This document shows positions 1-54,934 of a stretch of DNA of 54,934 bases, in pieces; within the stretch, counting starts at the first letter, position 1, and each line of letters starts with the position of its first letter. Both the position numbers and the translations under genes were made by a program. This stretch comes from Candidatus Omnitrophota bacterium. GTDB lineage: Bacteria > Omnitrophota > Gorgyraeia > B26-G9. The stretch spans positions 1-54,934 of the forward strand of contig JAHITY010000006.1 of NCBI GenBank assembly GCA_018817165.1, in the 5' to 3' direction. The notes below the pieces were generated by a model. That model saw only the letters and a list, made by a program, of their open reading frames with translations. It was not told the origin of the DNA and ran no database searches.

Positions 1-18
1 AAAATCTACGGAATTCAT

Positions 19-100
19 GGCATAGCCTCCTTTGCTGGCCTTTCGGCTGGTTAGGTTAATAATTTGCGTTATCAACCTATGAGGTTATGCCTTTTTCTTT
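19..100 (+). terminator. Structured element at the left edge, terminator-like on the + strand
   Basis: An 11-bp stem pairs 19-29 with 81-91 and is followed on the + strand by a T-rich tract (92-100). It encloses two smaller hairpins, 34-40/45-51 and 53-62/69-78, so the fold is a three-way junction. G-T wobbles in the outer and first inner stems favour the + strand; one A-C mismatch in the second inner stem favours the minus strand. On the minus strand an AGGAGG (26-31) lies inside the stem seven bases before an ATG (18-16) whose reading frame leaves the window. A minus-strand leader that hides a ribosome site is therefore an alternative. Bases 101-311 hold no further gene; a weak promoter-like pair (TTGATT near 197, TACAAT at 221-226) precedes mfd. 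Confidence 0.45.
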
Positions 101-311
101 CCTTTAGCAATATCAAAGTGCGAATTATATGTTACATTATCAATAAAAAAGAATTTTAATTAAAATAAGCCATAATTATTAGTAAAAACAGATTTCTTGA
201 TTAATCAACAATAATACTGATACAATATCTATTACTGATTTAAAATTAAATCAATTATTTGCGGATTTCATCTTAGGAATCGTTAGCAAGCTACCAAATA
301 TCATTTTAATT

Positions 312-2189
312 ATGTTTAGAACTTTAAAATTTTATCTTAATCAAACGATTAACACTCATCAAACTTTTGAGCAATTTATTAATTTTGGCTATGAACAAGT
401 TGATGCCATTAGCCAAAAAGGTGATTTTGCTCATCGCGGTTCCATAATTGATGTCTACCCGATCAATTATGAAAGCCCTGTGCGCATGGAGCTTGATTTC
501 AATCAAATTGAAAAAATATTTACTTTTTCAAGAACTACAGGCAAAAAAATAAGCAATCAAAGCCCGCTGATTATTCTACCCAAACGCTCCGCGATGCATA
601 CTATTGAAATTGAGCGATTAGCGATCAATAAGTTTGAAGAATTGGAAAAGAATGATTTCATTGTACACATTGATCATGGTATCGGCAAATATTTGGGAAT
701 TACTACACTTAAACATGTAAAACACATAAAAATCGAATACGCGGACAATGACAAGCTGTATATTCCCCTATCTGAGAAACATCTACTGCAAAAATATATT
801 GGTTTTGCTGGTCATGCTCCGCGACTGCATAAGCTCGGCGGCAAGCTTTGGCAAAACACAAAAAATAAAACCAAACAAGGGATAACCAGTTATGCCCTCG
901 AGCTTTTAAGACTCCAAGCAAAAAGAAACTCCTTATCCGGACTAACATTTTCAGCTAAAACTCCCTGGCAAAAAGAATTTGAAAAAAGTTTTCCCTACAC
1001 TGAGACTCCTGATCAAAAAAAAAGCTGGCTGGAAACAAAAAAAGACATGGAAATGCCCAGACCCATGGATCGATTACTCTGCGGAGATGTGGGATATGGA
1101 AAAACTGAAATTGCTTTTCGTGCTGCATTTAAAGCCGTGATGAATAATCGACAAGTTGCCATGCTTGTTCCCACAACTATTTTAGCTGAACAACATTATC
1201 ACAATCTAAAAGAAAGAGTAAAAGATTTTCCGGTAAATGTCCAAATGCTCAGCAGATTCAAAACTACTTCTGAGCAAAATAAAATAATTGATGATCTAGC
1301 CAAAGGAACTGTGGATATTGTAATAGGTACACACAGACTCTTATCCAGTGATATACATTTTAAAGAATTGGGGATAATTATTATTGATGAAGAACAACGT
1401 TTTGGCGTAAAAGCCAAAGAAAAACTCAAACATATTCGAGAACTTGTTGATGTCCTGACATTAACAGCTACTCCTATACCCCGGACTCTTTACATGTCAT
1501 TACTCGGAGTTAAGGATATGTCGACGATTAATACTCCCCCGGAACAAAGAATGCCGATTGAAACTTTTGTCTGTCTCTATGATGATGAATTGGTTAAAAA
1601 CGCGATTACCAATGAGCTTGAGCGCAATGGACAAGTGTTTTTTATTCACAACCGGATTAAAGATATACATGAAATGCTGGAACATTTACAATCACTTGTG
1701 CCCAGCGCGAGAATTACTATTGGCCACGGCCAAATGCATGAAAAAGAACTAGAGAAAGTAATGCTTGATTTTATTGAGCATAAAATTGATGTTCTTCTGT
1801 CTACAACTATTGTTGAATCAGGCCTGGACATCCCCAATGCCAATACTTTGATTGTTAATAATGCTCAAAATTTCGGCTTAGCTGATTTATATCAATTAAG
1901 AGGCCGAGTCGGCAGATTAAATAAAAAAGCTTATTCATTTTTTTTAACTCCTAAACATGCCACTTTTAATCCCCAGGCAAAAAAAAGACTTAAATCAATT
2001 CAAAAATTTACTGCCTTGGGTTCTGGATTTAAAATCGCCATGGAAGATCTGGAAATCCGAGGGGCAGGAAATTTATTAGGAGAACAGCAGCATGGTTTCA
2101 TCCTCGCTGTAGGATTTGATTTATACTGTCAGCTTCTGAGTAATGCCATTGAGCAGATAAAAAAAGCTGTTCCCGCTGGTTTACCTTAA
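312..2189 (+). CDS. mfd: Transcription-repair coupling factor, short form
   Basis: Mfd is a DNA translocase that removes stalled RNA polymerase and recruits UvrA. The first ~95 residues match only the last part of the UvrB-like module (GDFAHRGSIIDVYP). The RNA-polymerase-interacting domain follows (HIDHGIGKYLG, about 120), then a full RecG-like helicase: Walker A GDVGYGKTE, DEEQ box, LTATPIPRTLYMS, and the RGRVGR and RGAGNLLGEQQHG motifs. The protein is 625 residues, whereas Mfd is usually about 1100-1150. Most of the N-terminal module and the whole C-terminal TRCF domain are missing; the stop follows FDLYCQLLSNAIEQIKK, just where that domain normally begins. The same frame is open back to base 201 but has no ATG and no Mfd-like sequence there. 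It may be a reduced but working form, or a gene truncated near the contig edge. Confidence 0.85.
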   Translation: MFRTLKFYLNQTINTHQTFEQFINFGYEQVDAISQKGDFAHRGSIIDVYPINYESPVRMELDFNQIEKIFTFSRTTGKKISNQSPLIILPKRSAMHTIEIERLAINKFEELEKNDFIVHIDHGIGKYLGITTLKHVKHIKIEYADNDKLYIPLSEKHLLQKYIGFAGHAPRLHKLGGKLWQNTKNKTKQGITSYALELLRLQAKRNSLSGLTFSAKTPWQKEFEKSFPYTETPDQKKSWLETKKDMEMPRPMDRLLCGDVGYGKTEIAFRAAFKAVMNNRQVAMLVPTTILAEQHYHNLKERVKDFPVNVQMLSRFKTTSEQNKIIDDLAKGTVDIVIGTHRLLSSDIHFKELGIIIIDEEQRFGVKAKEKLKHIRELVDVLTLTATPIPRTLYMSLLGVKDMSTINTPPEQRMPIETFVCLYDDELVKNAITNELERNGQVFFIHNRIKDIHEMLEHLQSLVPSARITIGHGQMHEKELEKVMLDFIEHKIDVLLSTTIVESGLDIPNANTLIVNNAQNFGLADLYQLRGRVGRLNKKAYSFFLTPKHATFNPQAKKRLKSIQKFTALGSGFKIAMEDLEIRGAGNLLGEQQHGFILAVGFDLYCQLLSNAIEQIKKAVPAGLP

Positions 2190-2214
2190 ATATTTTTGAT
2201 TATTTACACAAAAC

Positions 2215-2243
2215 TTGTTATTACAAAAATTTTATGCTATAAT
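2215..2243 (+). promoter_or_regulatory. Sigma70-type promoter for surA-pdxA-rsmA
   Basis: TTGTTA at 2215-2220, a 17-base spacer and a perfect TATAAT at 2238-2243 stand about 40 bases before the surA ATG. This makes surA the first gene of its own transcription unit after mfd. Confidence 0.6.
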
Positions 2244-2283
2244 TATAATCTATATAAACCTATATTTTTAAAGGACTAAACGA

Positions 2284-3264
2284 ATGACCCGAGTATTTAC
2301 TCCCCTAATAATAATTATTATTTGTTTTTCTTATACATTGTCTGGTTTAGCCCAAACAGAATTTACCCAAAAAATTATTGCTGTTGTTAATAGCGAAGCG
2401 ATAACCCAAACTGATATTGACGAAATTCTTGCCCCGATTTATCTGCAGTATAAAAGCACTTATTCCGGGGCTGAGCTTGCAAAAAAAGTACAAATAGCCA
2501 AAGATGATATTTTAAATCAGCTGATTGAAGATAAACTAATCCTCCAACAAGCAAAAAAAGATGAAACAATCACCGTCAGCGAAAAAGAAATTGATACGCT
2601 TGTAGATGAATTACGAGCGAATTTTAAAACCGCTGAAGAATTCGCTCAGATCTTAAAAAATCAAAAAGTGACTTTAGTCGATCTTAGAAAAAGATACAAA
2701 CAACAAATGCTGATTAAAAAAGCTGTTTCTAAAGAAGTTCTCTCGAAAATCTCAATAGCCCCTTCTGAAGTTTCGGACTACTATGAAGCAAATAAAGATA
2801 AATTTGCTATCCCCGAACAAGTTAGATTAAGAAGCATATTCTTAAGTTTTAGTGAAACCCCAAAAGAAGAAGTTGAAAAAAAAGCAAATGAAATTTATGA
2901 ACAGCTTCAAAAAGGCGTAGAGTTTGTGGAACTGGTAGAAAAATATTCTGAAGGTCCTAATGTTGTTGATGCCGGAGATATGGGCTTTGTAAAAAGAGGA
3001 TCATTACGTCAAGAAATCGAAGATAGTGCATTCCAGCTCGACATCGGCAAGATCACCAAACCAATAAAAACATCTTCCGGGTTTTATATTTTCAAAGTCG
3101 AAGATAAAAAACCGGCTAGTGTTTCTAATTTAAAAAGTGTTCAAGATCAAATACGTAATAAGCTCTACAGTACTAAAGTAGAAAAAAAACTGGATGAATG
3201 GATCGCTAAACTTAAAAAATCAGCATTAATTGAGGTGAAAACTAATGAAAAAGAAAAAAGTTAG
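2284..3264 (+). CDS. surA: Periplasmic SurA-like peptidyl-prolyl isomerase/chaperone
   Basis: This 326-residue exported protein has a signal peptide (about 1-24, ending SGLAQ), a SurA N-terminal chaperone region (about 28-160; AVVNSEAITQTDID and LIEDKLILQQAKK are typical) and one parvulin (PpiC) domain (about 175-275; RLRSIFLSF, DMGFVKRG, SGFYIFKVEDKK). The family helps fold outer-membrane proteins in the periplasm. E. coli SurA has two parvulin domains, and here there is one, which is common in distant phyla. The end overlaps the pdxA start by 20 bases, so the two are probably translationally coupled. A related PpiC/PrsA-type protein is the alternative, but the neighbours pdxA and rsmA support SurA. 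Confidence 0.85.
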   Translation: MTRVFTPLIIIIICFSYTLSGLAQTEFTQKIIAVVNSEAITQTDIDEILAPIYLQYKSTYSGAELAKKVQIAKDDILNQLIEDKLILQQAKKDETITVSEKEIDTLVDELRANFKTAEEFAQILKNQKVTLVDLRKRYKQQMLIKKAVSKEVLSKISIAPSEVSDYYEANKDKFAIPEQVRLRSIFLSFSETPKEEVEKKANEIYEQLQKGVEFVELVEKYSEGPNVVDAGDMGFVKRGSLRQEIEDSAFQLDIGKITKPIKTSSGFYIFKVEDKKPASVSNLKSVQDQIRNKLYSTKVEKKLDEWIAKLKKSALIEVKTNEKEKS

Positions 3265-4303
3265 AATCGGAATCACTTTAGGTGACCCTGCGGGAATCGG
3301 GGCTGAAATAACTTTAAAAGCTTTAAGAGATAAAAAGTTGCGAGAGTCTGCCAGTTTTCTTCTAATTGGTGATTATGGGGTAACAACCCATATTCAAAGA
3401 CAACTTAATATGAAAGCTTTTAATTTTCACATACTATCTGATATCGGAAGATTAAACTTAAGTGAAGAAATGATAAATTTCATTAATCTCGGCAATGTTA
3501 CTTATAAAATTCCTTATGGAAAAATTGATGCCCGCTGTGGTAAATCAGCTTATGAATATATTAATATGGCTTGTTTGATGCTGCGTTCTAATAAAAATCT
3601 CGATGCGCTGGTCACCGCGCCAATAAATAAAGAATCCTTAAACTTAGCCGGGCATCATTTTCAAGGCCATACCCAAATACTTGCGGAGCGCTTCAAAGCC
3701 CCTTATGCTAGAATGATGTTTGTCGGCGGAAAGCTAAAAGTTCTGCTTGTCACCATCCATATTCCCCTGAAAAACGTAGCGCCATTAATTACTCGCAAAG
3801 AAATCCAGGATACTATATTTGTAGCGCATAGAACTATGAATACATTTTTCGGAATTAAGAAACCCAGGATTGCAATTTGCGGCTTAAATCCTCATGCTGG
3901 TGAAGATGGATTGTTCGGAACAGAAGAAAAAGAACATATTATCCCGGCTATTAAAAAAGCTCGAGCTCAGAAAATTAATGTTGAAGGTCCCTTCCCTGCG
4001 GATAGTTTATTTTGGAAAGCAAAAGAAGGTGAATTTGATATCGTAATTGCCATGTACCATGATCAAGCCTGCATTCCATTTAAAACTCTCTATTTTGACA
4101 AAGGAGTAAATACTACTCTTGGATTACCGTTTATCAGAACTTCTCCTGACCACGGGACTGCATTTGATATTGCCGGTATGAATCAGGCCGATCCTACAGC
4201 AATGATTGAAGCAATAAAGCTTGCTGTTGATATGGCCAATAATATGCCCCGAACAAGAAAGAAAACAAAGGTTTATGTCCCACATCAAGACCATTCTGGA
4301 TAA
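3245..4303 (+). CDS. pdxA: 4-hydroxythreonine-4-phosphate dehydrogenase
   Basis: PdxA oxidises 4-phosphohydroxy-L-threonine with NAD in the DXP-dependent route to pyridoxal phosphate. The 352-residue length is usual. The three metal-binding histidines of the family fall at about H172 (VTIHIPL), H217 (NPHAGEDG) and H272 (MYHDQ). Other signatures are GDPAGIGAEI near the N-terminus, GHTQ at 141-144 and RTSPDHGTAFDIAG near the C-terminus. The start has a good ribosome site (GAGGTG) inside the end of surA. It sits second in surA-pdxA-rsmA. No pdxJ is in view. Confidence 0.95.
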   Translation: MKKKKVRIGITLGDPAGIGAEITLKALRDKKLRESASFLLIGDYGVTTHIQRQLNMKAFNFHILSDIGRLNLSEEMINFINLGNVTYKIPYGKIDARCGKSAYEYINMACLMLRSNKNLDALVTAPINKESLNLAGHHFQGHTQILAERFKAPYARMMFVGGKLKVLLVTIHIPLKNVAPLITRKEIQDTIFVAHRTMNTFFGIKKPRIAICGLNPHAGEDGLFGTEEKEHIIPAIKKARAQKINVEGPFPADSLFWKAKEGEFDIVIAMYHDQACIPFKTLYFDKGVNTTLGLPFIRTSPDHGTAFDIAGMNQADPTAMIEAIKLAVDMANNMPRTRKKTKVYVPHQDHSG

Positions 4304-5111
4304 GCATAAAATCCATGCTAAAAAACGTCTGGGACAGAATTTTCTTACTGACCAGATTGCTCTAGATTTGATCGTCAAATCTGCTAATCTCACTAAAGAA
4401 GATACAGTACTAGAAATCGGAGCTGGTATTGGGAACCTAAGCACGGTTATTGCCGAGCAATCTGGTATCCTCTATGCCGTGGAAAAAGACCGCAGGGTTG
4501 AACATATTCTCAAAAAAGCGCTCAAACCATATCCCCATGCCGAAATAATACTCGGTGATATTTTAAAAATTGATATAAAAAAAATATTTCAAGATAAAAA
4601 AATTAAAGTAATCGGTAATCTGCCCTACTATATCACGACTCCGATAATAAATTATTTATTAGACCATAAGCAATACATCAACAGCATCTGCATTACTGTG
4701 CAAAAAGAAGTGGCTCAGCGAATAGTAGCTGTTCCGGGCAAAAAGGATTTTGGCAGATTATCCTGCTTATTACAGTTTTATACTAAGCCGGAAGTTATCG
4801 CAGTATTTCCCAAAACTATGTTTTTCCCCCAACCGGAAGTTGATTCCGCCTTAATCAAACTCTCGATCTTAGATAAACCAAGCATTAATGTCAAATCCGA
4901 AAAAATGTTTTTTAATGTTGTAAGAGCGATATTTGCCCAAAGAAGAAAAACTCTGATCAATGGCTTATCCAATGCCGGCTGGAATTTAAAAAAGGAAGAC
5001 CTTTTGGCGATCCTTGAACAACTTAATATCAGCCCATCTATCCGCGGAGAAAGTTTATCGCTTGTCGAGATAGGCAAATTATCTGATGAGATTTTCAAAA
5101 GCACAACTTAA
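4275..5111 (+). CDS. rsmA: 16S rRNA dimethyladenosine transferase
   Basis: RsmA (KsgA) dimethylates the two adjacent adenosines in helix 45 of 16S rRNA during 30S assembly. The 278-residue protein shows the N-terminal KKRLGQNFL motif, the SAM-binding VLEIGAGIGNLS and the catalytic NLPYY at 115-119, then the usual C-terminal domain with FAQRRKTL. The open frame reaches back to 4221, but the ATG at 4275 is chosen because the family begins just before the RLGQNFL motif and the extra 18 residues have no counterpart. The gene overlaps the end of pdxA by 29 bases. Its stop lies 11 bases from the end of the convergent gene, with no clear terminator between them. Confidence 0.95.
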   Translation: MSHIKTILDKHKIHAKKRLGQNFLTDQIALDLIVKSANLTKEDTVLEIGAGIGNLSTVIAEQSGILYAVEKDRRVEHILKKALKPYPHAEIILGDILKIDIKKIFQDKKIKVIGNLPYYITTPIINYLLDHKQYINSICITVQKEVAQRIVAVPGKKDFGRLSCLLQFYTKPEVIAVFPKTMFFPQPEVDSALIKLSILDKPSINVKSEKMFFNVVRAIFAQRRKTLINGLSNAGWNLKKEDLLAILEQLNISPSIRGESLSLVEIGKLSDEIFKSTT

Positions 5112-5122
5112 AAATAAATAGT

Positions 5123-6478
5123 CTATATTGCCTGCTCAATAAAGTTCAGATTATTTGACTTAAAATCAAGCTTAAACAATTTATCAATCTTGGACACAAT
5201 ATTTATACCAATAGTTTCCTCTATACTTAAAATAGCCTGTTCTTTTGCTCCAGAAACAAATCCCGGCATTGAATAAATTGTACCGATTAGCAAAGGAATC
5301 CCGATTATAGCCCCTAAACTTAAATGAGTCGACCTACGATATATAAACTTTTCTAGCTTCTTTTTGGGAATAGTAATCTTAAAAACCGCTCCTGAATGTT
5401 CTTTAGCATTTTCAGCCGTTATAGTACCTTTAAAATGTTTCTCGATTACCTGGCGACAAGTCATTAGCCCCATTCCATGAGCTAACCCTTCCTCAGTCGT
5501 TTCAATGAAACTCTGTCTAAAGATCAAGTCTATTATAGCAGCATCTGAAGCTATTTCAGCAGTCTCATAGCTTAAAAATCTATCATCAACTGCTTTTTGC
5601 CTTAATATTTCTATATCAAACCCTTTCCCATAATCTGTAAATACAATGATAATATCTTTTTCATCCTCACTAATTTTTACATTATAATTGGATTGCCCAG
5701 AATGTTGCCAAACATTATTCCTTAAACTTTTAATCACGAAATTCAAGCCACTGCGGTAGCCAAAAAACTTGGGATTCTCCAGTCCAAGTACATCCAAAAT
5801 CATGGATCTTTTTTCTTTCTCAAATAAATCCTTTATATCAAATTCAATTTCTTCTGCCCCAAATACAACAGAATTTACATGTTCAATTATAAAATCAATA
5901 CAAGAAATTCCTTTTTCTAAGCCATATTCATAGCCCTTACTTAAAGTGCCTTTAGCTTGCAAAGCCTTCAAATCTGGATATTTCCATGTCAGTCCATTTG
6001 CCTGCATGATAATTTCATTAAGCATTTCTACGCTGGGGAGGTTCCCCTCTTCAAACTCAGGGGCCAAGGTTCTTTGAAAAAGCATTAGGTCTTCAACCAT
6101 TATTTGTATTTTTTTCAGATCATCTTTATTAATAGCATCTTTTTCAGCTTGGGTGACAGGCATTGCAAATATCGGAGCCACATACGAATCAAATTCATGC
6201 TTAATTATACTTAGTTCAACAAAAACTCTGCCCGCAAGAGTTAAATCACCATCACTCTGGATTAAAACACTTGGATCATAATCTTTAAGAATTCCAGCCA
6301 AATAACCCTCACTTAACCTAAAAGAAAAAACCGGTCTCAAAACATCATTATTAATCATCACTCTAGGCGATAATGTATCAGAACCTTGCCGCAAGCCAAT
6401 TTCCTGAGCAAAGCAAATATTAGTCACAAAAAAAGTCTGAATTAAAATCAGTATAAATATTTTTTTCAGTTTATTCAT
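5123..6478 (-). CDS. Exported GHKL (histidine-kinase-type) ATPase, LSP/-AI family
   Basis: A 451-residue protein with a signal peptide (about 1-24, core ILILIQ, cleavage near CFAQ), then DTLSPRVMINN at 34-44. A GHKL ATPase domain lies at about 240-372: N box LRNNVWQH (252-259), DYGKGF (282-287), GMGL (335-338) and a final GAVFKITIP. No histidine phospho-acceptor helix is evident, so this is not a plain sensor kinase. A hydrophobic segment follows at about 387-405 and the protein ends in EQAI. If exported, the ATPase would face a compartment without ATP, or the signal peptide may serve as an anchor. It is last in a three-gene operon, 15 bases after the HTH-repeat gene. The function is unknown; an anti-sigma-like or signalling ATPase is possible. 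Confidence 0.75.
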   Translation of the reverse strand: MNKLKKIFILILIQTFFVTNICFAQEIGLRQGSDTLSPRVMINNDVLRPVFSFRLSEGYLAGILKDYDPSVLIQSDGDLTLAGRVFVELSIIKHEFDSYVAPIFAMPVTQAEKDAINKDDLKKIQIMVEDLMLFQRTLAPEFEEGNLPSVEMLNEIIMQANGLTWKYPDLKALQAKGTLSKGYEYGLEKGISCIDFIIEHVNSVVFGAEEIEFDIKDLFEKEKRSMILDVLGLENPKFFGYRSGLNFVIKSLRNNVWQHSGQSNYNVKISEDEKDIIIVFTDYGKGFDIEILRQKAVDDRFLSYETAEIASDAAIIDLIFRQSFIETTEEGLAHGMGLMTCRQVIEKHFKGTITAENAKEHSGAVFKITIPKKKLEKFIYRRSTHLSLGAIIGIPLLIGTIYSMPGFVSGAKEQAILSIEETIGINIVSKIDKLFKLDFKSNNLNFIEQAI

Positions 6479-6493
6479 TTTTCCCCATTTACT

Positions 6494-7960
6494 TTAAATT
6501 GCATTATTGATCAACATTTCCGCTTGCCCTGCTTCTGACAAGCTATTACTATGCCCTAAAATTATCTGCACAGAAACATTCTCCTGATAGATCCTATTAA
6601 TATCTGCCTCTAGTTTATCTCTAATTAAAGATTCAGATAGATATAATCTCTCTGCTGTTAGTTTGACATTAACATTTGTTTGCTCAAGCATCGGAATAAC
6701 AACACTTCTCAGTTCTTTCACAAGCTTTCTTTCCTCAGCCGCCTGCTGTCTAATGTAAGCTATTTCCACTTTAAATCTTCTGCTGATCGGTTCATGACTT
6801 AGCCCTAATATATCCATAGCGCTGCGAACATTTCCTTTTGTCTGCCATAGAACCGGAATAATTATTTCCGGGCGATAGATAACATTATAAATATTGACCT
6901 TCACTTCTCTGAACCTTTGGATTAATTGAATCTCATCAATCCCTAGTTCCTTTGCAACCTGTTGCATCCAATCTTGACTATCAATAAATTTGTCAACTGC
7001 CGTCAGTAATTCCTGTCTTCTGGGATCTACTCCGGTAGCGTTTAAGCGTATATTATTAATATTAATCCCTGATTTTCTCATCCTGTCGCCCAAAGTTCCC
7101 CGCGCCAAACCTAAATAAGCCTCCACTTCTTCCCTACAATTTTTTTTGTGTATAAATATATTAATCGCTGCTAAAATCTCTTGTTTCTGGGATCTTTCAA
7201 TTCTTTCGATATTTGCTTGTTTTTGCTTATCTATCCATCCATCAGTAAACACTGAATACAGAATATACTTACCAACTTCTTGTTCAACTAGTCTTTCATC
7301 TTTTAAAGCACTCTGAACATTCCATTGATTATCTTCTAAAACTTTAATTATCAGCTCTTTTAATTCTTGTTCCGCAATAGTTCTATTAACATTGATCACA
7401 TCCGAGGGTATAAGTTCATAAATCCGTTTTTTCCAAATCCCAGTTTCTTGGGAAGCGCGCTCAACATTCCAGCGATATGCCTGTAAAGCACAAACAAGCA
7501 TTTCTTTTTCTAATTTAAGTTCCTTGGCTCTTTGCTCTTCCCTGCCCTGTGCAATAACTTCTCTGCCAATTATTTTATTTATTTTCTTCCGACCCATCCT
7601 AAGATATTTTTCTACTTTTCCCAAATTAAATTTATATTTCACAAGAGACCGCATCACCAAATGATATTCGCTTTCTTTCTCAGATATATGCTCTGAAGAA
7701 GTTTGTCCGGCTATTTGCGAATCATAAGTTCCACTACTGTCATTTTCTTTACTTGACCAGCCATTTGACTGCAAAGCAGCAATTACTTCATCATTCTTCA
7801 ATATTGCGACAAAAGCATCCTGCAAACCGGCATCCTGAATATAAATACTCGGCGACATATTTTCCCGACAAAAATCATCCGCGAAATTAAACGCCTGAAC
7901 CGGCGCTAATAATACAATCTGGATTAATAAGCATATTGTAATTGTTTTGAGTGGTCTCAT
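6494..7960 (-). CDS. Exported protein with seven Fis-like helix-turn-helix repeats, LSP/-AI family
   Basis: A 488-residue protein with a signal peptide (about 1-23, core CLLIQIVLL), ENMSPSIYIQ at 33-42 and a C-terminus INNAI. From about 101 to 450 it carries seven copies of a 30-38 residue unit that reads like the Fis-type HTH: a hydrophobic helix, a polar N-V/W-N-V turn, A...LG, then a second helix. Approximate units are 101-131, 153-184, 202-233, 260-298, 316-352, 364-397 and 417-450. The clearest are 153-184 (YRWNVERASQETGIWKKRI) and 364-397 (TKGNVRSAMDILGLSHEPI). Fis HTHs normally bind DNA in the cytoplasm, so seven behind a signal peptide is odd. The start lies 14 bases after the helicase stop and has no clear ribosome site, which suggests coupling. 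I know of no named family with this layout. Confidence 0.7.
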   Translation of the reverse strand: MRPLKTITICLLIQIVLLAPVQAFNFADDFCRENMSPSIYIQDAGLQDAFVAILKNDEVIAALQSNGWSSKENDSSGTYDSQIAGQTSSEHISEKESEYHLVMRSLVKYKFNLGKVEKYLRMGRKKINKIIGREVIAQGREEQRAKELKLEKEMLVCALQAYRWNVERASQETGIWKKRIYELIPSDVINVNRTIAEQELKELIIKVLEDNQWNVQSALKDERLVEQEVGKYILYSVFTDGWIDKQKQANIERIERSQKQEILAAINIFIHKKNCREEVEAYLGLARGTLGDRMRKSGININNIRLNATGVDPRRQELLTAVDKFIDSQDWMQQVAKELGIDEIQLIQRFREVKVNIYNVIYRPEIIIPVLWQTKGNVRSAMDILGLSHEPISRRFKVEIAYIRQQAAEERKLVKELRSVVIPMLEQTNVNVKLTAERLYLSESLIRDKLEADINRIYQENVSVQIILGHSNSLSEAGQAEMLINNAI

Positions 7961-7974
7961 ATTTTAAAATTAAT

Positions 7975-10900
7975 TTATATTGCTGATTGTACAAAATCAT
8001 TCGCTGATATTTCTTTGCTTTTACTTAATTCTATATTCTGCATATCCAAACAAAGCTGAACTTTACCCTTATGATTAAACAGACATGAATATAAATGATT
8101 TGCCCGCGGATAGTTTTGTTTTGTCAAAACATCCAAAGTTTCTCTATCACCGATAACATTAAGTTTACCTTTATTCCGGCTTAGCAGTACCAGCAATGCC
8201 TCGGGTTTTGCGAATTCAGGCTCTGACAAAAATAATGGATTTGTCTTTTTAAACCCGTTTCCATTTACTTGTTCCCTAATATTTTTTTCGCTTCGCACTA
8301 ATGAAACCAACACTATTTTATTTTCTCCGCCCTGAATACTTATCGGAGTAAAAATATTTTGTTTTAATATTTGCGAATCAGCATCTGAAAAATTAGCATC
8401 GATCAAATCACTGATCAGTTTTATCTGTCCGTTGTAATATGTAATTACCGTAATATCTTCCGGTTTATTTCCTTCGGCCAAAAAATATTTTATTCGTTTT
8501 AAGATCCAAAGCGCTTCTGTTTTATTACAAGGGCTGCTTCCATATTGATAAGGTTCAGCAAATGATTGTTTTTCCCAAGTTGCGGTATCTTCAACAACAA
8601 AAGTATCAGCGTCTATTTTATCACCCCGTTGATTACTAATGCTTTGCAAATTAATCACTCCCCGGTACCATTCTTTGAGCAAATCAACACTAATCCATGG
8701 ATTCCGGTAATTAACCAACAAACTTACTCGATTAAACGGCATTGCGATCAACTCTTTAAATGAACTGATATGATACCGGCAAATAGCTTTCTGTGAAATA
8801 TTTTTTTGAAATAATTCCATTATCTTCCCGGAAAATCTTGATGCTAATTTATAGGGAGAAAACTGCAGATGATCCCCAACTAAGATCAAAGCATCAGGCT
8901 TGAGAATATACAAAGCCGTAATTAATTCCGGATAATTTATCAGGGCTGCCTCATCAACAATCACAGTAACATCTTTTAGAAATTTTGCTGATTCAGGATT
9001 GCGTAACTGATTAATCAGCAAATCCAAACTTGCGCCCATATCAGTTCCCACAAACAAACAGCCATTATCTTCTTCGGTTAGATTAAGTTCTTTATACCTG
9101 CGCATGAATTCTTCTTGGGCTGATGTTGAATGCCTACTGTATTTAACCAGAACTTCTGAATTAATTTTTCGCTGATTTTTACCACAACGTATCACAGGCA
9201 TTTGAGAATTTCCGGCAGCTAAAGTAATATCATCCGCGATCTTATGTTGCGGCGCTATAATAAAAACCGGTTTTTTCTTTTTCAAGATAATATTTTTTGC
9301 TGCAGCCAGTAATACCCTGGTCTTGCCTGTGCCAAACGGACCTAAAACTAATCCAAACTTTGTTTTTAAAATCATATTAACCGCTGCTTTTTGAAATTTG
9401 TCCATCCCTTCTGCGTAAGCAATATCTTGTTTCAACTCTTCAATATCATTAATATCTTTTGCCGCTGATTTAATCCTTAGAAAATAATCCAGAACGGCGA
9501 TACCAGTACTTTTATCTTTACCATTGATTTTTCTGATAATTGTTTGCAATGTTTTCCTCTGCAAATCTTCAGAATGCGTACTCGGAATATAATAAAACTT
9601 AACTTCTTTTCGATCTAAAGGTAAACCTTCTGGCAAGTAATTTTTTTTATTTGCGGGTTTTAAAAGCAGTTTACTGCCGGCATTAAGGATATTACTGCAT
9701 TTAAGCTCATAGTACTTTCCTTCCGACTCCATGACGATATCACTACCAGGCTCAATTTTCGCCAAAGCCTCTGAGAATCTTACCTGAATAACCAGTCCAT
9801 CAGTTTCCCTGTTTATATTGAATACAATCAGCTGCTCCATACCGCTATCCATTTCAGCATCAATAACTTGTTTAAGCAATGCAACTTGCCCCTTAAGTTC
9901 ATTCTTAACAGCATCAACTGAACGAAGCGGAATATTCTCAGGATCACATAAAATTACAGCCTGAGCAAACTCATCTAGTGGCTTTACTTGTTTTTTAGAT
10001 TTAGATATTTGAGGATTACCCTTATCCGGCTGAGTTATTTCAGATGTCTGAATACTTTCATTTTGCGGCTCTGGCAATATCTCTGCCAATTTTTTATTAT
10101 TTTCTTTTATCGCAGTTAACAGCTCTGCTTCTATTGTTCTCAGCTGTTTTTTAAGTAAGGAAAATTCGCCTTTTTTTACAACAGCAATACCTTGCTGCAA
10201 TTGATTAATCTTTTCTTGAAACCTTATAACTGTATCAACAGGTAATTCTTGATATGCAGCATCAAAAACTGTTGTTAATATTTCTAATGCTTTTACTAAA
10301 ACATGTTTTCTAGCAGAAACAGTAGACGGGATAAAACCATCTAATTGCTCTGAACTATCTTGCGATGCTTGATCAAGAATCACTGATTGTGTGTTCAAAT
10401 TATCTCGTTGAGCTTCTTCTGCTTTAGCTTCAACTTCAAACAGCTCATGATTAGAAAATGATTTATCGTGATCTTCGTTTGTTAATTCAGGCAAATCATT
10501 AGTATTTTTAGGTCCAGGCTTTAAGGTTCGATTCTTAAGTTTATTCTTTTTTAAGGATTTTCCCTTTTTACCCGTATCACCAATCCGAGATAATTCACTG
10601 GCCAAAGCGCCATGTTTTAATAAAGCTTTATTTAGTTTGATTCCCAGTTCCAGTAAATCATCCCAATCCCCTTGAGTTTCAACAGTATTAAATGATTCCT
10701 CAAGGCTATTTATCTGCTGTTCATATGCTTCAATCAAATCCAATGACTTAATCCATTTCCTACGTTCACTGAAAAGTTTTTTAAGTTTTTTAATATCCTT
10801 GATAAATTCTTTCTTTTGCCTAGCTTTAGGAGTATATAGCGCATCACGCCTTGCCAGTCTTTTTTTAAACAAAAGATAAACCAGATTATTCGTTTTTCCA

Positions 10901-11178
10901 GCAGTTTTTTTTGCTTTGGCATATTCAGTCAATCCATTCAAACTTGTTAAACTTCTAAAAAACCCCGGATTTACAGCTACTTCTCTTTCCCATACACTAT
11001 TAATAAACATGCTATTTAAATCAGGAGTATTTAACATAATCCGCGGCGATAGGTTTCCCTGTTCAGTTTTATGTTTTGTGAAATTCCGGCTTTTGATTTC
11101 ACAAGCCATCCCCATATTACCCAGCAAAAGTACTTGGATTAATATCAAGCTGATTATTTTAAATAATATTTTATTCAT
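7975..11178 (-). CDS. Exported SF1 (DNA2/UPF1-like) helicase, LSP/-AI family
   Basis: A 1067-residue protein whose C-terminal half is a superfamily 1 helicase: Walker A GPFGTGKT (613-620), Walker B VDEAA (741-745), motif III GDHLQ (768-772), LLVNYRN (821-827), ITYYNGQ (912-918), SIQGGENK (947-954) and LLVLLSRNKGKLNVIGD near 1000. The ATPase residues look intact. The first ~25 residues form a signal peptide (core SLILIQVLLL, end MGMAC), followed by GNLSPRIML (41-49). Residues 100-400 are charged, helical and rich in Lys/Gln. The protein ends in QSAI. An SF1 helicase behind an export signal is unusual: either it is exported and meets nucleic acid outside, or the N-terminus anchors it at the inner membrane. 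It is first in its operon, with a promoter about 120 bases upstream. Confidence 0.8.
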   Translation of the reverse strand: MNKILFKIISLILIQVLLLGNMGMACEIKSRNFTKHKTEQGNLSPRIMLNTPDLNSMFINSVWEREVAVNPGFFRSLTSLNGLTEYAKAKKTAGKTNNLVYLLFKKRLARRDALYTPKARQKKEFIKDIKKLKKLFSERRKWIKSLDLIEAYEQQINSLEESFNTVETQGDWDDLLELGIKLNKALLKHGALASELSRIGDTGKKGKSLKKNKLKNRTLKPGPKNTNDLPELTNEDHDKSFSNHELFEVEAKAEEAQRDNLNTQSVILDQASQDSSEQLDGFIPSTVSARKHVLVKALEILTTVFDAAYQELPVDTVIRFQEKINQLQQGIAVVKKGEFSLLKKQLRTIEAELLTAIKENNKKLAEILPEPQNESIQTSEITQPDKGNPQISKSKKQVKPLDEFAQAVILCDPENIPLRSVDAVKNELKGQVALLKQVIDAEMDSGMEQLIVFNINRETDGLVIQVRFSEALAKIEPGSDIVMESEGKYYELKCSNILNAGSKLLLKPANKKNYLPEGLPLDRKEVKFYYIPSTHSEDLQRKTLQTIIRKINGKDKSTGIAVLDYFLRIKSAAKDINDIEELKQDIAYAEGMDKFQKAAVNMILKTKFGLVLGPFGTGKTRVLLAAAKNIILKKKKPVFIIAPQHKIADDITLAAGNSQMPVIRCGKNQRKINSEVLVKYSRHSTSAQEEFMRRYKELNLTEEDNGCLFVGTDMGASLDLLINQLRNPESAKFLKDVTVIVDEAALINYPELITALYILKPDALILVGDHLQFSPYKLASRFSGKIMELFQKNISQKAICRYHISSFKELIAMPFNRVSLLVNYRNPWISVDLLKEWYRGVINLQSISNQRGDKIDADTFVVEDTATWEKQSFAEPYQYGSSPCNKTEALWILKRIKYFLAEGNKPEDITVITYYNGQIKLISDLIDANFSDADSQILKQNIFTPISIQGGENKIVLVSLVRSEKNIREQVNGNGFKKTNPLFLSEPEFAKPEALLVLLSRNKGKLNVIGDRETLDVLTKQNYPRANHLYSCLFNHKGKVQLCLDMQNIELSKSKEISANDFVQSAI

Positions 11179-11297
11179 TCACCGATTCCCTATACTTGAA
11201 AACGAAATTTAGGATATAAACATGCCATAAACCATTGATTTTAAATTAACTTAAGATTAATATTTGGCCCTAACCCAATGAATAACAAAAGTGTTAA

Positions 11298-11326
11298 AGT
11301 ATACCATATGAAATCTTATTTTGCAA
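11298..11326 (-). promoter_or_regulatory. Promoter of the exported helicase operon (TTGCA/TAYACTTTAA type)
   Basis: On the minus strand TTGCAA (11326-11321), 17 bases ending CATATGG, then TATACT (11303-11298) followed by TTAAC. The same layout, with matches well outside the two hexamers (CATATGG before the -10 and CTTTAAC after it), stands before the HD-GYP gene at 42285-42313. A third, shorter match is at 37714-37742. The leader to the ATG is about 115 bases. Confidence 0.65.
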
Positions 11327-11420
11327 AATTAAAGCGGATTTTTTATTTACCATAACTATTTGATAAATAATAAGATAGGGTATCTGCAGGGAGTAATTGC
11401 CTGTTTTTATTTATTGTTAA

Positions 11421-12353
11421 TTAAAGACTTGCTAAAGAAATGATTTTTTCTGCTATTTCTTGTGGAGATGTTTCCTCGCCTGCCAAAGTCCAAATTATGT
11501 CCTTATCCTGGCGAAACCAGGTAAGTTGACGCTTAGCAAAACGCCGGCTGTCGCGCTTAATTGTTTTTTTAGCAAAATCCAAACCACATTTAGCTTCTAA
11601 ATATTCACTGATTTGTTTTATCCCCAAGGCTTGCTTAGCAGTAGGGCTTAATTCTTTACTCAATAAATTTTTCACTTCATCCAAAAAACCTGCTTCAAAC
11701 ATTTGATCAACTCTTTGCTCAATTCGCTGATATAGTTCTCTTCTCTCTCTCTCTATGCCGAAGATCTTAAAATCATATTTTTCATCCAAACCCTCAATCT
11801 CGGTTTTCAGCTCAGAAATTTTTCGACTGCTAATTTCAAAAACTTCCAGTGCCCGGATAACCCGGCGCATATCATTGTGGTGAATTTTCTTTGCTGCCTG
11901 AGGATCGACACTCTGCAAGCGAGCGTAAAGATGTAAATTGCCCTTATGTTTTGACTCCTGAGTTAATTCCTTGCGCAGCTGCTCATCCTTGCCATTATCA
12001 GAAAAAAGCCCTTTAGTCAAAGCTTTTACATATAAGCCTGTACCCCCGACAATCAAAGGGATTTTCCCACGGCTTAATATATTTTCAATTGCTTCCAAAG
12101 CTTTTTGGCGAAAAATAGCAACACTATAATCTTCATTGGGCTCTAATATATCAATCAAATGATGTGCCACCGCTTTTTGTTCTTCCATTGAAGGTTTTGC
12201 ACTTAGAATATCCATGCCTCGATAAACTTGCATTGAATCAGCAGATATAATTTCGCCATTAATCTTTTTGGCGATTTCAATAGCCACCGCGGTTTTACCA
12301 CTGGCAGTTGGGCCAACGAGAAACAATACAAAAGGTTTTTTACTATTTTTCAT
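11421..12353 (-). CDS. miaA: tRNA dimethylallyltransferase
   Basis: MiaA transfers a dimethylallyl group to N6 of A37 in tRNAs that read UNN codons. The 310-residue length is normal. The P-loop GPTASGKT is at 14-21, followed by ISADSMQVYRGMDI and, further on, VGGTGLYVKAL, RRVIRALEV and the C-terminal QLTWFRQD. All are family signatures. MiaB, which acts next on the same base, is encoded about 2.3 kb upstream on the same strand, but 383 non-coding bases and a SPOR gene separate them. Confidence 0.95.
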   Translation of the reverse strand: MKNSKKPFVLFLVGPTASGKTAVAIEIAKKINGEIISADSMQVYRGMDILSAKPSMEEQKAVAHHLIDILEPNEDYSVAIFRQKALEAIENILSRGKIPLIVGGTGLYVKALTKGLFSDNGKDEQLRKELTQESKHKGNLHLYARLQSVDPQAAKKIHHNDMRRVIRALEVFEISSRKISELKTEIEGLDEKYDFKIFGIERERRELYQRIEQRVDQMFEAGFLDEVKNLLSKELSPTAKQALGIKQISEYLEAKCGLDFAKKTIKRDSRRFAKRQLTWFRQDKDIIWTLAGEETSPQEIAEKIISLASL

Positions 12354-12736
12354 TTCAATCTCATTTCTTTATTTATCTTGTCCTAATATAGCTAACACTT
12401 TTTAACACCAATAATTTACTTAACCGCCCGCTTCGCTCGATAAACGCTGTTTAAAACAAATAGCTTATCTTAAGTGTATATGCTCAACATGTTTTCTTTG
12501 AAAACATTGGTTTTATTCAAAGTGACCGCAACAAGAAAAATGAATTTTTCTTTTGATTCACCTTTGAATAAACCTTAGCCGCGCGTAGCGGCTTGAGCGT
12601 ATAATTTTTATCTGCGTCCATCTGTGTTCATCTGCGGTTAATTTATTTTTTTGTCAACCTATTTCAGGATAGCACACTTTTGCCATGAGCTATGAGCCAT
12701 CAGCTATAAGCCAAGCGCGGAGCGCTTTACGCTGAT
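12354..12736 (-). repeat. Intergenic region of 383 bases with several short repeats and hairpins
   Basis: No gene is seen. The region holds a perfect small hairpin (GTTTTC/GAAAAC, 12491-12505) and a long imperfect inverted repeat (12509-12525 with 12558-12574) that encloses a second one (12533-12541 with 12543-12552). Three imperfect ten-base direct repeats follow (12611-12640, TCTGyGTyCA type), then a direct repeat AGCTATrAGCCA (12688-12699 and 12702-12713) and a palindrome AGCGCggaGCGCT (12714-12726). The three-copy motif resembles intergenic repeats scattered in many draft bacterial genomes (recollection). The density of structure suggests a small non-autonomous repeat element or accumulated repeat debris. 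Confidence 0.5.
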
Positions 12737-13495
12737 TTAGGGAAATATATGGGTTGGCAAATGTTCTTTATCTTTCAGTTCCTGCTCAGTATGTTCAGCG
12801 GCAATCAAGGAAACGAATTCTCCGACTCTTACTCTATACAATTTATTGCCATTAGAATCAAACGGCGTAACAAAAACCTCATAACCTTTGCTCAACAAAT
12901 CTTTGCTTAGTTTATCCGCATTTTCCGGACTGGAAAAACAACCGACCTGAATTGTAAAAAAATTACCGCCAACAGAGGAATTATCCACAATCTTTCGCTC
13001 AAAACTTTGAGGGTATTTTTTTTCCAACAGATCAAAATAATATTTTGACTGAGTCCACTTGCTGTTTTTCTGAAACGCCTTGCCTAATTTAAACAATAAA
13101 GCAGCTTCATAATCTGTTTCTTTTTTTTCCAGGAGCTGTTTATAAATACTTATTGCTTTGTCATAACCATGCTGCATAAAATAAGTATCCGCTATCGCGA
13201 TATATATTTTGGTTGAATGTTCTTCTTTCGTTTGCTTAAGCGCCTGCCTAAAAATATCGCGAGCCTGTTCATAATTCTCTAATTGCGCAAAACAATCACC
13301 CTTAAGATACAGCATTTCCCTCTTATCATGCCCGGACAAATTTGTCTCCAAACGATTACATTCATCAATTGCCGCATAATAATCATTTTTCAGCATTAGT
13401 TTTACTGTCTGATCTAATTTTGCAGTATAAGCATAGGTAACAGCACCCAGATTAAGGCTGAAAAACACTATGGCTAAAAATATATATTTTCTCAT
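12737..13495 (-). CDS. Exported TPR protein with C-terminal SPOR domain
   Basis: A 252-residue protein with a signal peptide (about 1-22, NLGAVTYAY), three or four TPR-like helical pairs (about 30-165; GDCFAQLENYEQARDIFRQAL and KLGKAFQKNSKWTQSKYYF) and a SPOR domain (about 178-252; FFTIQVGCFSSPENADKL, YRVRVGEF). SPOR domains bind denuded glycan strands of septal peptidoglycan, so the protein probably works in the periplasm at the cell wall or division site. It begins 11 bases after the miaB stop and is likely co-transcribed with it. The partner of the TPR part is unknown. Confidence 0.8.
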   Translation of the reverse strand: MRKYIFLAIVFFSLNLGAVTYAYTAKLDQTVKLMLKNDYYAAIDECNRLETNLSGHDKREMLYLKGDCFAQLENYEQARDIFRQALKQTKEEHSTKIYIAIADTYFMQHGYDKAISIYKQLLEKKETDYEAALLFKLGKAFQKNSKWTQSKYYFDLLEKKYPQSFERKIVDNSSVGGNFFTIQVGCFSSPENADKLSKDLLSKGYEVFVTPFDSNGNKLYRVRVGEFVSLIAAEHTEQELKDKEHLPTHIFP

Positions 13496-13506
13496 AAACT
13501 ATTCCG

Positions 13507-14658
13507 CTATTCTTTTTTTTTGTGCGATTGTCTTTGATAATCAAGCAAAATCTTATGTCTAGCCTTCTTAATTTCTTCAGATACATCGTCCTTAAGCTCA
13601 GCAGCTTTTGTATACAGCCGAGGCGAATATTTAAACAAATATGCGGCTTCAAATTTTATTTCCTGCATCAGCTGATAAGTATCCGCAAAATCTTTTTCGC
13701 TTTCACTAGGAAACCCTACCATAACATCAGTACCCAGCCTAAGTCCAGGAATAATTTCTTTTGCTGCTTTGGCTAGTTTTTTATAATGCGCCACAGTATA
13801 CCCCCTATTCATTTTCTTTAATATTCTATCTGAGCCGGACTGTACCGGCAAATGTAAAAATTTCCGGCATTTATTTAATTCCGCCATTTTTTCAAAAAGC
13901 GCGATATTCGCGTCTTTAGGATGAGAAGTGACGAAATCGAATTTCTCAAGCCCATTAATTGCATTAACCATATCCAGCAACTCAACAAAAGAAACGCTTT
14001 TATCTTTTCCTTGTGTCTTGTGGCTTGTGTCTTGTGACTTGTAAGAGTTGACATTCTGCCCCAAAAGAGTTATCTCCTTTACACCTTTTTTAACCAAAGA
14101 ATTTATCTCTTTGATTATCTCCTCAGCATCACGACTTCTTTCTCGGCCTCTAACAAAAGGCACAATACAGTACGAACAAAAATTATTGCAGCCTTCCATA
14201 ATATTAACATTGCAATGCGACTTATCGCTGATATATTCTGTATTATAAACAAAAGCATCTCTTTGCTCTTTACCTACCGCGATTGCCCGGCCAAAACCAG
14301 CTTCTAAATCATCGAGTAATCCCGGGATCGCACTGATATTATTCGGGCCAACAACTAAATCAACCATAGGCGCTTTATCAAATACTGCCTGCTGCCAAGC
14401 CTGAGCCATACAGCCAATCAATCCGATAATCGGCTTGCCAGTAAGTTTTTTCCGTTTTTTAAGTTTGCCGATCTCAGACCAGACCCTATCCTCAGCATGT
14501 TGCCTTACGCTACAGGTATTAACCAGCACAATATCAGCCTCTTTTTCTATTGCAGCAAGCTCATAGCCTTTTTTAATCAGCAATCCGGCAACCAGCTCAG
14601 AATCGCGGATATTCATCTGACATCCGAAGGTCTTTAAATAAAATGTTTTACTTTTCAT
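13507..14658 (-). CDS. miaB: tRNA-2-methylthio-N6-dimethylallyladenosine synthase lacking the TRAM domain
   Basis: MiaB is a radical-SAM enzyme that methylthiolates i6A37 of tRNA. The N-terminal [4Fe-4S] ligands fall at C13, C49 and C83, and the radical-SAM motif CNNFCSYC gives C157, C161 and C164. Downstream signatures such as LLGQNVNSY and LHLPVQSGSDRILKKMNRGY are intact. The ATG at 14658 is chosen because the family begins just before the FGCQMN motif; the open frame could start 12 residues earlier. The protein stops at 383 residues after ARHKILLDYQRQSHKKKE, just where the ~60-residue tRNA-binding TRAM domain usually starts. The next gene begins 11 bases later, so no frameshifted TRAM is hidden downstream. 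The stop follows a run of nine A, so a fresh frameshift or sequencing error at the end is possible. Confidence 0.92.
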   Translation of the reverse strand: MKSKTFYLKTFGCQMNIRDSELVAGLLIKKGYELAAIEKEADIVLVNTCSVRQHAEDRVWSEIGKLKKRKKLTGKPIIGLIGCMAQAWQQAVFDKAPMVDLVVGPNNISAIPGLLDDLEAGFGRAIAVGKEQRDAFVYNTEYISDKSHCNVNIMEGCNNFCSYCIVPFVRGRERSRDAEEIIKEINSLVKKGVKEITLLGQNVNSYKSQDTSHKTQGKDKSVSFVELLDMVNAINGLEKFDFVTSHPKDANIALFEKMAELNKCRKFLHLPVQSGSDRILKKMNRGYTVAHYKKLAKAAKEIIPGLRLGTDVMVGFPSESEKDFADTYQLMQEIKFEAAYLFKYSPRLYTKAAELKDDVSEEIKKARHKILLDYQRQSHKKKE

Positions 14659-14709
14659 ATATCCGCTATTAATTCTCCTGAAAATTACACACACCCAATC
14701 TCACGTGAT

Positions 14710-17415
14710 TTATATTCTCTTTGTATTCTTTCTAAAAATGAGCTTTTGAAGTTCAGCAAATATCATTATAAATAACCCCGCGGCTAAACAAACACAAAAT
14801 TGTTTTAAAGATAATGGCTGAGTTTTAAACACCTTGTTTAAAAAAGGATTATAAATAATTGCCAATTGCAGAATAAAGGTAAGTCCTACTGCCGCCAACA
14901 TTGGTAAATTACTAAAAAATTCCTTTGTGAATATATGGTCTTTTGTTTTTCTAATACTCATAACCAGAGATATCTGACAAAAAGCTATGGTTGAAAAAAC
15001 CATTGTCTGCCATATACGTGAACTAGGATCAAGCTTCCAGAAAAAATAACCAATAGCAATTGAAACAACTCCTATAATAGTACCCATAAAAAGAATCTGT
15101 TTACCTATCCCTCGGGAAAAAACTCCTTCATTTGGAGAAAACGGCGGGCGATTCATAATATCTGACTCTGCTTGTTCATAACCTAAAGCAACCGCAGGCG
15201 CTCCATCTGTCACCAGATTAATCCAAAGGATCTGAATCGGTAAAAGCGGAAGCGGCATGCCAAAAAATGGCCCTATAATCATAACCATTATTTCACCCAT
15301 ATTACCGGTTAAGATATATTTTATAAACTTTCTAATATTATCAAAGATTGTGCGCCCTTCTTTTACTGCCTCAACTATAGTCGCAAAATTATCATCCAGT
15401 AAAACCATATCTGCTGCTTCTTTGGAAACATCAGTACCGGTAATTCCCATTGCTACACCAATATCCGCTGATTTTAAAGCCGGCGCGTCATTTACTCCAT
15501 CACCGGTCATTGATACAATTTCATTATCAGCCTGCAAAGCATCAATAATAATCATTTTATGTTCAGGCGAAACCCGGGCAAATATTGAGACATCCTTTAT
15601 GCATTCCTGTATTTGCTCAGCACTCATTTGACTAAGCTCTTTCCCGGTTAAAAACTTTCCATTTTCCGCCAGCCCTAATTTTTGACCAATTGCTCTTGCT
15701 GTTAAAGGATGATCTCCTGTTATCATCACAACACGAACCCCGGCATTTTTACAAGTCTTTACAGCTTCAATTGCCTCAGGCCTGACCGGATCAATCATAC
15801 AGACCATACCAATAAAGATAAGCTCTTTTTCTTCGCTGTTAATATCAACTTGCTTGAGATCTGGGATAATGCGATAAGCCATACCCAGCACACGAATGCC
15901 CTTAGATGCCTTTTGCTTATTCTCTTCAAGAATTTCTTGTTTTAAAGCATCAGTTAAATCAACTATCTGATCATTAACTATAACCTTGGAACAAACTTCA
16001 ATGAGGCCATCAACAGAGCCTTTAGTAAAGATTAGATTACCTGCTTCAGAGTTTTTATAAGCAAGATCAAATACTCCCTTTAGCCCATCAGAAATAGATT
16101 TAACAGCATGCAGCGTACTCATCCTCTTGCGATCAGAATCAAATGGATATTCAGCTAATCTTTGAATAAATCGCTCCGCATCGTTTTTAACAATTGCCCC
16201 TTTTTCCGCAGCAATAACCAGCGCACCTTCTGTAGGGTCCCCAATCGCTGTTTTTTCATTCTTTTCGGATTTTGTTATCACCGCATCATTACAAAGAGCA
16301 GCGCAAAGCAAACAAAGCCGTGCTGCAGGATAAAGATTTGGGTCTTGGGCTATTTCATCAATATTCAGTTTTTTATCTGTCATTAAAATATCTGTTACCG
16401 TCATTTCATTTTTAGTCAGAGTCCCGGTTTTATCACTGCATATAACTGTAACACTCCCTAATGTCTCAACAGCCGGAAGATTTCTGATCAAAGCTTTTCT
16501 TTTGAACATTCTTCTTGCTCCTAAAGCCAAGGAGATTGTCACAACTGCCGGCAATCCTTCGGGAATTGCCGCAACAGCTAAGCTTATAGCTGTCATGAAT
16601 ATTTCTTTTACTCCAAGGCCCCGGAAATAACAAATCACCGCTACAACTCCAATTAAAATGAGCGCAAAATAGGCAAGTTTTATTCCAAGCTTCGCCAAGC
16701 GTTTCTGAAGCGGAGTTTTCTCATCTTCTACATCTTGAAGCATGGAAGCAATCTTTCCCAATTCTGTTTTCATGCCAATACCGGTAACTACCGCTTCTGC
16801 TCTTCCATAGGTGACAATCGTCCCCATATATACCATATTTTTACGATCAGCAAGCGCAATATCAGCTTTATCCATCACTTTATCGGTTTTTTCAACAGGT
16901 TCGGACTCTCCGGTCAAAGCAGCTTCCTGCACTTTAAGATTAGCGCAGGCAATTATCCTCGCATCAGCAGGAATAAGATTACCCGCTTCCATAACAATAA
17001 TATCTCCAGGCAATATCTCTTTAGCGGGTATTGTTTTTTCTACTTGATCCCGTCGCACTCTGGCATTCGGCTGAGCCATTTTTTTTAAAGCCGACATTGC
17101 TCTTGCGGCATTAAATTCCTGCCAAAAACCAAGCACAGTATTAAGCACCACAATAATCAGAATAACAAATGCATCAATTGCTTCATGAAGAAAAAAAGAA
17201 ATAGCAGCAGCTGCGATTAAAATCAGCACCATTACTTCTTTTAACTGATCAAATATAATCGCTAAAACAGTCTTAGCTGCTTTTTCTTTTAAAGCATTAG
17301 ACCCATATTTTGCCCTAAGAGAGATCAAAGAACTCTCAGCTAAACCATTCTTTTGTTCTACATTAAAACTTTCTAAAACAGCCTGTTTAGTTTTGTAAAA
17401 AAAGTTTTCTCCCAT
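14710..17415 (-). CDS. Calcium-translocating P-type ATPase (P2A/PacL type)
   Basis: A 901-residue ion pump of the SERCA-like group. Seen in order: actuator motif TGES (168-171), the M4 signature PEGLP (285-289, whose Glu is a Ca2+ ligand in SERCA), the phosphorylated Asp in DKTGT (D328), the hinge GDGVNDAP, and an M6 LWINLVTDGAPA with Asn and Asp in ligand positions. Ten membrane segments are expected. Substrate Ca2+ is inferred from PEGLP and M6; Mn2+ transport by close relatives cannot be excluded. Two promoters of one shared type lie upstream (near 17472 and 17571). It probably exports Ca2+ from the cytoplasm. Confidence 0.9.
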   Translation of the reverse strand: MGENFFYKTKQAVLESFNVEQKNGLAESSLISLRAKYGSNALKEKAAKTVLAIIFDQLKEVMVLILIAAAAISFFLHEAIDAFVILIIVVLNTVLGFWQEFNAARAMSALKKMAQPNARVRRDQVEKTIPAKEILPGDIIVMEAGNLIPADARIIACANLKVQEAALTGESEPVEKTDKVMDKADIALADRKNMVYMGTIVTYGRAEAVVTGIGMKTELGKIASMLQDVEDEKTPLQKRLAKLGIKLAYFALILIGVVAVICYFRGLGVKEIFMTAISLAVAAIPEGLPAVVTISLALGARRMFKRKALIRNLPAVETLGSVTVICSDKTGTLTKNEMTVTDILMTDKKLNIDEIAQDPNLYPAARLCLLCAALCNDAVITKSEKNEKTAIGDPTEGALVIAAEKGAIVKNDAERFIQRLAEYPFDSDRKRMSTLHAVKSISDGLKGVFDLAYKNSEAGNLIFTKGSVDGLIEVCSKVIVNDQIVDLTDALKQEILEENKQKASKGIRVLGMAYRIIPDLKQVDINSEEKELIFIGMVCMIDPVRPEAIEAVKTCKNAGVRVVMITGDHPLTARAIGQKLGLAENGKFLTGKELSQMSAEQIQECIKDVSIFARVSPEHKMIIIDALQADNEIVSMTGDGVNDAPALKSADIGVAMGITGTDVSKEAADMVLLDDNFATIVEAVKEGRTIFDNIRKFIKYILTGNMGEIMVMIIGPFFGMPLPLLPIQILWINLVTDGAPAVALGYEQAESDIMNRPPFSPNEGVFSRGIGKQILFMGTIIGVVSIAIGYFFWKLDPSSRIWQTMVFSTIAFCQISLVMSIRKTKDHIFTKEFFSNLPMLAAVGLTFILQLAIIYNPFLNKVFKTQPLSLKQFCVCLAAGLFIMIFAELQKLIFRKNTKRI

Positions 17416-17471
17416 ATTTTGTCTCTATTTCCTTGATTTTATAAATTAAAAAATGATTAACTGGTAAGCAT

Positions 17472-17500
17472 ATTGTATAATTAAATATAAATTTAGGCAA
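17472..17500 (-). promoter_or_regulatory. TTGCCTAA/TACAAT promoter, copy 1 (Ca2+ ATPase, proximal)
   Basis: On the minus strand TTGCCT (17500-17495), a 17-base spacer, then TACAAT (17477-17472) within TATACAATA. It is one of five copies with identical spacing in this window and lies about 57 bases before the ATPase start. Confidence 0.65.
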
Positions 17501-17570
17501 GCAAACCCAATGTATTATCTTAATACAATGTAGAGCAAACGCACCCATAGAATGTTTTAATAGTACGTTT

Positions 17571-17599
17571 ATTGTATATCGATACAGATGTTTAGGCAA
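17571..17599 (-). promoter_or_regulatory. TTGCCTAA/TACAAT promoter, copy 2 (Ca2+ ATPase, distal)
   Basis: TTGCCT (17599-17594), a 17-base spacer and TACAAT (17576-17571). It lies 99 bases upstream of copy 1, so the Ca2+ ATPase may have tandem promoters. Confidence 0.6.
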
Positions 17600-17626
17600 A
17601 TATTGGCTAAAAACCTTTATTATTAA

Positions 17627-17686
17627 TTTTATATTTATTTTTATATTTATTTTTATATTTATTTTTATATTTATTTTTATATTTAT
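17627..17686. repeat. Five perfect copies of a 12-base AT repeat
   Basis: TTTTATATTTAT repeats five times without change. The stop codon of the antiporter gene lies inside the last copy, so slippage here could change the protein's C-terminus (currently YYIKKEK) as well as the spacing to the promoter next door. Confidence 0.9.
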
Positions 17687-19404
17687 TTTTCTTTTTTAAT
17701 ATAATAATCTTGAAAAGCTTCCCGGACTATATCCCAAAGCCGCGGTTGATCAACATCTTTCAGCATATTATCACGCACTCTCACATTACTCATCACAGTT
17801 GCGATACCCCTTAAAATCTGCAATTGGATACAATCACTATCCTGAGAAGTGAGGATCAAGAATATAAGAGTTGTCTTATTCCCATCAATAGAGTTCCAAT
17901 CTATACCTTTTTTTGAACGCCCTAAAACGATAATCGGATGCAGCAAGTCCGGTAAGCGGGCATGCGGAATTGCTATCCCATTCTCAAGCGCTGTCCCAAT
18001 AGAATTTTCACGGCTCATTACAGCTGTATAGCTTTCTTCTTTGTCTATCAAATTATCTTGCTCTGCGACTAATTCGATTAACTCTCTGATCGCAGTATCT
18101 CTTTGACTTGCTTTTAATTCAGGGACTATTGCTCTCTTATTAAAAAACTCTGTTATATTTATCTCCTTACGTTTTTTTAAAGCATGAAACATCCACGGTC
18201 CAATAATCACTGAAGAAAAGATAGCACCAAAAACAATCGCTACAAATACCGGCTCTTTTATCAATCCATATTCCAAGGCAAGTATTCCCACAACAATCTG
18301 CATCTCTCCTCCCGGAGTATGCGCGATTGCTATAAGTGACCTATTCACTCTCGGATGATCAGTAAAAGTCACACCTAACCAAGCCCCAAGATATCGACCG
18401 ACGATTCCGATAATTGTAATAAACGCGATAAGAAACCAATCAAGATTATTTAAAAAATCAATTTTAATCCCAATGTTAGCAAAAAACAAAGGAATAAATA
18501 TTGCATGAACCATTTGGGAAATCACATTACGGGTTTTATCAGATAAAGCTTTTGCCTCTCCGACCATTATTCCAGCAATAAAAAAACCAAATAAAGCATG
18601 TATGCCTATTTTAAGTGTAATTGCTCCGCAAACAGCACCTAAAATACAAATGAATGTAAGCGACGATCCTGGTTCTGGCATTTTTAACTCTTGGATCTTT
18701 TTAATAAAAAAATTAGTTAAATACTTGCCGCCAGTCAAACAAAAAACACTAAACAAAACTGTCGAAATCAAGACAATACTAACACTAACAATATTAAACA
18801 CAGCAGATGTTACAACTCCCAAAACAAGCGTGAATATCGCCCAACCAATAATATCATTAAGCGAAAGCGCTCCCATTATTAAAAAACCGACATCAGTCTT
18901 ATGAAGATTCAGATCTTGTAAAACACGCGCGGTAACAGGCAATGCGCTTATTGTCATAATCGTCGCGATAAAAAGCGAAAATAAATACTTTTGGCTAGGA
19001 TCTACAAGATATTCTGATGATAAAAACAATGCCGGAACAAAAGCAATAACCATCGGAATAATAACATCCGTTATAGAAATAGTAAGCGCCTGTCCTCTCT
19101 GCCTCCACGCGCTTGAGAAATCCATTTCTAACCCGGTTTTTAACAAGAAAAAAAGAATACCAAACCAAGCAACAGTCTCAAGCATATTCTGCTGAATTAA
19201 ATCATGAGGGAAAATCCAATTAAATACCGCTGGAGACAAGCGGCCTAAAATAGTCGGCCCAAGTAAAATACCGGTAAGGATTTCCGCTGTAATAGTCGGC
19301 TGTTTCCACCTGCGGAATAATTCTCCGAATCCTCGAGCAAATATCCAAAGTAACGATATTTGTATTAAAAATATAAAAATGTTTTGCTCATTCAAATAAT
19401 GCAT
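17683..19404 (-). CDS. CPA2-type cation:proton antiporter fused to a PTS EIIA domain
   Basis: A 573-residue protein. The first ~400 residues form about 12 membrane helices of the KefB/NapA-like CPA2 family (AEILTGILLGPTILGR, LLKTGLEMDF, FFANIGIKID). The last ~150 residues are a fructose-type PTS EIIA domain with the phosphorylatable His in GIAIPHARL and the usual FLILTSQDSDCIQLQILRGIA. Such fusions are known among antiporters; phosphorylation or sugar state may control ion flux (inference). No EI, HPr or sugar EIIBC gene is in the window. The stop lies in a 12-base tandem repeat. A shared-type promoter lies about 145 bases upstream. Confidence 0.85.
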   Translation of the reverse strand: MHYLNEQNIFIFLIQISLLWIFARGFGELFRRWKQPTITAEILTGILLGPTILGRLSPAVFNWIFPHDLIQQNMLETVAWFGILFFLLKTGLEMDFSSAWRQRGQALTISITDVIIPMVIAFVPALFLSSEYLVDPSQKYLFSLFIATIMTISALPVTARVLQDLNLHKTDVGFLIMGALSLNDIIGWAIFTLVLGVVTSAVFNIVSVSIVLISTVLFSVFCLTGGKYLTNFFIKKIQELKMPEPGSSLTFICILGAVCGAITLKIGIHALFGFFIAGIMVGEAKALSDKTRNVISQMVHAIFIPLFFANIGIKIDFLNNLDWFLIAFITIIGIVGRYLGAWLGVTFTDHPRVNRSLIAIAHTPGGEMQIVVGILALEYGLIKEPVFVAIVFGAIFSSVIIGPWMFHALKKRKEINITEFFNKRAIVPELKASQRDTAIRELIELVAEQDNLIDKEESYTAVMSRENSIGTALENGIAIPHARLPDLLHPIIVLGRSKKGIDWNSIDGNKTTLIFLILTSQDSDCIQLQILRGIATVMSNVRVRDNMLKDVDQPRLWDIVREAFQDYYIKKEK

Positions 19405-19546
19405 TATAGTGTGTGCTCCATTAAAAAGTTTGACTTATTCCCCTTAACATTTTCATTGGTTAGCCTTTTTTCCAAATCTTCTCGAGTAAAAGAACCCATT
19501 CGGCAAACGAATATTTTCATAAAAAAGCTTTTTCCATATTGGATAC

Positions 19547-19575
19547 ATTGTATATCGAGAAGGGATTTTAGGCAA
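19547..19575 (-). promoter_or_regulatory. TTGCCTAA/TACAAT promoter, copy 3 (antiporter-EIIA)
   Basis: TTGCCT (19575-19570), a 17-base spacer and TACAAT (19552-19547) within TATACAATG, upstream of the antiporter gene. Bases 19405-19671 hold no gene. Confidence 0.65.
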
Positions 19576-19671
19576 GGAATTACAAGACAAAAACAGATGT
19601 TTTTATATCGCGCTCTCGACCAGACTTACTGACTTCAAAACAGACTTATTTTAAGCCCTGACCAATTTTTT

Positions 19672-20259
19672 TCATTCAATACTAATATCATATTTATCTA
19701 AAAGGCCAACAATCCCTTCTAATGAAAATTTTGCTTTTTTAATCCGATTTATCACTGGGTTAATTGAATAATTGGATGCTGTCCTCAAATCTGCTTTTTC
19801 TAAATTTGTCCGTTCAAAGACGGCTCGAGTTAAGTCGCATTGCTGAAAAACAGCTTGGGTTAAATTAGATTCAGTAAAATCAACATCATCCAATTGCGAT
19901 TCTTTAAACTGAGTCTTCTGTAATTTGGTTTTATAAAAAGTAGAGTGTTTAAGCTGACATTTTTCAAAACCAAAAGCCAAACCAAATTGATTACAGTCTT
20001 CAAATCTTAAACCCAGCATTTTACATTCCTTAAACTGCACATCTCTAAATGCGGTTTTGTTTAATTTAACTAAACTTAAATTGCAATTAACAAACCTGCA
20101 CTTTGCGAATTCTCGATCAATTAAATCAGAGCTAGAAAAATCACAGTTGATAAACCTGCAACTTTCATACTCTCCTTTACTTAAAAAATTCTGAGTATAA
20201 TCTAAATTCTTAAAAGTTTGTCCTTCTATAAACATATCGTCCATAACAGGGTATACCAA
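19672..20259 (-). CDS. Pentapeptide-repeat protein
   Basis: A 195-residue protein built mostly of A(D/N)LXX-type pentapeptides (CRFINCDFSSSDL, VDFTESNLTQAVFQQCDLTRAVFERTNLEKADLR), expected to form a right-handed four-sided beta helix. It ends with a short helical tail (NRIKKAKFSLEGIVGLLDKYDI) typical of a cytoplasmic subfamily. No signal peptide is seen. Some relatives (Qnr, MfpA) mimic DNA and protect gyrase, but nothing here shows that this one does. It stands alone between the antiporter and an acetyltransferase. Confidence 0.85.
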   Translation of the reverse strand: MVYPVMDDMFIEGQTFKNLDYTQNFLSKGEYESCRFINCDFSSSDLIDREFAKCRFVNCNLSLVKLNKTAFRDVQFKECKMLGLRFEDCNQFGLAFGFEKCQLKHSTFYKTKLQKTQFKESQLDDVDFTESNLTQAVFQQCDLTRAVFERTNLEKADLRTASNYSINPVINRIKKAKFSLEGIVGLLDKYDISIE

Positions 20260-20322
20260 TCTTTATCCTGGTATTAAGTTATACTAAGTACATAACTTGC
20301 AATTTTATACCCAGTTAAAAAT

Positions 20323-20847
20323 TCATTTGGGTTTTAATTCCAATGTTGTATATTTTTCCATTTTATAATCATCAAATTTTATCCCATTACCAAAATCTCT
20401 CTCAATTAAACCTAGATTATTAAAGCCTAATCGCTCATAAGCCTTGATCGCGCTCTGATTTTTAGAAAAAACCGTAAGCGTAATTTTTGATAATTTATTG
20501 TCTTTACACACCTCTTCCAAGTACTTTATGACTTGTTTGCCTAAACCTTTGCCCCTTTGACTTGCAATAATATATATTTTACTTAAAAACAGTTCTTTCT
20601 TCGCTTCAGCTAATTTGTAAGCAAAATATCCTGACTGGAAACCTTTATCTTGTATAAAATAATACAAATACCCCTCTTGTATTTGGTTTAAAATCGCTTG
20701 TTTTGACTGAAGACTATTAATTAAATACTCAAGAATTTCCGGCTCGATCATTGCTCCAAAATGACTTTGCCAAATATCCTTAGCCAAATCAGCTAAAACT
20801 TTAATTTGATTTTGAGTAATAACCTGGATATACATATCATTATTCAT
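20323..20847 (-). CDS. GNAT-family N-acetyltransferase
   Basis: A 174-residue acetyltransferase. The acetyl-CoA-binding motif A is SQRGKGLGKQVIKYLEE, preceded by the beta strand FLSKIYII. A typical C-terminal motif follows: KNQSAIKAYERLGF. The substrate is unknown; relatives acetylate amino groups of small molecules or protein N-termini. It lies 69 bases upstream of treY's end on the same strand but is not tightly linked to it. Confidence 0.88.
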   Translation of the reverse strand: MNNDMYIQVITQNQIKVLADLAKDIWQSHFGAMIEPEILEYLINSLQSKQAILNQIQEGYLYYFIQDKGFQSGYFAYKLAEAKKELFLSKIYIIASQRGKGLGKQVIKYLEEVCKDNKLSKITLTVFSKNQSAIKAYERLGFNNLGLIERDFGNGIKFDDYKMEKYTTLELKPK

Positions 20848-20915
20848 ATGAATATATTTCTGCGGATAAAAGAAATGCCAATTAAAATTTGCCTAACATA
20901 AGAACATAGCCTATT

Positions 20916-23714
20916 CTAAGCTTTATCTTTCTGACTGGATAATAAAGCCACTGGAAAATATTTCAATACATCTCCCAGATAAATGCCGCCTTGAACCTTA
21001 AGCTTTTGAGAGGTGATTATATCTTCCCATTGACTTTGTTTTTGAAATGGCAGAACAATCCGCGTATCTTTCCAAACTTCAGAACCAAAAGGATATCCGC
21101 CCGGTTCAACAAACTTTGTATAAAACCGCGGAGCAATTGTTATTGTTTTATTTTCATTTTTTTGGCGCATAAACGCTATCACACAATCAGCGAATTCTCC
21201 CTCCACAGCAAGCGGAATATATTCCCCTTCTTGGAATAGCTTAATCGCTTTTTGTCGAAAATGGAGTAATCGGTGAATCAAAAATAGCTTGATTCTGCCG
21301 TCTTCTTTGCCGGAATATAGTTCTTCCAGCAAAGCCAATATATTCTCCGGAATTTTTCGAGCAATATAATCTATATGCTTATCCAATGTTTTAAAATCAA
21401 CCGGCCTTCGATTATCAGGGTCCACCAAACTTAAGTCCCATAATTCTGTTCCCTGATAAAAATCAGGTGTTCCCGGGCTTGTCATCTTAAGGATTACTTG
21501 AGAAAGAGAGTTTAGCATTCCAAAAAAAGCTATTTTTTTCTGAAATGGAATAAATACCCTCAAAAACGGATTATCCTCAAATGGAACCAGTATTTTTTCG
21601 ATAAAAGATACAAATTCTCTTTCATATTCTTCATCAGGTTCTATCCACGCGGTATGCACCTTTGCTTCTCTAACCGCTTTAACGCTATACTGCTTAATTC
21701 TATCCACATAATTTTCTTCAAACTTAAAAGGAAATGTTCCTAAAAGTGTCTGATAAAGAAAATATTCATCATTGGCAGTAGGGATAACTTTATTACTTGC
21801 CTGGTTTTTCTTTGCTTTATTCAGCTTTGTCCATTGCTTCAAATTTACTTCCCACTGATCAGCAAATTCCGAAAGGACACTGATACGCATCCTTACATCC
21901 TCACCACGTTTTGTATCATGAGTTGCTGTTGTATTTATACTCAAAGGAGCTGAAGCGTATCTTTGTTTATTAAATTGATGAAACTTTTCAGCTAGACAGC
22001 CAAATCGAATCGGGTCCCCCCCTACCTCATTAAGCGAAATAAGTTTATTGTAGACATAAAACATTGTATCTTCTAATCCCTTTGCCATCAGCGGACCTGT
22101 CTGCTGCTGAAAGATCATTACAAAATGCAGCCACTTATCCTTAACTTCTTCAGTTTGATTGCTATCGTATTGCAATAAAAGAAACTTCTCAATAAAATCA
22201 AACTCATAACGCAGTTCCGGCCTTAGCATTTTTACCTTTTTTAGCGTGTTTAAAATATATTCCTTATCCTGAGCCATATATATTTTTGAATTAATATATG
22301 TCCGATAAATCGGAAAGTGCGCTAAAAGCTCAACAAGCGCCCTGCGTAAAGCATATAAGGTAATATCACGGCCAAATCGATCATGCGAAGATATCTTCTT
22401 TATATACTGAGCGAGATTATCGACATTTCCCGCCATATGTTTACCGATAATCAAACGTTTTTTTTCACAAACAAGCGCTTCATATGATATCCGCAGTTCG
22501 GCATAACGATAATAAAGCCTGCTTATCGCACGTTCATTTTCTTTATCGCAAAAAAACATATTAACCTGTGCTAAAAAATCATACCCGGTTGTACCCTGTA
22601 TCGGCCATTCGCTGGGAATTTTTTCTTCTCCTTCTAATATTTTCTCAATTACAATATATGCCTTCGGCATTGCCTCTCTTAACCATTGCATGTATATTTT
22701 AGGATCATATAGTCCGTCAATATGGTCAACACGCACGCCATCAATATAATTATCATTGTAAAGCTTTATAATTAATTCATGAGTTATATCAAAATTTTTC
22801 CGCTCTTCGACTCTTACCGAAATAAGATCATTCACTGTAAAAAAGCGTCTGTAATTGATCTCTTCAGTCGCGACTTTCCAAAAAGACAAACGAAACATTT
22901 GCTCCGCGATCAGCTCATCAAGCGAATCATAACTATGGCTATCTCCGGGAGCCCCATTAAAATTCTTAAGAGTATCACTCATGATCTTCTGAACAAACTC
23001 GCTTCTCGCGTGCAAATCACTAAGTGCTTGTTTACCATAAAGAGTTTGTTCATAACGGTCTGTTTTACTGTCGATAGATTCAAACGATTCAAAAAAATGC
23101 TTTATCCCGATAAACTCAACTAAATCCTTGTTTAAAGAAGAATCCTCTTTTTCAACCAAAGGAATTAACCGAGATAATACTTTTGAATAAGATTCAACCT
23201 TAAGCGGAAAAAAATGATCATAATATTGAATGCCCAGTCTTTGGTCTCGATACACTAACTGTAATTCTCCAGACTCAAGACATTCAGCATAGAACTTCCC
23301 GAGCACGGGAACTAATACTCGGCCACGTAAATTATCATATGGATGCCCCCAGTCAATATCAAAAAAATCATAATACTGCGAATAGCTTCCATATTCAAAA
23401 ATATCCATAAGAAATTTATTATCATAATGAAAAGCCATGTGATTAGGTACAATATCCTGAATAATCCCTATTCCCGCGCTATGAGCTTCCTGTGATAAAA
23501 GTTTGAATTGCTCCTCGCCGCCTAATTCTTCACTGATTACGCAAGGATCTACAATATCATATCCATGAGTGCTTCCGGGTCTTGCTTTAAATATCGGCGA
23601 TAAGTAAAGGTAAGATATCCCCAATCGCTTAAAATATGGGATTAGTTCCCTAATATTAGCAAAACCAAATAAAGGAGTAAGCTGCAGCCGATAAGTAGAT
23701 ACTGGATTTTCCAT
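20916..23714 (-). CDS. treY: Malto-oligosyltrehalose synthase
   Basis: TreY rearranges the reducing-end alpha-1,4 bond of maltodextrin to alpha-1,1, giving maltooligosyl trehalose. It is 932 residues, in the upper part of the family range. Signatures are the N-terminal STYRLQL, LYLSPIFKARPGSTHGYDI, IVPNHMAF, the catalytic-region VRVDHIDGLYDP, IVIEKIL (acid Glu), TTGYDFL and the C-terminal TATHDTKRGEDVR and SPGTPDFYQG. It is the last gene of the sugar operon and overlaps the GH57 stop (TGATG), so translation is probably coupled. TreZ, its partner enzyme, lies two genes upstream. Confidence 0.95.
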   Translation of the reverse strand: MENPVSTYRLQLTPLFGFANIRELIPYFKRLGISYLYLSPIFKARPGSTHGYDIVDPCVISEELGGEEQFKLLSQEAHSAGIGIIQDIVPNHMAFHYDNKFLMDIFEYGSYSQYYDFFDIDWGHPYDNLRGRVLVPVLGKFYAECLESGELQLVYRDQRLGIQYYDHFFPLKVESYSKVLSRLIPLVEKEDSSLNKDLVEFIGIKHFFESFESIDSKTDRYEQTLYGKQALSDLHARSEFVQKIMSDTLKNFNGAPGDSHSYDSLDELIAEQMFRLSFWKVATEEINYRRFFTVNDLISVRVEERKNFDITHELIIKLYNDNYIDGVRVDHIDGLYDPKIYMQWLREAMPKAYIVIEKILEGEEKIPSEWPIQGTTGYDFLAQVNMFFCDKENERAISRLYYRYAELRISYEALVCEKKRLIIGKHMAGNVDNLAQYIKKISSHDRFGRDITLYALRRALVELLAHFPIYRTYINSKIYMAQDKEYILNTLKKVKMLRPELRYEFDFIEKFLLLQYDSNQTEEVKDKWLHFVMIFQQQTGPLMAKGLEDTMFYVYNKLISLNEVGGDPIRFGCLAEKFHQFNKQRYASAPLSINTTATHDTKRGEDVRMRISVLSEFADQWEVNLKQWTKLNKAKKNQASNKVIPTANDEYFLYQTLLGTFPFKFEENYVDRIKQYSVKAVREAKVHTAWIEPDEEYEREFVSFIEKILVPFEDNPFLRVFIPFQKKIAFFGMLNSLSQVILKMTSPGTPDFYQGTELWDLSLVDPDNRRPVDFKTLDKHIDYIARKIPENILALLEELYSGKEDGRIKLFLIHRLLHFRQKAIKLFQEGEYIPLAVEGEFADCVIAFMRQKNENKTITIAPRFYTKFVEPGGYPFGSEVWKDTRIVLPFQKQSQWEDIITSQKLKVQGGIYLGDVLKYFPVALLSSQKDKA

Positions 23715-26140
23715 CAGACAACCCTCACTTTAATCAAATGTCCTAGTTCATCAAATGCGTCAATCCACTGATTACACCGCAAATCGCCCTGGTCTCTTTT
23801 AGCTATCATCTCATCAAGCATAGTCTTCCCTTTGGTAAAATATAAATTTTGCGCTTTCCATATATCCAAATCAAGCTTAAGCTTTTCAATCTCAAACAAA
23901 AGACTTTTGATATAAACCATCTCTTGGATATTATCAATCGCTTCTGCCCATTGCTGAAATAATTGATCGATTCTATTACTTGCCAAATAACTAAGCATCG
24001 CATTATCCAACTTAATTTTCCAATGTTTGACATCATCAACAAGTCTTCGTAATACAAGCAAATTAACTCTCTCTTGCTTAAGAACATTCCGAATATCCGC
24101 GTTTAATACATACTCAAGAACCGAAAGTAAATGCTTGGGCAGCGCCATATTCAGCCCCCCCACACCGCGTATAGCAGGATAATAACGGTCGTATATTTGT
24201 CTAAAATAGTTTTCCATTTCTTTTTCTGTATTCGTGAACATCTGATTCAAAACAGCTCTTTGTTCATCTCTAAATAAATGCCATAAAGAATAGTTATGGG
24301 TCTTAAAATGTTTATCAATAGCGTGAATAAGCTCTGACACCTGATTAAATTGAAAAGTTTTTATAATTTCTAACCGCATTTTTTCATAATCATCAGCCTG
24401 AACATATTCCCTTACCCCGCCAACGATATTATGATCGCCTAAATAAGCAACCGCAAAACTTACCAAAACTTTTTCCAGCGTACCTAAAGATTGAACTTCA
24501 ACCAGTCCGGTAACTAACTTCTGCCTGCCGATTTCTATCTTTTCGCTCTTAATTTCCTTGATTGAATAATTAAAAAGCAATGTTGTTTGTTCGTATTCCT
24601 TGAATAAAGACGATACTGCATAGTGCACCCCCACCCGCTTTAGATCCAGCATGGCAGGCTGCACAAAAAGTTCATAAATATGCGCCCCATGTGAATATTG
24701 CGCGATATTGCTTTTCGCTCTTTCCAGCAAACCAATAAATGAAGACTCTAATGATATCCCGCTTATTTCTTTTACAAGTTGCAGCGCGCGCGCCGCATAC
24801 TGAATGATTTGAACAGTCTCAATCCCGGAAAGCTCATCAAAAAACCATCCGCAACTTGTATACATTAGCATCGCGTGTCTCTGGCTCTCCAGCAATTTCA
24901 AAATTTTAGTCTCTTCCTCTTTTGAACATTTACGTTTTACATGTTTCTTAAAAAACTCCTGAATCGCGTCAGTATCGCGATCTAACAACATTTCGATATA
25001 ATCATTTCGCAGGTCCCATGGCTCAATATTATATTTACTTAAAGTCTTTTCATATACTTGGGCCATATGATCACGCAGCCAATCAAGCGCTTCTCTCAAA
25101 GGGGCGCGCCATTGCTGATTCCAACCGACATTGCCTCCTGAATTACATCCGCAATTACTTTTCCACCGCTCAATTCCATGAATACAACTCCAGGAGGAGT
25201 TTTCAAATATTTCCACTTCTTCTCGCGGAGGATACTTTGCCAGATAATCGCCGTAAACAGTGATCTGAGCTAAATTCTTCGACTCAATATTATACAAACA
25301 ATACGTAAGTGCCATTTCTCCTTTGCGATGATGGTGCCCATATGTCTCGCCATCAGTCGCTATATGAACTAGTTGCGCAGACTCACTGTCCGGGGTAAAA
25401 GCAGAGATAAGCCTATTTGCGAATGTTTCCCCATTATCTAATAATCCGCTAAAAGCGATATCCTGCGATATTAAACCATCGTAAAAAAATAGTACAATGC
25501 TTTTTCCTGATGGCAAGTTACAGCGATAGGGCATCTTTGGATCAATTCTTCCATCCTTAACAATCCGCCAACGGCCGCCTTCAATCTTACGGCAGCGGTG
25601 TGCTTGGCGCGGAGCGAGAATGGTAAAAGAAATATTTTGTTCTGCTAATATTTCTAAAGTCTCCAGATCAACCGCTGTTTCGGCCAACCACATACCTTCC
25701 GGCTTTCGCTTAAAACGATGTTCAAAATCTTTAATTCCCCAGATTATCTGAGTCCGTTTATCCCGGGAATTAGCCAGAGGCATTATCATATGATTATAAA
25801 CCTGCGCCAAAGCTGAACCATGACCATTATATAACTCAAGACTCTTCTTGTCTGCCTCTAAGATGGCCTTGTACGTCTCAGGATCATGCCGCTCCATCCA
25901 GGAAAGCAATGTCGGCCCAAAGTTAAAGCTTATTTTTGAATAATTATTAACAATGTTGATTATTTTTCTTTCATTATCTAAAATCCGCGAAGCTACATTC
26001 GGCTGATAACATTCCGCTGAAATACGCTCATTCCAATCATGATAAGGATATGCCGAATCCTGACATTCAATTTCTTCCAGCCAGGGATTTTCTCTTGGCG
26101 GCTGATAAAAATGCCCATGTATGCAAATATATTTTTCCAT
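23714..26140 (-). CDS. GH57-family alpha-glucan-active protein (DUF3536-like)
   Basis: An 808-residue protein of glycoside hydrolase family 57. The N-terminus reads YICIHGHFYQPPRENPW, the GH57 nucleophile region is WLAETAVDLETL (Glu about 154) and the acid region is ATDGETYGHH (Asp about 263). The long C-terminal half is helical and matches, from memory, the DUF3536 extension found next to glycogen and trehalose genes. GH57 enzymes include alpha-amylases, 4-alpha-glucanotransferases and branching enzymes, and the exact reaction here cannot be told. Placed between treZ and treY, it may trim or rearrange alpha-glucan for TreY. It overlaps both neighbours by one base. Confidence 0.85.
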   Translation of the reverse strand: MEKYICIHGHFYQPPRENPWLEEIECQDSAYPYHDWNERISAECYQPNVASRILDNERKIINIVNNYSKISFNFGPTLLSWMERHDPETYKAILEADKKSLELYNGHGSALAQVYNHMIMPLANSRDKRTQIIWGIKDFEHRFKRKPEGMWLAETAVDLETLEILAEQNISFTILAPRQAHRCRKIEGGRWRIVKDGRIDPKMPYRCNLPSGKSIVLFFYDGLISQDIAFSGLLDNGETFANRLISAFTPDSESAQLVHIATDGETYGHHHRKGEMALTYCLYNIESKNLAQITVYGDYLAKYPPREEVEIFENSSWSCIHGIERWKSNCGCNSGGNVGWNQQWRAPLREALDWLRDHMAQVYEKTLSKYNIEPWDLRNDYIEMLLDRDTDAIQEFFKKHVKRKCSKEEETKILKLLESQRHAMLMYTSCGWFFDELSGIETVQIIQYAARALQLVKEISGISLESSFIGLLERAKSNIAQYSHGAHIYELFVQPAMLDLKRVGVHYAVSSLFKEYEQTTLLFNYSIKEIKSEKIEIGRQKLVTGLVEVQSLGTLEKVLVSFAVAYLGDHNIVGGVREYVQADDYEKMRLEIIKTFQFNQVSELIHAIDKHFKTHNYSLWHLFRDEQRAVLNQMFTNTEKEMENYFRQIYDRYYPAIRGVGGLNMALPKHLLSVLEYVLNADIRNVLKQERVNLLVLRRLVDDVKHWKIKLDNAMLSYLASNRIDQLFQQWAEAIDNIQEMVYIKSLLFEIEKLKLDLDIWKAQNLYFTKGKTMLDEMIAKRDQGDLRCNQWIDAFDELGHLIKVRVV

Positions 26141-27981
26141 TATTTATTCGTCTCCATTCCATACAGCGCAAAATGATATGGGCTGAGATGGATTAATGAT
26201 TCTGGCTTTAAATCATTGGGCGAATTTCTCCCAATACTACCCCATTGTTTATCATATGAATCTATTATTTTAGAAGCATTTGACATTTTTTCATCAATGC
26301 TGATAGTTTCTACCTTAGCACTAAAATTCATTATACATAAAATATTTTGATTTTTATTTTCTCTTTTTAGCAAAACAACATTTGTTTCTGGCACAAGCCA
26401 AGCGCGGTTTTGCGAACGCTCAAAAACCTGCGGACAAATAAAGCCCTTTCTGATTTTAATCAAGTTCTTATACCACATTAATAGCTGTTTATGTTTATTC
26501 TTAGTCAATTTTTCCCAATCAAGTTTTGACTGTTCAAATGTTTCTTGGGCAAACGGATCAGGAAGTTCTACTTCCCAGCCAAATGACTTAAATTCATCCT
26601 TACGTCCATTGCGAACTGCTTCAATCAGCCAATCATCAGAATGACTTATAAAATAAAGAAAAGGATTGGTTTCCCCATATTCTTCGCCCATAAATAAAAG
26701 CGGGATATAAGGCGAAATAAGCATGCATCCCGCGGCCAGCTTTAGACCCTCAAATGGCACTAAAGCTGAAAGTCTTTCTCCCAGCATTCGATTACCGATC
26801 TGATCATGATTCTGAACAGAAACAACAAATTGATCCCCGCTCAAATCTAAAACAGAATTGCCATAAACCCTTTTCCTGAAAGAAGAATAATTTCCCGAAT
26901 AAACAAAAGACTCATTCAGAGATTTAACTATATTCTTAATATCATTAAATCCCTCATAATATCCTTTTTCTTCCCCAGTCAGGACAGCATGCACTGAATG
27001 ATGAAAGTCATCTGACCATTGGGCATCGATCCCGTATCCGCCCGAGTCTTTAGAGCGAATAATCCGCGAATCATTCAGATCACTTTCCGCGATCAAATAT
27101 AATTTTCGTTGTGCTTTGTCTGAAAAAGCCTCAACCTCTTCCGCCAGTTCCTGTAAAATATGCTTTGCGCTGGCATCAAATATACCGTGGATTGCGTCAA
27201 GCCTAAGCGCGTCAATATGAAAATGTTTAAACCAATAAAGCGCGTTTTGAACAACAAAATTTCTTACTCCATAACTATAAGCATCATCAAAGTTAAGCGC
27301 GTCTCCCCATGGAGTCTTGTATTTCTGAGTATAGTACGGAGCAAATTCGCGCAGATAACAGCCTTCTGGGCCAAAATGATTGTAAACAACATCAAGAATA
27401 ACCGCGATTCCATTTGAATGACATTCATTGATTAATTGTTTCAAACTATCAGGATTTCCATACGAATTATGCACGGCAAAGGGATATGTCCCATCATACC
27501 CCCAATTTCTTTGCCCGGGAAATTGGGCGATGGGCATCAATTCAATTGCATTGATCCCCAGATCTTTCAGATACCCTATTTTAGGAATAATTGAATCTAT
27601 TGAACCCTTTAAACTAAATGTTCCGACATGGAGTTCATATATAATCATTTCTCCTAACGGTATTCCCTGCCATTTATTATCAGTCCATTTAAATGCATTA
27701 TTATCGAAAACTTTTGATTCTTTATGCGGCCCATCAGGCTGATACATTGAGCCAGGATCAGGCCGATATTCTTTATCATTTATCTTATAAAAATATTTCG
27801 TGTCAGCTGAAATGTTTTTTACAGTAGCAGTCCAATACCCCCACTTATCTTTAAATAAAGATACTTCTTTCTTTTCTGGAAAAGTAATAAATAAAGACAG
27901 AGCCTCACAGGCAGGACCCCATACCGTAAAATCACACATACCATTCTGGCTATAATGCGCGCCTATATTCCGCTTATCCAT
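26140..27981 (-). CDS. treZ: Malto-oligosyltrehalose trehalohydrolase
   Basis: TreZ cleaves trehalose from maltooligosyl trehalose made by TreY. The 613-residue protein has an N-terminal CBM48-like beta domain (about 10-95), then a GH13 barrel: [40 protein letters not shown], nucleophile D262 in [11 protein letters not shown], acid E299 in [10 protein letters not shown], and [12 protein letters not shown]. These are specific TreZ signatures. It overlaps glgB by eight bases and ends at the GH57 start, inside the same operon. Confidence 0.95.
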
Positions 27982-29977
27982 CGGCTGATACCTTTAACCC
28001 CTCTTTTTTAAAAACTACTATTCCCAAAGGAGGCAATGTTAAAGATAAAGAATGATATCTGCCATGGGCAGCTACAGGTGCCGATTCACATCCGGTTAAA
28101 TTTCCGTAGCCACTACCGCCATATTGCTTCGCGTCACTATTAAGCACTTCCTTCCAAAACCCTCCCGAAGGTACGCCTACCCGATAATTAGTACGAGGTT
28201 CAGGGGTAAAATTACAAGCTACCAATATAATATCTCCCGATGTCTTTGCTTTTCGCAGATAAATAACAACACTTCGCTCGAAATCATTACAATCTATCCA
28301 TTCAAAACCAGCTAAATTAGAATCTAACTCATGCAAAGCTTTCTCATTTTTATACAAATGATTGATATCGCGCACCCAAGACAATAACTCTTTGTGCTCA
28401 GGGATATCTAATAAATTCCAATCAAGATGCGTATCATGATTCCATTCATTCCACTGACCAAATTCACACCCCATAAACATTAATTTTTTTCCCGGATGTG
28501 TATACATATAGCCAAATAATAATCTCAGATTTGCCATCTTCTGCCAATTATCTCCCGGCATTTTTCTAAGCAAAGACCCCTTACCGTGAACAACTTCATC
28601 GTGCGATATAGCCAGTACAAAATTTTCATAAAACGCGTACCAGATACTAAAAGTTAATTGACTATGATGATATTTTCGGTGAATAGTCTCACGTGAAAAA
28701 TAATCAAGGCTATCGTGCATCCAGCCCATATTCCACTTAAACCCAAATCCTAATCCCCCTAAATGCGAAGGCCGGGAAACCATTGGCCAGGAAGTTGACT
28801 CTTCGGCGATTGTTTGCACATCCGGAAAGTTTTGATAAATAACTTCATTACATTGTTTCAAAAATTGGATTGCTTCGATATTTTCTCTGCCGCCGAAATT
28901 GTTGGGGATCCATTCCCCGGGTTTGCGAGAATAATCAAGATAAAGCATTGATGCTACAGCATCAACCCGCAGTCCATCGATATGATATTTATCAAACCAA
29001 AACAGAGCATTACTTATCAGAAAATTTTTTACTTCGCTTCTGCCATAATTAAAAATGTCGCTTTTCCAGTCAGGATGAAATCCCTTTCGCGGATCCTGAT
29101 GTTCATACAAATGTGTCCCGTCAAAAAAAGCAAGACCATGCTCATCAGTTGGAAAATGAGAAGGCACCCAATCGAGAATAACCCCAATATTGTGCTGATG
29201 CAGATAATCCACAAGATACATAAAATCCTGGGGTGTTCCATAGCGGCTTGTCGGCGCGAAATACCCGACAACTTGATATCCCCATGAACCATAAAAAGGA
29301 TGTTCCATTACCGGCAAAAATTCAACATGTGTATACCCCATATGATGCATATATTCCGCGAGCAATGGCGCGATTTCTCTATAGCTGAGAAAACTCTCCG
29401 CATTTCCTTCCGGTCTTTTCCATGAGCCTAGATGCATCTCATAAATCGATAGCGGAGCTTCCAGCTTATTCTTCTCCTGCCTTTTTTTCATCCAGTCCGA
29501 GTCTTGCCATTCATAATCAAGACTCCAGACCCGGGATGCCGTTTTGGGCGATAACTCCAAGCAAAAAGCATACGGATCACTTTTATCAACAACATATTCA
29601 TTGCAGCTTGATTCAATATGATACTTATAAAGCGCACCCTCAATAACATCCGGTATAAAACCCTCCCAAATTCCAGAACTATCCCATCGCGCATTGAGAA
29701 AATTTGCTTTTTTATCCCAACCGTTAAAATCCCCGATAACCGATACACTTTTTGCATTGGGCGCCCAAACCGCGAATAAAACACCCTCTTTCCCATCTTG
29801 TTTTATTTTATGCGATCCAAGTTTATCATAGAGATGAAAATGATTACCTTGTTTAAAAAGATGTATATCATAATCATTAATACGCGGATCATTTAATTGA
29901 ACATCCTGTACTTCAAGAGAAACTTCTGGTTTCTTCTTTTGTTTTTTTTTATTTTTCTCAGTTTTTTTAACAGCCAT
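27974..29977 (-). CDS. glgB: 1,4-alpha-glucan branching enzyme
   Basis: GlgB (GH13) introduces alpha-1,6 branches into linear alpha-glucan. It is 667 residues. After a Lys-rich N-terminus (residues 3-17) comes a CBM48 domain (about 50-150; [20 protein letters not shown]), then the barrel with [25 protein letters not shown], nucleophile D339 ([17 protein letters not shown]) and acid E392 ([11 protein letters not shown]), and a C-terminal beta domain. Next to glgE it probably branches the polymer that GlgE extends. It is 13 bases from treS and overlaps treZ. Confidence 0.95.
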
Positions 29978-29990
29978 TTATGTCCCCTTT

Positions 29991-32900
29991 TTATTTAATC
30001 CCCGATTGCCTCAACAATTGTTGAATTCCTTTTAAAGGAATAGCAATCCACTCCGGACGATTATTTAATTCATAGGATATTTCATACATTGCTTTCTCAA
30101 GTAAAAAAACATGCAATAAAAGTTCAAGATCATCATTCGACTTTGGTACAATCCCGCGGCCTTTGACATTAGCACTGTATGATTTCAGAAATGCGGCACT
30201 CGCATATTCATACCATGGCTCTGCCCATTTCTTTAAAAATGAAACATCTCGCAAACGAAATGATGACTTTAAATGTAATCCGGCATGCGCGGCATAATGC
30301 ATTGATCGCATCATCCCCGCCACATCACGAAAAGGCGAATATTTCAATCTTCTTTCACTCAATGGCCTCATCGGCTCACCTTCAAAATCAATAATCACAA
30401 AATCATTCCCCGTAAATAATACTTGCCCTAAATGATAATCGCCATGTATCCGCATTTTCCGCGTAAGTATTTTTTTCTTAATAATCGGCTTAACCGCCTC
30501 AAGAATAATTTTCTCCTGAGCAAGCACCTCTTTAGCTTCAGCCTTGAGCTCATTAGGTAGTTTTTTTATTCCTTGAGCTAAAAACTGCATTGTTTTTCTC
30601 GTCTGAGTCTGAACAGATTGATAAATAGATCTCTGATATAAAAGAGAAAATAATTCCGGAGAAAATTCTCTATCCTTAACATCATTACTCAGATTTATGT
30701 GCAGCTCTGCTGTCCTCTGTCCCAAAAGTTCCATCATTTCAATAAATACTTCACCGCTACAGTCTCTGACAATTTGGCCGATAGCCTCTTGAGATATACC
30801 CTGATCCAGACTTATTTTCTCTAAACTATCTCTTCGAGCCAGTATCTGTTCATAATATTTCCTCGCGGCATCAACAGCGTAATTCCACCCATCACCCACA
30901 TTATTAACAAAACCTTGCATAAGCGCTATGCTTGCTAAACTATTAGACTTACCTTCATATTCTATTGCCCCATAATAAGGGGAAACCTGTTTAAAAACAT
31001 TACGATCTGACAAATAACGCGAAATCTCAAGATCAGGATTTATTCCTTCCTCTATTTTCCGGTAAAGTTTTAAAACAATCTTTTGCCCAAAAATAATATT
31101 CGTATTACTTTGTTCACCTTTTAACACATAGGATTCTTCAGCTGAGCCAATATTAGATAATAGCCCCTTATTCCCTTTAGCAATTGTTCCCTTTAATAAA
31201 CTATTATCACTTTTTATCTTCTTTGTGGACTGAACCATATTAAATAAAGCAGCCCGAAACGCGCTATCATATACGCTATCGTAAAGGATCCCTGTTTCGC
31301 CTTCGGCAGTTATATGCGCGATAATCGCCTGAGGATATTCCGTAATAATATTCTGGATATTTTCATCTTTTCCAAAAGAAACAGGCAATAAATAAGTTTC
31401 CGATGCTCCTTCATAATACCGGACAAGCACAAACAGCAAATAAGCAATACTATGCTCTTTTACCAAAGGAATATATTCTTTAATAGTAATATTCCTTATC
31501 GAACGGGCTTTTCCGCTAAACCAGCGACATTTCAATAAATAAGCCAGTAGAATATTTTGTTCAAACAGCTTCCTTACATTTTCATCAGTCACAAGCGAAT
31601 TCCATTTTTTCTGAACGACTAATTCTAATATTTTATTTTTATTTTCATTATCATTTGGCGCCTTTTCTTTTTTTAATAAAAGCCAATAAAAATCATGCGG
31701 GCCTAAAGTTAGCACATAAGGTTTTTTGTTTATCGGAGTAAATGCGTTCTGGCTAAATAATTCTTCAGGGATGCTTCCCGCGTATTCCGGCAGTGCCAAA
31801 GTTACCGATTGAACAAACCGAGATAAATTAGCAACAACCAGAACCGCTTCATCTTCATACTCCCGGATATAACTCAGCACTTTCATATTATTTGAACCCA
31901 CGAATCTATTGCTGCCGCGGCTAAATGCCTTATGCCTTTTACGTAAGGATAAGATTCTTTTCATCCACCACAATAAAGATGACAAATTGCGATTCTGGCT
32001 CTCAACATTAATTGACTCATAATGATAATCCGGATCGATTATCACCGGAAAATAAAGCTGCTGCGGATTAGAACGGGAAAATCCCGCGTTCCGATCAGGA
32101 CTCCACTGCATCGGAGTTCTAACCCCATTTCTATCCCCTAAATAATAATTATCACCCATCCCTATTTCATCCCCGTAATATAAAACAGGTGTCCCGGGTA
32201 AAGAAAGCAGTAATGAGTTGATCAATTCGATTTTCCTTCGATTATTTCCTAAAAGAGGAGCCAAGCGGCGCCGAATACCCACATTGATCTTTGCTCTCGG
32301 GTCAGACGCGTATGAACGATACATATAATCCCGTTCTTCATCAGTAACCATTTCCAGGGTCAATTCATCATGATTGCGCAAAAATATCGCCCATTGACAG
32401 TTCTCCGGAATATTAGGAGTGGAATTAAGGATATCTAAAATAGGAAAACTATCTTCCATTTGTATTGACATAAACATCCTGGGCATTAAAGGAAAATGAA
32501 ATGACATATGACATTCATCGCCATTGCCAAAATACTCACAAGCATCCTCCGGCCATTGATTGGCCTCAGCAAGAAGCATCTTATTCTGATGATTTTTATC
32601 AACATGCTTGCGCAGCTTTTTTAAGAATGCGTGTGTTTCTGCCAGGTTCTCACAGTTCGTCCCTTCTCTTTCATATAAATAAGGTATTGCGTCCAAGCGT
32701 AATCCGTCAACCCCCATATCAAACCAAAAATCTAAAATATCAAGCAAAGATTTATGAACCGCTGGATTATCAAAATTCAAATCCGGCTGATGCGAATAGA
32801 ACCTATGCCAATAATATGCTTTTGCGACCGAGTCCCATGTCCAGTTTGAGGTCTCAAAATCAGTAAAAATAATCCGTGCGTCTTGATATTTTTCCGGAGT

Positions 32901-33314
32901 ATCACTCCACACATAATAATTTCTATCTTTCGACCCGGGTTTAGCGATCTGAGCGCGTTTAAACCACTGATGCTCTCTTGATGTATGATTAAGCACCAAT
33001 TCCGTAATTACTCGAATACCTCGTTTATGAGCTTCTTTAACAAATTCTTTAAAGTCTTTTAGCGTTCCGTAATCTGCGTGTATTTTATAATAATCCGCGA
33101 TATCATATCCATCATCTTTAAGCGGAGAAGGATAGAATGGAAGCAGCCATAATGCGGTTATTCCCAATCCTTCAAAATAATCCAACTTCTGGATAAGCCC
33201 TTGAAAATCACCTATGCCGTCATTGTTACTGTCATAAAACGCGCGAACGTGCAATTCATATATAATCGCGTCTTTATACCATTGAGGATCTTTTATCATC
33301 ACTGATTCAGCCAT
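29991..33314 (-). CDS. treS: Trehalose synthase fused to maltokinase
   Basis: A 1107-residue bifunctional protein. Residues 1-545 are TreS (GH13), which interconverts trehalose and maltose: [15 protein letters not shown], nucleophile D208 in [16 protein letters not shown], acid E250 in [11 protein letters not shown] and D316 in [10 protein letters not shown]. Residues from about 560 to the end are a maltokinase (Mak/Pep2) that phosphorylates maltose with ATP, with the kinase motifs [12 protein letters not shown] and IIDFEGEP near 980-1000. The fused form hands maltose straight on to maltose 1-phosphate for GlgE, encoded just upstream (15-base gap). Both active sites look complete. Confidence 0.95.
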
Positions 33315-33329
33315 ACCGCTATATCCTTT

Positions 33330-35351
33330 CTAAAAAAAGTAATCAAAATCCGCTTCTTTTCTCATGGTTTTTTTGACTTTAAAAATATGTGCTGGTATTG
33401 AAAAAGGATCGAGTTCTATATAACTTCTTACACCTTGCCATATATAATTGTCATCACTAATTAAATCATGCACTAAATATGGTTGTTCACTATCCAGCCC
33501 CAATTCCTTGAGCGGAATATTCACCCACCCTGATTGCTTATGATAAGGATCCAAGTTAACAGCCACAAATATAATACTCGATAAGTCAGCTGATACTTTA
33601 CTATAAAACAGAATCGAGTCATTATCTATCGTGTAGAAATTAATATTCCAGGTTGATTGCAATGCTTTATTGTCCTTTCGGATAGCATTAACCCGTTTTA
33701 TTATGTCCTTAATATTGCCCTCTAAATCCCGATTCCAATGTTTAATTTCATATTTTTCTGAATCTTTATATTCTTCTTTCCCGGATAAGGCTTCCCCCAT
33801 ACATAATTCAAAAACCGGACCGTAAATTCCATAGTTTGAGGACAAAGTCGCGGCAAGGATAAATCTTATAATAAATCCTGGTCTGCCTCCATACTGTAAA
33901 TATTCCGGTAAGATATCCGGGGTATTAGGCCAGAAATTAGGTCGCAAATACTCCTTAACATTACTTTTAAGCATAGATTGCATGTACTGGGTTATCTCTT
34001 GTTTAGTATTGCGCCAGGTAAAATAAGTATAGGATTGAGAAAATCCTCCCTTTGCTAGCCTGTTCATCACTTTCGGACGAGTAAATGCCTCAGAAAGAAA
34101 TATCGCTTCTGGATATTCTTTTTTAACTTGCGCAATAATCAAATCCCAAAATAGAAATGGTTTCGTATGCGGATTATCCACTCTAAAGATCCGAATACCC
34201 TGCTTTGCCCAATAAAGCACAATATTTTTAAGCTCTTCCCATAATTTCTCCCATTCACTGTTTTCAAAATCAAAAGGGATAACATCCTGATATTTCTTCG
34301 GCGGATTTTCCGCGTACTGAATTGTCCCATCCGGTCGAGTTCTAAACCATTTTTTATGCTGCTCCAAATAAGGATGATCCGGCGCGCATTGAAAAGCGAT
34401 ATCAATAGCCATATCAATATTATGTTTTTTTGCCTGCTTAACTAATTTTTTAAAATCCTCAAGAGTTCCTAGCTCAGGGAGGATACTTGTATGCCCCCCC
34501 TCTTTAGCCCCTATTGCCCAAGGACAACCCGGATCTTCGAAACTAGATATTTCGCTATTATTCTTTCCCTTTCGATTAACCTGGCCGATAGGATGAATCG
34601 GGGGAAGATATAAAACATCAAAGCCCATTTCCGCGATTTCCGGCAAAAGGTCAATACAATCTTCAAACGTTCCGCTGCGCTTAGAATCAGGGCTTGCGGA
34701 ACGCGGAAATAATTCATACCACGCGCTGAAATTTGCTTTTGGCTGCTCAACCATCACCTCAAGTTCTTTGGGATACGTAACAATCCGATCTCTGTCAATA
34801 TATTCGGCCATAAGACTGCTTAATTCCAAATTTTTTGTTAACTCGATTGTCCGCGCAATTGTTTGCTTACGCAACAACCGGGATAATTCTTTTAATCTTT
34901 TAGCGTTTTTCCCCACCGCCCGTGTTGCTGCCTGATCGATCAATTGCGCTCCAATTTCATATTCCACAGAAATATTCTGCCCTGATTCATACTTTTTCTG
35001 GATCACCTTTTGCCATGTCCAAAAATAATCAACCCATCCCTGAACAGTATAAACATAACTTGTTAATGAATCGATGCTAAACATCGCCGAAAAACGATCA
35101 TTTCCCAAACATTGCATCGGAATAATCTGCCATGCGGATGAACCCTTCTTCCGGGACAAAAGCTGTGCCCGGACTTGATCTTGTCCGTATAAAAATACAT
35201 CCGCTTCTACTACTACATCTTCACCCACAACACGCTTAATTGGAAAAATTCCTCCGTCTATTTCCGGACTGACATTTTCAATGATAATTCTACTCGGGTA
35301 CTGTCTTCCTGTTTTTGCGACATGAGAAAGCTTATTTTCAGAATTTAACAT
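33330..35351 (-). CDS. glgE: Alpha-1,4-glucan:maltose-1-phosphate maltosyltransferase
   Basis: GlgE (GH13_3) extends alpha-1,4-glucan with maltose units from alpha-maltose 1-phosphate. The 673-residue length is typical. The N-terminal domain includes RIIIENVSPEIDGG, the linker region WYELFPRS (211-218) and LYLPPIHPIG. The nucleophile is D392 (FRVDNPHTKP) and the acid/base E421 (FLSEAFTRP), matching the spacing of the studied actinobacterial enzyme. It is the first metabolic gene of the operon and overlaps the end of the tetR gene by seven bases. Confidence 0.96.
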   Translation of the reverse strand: MLNSENKLSHVAKTGRQYPSRIIIENVSPEIDGGIFPIKRVVGEDVVVEADVFLYGQDQVRAQLLSRKKGSSAWQIIPMQCLGNDRFSAMFSIDSLTSYVYTVQGWVDYFWTWQKVIQKKYESGQNISVEYEIGAQLIDQAATRAVGKNAKRLKELSRLLRKQTIARTIELTKNLELSSLMAEYIDRDRIVTYPKELEVMVEQPKANFSAWYELFPRSASPDSKRSGTFEDCIDLLPEIAEMGFDVLYLPPIHPIGQVNRKGKNNSEISSFEDPGCPWAIGAKEGGHTSILPELGTLEDFKKLVKQAKKHNIDMAIDIAFQCAPDHPYLEQHKKWFRTRPDGTIQYAENPPKKYQDVIPFDFENSEWEKLWEELKNIVLYWAKQGIRIFRVDNPHTKPFLFWDLIIAQVKKEYPEAIFLSEAFTRPKVMNRLAKGGFSQSYTYFTWRNTKQEITQYMQSMLKSNVKEYLRPNFWPNTPDILPEYLQYGGRPGFIIRFILAATLSSNYGIYGPVFELCMGEALSGKEEYKDSEKYEIKHWNRDLEGNIKDIIKRVNAIRKDNKALQSTWNINFYTIDNDSILFYSKVSADLSSIIFVAVNLDPYHKQSGWVNIPLKELGLDSEQPYLVHDLISDDNYIWQGVRSYIELDPFSIPAHIFKVKKTMRKEADFDYFF

Positions 35352-35959
35352 ATACTTGCTCCTCCATTATTTTTTTCAATACCATGCAGATATATATTCC
35401 ATAATGTTTTAAATTTATTAACCGGACTCACAGTAAAATTAGTCAAAGCGTAATGGGCAGATGATGACCTAATCAGCCCCCAAAAAGCAAAACTTGCGGC
35501 TACAACGTCGATATCTTCACGTAAAAGCTTATCTTTTTTGGCCCTTATTAATATTTGGCTTATTCGACTAATATACCGATCCGTTACATCTAATACTTTA
35601 TTGCGCAAAACATCATCTTTAATATGAATTGCCGCCGAAGTAATAGCATAGAGCAGACTTTTCCGCTCTTGGGCAAACCCCATATGGGTTTGCATTATTT
35701 CCTTTAACTGGATTATAGAGTTATCCTGTTTTTTCATCGGAATATCTATCGCCCTAAATAAATCCTCTTCAAATTGGTCGACTAAACCCAAAAGAATATC
35801 TTGTTTATCCTTAAAGTGTCGATAAATAGCACTTTCTGATATCCCATTTTTAAACGCAAGGTTTTTAATCGTAAGATTATTCAGCCCCTCTGAAATCAAG
35901 ATCTCACCGGCAGTAGTAATAATCTCTACTTTTCTTTGTGCTGTAGGTTTTTTGTTCAT
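35345..35959 (-). CDS. TetR-family repressor of the glgE/trehalose operon
   Basis: A 204-residue regulator with an N-terminal TetR HTH (about 10-55; LTIKNLAFKNGISESAIYRH) and a C-terminal ligand-binding helical domain. It is the first gene of the operon and overlaps glgE. A perfect 10-base inverted repeat (36000-36027) covers the -10 box of the only strong promoter upstream, so the simplest reading is autorepression and control of the whole 15-kb operon. The inducer is unknown; a sugar or sugar phosphate of the pathway is possible, but many TetR proteins sense lipids or drugs. Confidence 0.9.
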   Translation of the reverse strand: MNKKPTAQRKVEIITTAGEILISEGLNNLTIKNLAFKNGISESAIYRHFKDKQDILLGLVDQFEEDLFRAIDIPMKKQDNSIIQLKEIMQTHMGFAQERKSLLYAITSAAIHIKDDVLRNKVLDVTDRYISRISQILIRAKKDKLLREDIDVVAASFAFWGLIRSSSAHYALTNFTVSPVNKFKTLWNIYLHGIEKNNGGASIC

Positions 35960-35999
35960 TCGAAGTACCTTTATTTGCAGTAAAAAAACGAAGAAGACA

Positions 36000-36027
36000 T
36001 TATGTAAGTGAACGCTTACTTACATAA
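36000..36027. promoter_or_regulatory. TetR-type operator palindrome
   Basis: TTATGTAAGT and ACTTACATAA form a perfect 10-base inverted repeat around an eight-base centre (GAACGCTT). It overlaps the -10 hexamer and start site of the tetR-glgE promoter. Geometry and place fit a TetR-family repressor site. Confidence 0.8.
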
Positions 36028-36052
36028 TACCGCTTATCGAGGATTTTGTCAA
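36024..36052 (-). promoter_or_regulatory. Consensus sigma70 promoter of the tetR-glgE-treS operon
   Basis: On the minus strand a perfect TTGACA (36052-36047), a 17-base spacer and TATTAT (36029-36024), about 65 bases before the tetR ATG. It is the best -35 box found in the window. With the operator on top it should be strong and tightly repressible. Confidence 0.8.
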
Positions 36053-36204
36053 TTACTTTTTCATTTCGAAATTTATTACCCGAGTATTCTGATAAGTTTT
36101 CTCTGAGAAATAATTACCCCCATGATAGATACTTTAAGCTGCTCTATCTGAAGAATCATAGCCTTTGCCCTTATTCAAACAGACTGATTAACCCGAAATT
36201 AAAA

Positions 36205-36239
36205 ACAGCCAATAGATCATTTTTCTGTCCATTGGCTGT
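36205..36239 (-). terminator. Rho-independent terminator after the 153-aa lipoprotein gene
   Basis: A 12-base stem (36205-36216 with 36228-36239, one A/C mismatch) is followed on the minus strand by TTTTTAATTT. It closes the transcript of the lipoprotein gene after an unusually long 140-base tail. Bases 36060-36200 hold nothing evident. Confidence 0.7.
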
Positions 36240-36280
36240 AAACTATTAGCCCGTCTAATTACCTTGGGCTATGCAATCTT

Positions 36281-36340
36281 TTATTTATTACAAGAACCGC
36301 AGCTTATAAAGGAGCCTCCCAACTGACTTGTTGCCCCTAT
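36281..36340 (-). other. Possible short peptide frame ending ISCGSCNK without a standard start
   Basis: Downstream of the lipoprotein gene and before its terminator, an AGGAGG ribosome-like site (near 36346) is followed within a few bases by an open frame of 19 codons ending SFISCGSCNK-stop. The first in-frame codon after the site is ATA; there is no ATG, GTG or TTG in a suitable place. The CxxC tail and the ribosome-like site make it look coding, but it may be chance. Confidence 0.2.
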
Positions 36341-36378
36341 CCCCTCCTAATATTGCAATTCAGTTTATGCCCTTATTC

Positions 36379-36840
36379 TTAAATATTTTTCTTTAATTTT
36401 GCCCAGGTTCCCCGGCCGACAACTCCATCAACTTTCAGATTATTCTTACGCTGAAATTCCTTAATCGCTGCTTTTGTTTTAGGACCAATTTTACCATCAA
36501 CATTCCCATTATAAAATCCTGCTTTTTTTAAAGCTGCTTGCACTTTACTTACTGTAAGTCCATTAACTTTGATAATATCATCATCCTGGCCATTTGACTT
36601 AGCTTTTTTATTCACTTTTTTGGCTGATATTTCGGAATTTTTCTGTCTTGAATTTTCTTTTACAGTTTTCCTTAACTCATTACGCATACTCACAATTTCC
36701 CGATCTTTTGCATTTAATTCATCTTCCAAAAAATCTATTCGGCTCTGCAGGCTCTGGAGATCTGGATTTACATTGTTTTGAGTAGTAGCGCATCCAGACA
36801 AAATAAAACAGCAAACAATTAAAATTAAATTTTTAGCCAT
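36379..36840 (-). CDS. Peptidoglycan-binding lipoprotein, copy A
   Basis: A 153-residue lipoprotein. The lipobox LSGC (Cys16) follows a short hydrophobic stretch (ILIVCCFI). Residues 25-65 form a coiled coil (LQSRIDFLEDELNAKDREI), then comes a Lys/Asn/Ser-rich linker, then a PG_binding_1 domain (about 92-150; VQAALKKAGFYNG, IGPKTKAAIKEFQ, VDGVVGRGTWAKL). It should be anchored in a membrane and touch peptidoglycan. A close paralogue lies at 37974-38432, with the Gln-rich gene between them. Its own TTGCCTAA promoter lies about 50 bases upstream. Confidence 0.88.
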   Translation of the reverse strand: MAKNLILIVCCFILSGCATTQNNVNPDLQSLQSRIDFLEDELNAKDREIVSMRNELRKTVKENSRQKNSEISAKKVNKKAKSNGQDDDIIKVNGLTVSKVQAALKKAGFYNGNVDGKIGPKTKAAIKEFQRKNNLKVDGVVGRGTWAKLKKNI

Positions 36841-36880
36841 TATAACTCCTATTGTTGATGGTTATTTAACAGACATTTAT

Positions 36881-36909
36881 ATTGTATATCAGGATAGGGG
36901 CTTAGGCAA
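36881..36909 (-). promoter_or_regulatory. TTGCCTAA/TACAAT promoter, copy 4 (lipoprotein A)
   Basis: TTGCCT (36909-36904), a 17-base spacer and TACAAT (36886-36881) within TATACAATA, 41 bases before the lipoprotein start. Confidence 0.7.
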
Positions 36910-36980
36910 GAAATTAGAAAACCTATACTCAAATTTTATATTTTGCATAACCAGTGATCAATAGTATCAACTAACATAAA

Positions 36981-37012
36981 AAAAGGGCAATACATTTTAG
37001 TATTGCCCTTTT
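36981..37012 (-). terminator. Rho-independent terminator of the Gln-rich repeat gene
   Basis: A perfect stem AAAAGGGCAATAC/GTATTGCCCTTTT with a six-base loop is followed on the minus strand by more T. It lies 21 bases after the stop of the 180-aa gene. Confidence 0.9.
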
Positions 37013-37032
37013 AACCGATAAATATTTACTGA

Positions 37033-37575
37033 TTAATGTTTTGCGTTATTTCTCAGAGAACTTTGATCTTGATTACGATCATAAACCTGTTCCTGGGCCT
37101 GAGCCTGAACCTTTATTCTTTGCCCTTGAAAATTCATTTGTTGCATTTGGGCCTTTTCCTGCGCTTTTACCTGGGCTTTAGCCTGACTCTGTTGCTGTTT
37201 CATTTCTTGTTTCTGCACTTGCATTCCTTTAGCTTCCATTGCCTGAGTCTTTGCCTCAACTCTTGCTTGAGTCTTTGCCTCAACTCTTGCTTGAGTCTTT
37301 GTTTCAGCTTTTATCTGTGCTTTGGACTGGATCATTTCTTGATTCTGTACTTGCATTCCTTTAGCTTCCATTGCCTGCGTTTTTGCCTGGACTCTTGCTT
37401 GAGTCTTTGTTTCAGCTTTTATCTGTGCTTTGGACTGGATCATTTCTTGATTCTGTACCTGTGAAGCAGATTGAACTTGTTTAAGCTGCGGTACTTGCGC
37501 TTCTTGTGCACAAGCAACTGATAAATTAATTAATAATACAGAAATAATTGCGAATAAACCAACATATTTTTTCAT
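37033..37575 (-). CDS. Exported Gln/Lys/Ala-rich repeat protein
   Basis: A 180-residue protein with a signal peptide (about 1-23, ending SVACAQ). The rest is low-complexity and almost free of aromatic residues. Two copies of a unit beginning NQEMIQSKAQIKAETKTQAR and ending MEAKGMQVQ follow each other (36 and 44 residues), nearly identical at DNA level; the second has an extra TQARVEAK. The composition predicts a long helix or coiled coil in the periplasm. It stands between two peptidoglycan-binding lipoproteins and has its own promoter and terminator. An envelope spacer or Lpp-like role is a guess. The 142-codon frame on the opposite strand is a Leu-rich shadow. Confidence 0.8.
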   Translation of the reverse strand: MKKYVGLFAIISVLLINLSVACAQEAQVPQLKQVQSASQVQNQEMIQSKAQIKAETKTQARVQAKTQAMEAKGMQVQNQEMIQSKAQIKAETKTQARVEAKTQARVEAKTQAMEAKGMQVQKQEMKQQQSQAKAQVKAQEKAQMQQMNFQGQRIKVQAQAQEQVYDRNQDQSSLRNNAKH

Positions 37576-37713
37576 TTCATTTCCTCCTAATATATTTTAT
37601 AATAATAAAGTAATTCTACAATAATATCCCTGATCAACTTACTCCATCTATGCGCCCGATTCCTCCCTTCTTTATGAATTTTTAAATTAATATCCCATTT
37701 TTAATTATATTAA

Positions 37714-37742
37714 AGTATACCTTAATATAAAAAAATTTGCAA
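37714..37742 (-). promoter_or_regulatory. Promoter of the Gln-rich repeat gene (TTGCA/TATACTTTAA type)
   Basis: TTGCAA (37742-37737), a 17-base spacer ending GG, then TATACT followed by TTAA. It matches the promoters before the exported helicase and the HD-GYP gene in hexamers, spacing and the bases after the -10, but not in the CATATGG block. The rest of 37576-37973 holds a leader and the terminator below. Confidence 0.6.
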
Positions 37743-37869
37743 ATTATCCTATATTCGCCTTAATCAAAAAATTTAAATAATTATTTTGAGTCAAAACTAA
37801 CTATTAATTATGCATCTACGCTTTATTCTTCATACCTAACAATATACAAGATAATCACTTAAAGAAACA

Positions 37870-37899
37870 GGCTCGGACAAATTAGGATTTATCCGAGCC
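37870..37899 (-). terminator. Terminator after lipoprotein copy B
   Basis: GGCTCGGA/TCCGAGCC form an eight-base GC-rich stem, followed on the minus strand by TGTTTCTTT. It lies about 75 bases after the stop of the 152-aa gene. Confidence 0.65.
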
Positions 37900-37973
37900 T
37901 AGAATCAAACAGCTATATTCTTAACCATTAAATCAATACGCCTAGTACATTTTAAACATTTATTATTTACTTT

Positions 37974-38432
37974 TTAAGTATTTTTTCTTAGTTTTGCCCA
38001 TGTCCCCTTACCCACAACCCCATCAACTTTCAAATTATTCTCTTGCTGAAAGGCTTTAATCGCTGCTTTTGTTTTTGAACCGATTTCCCCATCAATCTTC
38101 CCCTGATAAAAGCCCGCTTTTTTTAAAGCAGATTGAACTTGCTCGGCAGTCACACCGCTAACTCTAATAATCTCTCTATTTTCATCAGGATTAACTCCAG
38201 TTTGGGGTTTAGCACGCTTAGTTACTTTCACCGCATCATTCTGCTTCGCAATATATGCCTGCTTAACCTGCCTTAATTCATTTTCCATCTTTTCAATTTT
38301 ATAATCTTTTGTTTTTACCTCAGCCTCTAAATCATCAATCCGGCTCTGCATCGCTAAATTTGATGTTCCCCGCGTAGTAGCGCATCCCGATAAAATAAAA
38401 CAACAAACAATTAAAATTAACTTTTTAGCCAT
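37974..38432 (-). CDS. Peptidoglycan-binding lipoprotein, copy B
   Basis: A 152-residue paralogue of the lipoprotein at 36379-36840. It has the same start (MAK-LILIVCCFILSGCATT), a coiled coil (SRIDDLEAEVKTKDYKIEKM), a charged linker and a PG_binding_1 domain (VQSALKKAGFYQGKIDGEIG, VDGVVGKGTWAKLRK). Signal and C-terminal domain are much better conserved than the linker. It lies 86 bases after the OmpA-LysM gene with no promoter seen between them, so it is probably the second gene of that transcript. Confidence 0.88.
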   Translation of the reverse strand: MAKKLILIVCCFILSGCATTRGTSNLAMQSRIDDLEAEVKTKDYKIEKMENELRQVKQAYIAKQNDAVKVTKRAKPQTGVNPDENREIIRVSGVTAEQVQSALKKAGFYQGKIDGEIGSKTKAAIKAFQQENNLKVDGVVGKGTWAKLRKNT

Positions 38433-38518
38433 TAAGTCTCCTACTATTATTACTTATTAGATACAAATTTATAATCTCTCCCCGGCTTTAATCCCGGCTG
38501 AACTTCATACCTGCATAG

Positions 38519-39514
38519 TTATTCAATAGGAATAATGATTTTCTGTCCAACTTTTAATTTATTCGGATCTTTAATTGTATCTTTATTTAGCTCATAAAGA
38601 TATTTCCAACGATAACCAGCGCCCAGTTCCTTTTGCGCTATTTTAGACAAAGTATCATTTTTTTGAATAATATAATCTCGGGTTGATACTTTAACCTCGG
38701 TCTCGACATTTACCTCTTTTTCGATAATATATTTCCCCTCTTCAAGCACCGTAGCCTCTTCAATTTCCGTAGCATCCTCTAGGCGTGCCTGTTCCTTGGC
38801 TGGAATCATAACTTCTTTAACTTCGGCAACCATAAATTGAGCATTCCTATCTCTTTGCATACCCTCTAAATCATTTATCGGCGCAACTGCATCAAGTTTT
38901 CCCCGGCTTACAATCAGAATTCTCTCTTCCGGGATGCCTTGCTCAAGTAAATAAGTTTTAACACTTTCCCCTCTTTTTTTGCCGAGTCTCATATTATATT
39001 CATCAGTTCCCCGTTTATCACAATTACCGGTCAGCAAGATGCTTGCTTCTGGATTATTACTCAAACTTTTTACGGTTTGATCTAAAACAGGATAATGATC
39101 TTCCCTCAGCTGAGCTTTATTATAATCAAAGTAGATCTTTACATTCTTTATGATTTTCTTAATCAGTAATGATGGCTTTAATTCCTGAACCTCTGTTTCG
39201 ACTATCGGCGCATATTCATCCGCTTTATAATCAAAAATTATCTTATTAACAAATATATATCCCCGATTCCCCCAAGGCCTGACTTGCCCGGGTTCTTTTG
39301 GCCACCACCAATACCCACTGCGTTCCTGATCTTTGAATACACCTGGTTTTGAATCACTCGGCCACCACTGAAATTGATCCTGCATATCAAGTATTTCTTG
39401 TTTAACTTCTCCCTTAGGCGCTTGCTCTGTCATGGCAATTTTTGTAAAAACAAGCGAACCTAAAAAATAAAATATTAGATTCAAAATTAAAAACACATTT
39501 CTTTTATTATTCAT
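38519..39514 (-). CDS. OmpA-family protein with C-terminal LysM domain
   Basis: A 331-residue envelope protein with an N-terminal signal or anchor (about 5-28), a Trp-rich stretch (QWWPSDSKP, SGYWWWPKEP) of unknown role, an OmpA peptidoglycan-binding domain (about 118-235; IYFDYNKAQLREDHYPVLDQ, GNCDKRGTDEYNMRLGKKRG) and, after a charged linker, a LysM domain (about 283-331; YIIQKNDTLSKIAQKELG, PNKLKVGQKIIIP). Two separate wall-binding domains suggest firm anchoring between membrane and peptidoglycan. The gene upstream is about 640 bases away, and a TTGCCTAA promoter lies about 270 bases upstream. Confidence 0.9.
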   Translation of the reverse strand: MNNKRNVFLILNLIFYFLGSLVFTKIAMTEQAPKGEVKQEILDMQDQFQWWPSDSKPGVFKDQERSGYWWWPKEPGQVRPWGNRGYIFVNKIIFDYKADEYAPIVETEVQELKPSLLIKKIIKNVKIYFDYNKAQLREDHYPVLDQTVKSLSNNPEASILLTGNCDKRGTDEYNMRLGKKRGESVKTYLLEQGIPEERILIVSRGKLDAVAPINDLEGMQRDRNAQFMVAEVKEVMIPAKEQARLEDATEIEEATVLEEGKYIIEKEVNVETEVKVSTRDYIIQKNDTLSKIAQKELGAGYRWKYLYELNKDTIKDPNKLKVGQKIIIPIE

Positions 39515-39781
39515 ATTACCCTCATCTTTCCTACTTTAAAAATTTTTCAAATTAAACCTATAGTAAACAACCGTAACTCTCCTCCAATAAAATACGCAAA
39601 AATCCAAGCATCCAGCTCCATAAAGCAAGCTCAGTTTTCCTCCGTTTCTCCTTGCCCCCAAAAGGCAAGATTAAAAATATCAAAAAGTTTCAGATTTGCT
39701 TGATTCTATTTTCCCTAAACACAAATAACTTTATTTTTTTGTTAGGATCATTGCAAATTAACTATTACTTATTTAGCTTAT

Positions 39782-39810
39782 ATTGTATAACTTTAACAGC
39801 TTTTAGGCAA
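39782..39810 (-). promoter_or_regulatory. TTGCCTAA/TACAAT promoter, copy 5 (OmpA-LysM)
   Basis: TTGCCT (39810-39805), a 17-base spacer and TACAAT (39787-39782) within TATACAATA. The leader to the OmpA-LysM ATG would be about 265 bases. No other gene is seen in 39515-39846. Confidence 0.6.
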
Positions 39811-39846
39811 GATTTATAAGATTTTGAGTTTTGGAGTTCCTTCCCC

Positions 39847-40147
39847 TTATTTTATATATAAAAACTTTGGCAAGAATGTTAAAATTAGCAGCTTATCATT
39901 TATCTGCTCCAACATCTTAGCCGCTACTTCTTTTAGCGAATTTTTACCGCTTATCCGCGTAGATCCATATTAGCAAGAAACTCTGTATTTATTATATCTA
40001 AAAAATCCTCCAGCCCAGAAAACTCGGTTAATAGCGCAGAAGGAATTGATTTTTCATCTTTATTTATTGCTTGAGAGTTAAAAGCCCCTTGCAAAATATC
40101 TGAATTAATCTAATTGCAGTTATTTTAAATAAACTCTTCATAAACAT
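39847..40147 (-). pseudogene. Decayed gene with an LSP/-AI-type signal peptide
   Basis: Just after the stop of the HD-GYP gene, ATG at 40147 (or 40141) opens MFMKSLFKITAIRLIQIF, which matches the hydrophobic core with Gln of the exported family, then stops after 27 codons. A second frame continues with LQGAFNSQAINKDEK...LTEFSGLEDFLDIINTEFLAN, and a third with SGKNSLKEVAAKMLEQINDK to a stop at 39847. Read across two frameshifts this gives one protein of about 100 residues. It is either a broken family member or a remnant of a longer one. A real short peptide of 25-27 residues is the alternative. Confidence 0.45.
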
Positions 40148-40156
40148 TATCTTTCT

Positions 40157-42136
40157 TTATATCGCCTGTCCAAGCAATTCAAAACTCGTTTTTTTTAATT
40201 CTACTTTTCTGGGTCTAAAAAAATTATCCGCAATTGGAATACTCACTTCAAGCCTCAATCCTTTATTCAACTCAGGATCCTCCACAATTCTAGAACGCCA
40301 GCCTTTCTCGGATTTAGCCTGATAGAAAACTCTGTATTTACCATGCGCGCTCATCTTTACTTTTCCCTTAAATTTTGCCACTACCAAACTAATTAATTCC
40401 CACAATCTTGTTTTTCCCAAAACGATTTCCCCGTTTGCTAAAGACTTAATCCCTATTTTGGGCTCAACATCCGCCAAATCAGATCCATAACCGTTATCCT
40501 GGATAATAAATCTAACTCTGTCCTTTTGCACAATACGAACAATAACCGCGGCACTGCCTTCACCATATTTAAGCGTACTGCGGATTATTCCATCTAAGAT
40601 AAGATCCGTGTTTTCCTGACCCAACAAAACTCCTAATTCCCAAAAACCATGAACCTGATTCCCTTCTTTTCCAAACAAATAATCCCTTTCAAAACGTTTT
40701 GCTTTTACTCCTTTTAATTTCCTAAAATTAGATAATGCCTTTTCCGCTATAACCGGGTTATCCGATAAAGCCATTTCCATTAAACTTTCCTGTGTAAGAA
40801 TATCATTTAAATTGATTTTTCTCCGTAATGCTTTTACAAAAGCATCGACTACTTCAGGGCAAACCTGTAATTCTTTGCTTGCCTGAAGCTTTTCAATCGC
40901 CTGCTCAAAAGAATAGCCTTTTCGATTTTCATGATAAGGCCGATCAGAAGTAATCGCATCAAAAATATCAGCCACAGCTAAAACTTTAGCAATCGCGGGT
41001 ATTTTATCACAAGTCAATCCATAATAACCTCTTCCGTCAAGGCGTTCATGGTGAAGCACTATTCCTTTTTCAATTTTATCCAGATCAACAAATCTACTTA
41101 AAATATCTGTAAACAGCACATCTCCAACATATAATGTTTTTAAATATTTCATAGCCAAAGATGTATGTGTTTTTATCGTTTTAAATTCTTCATCCGTTAA
41201 TGGCCCTGGTTTATTTAAAATATGGGCAGGAATACTGATTTTACCAACATCATGCAGGATGGCCGCCACTTGATACTCGAATTTCTGCTTCTCGCTTAAC
41301 CCCAACTCTTCGGCGATCATCAACACATATCTTTTAACCCGCAAAACATGCCCTCCGGTATATAAGTCTTTGGCTTCAATCTGATTTGCTAATTTTATAC
41401 ACGCCGCTAAAAAAGCCGTTTTTTGATCTTTAAACTTAAGAGCATCTTCCATCTTTTTTTCTTGTTTATTAAATATTTCCTTTACTAACGTAATATCATC
41501 TTCCGTAAATCCATCGGCTTTATTAACCAACTCCAAAACACCAATAACCTTGCCTCCAATCTCTATCGGAAAACACAATAAGTTATGAGTTTTAAGGTCA
41601 GTAAATTTATCCACTGCCCGGGACATTTTATTTATCATTTTCTGCTCGTTTGCGATAATCGATTTTTTTTGCGCGAGCACCATTCCGCTAATTCCCACAT
41701 CAGAGGGAATACCTAAATATTTTAATTTGCCTGAAGCCGGACCAGTAAAGTATGCAAAATTCAAAAAAGGTTCTTCTCTGTTTTTCAATAATATAGATCC
41801 ATAAGGCGCTTTTGTTTTTTTAATACATAATTTCATGAATGTTTTAAATATAATGTCAATGTCCGGTTTTTCTTCTCCCAAATCTTCAACAAACCCGGAA
41901 AAAGCAGTATCCACTAAGCGCGCAATATCCTGATTAAGATCGCTGACTTCAGGCCCTGAAAAACAACTCTGCTCAGTCAATAGTTTCTCTTGCTCAAGTA
42001 AATAAGCAGATTTAATTAAACTATGATTAATGTTTAAAGCTGGCGAAAGAGTACTATAATCCGCGCACAAACCAGCATTTGTGCTTAGAAATATCTGAAG
42101 CATTATAATAGAACTTATTTTTAATATTTTGTTCAT
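40157..42136 (-). CDS. Exported GAF-HD-GYP protein with C-terminal GHKL-like domain, LSP/-AI family
   Basis: A 659-residue protein with a signal peptide (about 1-25, core SIIMLQIFLS), STLSPALNIN (28-37), a GAF domain (about 90-225), an HD-GYP domain (about 250-440; H263, HDVGK 295-299, HHERLDGRGYYG 362-373) and a GHKL-like region (about 500-636; DNGYGSD 547-553, ending RLEVSIPI). The C-terminus is GQAI. HD-GYP enzymes hydrolyse cyclic di-GMP, and the metal-binding residues look complete; the GYP motif reads GYY. Both the GAF ligand and c-di-GMP are normally cytoplasmic, so an export signal here is strange. It shares its promoter type with the exported helicase operon. Confidence 0.8.
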   Translation of the reverse strand: MNKILKISSIIMLQIFLSTNAGLCADYSTLSPALNINHSLIKSAYLLEQEKLLTEQSCFSGPEVSDLNQDIARLVDTAFSGFVEDLGEEKPDIDIIFKTFMKLCIKKTKAPYGSILLKNREEPFLNFAYFTGPASGKLKYLGIPSDVGISGMVLAQKKSIIANEQKMINKMSRAVDKFTDLKTHNLLCFPIEIGGKVIGVLELVNKADGFTEDDITLVKEIFNKQEKKMEDALKFKDQKTAFLAACIKLANQIEAKDLYTGGHVLRVKRYVLMIAEELGLSEKQKFEYQVAAILHDVGKISIPAHILNKPGPLTDEEFKTIKTHTSLAMKYLKTLYVGDVLFTDILSRFVDLDKIEKGIVLHHERLDGRGYYGLTCDKIPAIAKVLAVADIFDAITSDRPYHENRKGYSFEQAIEKLQASKELQVCPEVVDAFVKALRRKINLNDILTQESLMEMALSDNPVIAEKALSNFRKLKGVKAKRFERDYLFGKEGNQVHGFWELGVLLGQENTDLILDGIIRSTLKYGEGSAAVIVRIVQKDRVRFIIQDNGYGSDLADVEPKIGIKSLANGEIVLGKTRLWELISLVVAKFKGKVKMSAHGKYRVFYQAKSEKGWRSRIVEDPELNKGLRLEVSIPIADNFFRPRKVELKKTSFELLGQAI

Positions 42137-42284
42137 TCTGATTTAAATACCCTATCCTAAAAAATTACCTGTTCCCCACGCCATATTATTTTTCCCAGCC
42201 TTCATCATTCTGCTAAGCAGTTTTAATAACTTCAGAATTAATAAATAGTTACATCAATTAATCAAAGAAAAAGAAAAGCGTTAA

Positions 42285-42313
42285 AGTGTACCATATGATT
42301 AATTTTTCTGCAA
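42285..42313 (-). promoter_or_regulatory. Promoter of the exported HD-GYP gene (TTGCA/TAYACTTTAA type)
   Basis: TTGCAG (42313-42308), 17 bases ending CATATGG, then TACACT followed by TTAACGCTTTT. It is nearly the same as the element at 11298-11326 over more than 30 aligned bases. The leader to the ATG is about 145 bases and contains a small CTGCTTAGCAG palindrome. Confidence 0.65.
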
Positions 42314-42440
42314 AAACAAAAAAAACCTAAAAGCGTTAACTATTTGTAATTAAATAAGATATATCAACAACTCGCTATTTTTTCAATTATAATAAGGTTG
42401 AAAAAGTTTTACAACGAAATATTAATACCCAAAATAAAAA

Positions 42441-42471
42441 CGCGGCACTTAAAAATTAAACTAGTGCCGCG
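42441..42471. terminator. Rho-independent terminator, T-rich on both sides
   Basis: CGCGGCACT/AGTGCCGCG form a perfect nine-base stem. On the minus strand it is followed by TTTTTATTTT, and on the + strand by CTTTTTTAT. It ends the transcript of the decayed gene copy at 42509-42851 and insulates the HD-GYP promoter. Confidence 0.85.
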
Positions 42472-42508
42472 CTTTTTTATGAATATTTAAACTTAAAATT
42501 ATTTCTTA

Positions 42509-42851
42509 CTAATTACCAGTATATGACGCTGGTATATAAAAATCATATCCGCCTATACAGGCACTGATCGCGTAAAACGATATGTCAATAAAACGCTCCC
42601 AAGCTCCAGGTTGTCAATAATTATTTATACTATAAGCCACACTCCAATAAAGATCGGTCATAATTCCATTGTCCCAAAGAAAGTCTCCAGATTCAGTATT
42701 CAATATTACGTGTCCAAGATTATTAATCCCTACTGCCTAAGATGCTTCACCTAACATTTTCAAATCAATGATTTCGTATTCAGCGGCAAAAATATTTAGG
42801 TTAAGTAATAAAAAAAGTTATAATTGCGAAGGTAAATATATTGTTTTTCAT
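42509..42851 (-). pseudogene. Deleted and frameshifted copy of the giant GH2-like gene
   Basis: This copy keeps three pieces of the 2465-aa gene next door. First comes the start (MKNNIFTFAIITFF, then a stop where the intact gene reads on as a signal peptide), with the AAEYEI block just after. Next is one HAF-type unit (VGINNLGHVILN, FLWDNGIMTDLYW). Last is the final stretch (WERFIDISFYAISACIGGYD, then FYIPASYTGN-stop), against WERFIDTSFYAIAACTGGYD in the intact gene. Everything between is gone. It also has the same 5' leader with the same hairpin. It is a clear remnant of a former tandem duplication. Confidence 0.85.
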
Positions 42852-42891
42852 CTGTATTTCCTTTATATTTATGGATGATTAGTTAAAAAAA

Positions 42892-42922
42892 ATTGCTATG
42901 GAATATAGCTTTCCATAGCAAT
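42892..42922 (-). promoter_or_regulatory. Leader hairpin of the decayed copy
   Basis: ATTGCTATGGAA/TTCCATAGCAAT form a perfect 12-base stem, followed on the minus strand by eight T. A TATAAT (42934-42929) lies just upstream, so a transcript would begin at the hairpin itself. The same arrangement stands before the intact gene (50481-50523). It looks like a terminator placed between promoter and gene, that is, an attenuator or a 5'-protecting hairpin. Confidence 0.6.
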
Positions 42923-42983
42923 GCATAAATTATAACTGATTCTCACCAGAATTTCCAGCATTTTAGTAGAAAAGCATATAAAA

Positions 42984-43016
42984 GGGGAAATAACTTATAT
43001 TACTAAGTCATTCCCC
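42984..43016 (-). terminator. Terminator of the giant GH2-like gene
   Basis: GGGGAAATAACTTA pairs with TAAGTCATTCCCC (one A/C mismatch), followed on the minus strand by TTTTAT. It lies about 27 bases after the stop of the 2465-aa gene. Confidence 0.75.
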
Positions 43017-43042
43017 CTAAGTTAAATATTATATTTTAAAAA

Positions 43043-46000
43043 CTAATTAGCAGTATAAGTTGCTGGTATATTAAAATCATACCCTCCGGTACAAGCAGCT
43101 ATTGCGTAAAAAGATGTGTCGATAAAGCGTTCCCATTCACCTGCCTTTGCCGTATCAGACTCGACCCAGTCTATCCAGCCAAAATCTGTATGCCATAATC
43201 CGCTGTTAAATGCCCAGTCTCTGGCATCCTCTACATATTCATTTTGGCCAAGGTCCAGCCAGACAAGCATTGCCTGAAAAGAAAATCCCGGAGATTTACG
43301 TTCACTGCCCCATGTATCATTCCAGACAACAGCACCAAAATCATCACCTGCTGTTTTTATCTGAAATTTATTATGAATCCACTCCCCGACAATCTGCTGT
43401 CCTACTCCTGTTGCCGGAAGATCAAGCATCTGCGGGGCATAACTCATCCATTCATGCCCTTGAGGGAATTGCGGTATATCATTACCGTCTATCACTCCCC
43501 ACCACACTCCGTAATCAGGATCTGACGGATCGCTGACATAAAGTTTTGTATTTATTCCGTCGAGTACTGCATTTGCCGCATTATGAAATCGCTGTGCACT
43601 AACATTATCAGAACTTTGCACTGCCCAGGTTTCTGCTGCTCGCAAAGCCTGATAAGAAAAAGCATTATCCGATGTCCATCGCCAGTCGCTTGTGCGATAA
43701 TTGTATACGCCTGAGCCAGTAGAAACTTCATATAGTTCCAATCCGCCGTTTATCAGTCCGTCAGCCCCCTGCAGGGTTATTAGAAACTCTGCGGCAAGCC
43801 GCATTGACTCTTTACGCGCGGCATCGGCATCATCAAAACCCAAAGCATAAAAGCCCAGCATTACCTCAGCTGTCTGAGTTGGGGATTTAGACAATGCTTC
43901 CGTATTATATGGCGCACTGGTATTACCTATATCACCGGCAGTTTCATAACCATACTGGTTAAACCAGCCGCCGTCATAAAGCCTGATGCCAGGGCTCATA
44001 ACTTCAAAATCATTGGCTGCTGTATCTTGCATACGAACTAGATAATATGCCGCCATTCTTGCAGACAGTAAAGACAAATTATCCTGTACCTTATCTCCGG
44101 CCTTGGCTAAGCCCAAGATCGCTAGCCCCATTTCTCGGGGTACTACCCATGTCGGATCTCCGGGCACATCATTGATCGCACCATAGCCAACCGGATTATC
44201 ACCATCAAGATACTGGCATCCGCGAATATGTTTTGCCTCCGCAGGAGTAAGGTAAGATTCGTTATCCCACTCATTATCAAAAAATAAACCGCTTACTACC
44301 GCATTATCTGTACCGGTAGCGGTAATCCTGAATATTACTGAGCCGCTGATATTCCAGAAAAGATACACTCCTTCAGTAAAATCTTCATCAATATCACGGC
44401 TGTCTAACAATTGTCCACTTGATGCATCCAATACTTCGATCCTCTGTCGGCGAATTGATGACTGCCAGTCCAGAAAATACAGCCCAACCTGACGCATTAT
44501 CCTATCAGTTATATTTACTTGGATATCAAAACTAGAGGCTCCATACCAGCAGCCGGCTATCCGATCTTCTCCTGATGCTTTTTCCAGCGCGCTTTCATCA
44601 GTAGTTGATGAATCCCAGATCCATTGGGCGTATCCATTGGTACTGACCTGGGCATATGCGGGATAACTGAAACTATCTCCGATTATGTTGTATCCCTCAT
44701 GACCATAGCCGCTTGGCAAATACCAATCATTTTGTTTCCAACTACCCTTTCTCGTAGTATCCCTCCTAATAAATGATGCCGAACTAGACGCTATCTGATT
44801 GACTGTAAGCAAAGCATCCTGACTAGTTACACTACTGTAATCATTAATTACTGTTACTTTATATAAACAACCATTATCTGATAACGATCTTACAGGAGTT
44901 GTATAGCTGGCTGCGGTTGCTCCATCTATCAATACATCATCTTTATACCATTGATATGTCATTGGATCACTGCCATTTGCGGTTACATTAAAAGATGCTG
45001 CCTGCCCTTCAAATATCGTAATATCTTCAGGCTGTGATATTATACTAGGAGCGACACCAATAACCCCTCCGGATTCTCCAAAAAATAATCCGTTGATAAT
45101 TGCATTATCTCCACTGGTTTTATTTACTCGGATAATCACTGATCCGCTGATATCCCATACAAGATATGCCCCGCCATTAAAAGAAGTATTTAAACTTCGA
45201 GTATCTAATACTGCTCCACTATCTGCATTAACGACTTCTACTGTCTGCCGGCGCACTGTTGAATCCCAATCTAAACAATAGATTGCCACTTGATGTGTTT
45301 GACCATCTGTTATATTTACATTAATATCAAAACTATCTGAACCATACCAACATCCGGCTATACGACCAGAACCATCTGCTTTTTCTAATGCCCTGACTTC
45401 ACTTGTTGCTGAATTCCACACCCACTGCACACTACCGCTATTACTTATCTGAGCATAGGAAGGATAATTCACGCTATCACCAATTACATTATATCCTTCA
45501 GCACCATATGTTCCAATCCAGTTGCCCTGCGTTGTAATATCACTATTTACAAATACTGCTGCAGCATTGCCTGCGGAATTTACACTCAGTACTGCTACGC
45601 TGCTGGTGATTAGTCCATAATCATTACTTACTGAAACTTTAAAACTTGCGCCATCATCTGATAAAGCAGCTGATGCTATTGTATGACTTGATGCTGTAGC
45701 TCCATCAATCAAAACATCATCTCTATACCATTGATATGTTAATGGATTACTGCCGCTGGCTGTAACATTAAATGTCACAGTTTGTCCTTCGATGACTGTC
45801 ATAGCTTCAGGCTGTGCTGTTATGCTTGGTGCTATTCCTGCAATATTTCCACCAAAAAATATTCCGCTTACAACTGTATTATCTGTTCCTGTTTGAGTAA
45901 TTCTAATAATTACTGATCCGCTAATATTCCATGCCAAATACACTCCATTAGTAAATGCGTTATTCAGTTCCTGGATATCTAATACCGCTTTGCTTACTGC

Positions 46001-49000
46001 ATCCAAAACTTCTACTCTCTGTCTGCGCGCTGATGACTCCCAATCAAGGCAATATATTGCCATTTGATGGGTTTGACCATCAGTTATGTTTACTTGTATA
46101 TCCTGGCTGGGCGATCCATACCAGCATCCGGCAATTCGATCACTGCCTAAAACTTTTTCTAAAGCACTTGCATTTGTTGTCGCTGAATTCCACACCCACT
46201 GCCCGCTGTTGCTTCGACTAACTTGGGCATATGATGGATAGTTTACTGTATCTCCGATTACATTATATCCATCTGCCCCATACTGTCCGATCCAGTTGCC
46301 CTGAGTTGCAATATCACTATTTATAAATACTGCCGCAGCATTGCCAGCTGGATCTACATTTAATACTGCTTCATTACTGGTGATTGTTCCATAATCATTT
46401 GTAATTGTCACTTTAAAACTTAATCCATTATCTGCAAGAACTGCCGCTGGAGTTGTATAGCTTGATGCTGTTGCCCCATCAATAATAATATCATCTCTAT
46501 ACCATTGATAAGTTAATGGATCACTGCCATTTGCCGTAACATTAAAAACAGCTGATTGTCCTTCTATAATAGTTACCCCTTCAGGTTCGGTTATGATACT
46601 TGGGGCTACACCAGCAATCCCTGGTCCGCCAAAAAATACTCCGCTGATTACTGCATTATCTCCACTAGTTTTAATTAATCGGATAATCACTGATCCACTA
46701 ATATTCCAAACAAGATAAATTCCATCATCAAAAGATGTATTTATTACTTGTGTATCTAAAACTGCTTGATTACCAGCATCCAAGATTTGCACTGTCTGCC
46801 TACGCGCTGTTGAACTCCAGTCTAAACAATATATTCCCACCTGCTGCGTTTGACCATCAGTTATGCTTACATTAATATCAAAACTGCTAAAGCCATACCA
46901 GCATCCAGCTATCCTATCTGTCCCTGCTGCCTTTTCCAATGCCCTGACTTCACTTGTTGATGAATTCCACACCCACTGCGCACTGCCGCTATTACTTACC
47001 TGAGCATTTGATGGATAATTCACGCTATCACCAATTACATTATATCCATCTACTCCATATGCTCCAATCCAGTTGCCCTGAGTTGTTGTATCTCTCTTAA
47101 CAAACTCAGCAATACCTGCCGCACCTTGATACAAAACAGAGATATTTACATATGCAATTTCAGATGTATCTATTCCATCTGAAGCAATATAAGAAAACTC
47201 ATCTACACCAAAATAATCAGAATTTGGGGTATATATTAAATCAGGAAATGTTCCACTTAAAGTACCATATTGAGGTTGAGTCAATATGGTATAAATTAAG
47301 TCATCCCCATCATCATCTGATGCTGTCAAAGAAAATGCTATTGTTTCATTTTTATTCAGCTCAATGCTTTGATCATTAGCCACTGGAACCTGATTATAAC
47401 CACTAAAAACATTTAAAACATAAACGTCAGAAGATGTCCCATTAATACTTACTCTGTAGTAACGCCTGGATGTTATAGGACGACCGCCAGTCTGGGTACC
47501 ATTATCAATCCAAACAGTACGACCATATAAAGATGCTTTTATATCACTTGATACAGCACGCCAATTAATATTATCTTCACTGCATTCAACAGTATACGTC
47601 AAACCCGGATATCCATCCCAGCTTAAGGTTACAAATCCAGTATCTTGATCAAAAACAGCACTCGGAGTCCAAAGTTGTTTGTATAGATCATAAGCGCTTC
47701 TTAACTGTCGCAGAAACGGACTCTGTGTTCCATTACCTTGTGAGCAAATCCCAAACCATTCTTCATGAGCAAAATGATCCGGCATTATTCCCCAATAAAA
47801 CTGCGGAGCTATTTCCTGTATCCAAGGAGAATCATATTCGCTCTGGGCTTTCCACCATTCATCTGTCCATTCAAAGATAATACCGCCGAGTATATTCCCT
47901 TCACCCGGAGTTGTGCTCCCATTATATGCAATCGCCTTCCAGCCGCCAAAATGATGCTGTTTTTGTTCCAGCTCATTAATGCCCTGGTCTTGATGATAAG
48001 CATCTGCGCCATATTCAGATATTATTAATGGGCGATCTATTTTTTCTTGCGCTTCCCTTAAGTATGAAACTCCCACTCCAAACCGGTCTGTATAATGATT
48101 AGTGGCGATAATATCCAATTCCGGAGCATATTGCGCATAATATTCCACCAATCCTAAATTTAAATTACCCACTGCCACGGGATGATCAGGATCAATTTCA
48201 TGAATCATCAAAGCAACTTCATTTAAAAACTCTGCATATGCCTGCGGCTCATCAGCAGCATTTGTTCTTGTGGCATTAATCCCATTGTACTCAGATGCCA
48301 TATTGTTTTCATTACCCAATACCCACATCAATACATATGGCTCATCCTTATGGTCTAAGACCATTTGGCGCACAACTTCCTTTATTGCTGCCCGATGTTC
48401 GGGATTGGTATAATCAGTTCCTTCTTCCCAGCTCGCACCGGAGCCAATGGTATACCCGCCAAAGAAATCAGCCATCATTACCATGATTCCGTATCGCGCA
48501 TACATTTGTCTTAATAAAATTTTATTAAATTCATCCGACTGATAAGTTTTATTATCCGCTCCGGCATAATGAAAAAATCTAATACTATTACATCCCATAT
48601 CTTTGAGTAATTGAAAATCTCCGATTTTCGGTTCATCAGCATCTTGCAGATTATTTTTATTTAAATCAACCCACGCTTCTTCAGCTGCATCAATTAAGCC
48701 ATTATCATTTGTGTCCAGCCATTGCCAAGCTGTCTGATCATCAGCGACCATTCCGACTTTGGTTGGCGAATATGTAATACCCTTGATTTTAAATGGTTTA
48801 TTATCAACTCTCATCTGCCAGGAATCATCCGAACGCTTGATTACTTGAACCCGTCCGGTTCCGCGAACTTCCAAATCAGTAGCTATTACTTTTTCTACAG
48901 ACCGATCAATTCTATCTTGCAAAGTATATTCCGTAAATGCTCCAGCACTTGCGGTAAAAATATCATCACTTATATCGCTATCATATCCATTTTCAATTGT

Positions 49001-50440
49001 GATCTTAGCATTAATAAGTTCATAGCCGATCTCAGGATGTTCTGTAGTTAAACGGGAAATCGCATCTATTGCTCTAATCCCCGGATACCAATAAATATTT
49101 TCAAAGGGATTATAGGCTTGAGTATATGGGAAATGCACAATCAATGCTTTATAAGCTTTTATGGCATGCTGATATTGCCCGCAATTTTCTAAAGCCAAAG
49201 CAGTATAGAATAGTTTTTCACCCAGCTGGACATTAATCGCAGTTGCCCATTTGAAAAAGTCAGCCCAGGGATCTGCACTATTAATAAAATTCCAAACATC
49301 TCCATCCAGTTTTCCGCTGGATAAATATTCCTGATATCTTGGATCGAGTAATACACTTTCTGAGTTTGGATATATGCCTTCTCCCACTGCTGCTGACAAT
49401 CCCACTGGATTATTTAGTTCATAATTATAAGTCCCTGTTCCTTGATTTGAAAATGTTCCATAATTTTCATAGTTGACTGGAAATTCTGTTCCTGTGTCAT
49501 ACAAGTCATAGTTAGCAACTGGAGTTAAAAGGCAAACTTTGTTTACGCCGTTTAATGTCCCATAACAAACAATCTGACCTAGATCATTAATCGCTCTAGC
49601 CAATGTTAATACCCATCCAGAGTTTTGGGGGATTAAATCATTAATATCCTTTATTATTCCTGCCTCATATATTGAGGCATGGCCATTAGAACTTCCCACG
49701 ATTATATCCGAGTTATTGATTGAATTTGAATCAAGATCTATGGAAATTTCTTCCCCATCTGATAATCTTATGGTATTTAATCCAACTATTTCTTTATTAT
49801 CGTTTATATCTTTCGTCTGAGATGAAAGTATTTCAAGCGATTGATCATAATCCCAATAGCAACCGCCTGCCCATCCCCCGCCGTTGATAGAACTCGCCAG
49901 CCTATTTCCAACAATATCTTCTGTATTGTTTATGGCTGAAACCCAGTAAGTGATCGTAGTAGAAGTAGGCGGGGCAACTATTGAGTACGATTCGTCTACT
50001 ACTGCAAAATTCCCGTCTTCCCAATATCCGACAGTACCATTTTGGCCTCCCGCGATCTTACCTGATTCATTTATATCACTAGCATAACACCCCTCTTCTA
50101 TCCCTTCAATATTCAAGTATGTTAAAGAATTGTTTTGCCATAAAAATGCTTTCACGTTATCTGTATGAGGGGTGCCAATATGGCCTACTACCTGACCTGA
50201 TTCATTAATAGCCATAGCTAAGCCTTGAGAATCACTTATCACAGTTTCAATCCCTTGATCCCAAAGTACCGGCTTCAATACTCCCTGATAGTTTTCTCTG
50301 CCGACAATCTGTGCATTATTATTAATATCAACCGGCTCCCAATCCCCTAAATCGCGGATTTCGTATTCAGCGGCAAAAACATTAATGTTAAGGAGTAAAA
50401 GAAAAGTTATAATTGCCGCGGTAAATATATTATTTTTCAT
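43043..50440 (-). CDS. Giant secreted multidomain protein with GH2-like catalytic domain
   Basis: A 2465-residue secreted protein. The ATG at 50440 is chosen because it follows AAAGGAAAT and opens a clear signal peptide (MKNNIFTAAIITFLLLLNIN). In order: HAF-type repeats (AINESGQVVGH, FLWQNNSLTYL); a short TPR-like part near 49,150; a GH2-like TIM barrel (about 48,900-47,700) with acid/base Glu in VLGNENNM and nucleophile Glu in PLIISEYGADAY; a beta domain; a cadherin-like domain (VANDQSIELNKNETIAFSL); four units of a putative carbohydrate-binding domain separated by three Ig-like domains; and a C-terminal alpha/alpha-barrel-like domain (about 44,265-43,043). It probably degrades an external polysaccharide; beta-glucuronidase, galactosidase or mannosidase activity cannot be told apart. 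It has no PEP-CTERM or LPXTG tail and no -AI ending. Confidence 0.85.
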   Translation of the reverse strand: MKNNIFTAAIITFLLLLNINVFAAEYEIRDLGDWEPVDINNNAQIVGRENYQGVLKPVLWDQGIETVISDSQGLAMAINESGQVVGHIGTPHTDNVKAFLWQNNSLTYLNIEGIEEGCYASDINESGKIAGGQNGTVGYWEDGNFAVVDESYSIVAPPTSTTITYWVSAINNTEDIVGNRLASSINGGGWAGGCYWDYDQSLEILSSQTKDINDNKEIVGLNTIRLSDGEEISIDLDSNSINNSDIIVGSSNGHASIYEAGIIKDINDLIPQNSGWVLTLARAINDLGQIVCYGTLNGVNKVCLLTPVANYDLYDTGTEFPVNYENYGTFSNQGTGTYNYELNNPVGLSAAVGEGIYPNSESVLLDPRYQEYLSSGKLDGDVWNFINSADPWADFFKWATAINVQLGEKLFYTALALENCGQYQHAIKAYKALIVHFPYTQAYNPFENIYWYPGIRAIDAISRLTTEHPEIGYELINAKITIENGYDSDISDDIFTASAGAFTEYTLQDRIDRSVEKVIATDLEVRGTGRVQVIKRSDDSWQMRVDNKPFKIKGITYSPTKVGMVADDQTAWQWLDTNDNGLIDAAEEAWVDLNKNNLQDADEPKIGDFQLLKDMGCNSIRFFHYAGADNKTYQSDEFNKILLRQMYARYGIMVMMADFFGGYTIGSGASWEEGTDYTNPEHRAAIKEVVRQMVLDHKDEPYVLMWVLGNENNMASEYNGINATRTNAADEPQAYAEFLNEVALMIHEIDPDHPVAVGNLNLGLVEYYAQYAPELDIIATNHYTDRFGVGVSYLREAQEKIDRPLIISEYGADAYHQDQGINELEQKQHHFGGWKAIAYNGSTTPGEGNILGGIIFEWTDEWWKAQSEYDSPWIQEIAPQFYWGIMPDHFAHEEWFGICSQGNGTQSPFLRQLRSAYDLYKQLWTPSAVFDQDTGFVTLSWDGYPGLTYTVECSEDNINWRAVSSDIKASLYGRTVWIDNGTQTGGRPITSRRYYRVSINGTSSDVYVLNVFSGYNQVPVANDQSIELNKNETIAFSLTASDDDGDDLIYTILTQPQYGTLSGTFPDLIYTPNSDYFGVDEFSYIASDGIDTSEIAYVNISVLYQGAAGIAEFVKRDTTTQGNWIGAYGVDGYNVIGDSVNYPSNAQVSNSGSAQWVWNSSTSEVRALEKAAGTDRIAGCWYGFSSFDINVSITDGQTQQVGIYCLDWSSTARRQTVQILDAGNQAVLDTQVINTSFDDGIYLVWNISGSVIIRLIKTSGDNAVISGVFFGGPGIAGVAPSIITEPEGVTIIEGQSAVFNVTANGSDPLTYQWYRDDIIIDGATASSYTTPAAVLADNGLSFKVTITNDYGTITSNEAVLNVDPAGNAAAVFINSDIATQGNWIGQYGADGYNVIGDTVNYPSYAQVSRSNSGQWVWNSATTNASALEKVLGSDRIAGCWYGSPSQDIQVNITDGQTHQMAIYCLDWESSARRQRVEVLDAVSKAVLDIQELNNAFTNGVYLAWNISGSVIIRITQTGTDNTVVSGIFFGGNIAGIAPSITAQPEAMTVIEGQTVTFNVTASGSNPLTYQWYRDDVLIDGATASSHTIASAALSDDGASFKVSVSNDYGLITSSVAVLSVNSAGNAAAVFVNSDITTQGNWIGTYGAEGYNVIGDSVNYPSYAQISNSGSVQWVWNSATSEVRALEKADGSGRIAGCWYGSDSFDINVNITDGQTHQVAIYCLDWDSTVRRQTVEVVNADSGAVLDTRSLNTSFNGGAYLVWDISGSVIIRVNKTSGDNAIINGLFFGESGGVIGVAPSIISQPEDITIFEGQAASFNVTANGSDPMTYQWYKDDVLIDGATAASYTTPVRSLSDNGCLYKVTVINDYSSVTSQDALLTVNQIASSSASFIRRDTTRKGSWKQNDWYLPSGYGHEGYNIIGDSFSYPAYAQVSTNGYAQWIWDSSTTDESALEKASGEDRIAGCWYGASSFDIQVNITDRIMRQVGLYFLDWQSSIRRQRIEVLDASSGQLLDSRDIDEDFTEGVYLFWNISGSVIFRITATGTDNAVVSGLFFDNEWDNESYLTPAEAKHIRGCQYLDGDNPVGYGAINDVPGDPTWVVPREMGLAILGLAKAGDKVQDNLSLLSARMAAYYLVRMQDTAANDFEVMSPGIRLYDGGWFNQYGYETAGDIGNTSAPYNTEALSKSPTQTAEVMLGFYALGFDDADAARKESMRLAAEFLITLQGADGLINGGLELYEVSTGSGVYNYRTSDWRWTSDNAFSYQALRAAETWAVQSSDNVSAQRFHNAANAVLDGINTKLYVSDPSDPDYGVWWGVIDGNDIPQFPQGHEWMSYAPQMLDLPATGVGQQIVGEWIHNKFQIKTAGDDFGAVVWNDTWGSERKSPGFSFQAMLVWLDLGQNEYVEDARDWAFNSGLWHTDFGWIDWVESDTAKAGEWERFIDTSFYAIAACTGGYDFNIPATYTAN
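44265..47105 (-). repeat. Four long internal repeats with three Ig-like spacers
   Basis: A unit of about 480 bases occurs four times with a period of about 775 bases (near 47,105, 46,330, 45,550 and 44,775). In protein each unit reads QGNWIG.YG..GYNVIGD, then Q.VWNS, RIAGCWYG, NITDGQT, YCLDW, then WNISGSVIIR. The spacers are Ig-like (EGQ...FNVTA.GS.PLTYQWY). Close DNA similarity indicates recent duplication and possible copy-number change by recombination. The last unit is the most divergent. Confidence 0.9.
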
Positions 50441-50480
50441 AAGTATTTCCTTTATATTGAGGGATAATGAATTAAAAAAA

Positions 50481-50523
50481 ATTGCCATGGAATATAGCTT
50501 TCCATAGCAATGTGTAAATTATA
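50481..50523 (-). promoter_or_regulatory. Promoter -10 and leader hairpin of the giant GH2-like gene
   Basis: TATAAT (50523-50518) is followed after six bases by a 12-base stem (50511-50500 with 50492-50481, one T-G wobble on the minus strand) and then eight T. The -35 region is poor (TGGTAA at 50546-50541). The ribosome site AAAGGAAAT and ATG follow about 30 bases later. The stem is shared with the decayed copy. In 50524-50819 no gene is seen, only AT-rich sequence and one unplaced motif near 50,615. Confidence 0.55.
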
Positions 50524-50819
50524 GCTGATTTTAGAGGGAATTACCAGGTTTTTATAAAAAATCATACCTAAAGTAAGAGTATTATAAAAGCAGGAAGAGG
50601 AAGTTCAGGATAAATGTACCGTACTTTTCGTGGCACTTGATAATATTATAATTTTATCTTATAAGCTTAACTGTTGGTATAACCTGATCAATGCCATGCC
50701 CGAATAAACATTATTAAGGCAATACATAAAAGAACTCATCCAAAGCATTAACCATTTCTTTATGAATTGACTATTACCTCTATTTAACGACTTTCTTCTA
50801 CATCCATGATTCAATACTC

Positions 50820-51005
50820 TTATAATCGAAACATAAAATCCATATAGGAATCATTGAAACGATGAGACATTCGCTTGTAGTATCGGCCCATATACATCAT
50901 TGAAATCCCTGTGAGAATAAACATAAACGCAACCATAAATGCCAGTATTTGAGGAAATAAAATCAAAATTATTCCTGCCAAAACATACATCAATCCTATT
51001 ATCAT
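50820..51005 (-). CDS. Small two-helix membrane protein
   Basis: A 61-residue protein, almost all membrane: IIGLMYVLAGIILILFP then ILAFMVAFMFILTGISMMYM, with a short charged tail (RYYKRMSHRFNDSYMDFMF). It has an AAGGAGGG ribosome site. It resembles the small unnamed DUF3096/DUF308-like families, but no function can be given. It lies 14 bases after another small membrane protein gene. Confidence 0.7.
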   Translation of the reverse strand: MIIGLMYVLAGIILILFPQILAFMVAFMFILTGISMMYMGRYYKRMSHRFNDSYMDFMFRL

Positions 51006-51019
51006 AATACCCTCCTTTG

Positions 51020-51163
51020 CTAATTTGCGGGTCTGCTAGAGTTCAGCTTTTTAAGCTCCTCGACAACCTGATCAAGTTTCGAAAGGATAATCCAGGGCAA
51101 AAATAACCACATGATACCTAAAATTAGTCCTATTATCCAAGCCAGCATAATAAATATCTCCAT
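51020..51163 (-). CDS. Small single-pass membrane protein
   Basis: A 47-codon frame: ATG at 51163 behind a GGAGAAG ribosome site, a long hydrophobic helix (IMLAWIIGLILGIMWLFLPW) and a polar helix (SKLDQVVEELKKLN). The stop lies 14 bases before the next small gene, whose ribosome site follows directly. The amphipathic tail after the helix suggests a membrane-anchored coiled coil. Function unknown. Confidence 0.65.
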   Translation of the reverse strand: MEIFIMLAWIIGLILGIMWLFLPWIILSKLDQVVEELKKLNSSRPAN

Positions 51164-51285
51164 CCGTTTTACTTCTCCTTTTTATAATTTAATATTCCTA
51201 ATCTTTTCTTTGATAACATTTAATATTTAACTTGTTTTAACTTTTACTCATTCACTATTTCAAATGATTACTAATATTCTGATTG

Positions 51286-52224
51286 CTATACTCTTTTTTG
51301 TTCTATTATTATTTTCGAAAAAAGTTCTTCCGCATCCTGACGACGGCATAATTCCCTTTGGGGATTCATAACAGCTGCGGCCCCTGCAGCAATACCAAAT
51401 AGGACTGCGTCCCTCAAACTTTTCCCCTGTTCCAGATTTAAAATTATGCCCCCCACCATACTATCGCCGGCACCAACCTTGCTTTTAATCGGGACTATTG
51501 GCGTCCGAAAATGTTCGTAACCATTATTTGTAACCAACAAAGCTCCTCCAGCTCCCAGCGAGACAACAACAACTTCGCATTGCTCCTCTTTAATAAATTT
51601 CATAGCTGCTTTTTTTAATTCCGCCTCATTACTTATCTCCTGTTTTGTTAGTTCCGCTAATTCTCTAACATTTGGTTTAAGAAGATAAACCCCTGAACGG
51701 GCGGCTAAATGAAGAGCCTCACCGGAAGTATCTACAATAATACGTGCACCTTTATCTTTTGCAATAATGGCTGCTCTGGCATAAAAATCATCCGGCACGC
51801 CCGGAGGCAAACTGCCGCTGGCTACGATGTAATCAGATTTTGAGACAACCGAAGATAATTTATCCAGACACATTTTCCATTCATTTTCTTTCAAATGCGG
51901 TCCGGGCAGATCAAAACGAAATTGATTGCCGGAAAGCTTTTCTTCCACAATAAGATTTTCTCTGGTTAATTCTTTAATCAGTATCGGCTCATGTTTTATT
52001 TTCCCCTTCTCTAGAAGTTGCTGAAGCATTTCTCCGTACAACCCGCCTGATGTATATAAAGCCAAGGATTCTCCTCCTAATCTTTTAATAGCGCGGGAAA
52101 CATTAATACCGCCGCCTCCCGGTTCATAAAAAGGTTCTTTACAGCGTAATTTATTATCCGGGACAACATGAGCAACGCTTGAGCTCGCATCAACGCAAGG
52201 ATTAATTGTTAAAGTAATTATCAT
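51286..52224 (-). CDS. pfkB: PfkB-family 6-phosphofructokinase/hexose-phosphate kinase
   Basis: A 312-residue sugar kinase. It resembles E. coli PfkB (phosphofructokinase II) along its length: a start with NPCVDASS, PGGGGINVSRAIKRLGG (35-51), SGSLPPGVP (136-144), VDTSGEAL, LLKPNVREL and the catalytic GAGDSMVGG (251-259, base D254). The reaction is probably fructose 6-phosphate to fructose 1,6-bisphosphate with ATP; 1-phosphofructokinase or tagatose-6-phosphate kinase are close relatives and possible. It is ten bases after the site-2 protease gene and is probably co-transcribed with it. Confidence 0.88.
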   Translation of the reverse strand: MIITLTINPCVDASSSVAHVVPDNKLRCKEPFYEPGGGGINVSRAIKRLGGESLALYTSGGLYGEMLQQLLEKGKIKHEPILIKELTRENLIVEEKLSGNQFRFDLPGPHLKENEWKMCLDKLSSVVSKSDYIVASGSLPPGVPDDFYARAAIIAKDKGARIIVDTSGEALHLAARSGVYLLKPNVRELAELTKQEISNEAELKKAAMKFIKEEQCEVVVVSLGAGGALLVTNNGYEHFRTPIVPIKSKVGAGDSMVGGIILNLEQGKSLRDAVLFGIAAGAAAVMNPQRELCRRQDAEELFSKIIIEQKRV

Positions 52225-52234
52225 TTCATTGCTC

Positions 52235-52858
52235 CTATCTAAATAATACAGAAATAAAACTATAAATAATATTCTGCATAAAATTAATTAACGGATACAT
52301 CATTCCTGTAAACAGCATAAAAATAATAATAAACATTCCATAAGGTTCAATTTTGGCAAGGTTCATCTGGGCCTCTTCAGGAAGAAGCGCCATAAGAACT
52401 TTTGAGCCATCAAGAGGCGGTATCGGAATTAAGTTAAAAGCTCCCAAAATAATATTAATTCGTGCCACGGTTGTCAGTACGGTTAAAAAGACTGAGTTAG
52501 CATTAATAAATTGAAACTGTAATAAAAAAATAGCGATAATAGCCAGAAGTATATTTGTTACGCACCCGGCTAATGAAACCGCTATTAATCCGAAACGGGA
52601 TTTTTTTAAACTATAATAATCTACCGGCACTGGTTTGGCCCATCCAAACCCCACTAAAAAAAGCATTAACGTTCCTAGGGGGTCAAGATGGTCCAGGGGA
52701 TTAAGAGATAACCTGCCCGCGTTTTTCGCTGTGTCATCTCCAAACCATGAAGCTACCAGACCATGAGCCAATTCGTGAAATATGATGGAATAAAGTAATG
52801 GAAAAGCTAGTAGCACAAAAGCTGTTGGATTATTTATTAAAAGCGAAAGTAAACCCAT
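52235..52858 (-). CDS. Site-2 protease family (M50) membrane metalloprotease
   Basis: A 207-residue membrane protein with the zinc motif HELAH (28-32) in the first helix and the second motif NLIPIPPLDGSK (D150, third zinc ligand). About six membrane segments and the GFGWAKPVPVD loop are typical of short bacterial site-2 proteases without a PDZ domain. Such enzymes cut membrane-spanning regulators or remnants of signal peptides; the substrate is unknown. It lies between pfkB and a small exported protein gene in what looks like one operon. Confidence 0.9.
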   Translation of the reverse strand: MGLLSLLINNPTAFVLLAFPLLYSIIFHELAHGLVASWFGDDTAKNAGRLSLNPLDHLDPLGTLMLFLVGFGWAKPVPVDYYSLKKSRFGLIAVSLAGCVTNILLAIIAIFLLQFQFINANSVFLTVLTTVARINIILGAFNLIPIPPLDGSKVLMALLPEEAQMNLAKIEPYGMFIIIFMLFTGMMYPLINFMQNIIYSFISVLFR

Positions 52859-52873
52859 TTTATTGCTCTCCTA

Positions 52874-53230
52874 TTAATTCCTTACCCAAATATGCTCTGC
52901 TTCTTTTCTGCCATCAGATGAAATCCGATAGCGAACCGTGATCTCATCATCTTGTGATAAATCATTAAACTTAATAACTGTACCGTCTTTTTCAATAACC
53001 GCTTCTTTTAATACATAAAATTCATCTTCTTCGTAAGCATCCACCGACTCATTCATATAACTCTTGACTAAAATATAATCTGTATCGGAATTAATTTCTT
53101 CTATTTTTCCATTTATTTCATCACCGACTTCTTCATGTTTGACAGTTATCTCCTCAGCATAACTACTATGAGATAAGCTTAGATTGCAAACCAAAAGAAA
53201 AGATACTACTAATAAAATTTTGACTTTCAT
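52874..53230 (-). CDS. Small exported protein of unknown function
   Basis: A 118-residue protein with a signal peptide (about 1-25, ending SSYAEE). The mature part is acidic and rich in beta-strand patterns (INGKIEEINSDTDYILVKSY, VIKFNDLSQDDEITVRYRI), like a small OB- or DUF5666-type fold that reads as two hairpins. It is not recognised with certainty. It lies 15 bases upstream of the site-2 protease gene, whose substrate it might be (inference). It has no lipobox. Confidence 0.7.
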   Translation of the reverse strand: MKVKILLVVSFLLVCNLSLSHSSYAEEITVKHEEVGDEINGKIEEINSDTDYILVKSYMNESVDAYEEDEFYVLKEAVIEKDGTVIKFNDLSQDDEITVRYRISSDGRKEAEHIWVRN

Positions 53231-53271
53231 TTATCCTCCTTATTTAATAATTAAAGTTTCTATAAAATTTT

Positions 53272-53541
53272 TTACTTCTCTTTACTGCAAGAAGGAGAAA
53301 ACAATAATCGGTTATATAGCCACGCGAATATTGCTCCTCCAATAAATCCGTCAGCCAGAGCCCACAACAATCCGATAATGCTCCCTACCGGACTAATACT
53401 GTAACCTCGATAGATATGACCGATGAAAGTCACCTCTCCTGTAGGGCCATCAAAAGCGATAATCCACCACGTCAGGAAAAATATACCAAATCCCCATAAG
53501 ATAGAAAACGTTAATGCAAAAGCTTTAATATTAAGTTTCAA
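53272..53541 (-). CDS. Small conserved membrane protein
   Basis: An 89-residue protein with two or three hydrophobic helices (ALTFSILWGFGIFFLTWWI; GSIIGLLWALADGFIGGAIF) and a short basic tail. From memory, close relatives are often labelled bacteriophage holin in databases, but there is no phage gene here and the label seems unreliable. It is probably the first gene of the unit running down to pfkB (41-base gap). Its ribosome site is AAAGGAG. Confidence 0.65.
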   Translation of the reverse strand: MKLNIKAFALTFSILWGFGIFFLTWWIIAFDGPTGEVTFIGHIYRGYSISPVGSIIGLLWALADGFIGGAIFAWLYNRLLFSPSCSKEK

Positions 53542-53631
53542 TTCTTGGCTCCTTTCTCTTATTTTATTGCTATTAGTTTAGAACCTTTATACTTTTCAAC
53601 CTTAGTAATATTAAAATAAAAGGCACAATTG

Positions 53632-53689
53632 ATTAGTCCGATAGGACTAAACGCCTATGGCGGAAATCGCTGCCGCCTGATAGACTAAT
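53632..53689. other. Intergenic element with mutually exclusive hairpins
   Basis: ATTAGTC (53632-53638) can pair with GACTAAT (53683-53689) to close a fold around GGCGG/CCGCC (53659-53663 with 53673-53677). The same left arm, as TTAGTCC, can pair instead with GGACTAA (53644-53650). On the + strand the longer fold is followed by six T. It may be the terminator of the broken ATPase gene, or a two-state RNA. A 28-codon minus frame (MKTGNEKHLVVKKK...) also crosses it. Confidence 0.4.
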
Positions 53690-53754
53690 GATTTTTTCTT
53701 AACAACAAGATGCTTCTCATTTCCCGTTTTCATGTACTGGCCCCTTTTTCATCA

Positions 53755-53768
53755 TAGCGTTAACGCTA
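53755..53768. promoter_or_regulatory. Perfect 14-base palindrome TAGCGTTAACGCTA
   Basis: A perfect palindrome lies seven bases after the stop of the broken P-type ATPase. It could be a protein-binding site or a leftover of a mobile-element end. Confidence 0.4.
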
Positions 53769-53774
53769 AAATAT

Positions 53775-54816
53775 TTATTTCCTGCTGAATTTAACATCTT
53801 CATGATCCAACATTTTATAAAATTTAACTTTAATAAAGTCAGTAATGACAAAAACGATAGATGCTTCTAGCCAAATAAAACCAGCCAAGCCCCAACCCAT
53901 CTTAGGCAAGAGAAATCCATAAACCGTGATAATTGTAGCAATAAGCTGAGTTATGATAACAGCGCCTAATAATGCTTTTGCCGGCTTAATCGACCAAAAA
54001 TTGCCTTTTGTCCGGGCCAAAAATACTGTAAAATGTCCTGACACAGAAAGTTTTAAATAAATAAATGATTGCAGTACCGCATTGCTTAAATGAAAAACAT
54101 CCCTCCCAACATACAATACCGCGAACGATTCCAAAACCCCTATAAGCCCCAAAAGCGATGCGATACCCAGCACCATCCGCATGTTCCATTTATCCGGCTT
54201 TGAAGAAAATTCCACATTATCATAGGCAATGGTCATAATCGGCGCGTCATTAAGCAGAGCCAGTAGAACAATCATGAGTGCCGTAACCGGATAAAACTTA
54301 AATACGATAATTGATAAACTCACAAACAAAAGCACTCGAATTGTTTCAGTTATGCGGTAGATCGCATATTTATTCATGCGCTGAAATATCCTGCGGCTCT
54401 GTTGGATTGCGTCTATAATAACGGATAGACCGGGTTTTGTTAAAACAATCGAGGCTGCTGATTTAGCCGCATCTGTGGCTCCTGCTACAGCAATACCCAC
54501 ATCGGCTTTATTAAGAGCTGGAGCATCATTAACTCCGTTGTATATTGTCCCCTGTCATCCCCACAATATGGTCGTTCTTCTGCAAAAGTTCAACTATGTG
54601 ATATTTGTGCTCAGGGAATACCTGAGCGAATCCATCCGACTGCTCGACAATCTTAGTTGCTTCGCGGTCGGACTTATCCACAATTTGAGAACCATTGATA
54701 AAATTTTCCCCCAGATTGACTTGTTGCGCTATTTGTTTTGCGATCGCCAAATGGTCACCTGTGACCATCTTAATATTGACACCCATCTCATTGGTGTAAT
54801 GCCACCATTTAATCAA
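53775..54816 (-). pseudogene. Broken plasma-membrane-type P-type ATPase (P3-like)
   Basis: Two frames belong to one gene. The upstream part (54816-54529) has VNIKMVTGDHLAIAKQIAQQ and VFPEHKYHIVELLQ and runs to MTGDN. The downstream part reads GVNDAP on, then GIAVAGATDAAKSAASIVLT and about six membrane helices to the stop at 53775. Between them a ten-base insertion (54537-54546, GTTGTATATT on the + strand) splits the normal TGDGVNDAP and shifts the frame. The N-terminal two thirds, with the phosphorylated Asp, are absent, replaced by an IS end. GDHLAIAK and AGATDAAKSA are typical of the H+-exporting P3 type. It is not functional as it stands. Confidence 0.85.
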
Positions 54817-54934
54817 GCAAATTTTAAGATAGAACCTGCTCTTTGTTAAACGATTCGTTAAATTGACTCGGGGTCATGTATTTTAATGCCTGATGAGGAA
54901 AATCAATATTGTAATCCATGATGAATTTTACTGC
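54792..54934 (-). mobile_element. End of an IS3-like insertion element (transposase C-terminus)
   Basis: The frame 54934-54824 runs off the window edge and encodes the last 36 residues of a DDE transposase of the IS3/IS481 kind: YNIDFPHQALKYMTPSQFNE, the usual end of the integrase core after the catalytic Glu. The element probably ends near 54792, where TGGTGTAATGCCACC would be its inverted repeat, because ATPase coding sequence resumes right after. The insertion cut the N-terminal part off the P-type ATPase gene. Confidence 0.8.

What the first reader, a model, noticed from the sequence alone, without database searches (positions are those of the whole stretch)
5123..11178. A family of exported proteins sharing an N-terminal LSP motif and a C-terminal -AI tail
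Seen: four proteins (5123-6478, 6494-7960, 7975-11178, 40157-42136) start with a signal peptide holding a Gln in its core (ILIQ, LLIQ, LILIQ, IMLQ). They continue within about 10-20 residues with [TNM]LSP or MSP, and end in EQAI, NNAI, QSAI or GQAI. No other protein annotated here ends in AI. The middles are unrelated: GHKL ATPase, HTH repeats, SF1 helicase, GAF-HD-GYP. Inference: the paired ends are sorting or maturation signals that take unrelated, normally cytoplasmic domains to one location. LIQ alone is weak evidence, since it also occurs in helix 1 of the antiporter. I know of no described system of this kind.
Basis: partly seen in the sequence, partly recalled or inferred. Interest (0 to 1): 0.92.

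Follow-up and report, generated by a model that had tools for sequence, protein, structure and literature searches.

The report
Two-ended export tag on unrelated enzymes
An uncultured bacterium of the phylum Omnitrophota makes dozens of unrelated, normally internal enzymes that carry the same short labels at both ends, which points to an undescribed way of sending proteins to one place outside the cell's interior.

Summary
Confirmed, and larger than reported. The tail is six residues, consensus [LF][IV][EGN]Q[AS]I-COOH; the N-terminal end is a signal-peptide-like stretch plus an L[SA]P box. A profile of only the four window N-termini predicts the tail elsewhere in the genome: 24 of 30 N-hits end [AS]I against 25 of 403 other ORFs (p=1.6e-20). 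Family relatives: 35 of 41 against 3 of 109. The two orthologue pairs examined keep both ends. Other families of the class keep a similar N-end but mostly end [AS]A (25 of 38 against 5 of 272 with the own-genome profile) and in the sample never [AS]I, so the tail differs by lineage. All 22 named loci found are Omnitrophota. Recognised middles are largely cytoplasmic-type enzymes; 13 of 30 proteins scanned singly have no Pfam family. In two genomes the tagged PFK is an extra copy beside ordinary ones. No sorting-domain model matches more than 2 of 46 or 1 of 36 members. My literature searches listed no description. Best reading: a bipartite sorting tag. Destination (outside, perhaps prey or host) is inference and the machinery is unidentified: the S41 protease is universal in the sample, and SsrA-tag mimicry is not supported.

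The parts
5123..6478 (-). Tagged protein 1, 451 aa: histidine-kinase-like core (HATPase_c; H94 invariant in three relatives)
6407..6478 (-). signal-peptide-like N-terminus of protein 1 (residues 1-24)
   Evidence: cleavage site inferred
6347..6376 (-). box of protein 1 (TLSPRVMINN, residues 35-44)
5126..5143 (-). C-terminal tail FIEQAI of protein 1
6494..7960 (-). Tagged protein 2, 488 aa: HTH_8 and further HTH-like repeats
7892..7960 (-). signal-peptide-like N-terminus of protein 2 (residues 1-23)
   Evidence: cleavage site inferred
7835..7861 (-). box of protein 2 (NMSPSIYIQ, residues 34-42)
6497..6514 (-). C-terminal tail LINNAI of protein 2
7975..11178 (-). Tagged protein 3, 1067 aa: SF1-type helicase (AAA_11/AAA_12)
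11104..11178 (-). signal-peptide-like N-terminus of protein 3 (residues 1-25)
   Evidence: cleavage site inferred
11029..11055 (-). box of protein 3 (NLSPRIMLN, residues 42-50)
7978..7995 (-). C-terminal tail FVQSAI of protein 3
40157..42136 (-). Tagged protein 4, 659 aa: GAF and HD (HD_5)
42062..42136 (-). signal-peptide-like N-terminus of protein 4 (residues 1-25)
   Evidence: cleavage site inferred
42026..42052 (-). box of protein 4 (TLSPALNIN, residues 29-37)
40160..40177 (-). C-terminal tail LLGQAI of protein 4
40049..40141 (-). weak match to the N-terminal profile (E 2.57, one stop inside): perhaps the relic of a further tagged gene

Best explanation
The two ends are one bipartite sorting tag used by Omnitrophota. 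SHOWN: dozens of otherwise unrelated proteins in this genome share a signal-peptide-like N-terminus, an L[SA]P box soon after it, and a short tail that is the very end of the chain; both ends are kept in the orthologues examined; the tail differs by lineage ([AS]I in this family, mostly [AS]A in the other families sampled). INFERRED: the N-terminus takes the chain across the inner membrane through Sec; box and free C-terminus are then read by a dedicated, unidentified receptor or translocase that carries the cargo to one destination. Many recognised cargoes are enzymes that need ATP, SAM, NAD or GTP, and the one family tested (PFK) is an extra divergent copy, so the destination is more likely another cytoplasm (prey or host, in the epibiotic or predatory life reported for some Omnitrophota) or the outside than the periplasm. 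The tagged set would then be an effector-like repertoire.
For: Profile from the window four only: 24/30 vs 25/403 own-genome ORFs; 22/29 vs 27/411 by place. Family relatives 35/41 vs 3/109; other families [AS]A 25/38 vs 5/272 with the own-genome profile, 29/43 vs 1/267 with a profile built partly from those families; the other lineage's tail 0/41 and 0/43. Held-out: 7 of 10 plausible new own places and 5 of 5 readable in relatives end [AS]I. Orthologues keep both ends. Two apparently split genes end AI in the second fragment (C102, C132). Cargo. Tagged PFK-domain proteins of G023 and G141 stand beside ordinary PFKs and keep GGD, PKSIDND and MGR motifs. Both ends are low-confidence in the model of protein 1. 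All 22 named loci are Omnitrophota. Predator context: passages of PMC13153191 and PMC10066038.
Against: No receptor, translocase or protease was found. No localisation data for any member; export is inferred from sequence. 6 of 30 own and 6 of 41 family N-hits lack the tail; some are relaxed (NQAV, GAV, RGI), others quite different. 3 of 10 held-out own members end SL, LI, DI. In other families 13 of 40 complete proteins do not end [AS]A, and in many of them the tail sits on a conserved C-terminal domain of about 310 aa, so common descent may explain part of the pattern there. The extra-copy test covers one enzyme in two genomes. 13 of 30 proteins scanned singly have no Pfam family.
Confidence: 0.5

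Rival explanations
1. Maturation or turnover signal: exported proteins carry a C-terminus read by the PDZ domain of a tail-specific protease (CtpA/Prc, S41), and the L[SA]P box is a second processing site. The tag controls processing, not destination.
For: Such proteases read a nonpolar free C-terminus (recalled). All 24 genomes tested have an S41 protease, 23 of them one copy.
Against: S41 is in the 9 genomes listed without an N-hit as well as in the 15 with one. PDZ comparison of 20 proteases is inconclusive: 18 columns separate 5 family sequences from 10 of the AA lineages, two of them close behind the PDZ GLG loop, but descent alone could do this. It does not explain the box or the cargo.
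Confidence: 0.18
2. Internal compartment: the tag sends enzymes into a membrane-bound space inside the cell that has its own cofactors, in the way that peroxisome or glycosome signals do.
For: Cargo includes central-metabolism-type enzymes: PFK, FBP-aldolase domain, PPDK_N, glycogen debranching, NadD-like, NAD(P)H-hydrate dehydratase.
Against: No compartment is known to me for these organisms; no sequence evidence of one was sought or found. In G023 and G141 ordinary PFKs exist beside the tagged one.
Confidence: 0.15
3. Inherited ends without sorting function: one fast-evolving exported family with shuffled middles kept its old first and last residues.
For: In other families a conserved N-domain and C-domain flank variable middles.
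Against: In the window's family only the box and about six tail residues are shared, while the middles belong to unrelated Pfam families; conservation exactly up to the last residue is hard to explain without selection.
Confidence: 0.12

Closest known systems
PEP-CTERM/exosortase, MYXO-CTERM/myxosortase, LPXTG/sortase
   Same: Signal peptide plus a C-terminal sorting tag on dozens of unrelated proteins per genome (MYXO-CTERM abstract seen; the rest recalled)
   Different: Those tags are signature + transmembrane helix + basic cluster; here about six residues ending at the free carboxylate, with no hydrophobic helix, plus a second N-terminal box
Type IX secretion C-terminal domains
   Same: Signal peptide plus C-terminal secretion signal (abstract)
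   Different: There a folded Ig-like domain; here a short tail, low-confidence in the model
PEXEL of malaria parasites (recalled)
   Same: Signal peptide followed at 15-40 residues by a short motif on unrelated proteins sent into a host
   Different: Other motif, other organisms, and no C-terminal partner
Peroxisomal PTS1 (SKL-COOH; recalled)
   Same: A very short C-terminal signal that needs the free end, on unrelated enzymes
   Different: Other residues, no signal peptide, no N-terminal box

Membership tests
PEP-CTERM / LPXTG / MYXO-CTERM class tags | C-terminal hydrophobic helix followed by a basic cluster (recalled) | tested here: not met
   Mean hydropathy of positions -20 to -7 is near or below zero in 78 members, and the last residue is Ile
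PEP-CTERM / LPXTG / MYXO-CTERM class tags | Match to a curated sorting-domain model | tested here: not met
   NCBIfam: none among the 25 families shown; by their order no unseen model matches more than 2 of 46 or 1 of 36 members
PEP-CTERM / LPXTG class tags | Sortase or exosortase gene | not tested
   No search of the genome for these enzymes was made
Type IX secretion cargo | Folded C-terminal domain with a curated model | tested here: not met
   as above; residues 374-451 of protein 1 below pLDDT 50 in a three-sequence model
Type IX secretion cargo | T9SS core genes | not tested
   no search made
SsrA-type C-terminal tags | Tail equal to the organism's tmRNA tag end | tested here: not met
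   tmRNA called in 11 of 21 loci; none of the 11 tags ends [AS]I, one (G240) ends AA; none was called in the window's genome
S41 tail-specific protease substrates | Protease present where the tag is and absent where it is not | tested here: inconclusive
   24 of 24 genomes have it
Secreted effectors | Found in or acting on another cell | not testable with these tools
   -

The most novel reading that the evidence does not exclude
Omnitrophota possess a dedicated, undescribed export pathway that reads both ends of a protein and delivers dozens of cytoplasmic-type enzymes (kinase-like proteins, a helicase with a DNA-binding partner, RelA/SpoT-like and central-metabolism enzymes, giants) into prey or host cytoplasm, with a C-terminal code that differs between lineages ([AS]A or [AS]I).
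Probability: 0.35. Interest if true: 0.97.

Novelty: categorically new. Interest (0 to 1): 0.87.

Why it matters
A reader of both protein ends would be a new sorting principle in bacteria. For a largely uncultured phylum with reported predators it would give a sequence rule that lists the likely exported arsenal, giants included, and would make two open questions testable: how Omnitrophota act on other cells, and what their giant proteins are for. The lineage-specific tail is a handle for finding the receptor by co-variation.

Tried and rejected
SsrA-tag mimicry: a tmRNA and, by my own reading, an SmpB-like gene lie beside a tagged cluster on C138, so I compared tmRNA tags with the tails. ARAGORN called a tmRNA in 11 of 21 loci, not in the window's own genome; the tags end VLL, ALR, SVL, ALR, LAL, LPL, AAL, LAL, LAY, LAA, LAY. 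None ends [AS]I; one ends AA. Not supported.

Tail-specific protease as discriminating partner: universal in the sample. PDZ comparison inconclusive; my ORF picking failed for most rows and that output was not used.

Tail as an amphipathic helix: no excess helical or strand moment.

Defence system: PADLOC gives matches for the helicase alone, best MkoA over residues 739-1017.

Fold of the other families' C-terminal domain: confident model, 0 PDB matches at E<=0.001, best 0.066. Model of protein 1 has mean pLDDT 56 and was not searched.

Helicase as a probe of named genomes found no relative. Promoters and terminators near the operon: 30 found against 25.2 (sd 5.0) in shuffles, and 2 against 3.6.

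Literature: searches listed no paper whose title or abstract describes such a motif pair (one search shows 25 of 4,770; one search lists 4 of 5). Passages only were seen of PMC10066038, PMC12057145, PMC13153191, PMC12583861, PMC11573180. Subscription papers and bioRxiv are not held.

Not done: SignalP, searches for sortase, exosortase or secretion-system genes, and a full survey of either end over a whole genome.

Full report
Observation. Pfam gives HATPase_c, HTH_8, AAA_11/AAA_12 and GAF with HD_5 for the middles. None of the other 26 ORFs of at least 150 aa ends in AI. Window proteins with a signal-peptide-like N-terminus by eye but without the box (2284, 12737, 36379, 37033, 37974, 38519) end KS, FP, NI, KH, NT, IE, so the tail is not a general property of exported proteins.

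Genome test. The window is contig C106 of a 3.08-Mb genome in 143 contigs, 93.45% complete. A profile of the four N-termini (A1) matched 37 places at E<=10, the four included. I fetched stretches around these and others chosen mostly near HTH hits; with the window 670,502 bases, enriched for members, and 444 mechanical ORFs of at least 100 aa. The tail proved to be [AS]I rather than AI. ORFs holding a hit, the window four left out, end [AS]I in 22 of 29 cases, the others in 27 of 411 (Fisher p=6.6e-18); 15 of those 27 show an L[SA][PA] box in their first 80 residues, so they are members that the small profile missed. Rescored on 433 ORFs: 24/30 against 25/403 at E<=0.1 (p=1.6e-20), 20/24 against 29/409 at E<=0.01, 28/38 against 21/395 at E<=1; with AI alone 12/30 against 14/403.

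Size of the set. A 25-sequence own-genome profile (A2) finds 57 places at E<=0.1 in the genome, a few of which are not plausible members. Of 12 places not read before, two are not plausible (a 54-aa frame and one without the box); of the other ten, 7 end [AS]I and three end SL, LI and DI.

Relatives. In 384 genomes of the phylum 87 match at E<=0.001; the ten family genomes listed there, the own one included, all match with best E of 5e-8 or lower. A family search held 12 genomes. In 22 stretches from nine relatives of the family, N-hits by A2 at E<=0.001 end [AS]I in 35 of 41 cases against 3 of 109 others; a regular-expression count gave both 36, N only 9, C only 5, neither 106. Of nine further places asked for in relatives, five could be read to a stop and all five end [AS]I; three run off the stretch and one lay outside it. 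Orthologues: the helicase in G269 is 71% identical, with NLSPRIMLNT and FVQTAI; the kinase-like protein in G385 is 44% identical over residues 19-373, with DTLSPRIVIS and YLEQSI. In G166 the kinase-like core and HTH-like repeats (by eye) lie in one frame with the same type of N-terminus; its C-end was not seen. Proteins 1 and 2 of the window may thus act together.

Other families of the class. A broader profile (A5) matches 109 of 292 genomes at E<=1e-4. I read 51 places picked from the hit lists, not all hits; 40 could be read to a stop and 27 of these end [AS]A. Against other ORFs in the same stretches: 25/38 vs 5/272 with the own-genome profile A2, 29/43 vs 1/267 with A5, which was built partly from these families. 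[AS]I occurs in 0 of 43 N-hits there, and [AS]A in 0 of 41 N-hits of the family relatives. Three f4 proteins end GI, GI and NL and lack the LAP box. In many other-family proteins a conserved N-domain and a ~310-residue C-domain flank variable middles such as HEAT repeats; the C-domain models confidently and has no clear match in the PDB. A scan of named genomes with that C-domain returned 22 loci, all titled Omnitrophota or Omnitrophica. The window's own record is not named; it shares phylum and class with these genomes by the tool's kinship column.

The tag. In 78 family members chosen for having both ends (so -2 and -1 are fixed by choice), [LF] stands at -6 in 46, [IV] at -5 in 63, E at -4 in 33, Q at -3 in 40; EQAI ends 18. 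A stands at -2 in 53 and S in 25. The box is TLSP in 18, TLAP in 13, CLSP in 11, at residues 32-60 in 71 of 78, counted from the first start codon. There is no helical or strand periodicity beyond other C-termini. In the model of protein 1 (three sequences, mean pLDDT 56) residues 10-82 and 374-451 lie below 50; this fits linear motifs outside the fold, but the alignment is shallow.

Cargo. Domains in the own genome include HATPase_c, HD, HD_4 with RelA_SpoT, glycogen debranching, glycosyltransferase, PPDK_N with PEP-utilizers, PhaC_N, CofD, amino acid kinase, radical SAM, Methyltransf_28, subtilase, HEAT and DUF4135; 13 of 30 proteins scanned singly have no family at E<=0.001. Relatives add methyltransferases, a protein kinase, GGDEF, nicotinate-nucleotide adenylyltransferase and NAD(P)H-hydrate dehydratase. 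In G023 and G141 the tagged PFK-domain protein stands beside ordinary PFKs of 333-414 aa and keeps GGD, PKSIDND and MGR motifs (meanings recalled). G057 also has a PFK domain in a 1998-aa frame whose ends I did not read. Other cargo was not tested for ordinary copies.

How it most likely works. Shown: N-terminal and exact C-terminal motifs are paired far above chance, kept in the orthologues examined, attached to unrelated middles, and lineage-specific at the tail. Inferred: Sec export, reading of box and free carboxylate by a dedicated receptor, and transfer to one destination. That the destination is another cell is inferred from cofactor needs and from reports on Omnitrophota: passages of PMC13153191 report predator intron RNA in dead archaeal cells and cite micrographs of open cytoplasmic contact; passages of PMC10066038 describe predatory or parasitic traits and giant ORFs. 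Use of (p)ppGpp-type synthetases as interbacterial effectors is recalled.

What was not found. The reader of the tag. S41 protease is in 24 of 24 genomes, 15 with N-hits and 9 listed without. tmRNA tags do not share the [AS]I tail. No sorting-domain model is among the families shown. The paper searches listed no description of the pair.

Verdict. Sorting is the best-supported class of explanation; destination and machinery are open. I call it categorically new because the pair matches no sorting tag that I tested or recall; a specialist could argue for a new variant of signal-peptide-plus-C-terminal-tag systems.

Noticed in passing
L139 (G166:C78), minus strand 1-2640: Kinase-like core and several HTH-like repeats (by eye) in one frame with a signal-peptide-like N-terminus and an ALSP box: window proteins 1 and 2 as one protein.
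   Followed up: partly
39514-40157: Degenerate frames with a KSLFKITAIRLIQIF-like start just downstream of the GAF-HD gene: perhaps the relic of another tagged gene.
   Followed up: partly
42136-43050: Short broken frames that resemble the start of the 2481-aa neighbour (43043-50488), as if a second copy had decayed.
   Followed up: no
G000:C129:17151-41243 and G000:C138:21242-37111: Frames of 8,030 and 5,289 aa ending NNAI and QTAI; the first has the N-terminal end, the second as called starts without it.
   Followed up: partly
L047:16066-17082 and L121:13934-14956: Radical-SAM-like protein (by eye) in two genomes that ends IAI without the N-terminal box: a tail-only case.
   Followed up: no
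L150 residues 411-726 and relatives: A ~310-aa C-terminal domain on many exported-looking Omnitrophota proteins: confident model, no Pfam family in L150, no clear PDB match.
   Followed up: partly
L166, L167, L168 (family f4): Related signal-peptide proteins with another conserved stretch (FKNKK) and tails NL, GI, GI: possibly a further lineage code.
   Followed up: no
23714-33314: Sugar-polymer genes, including an alpha-amylase with maltokinase-type domains and a GH57-DUF3536 protein.
   Followed up: no
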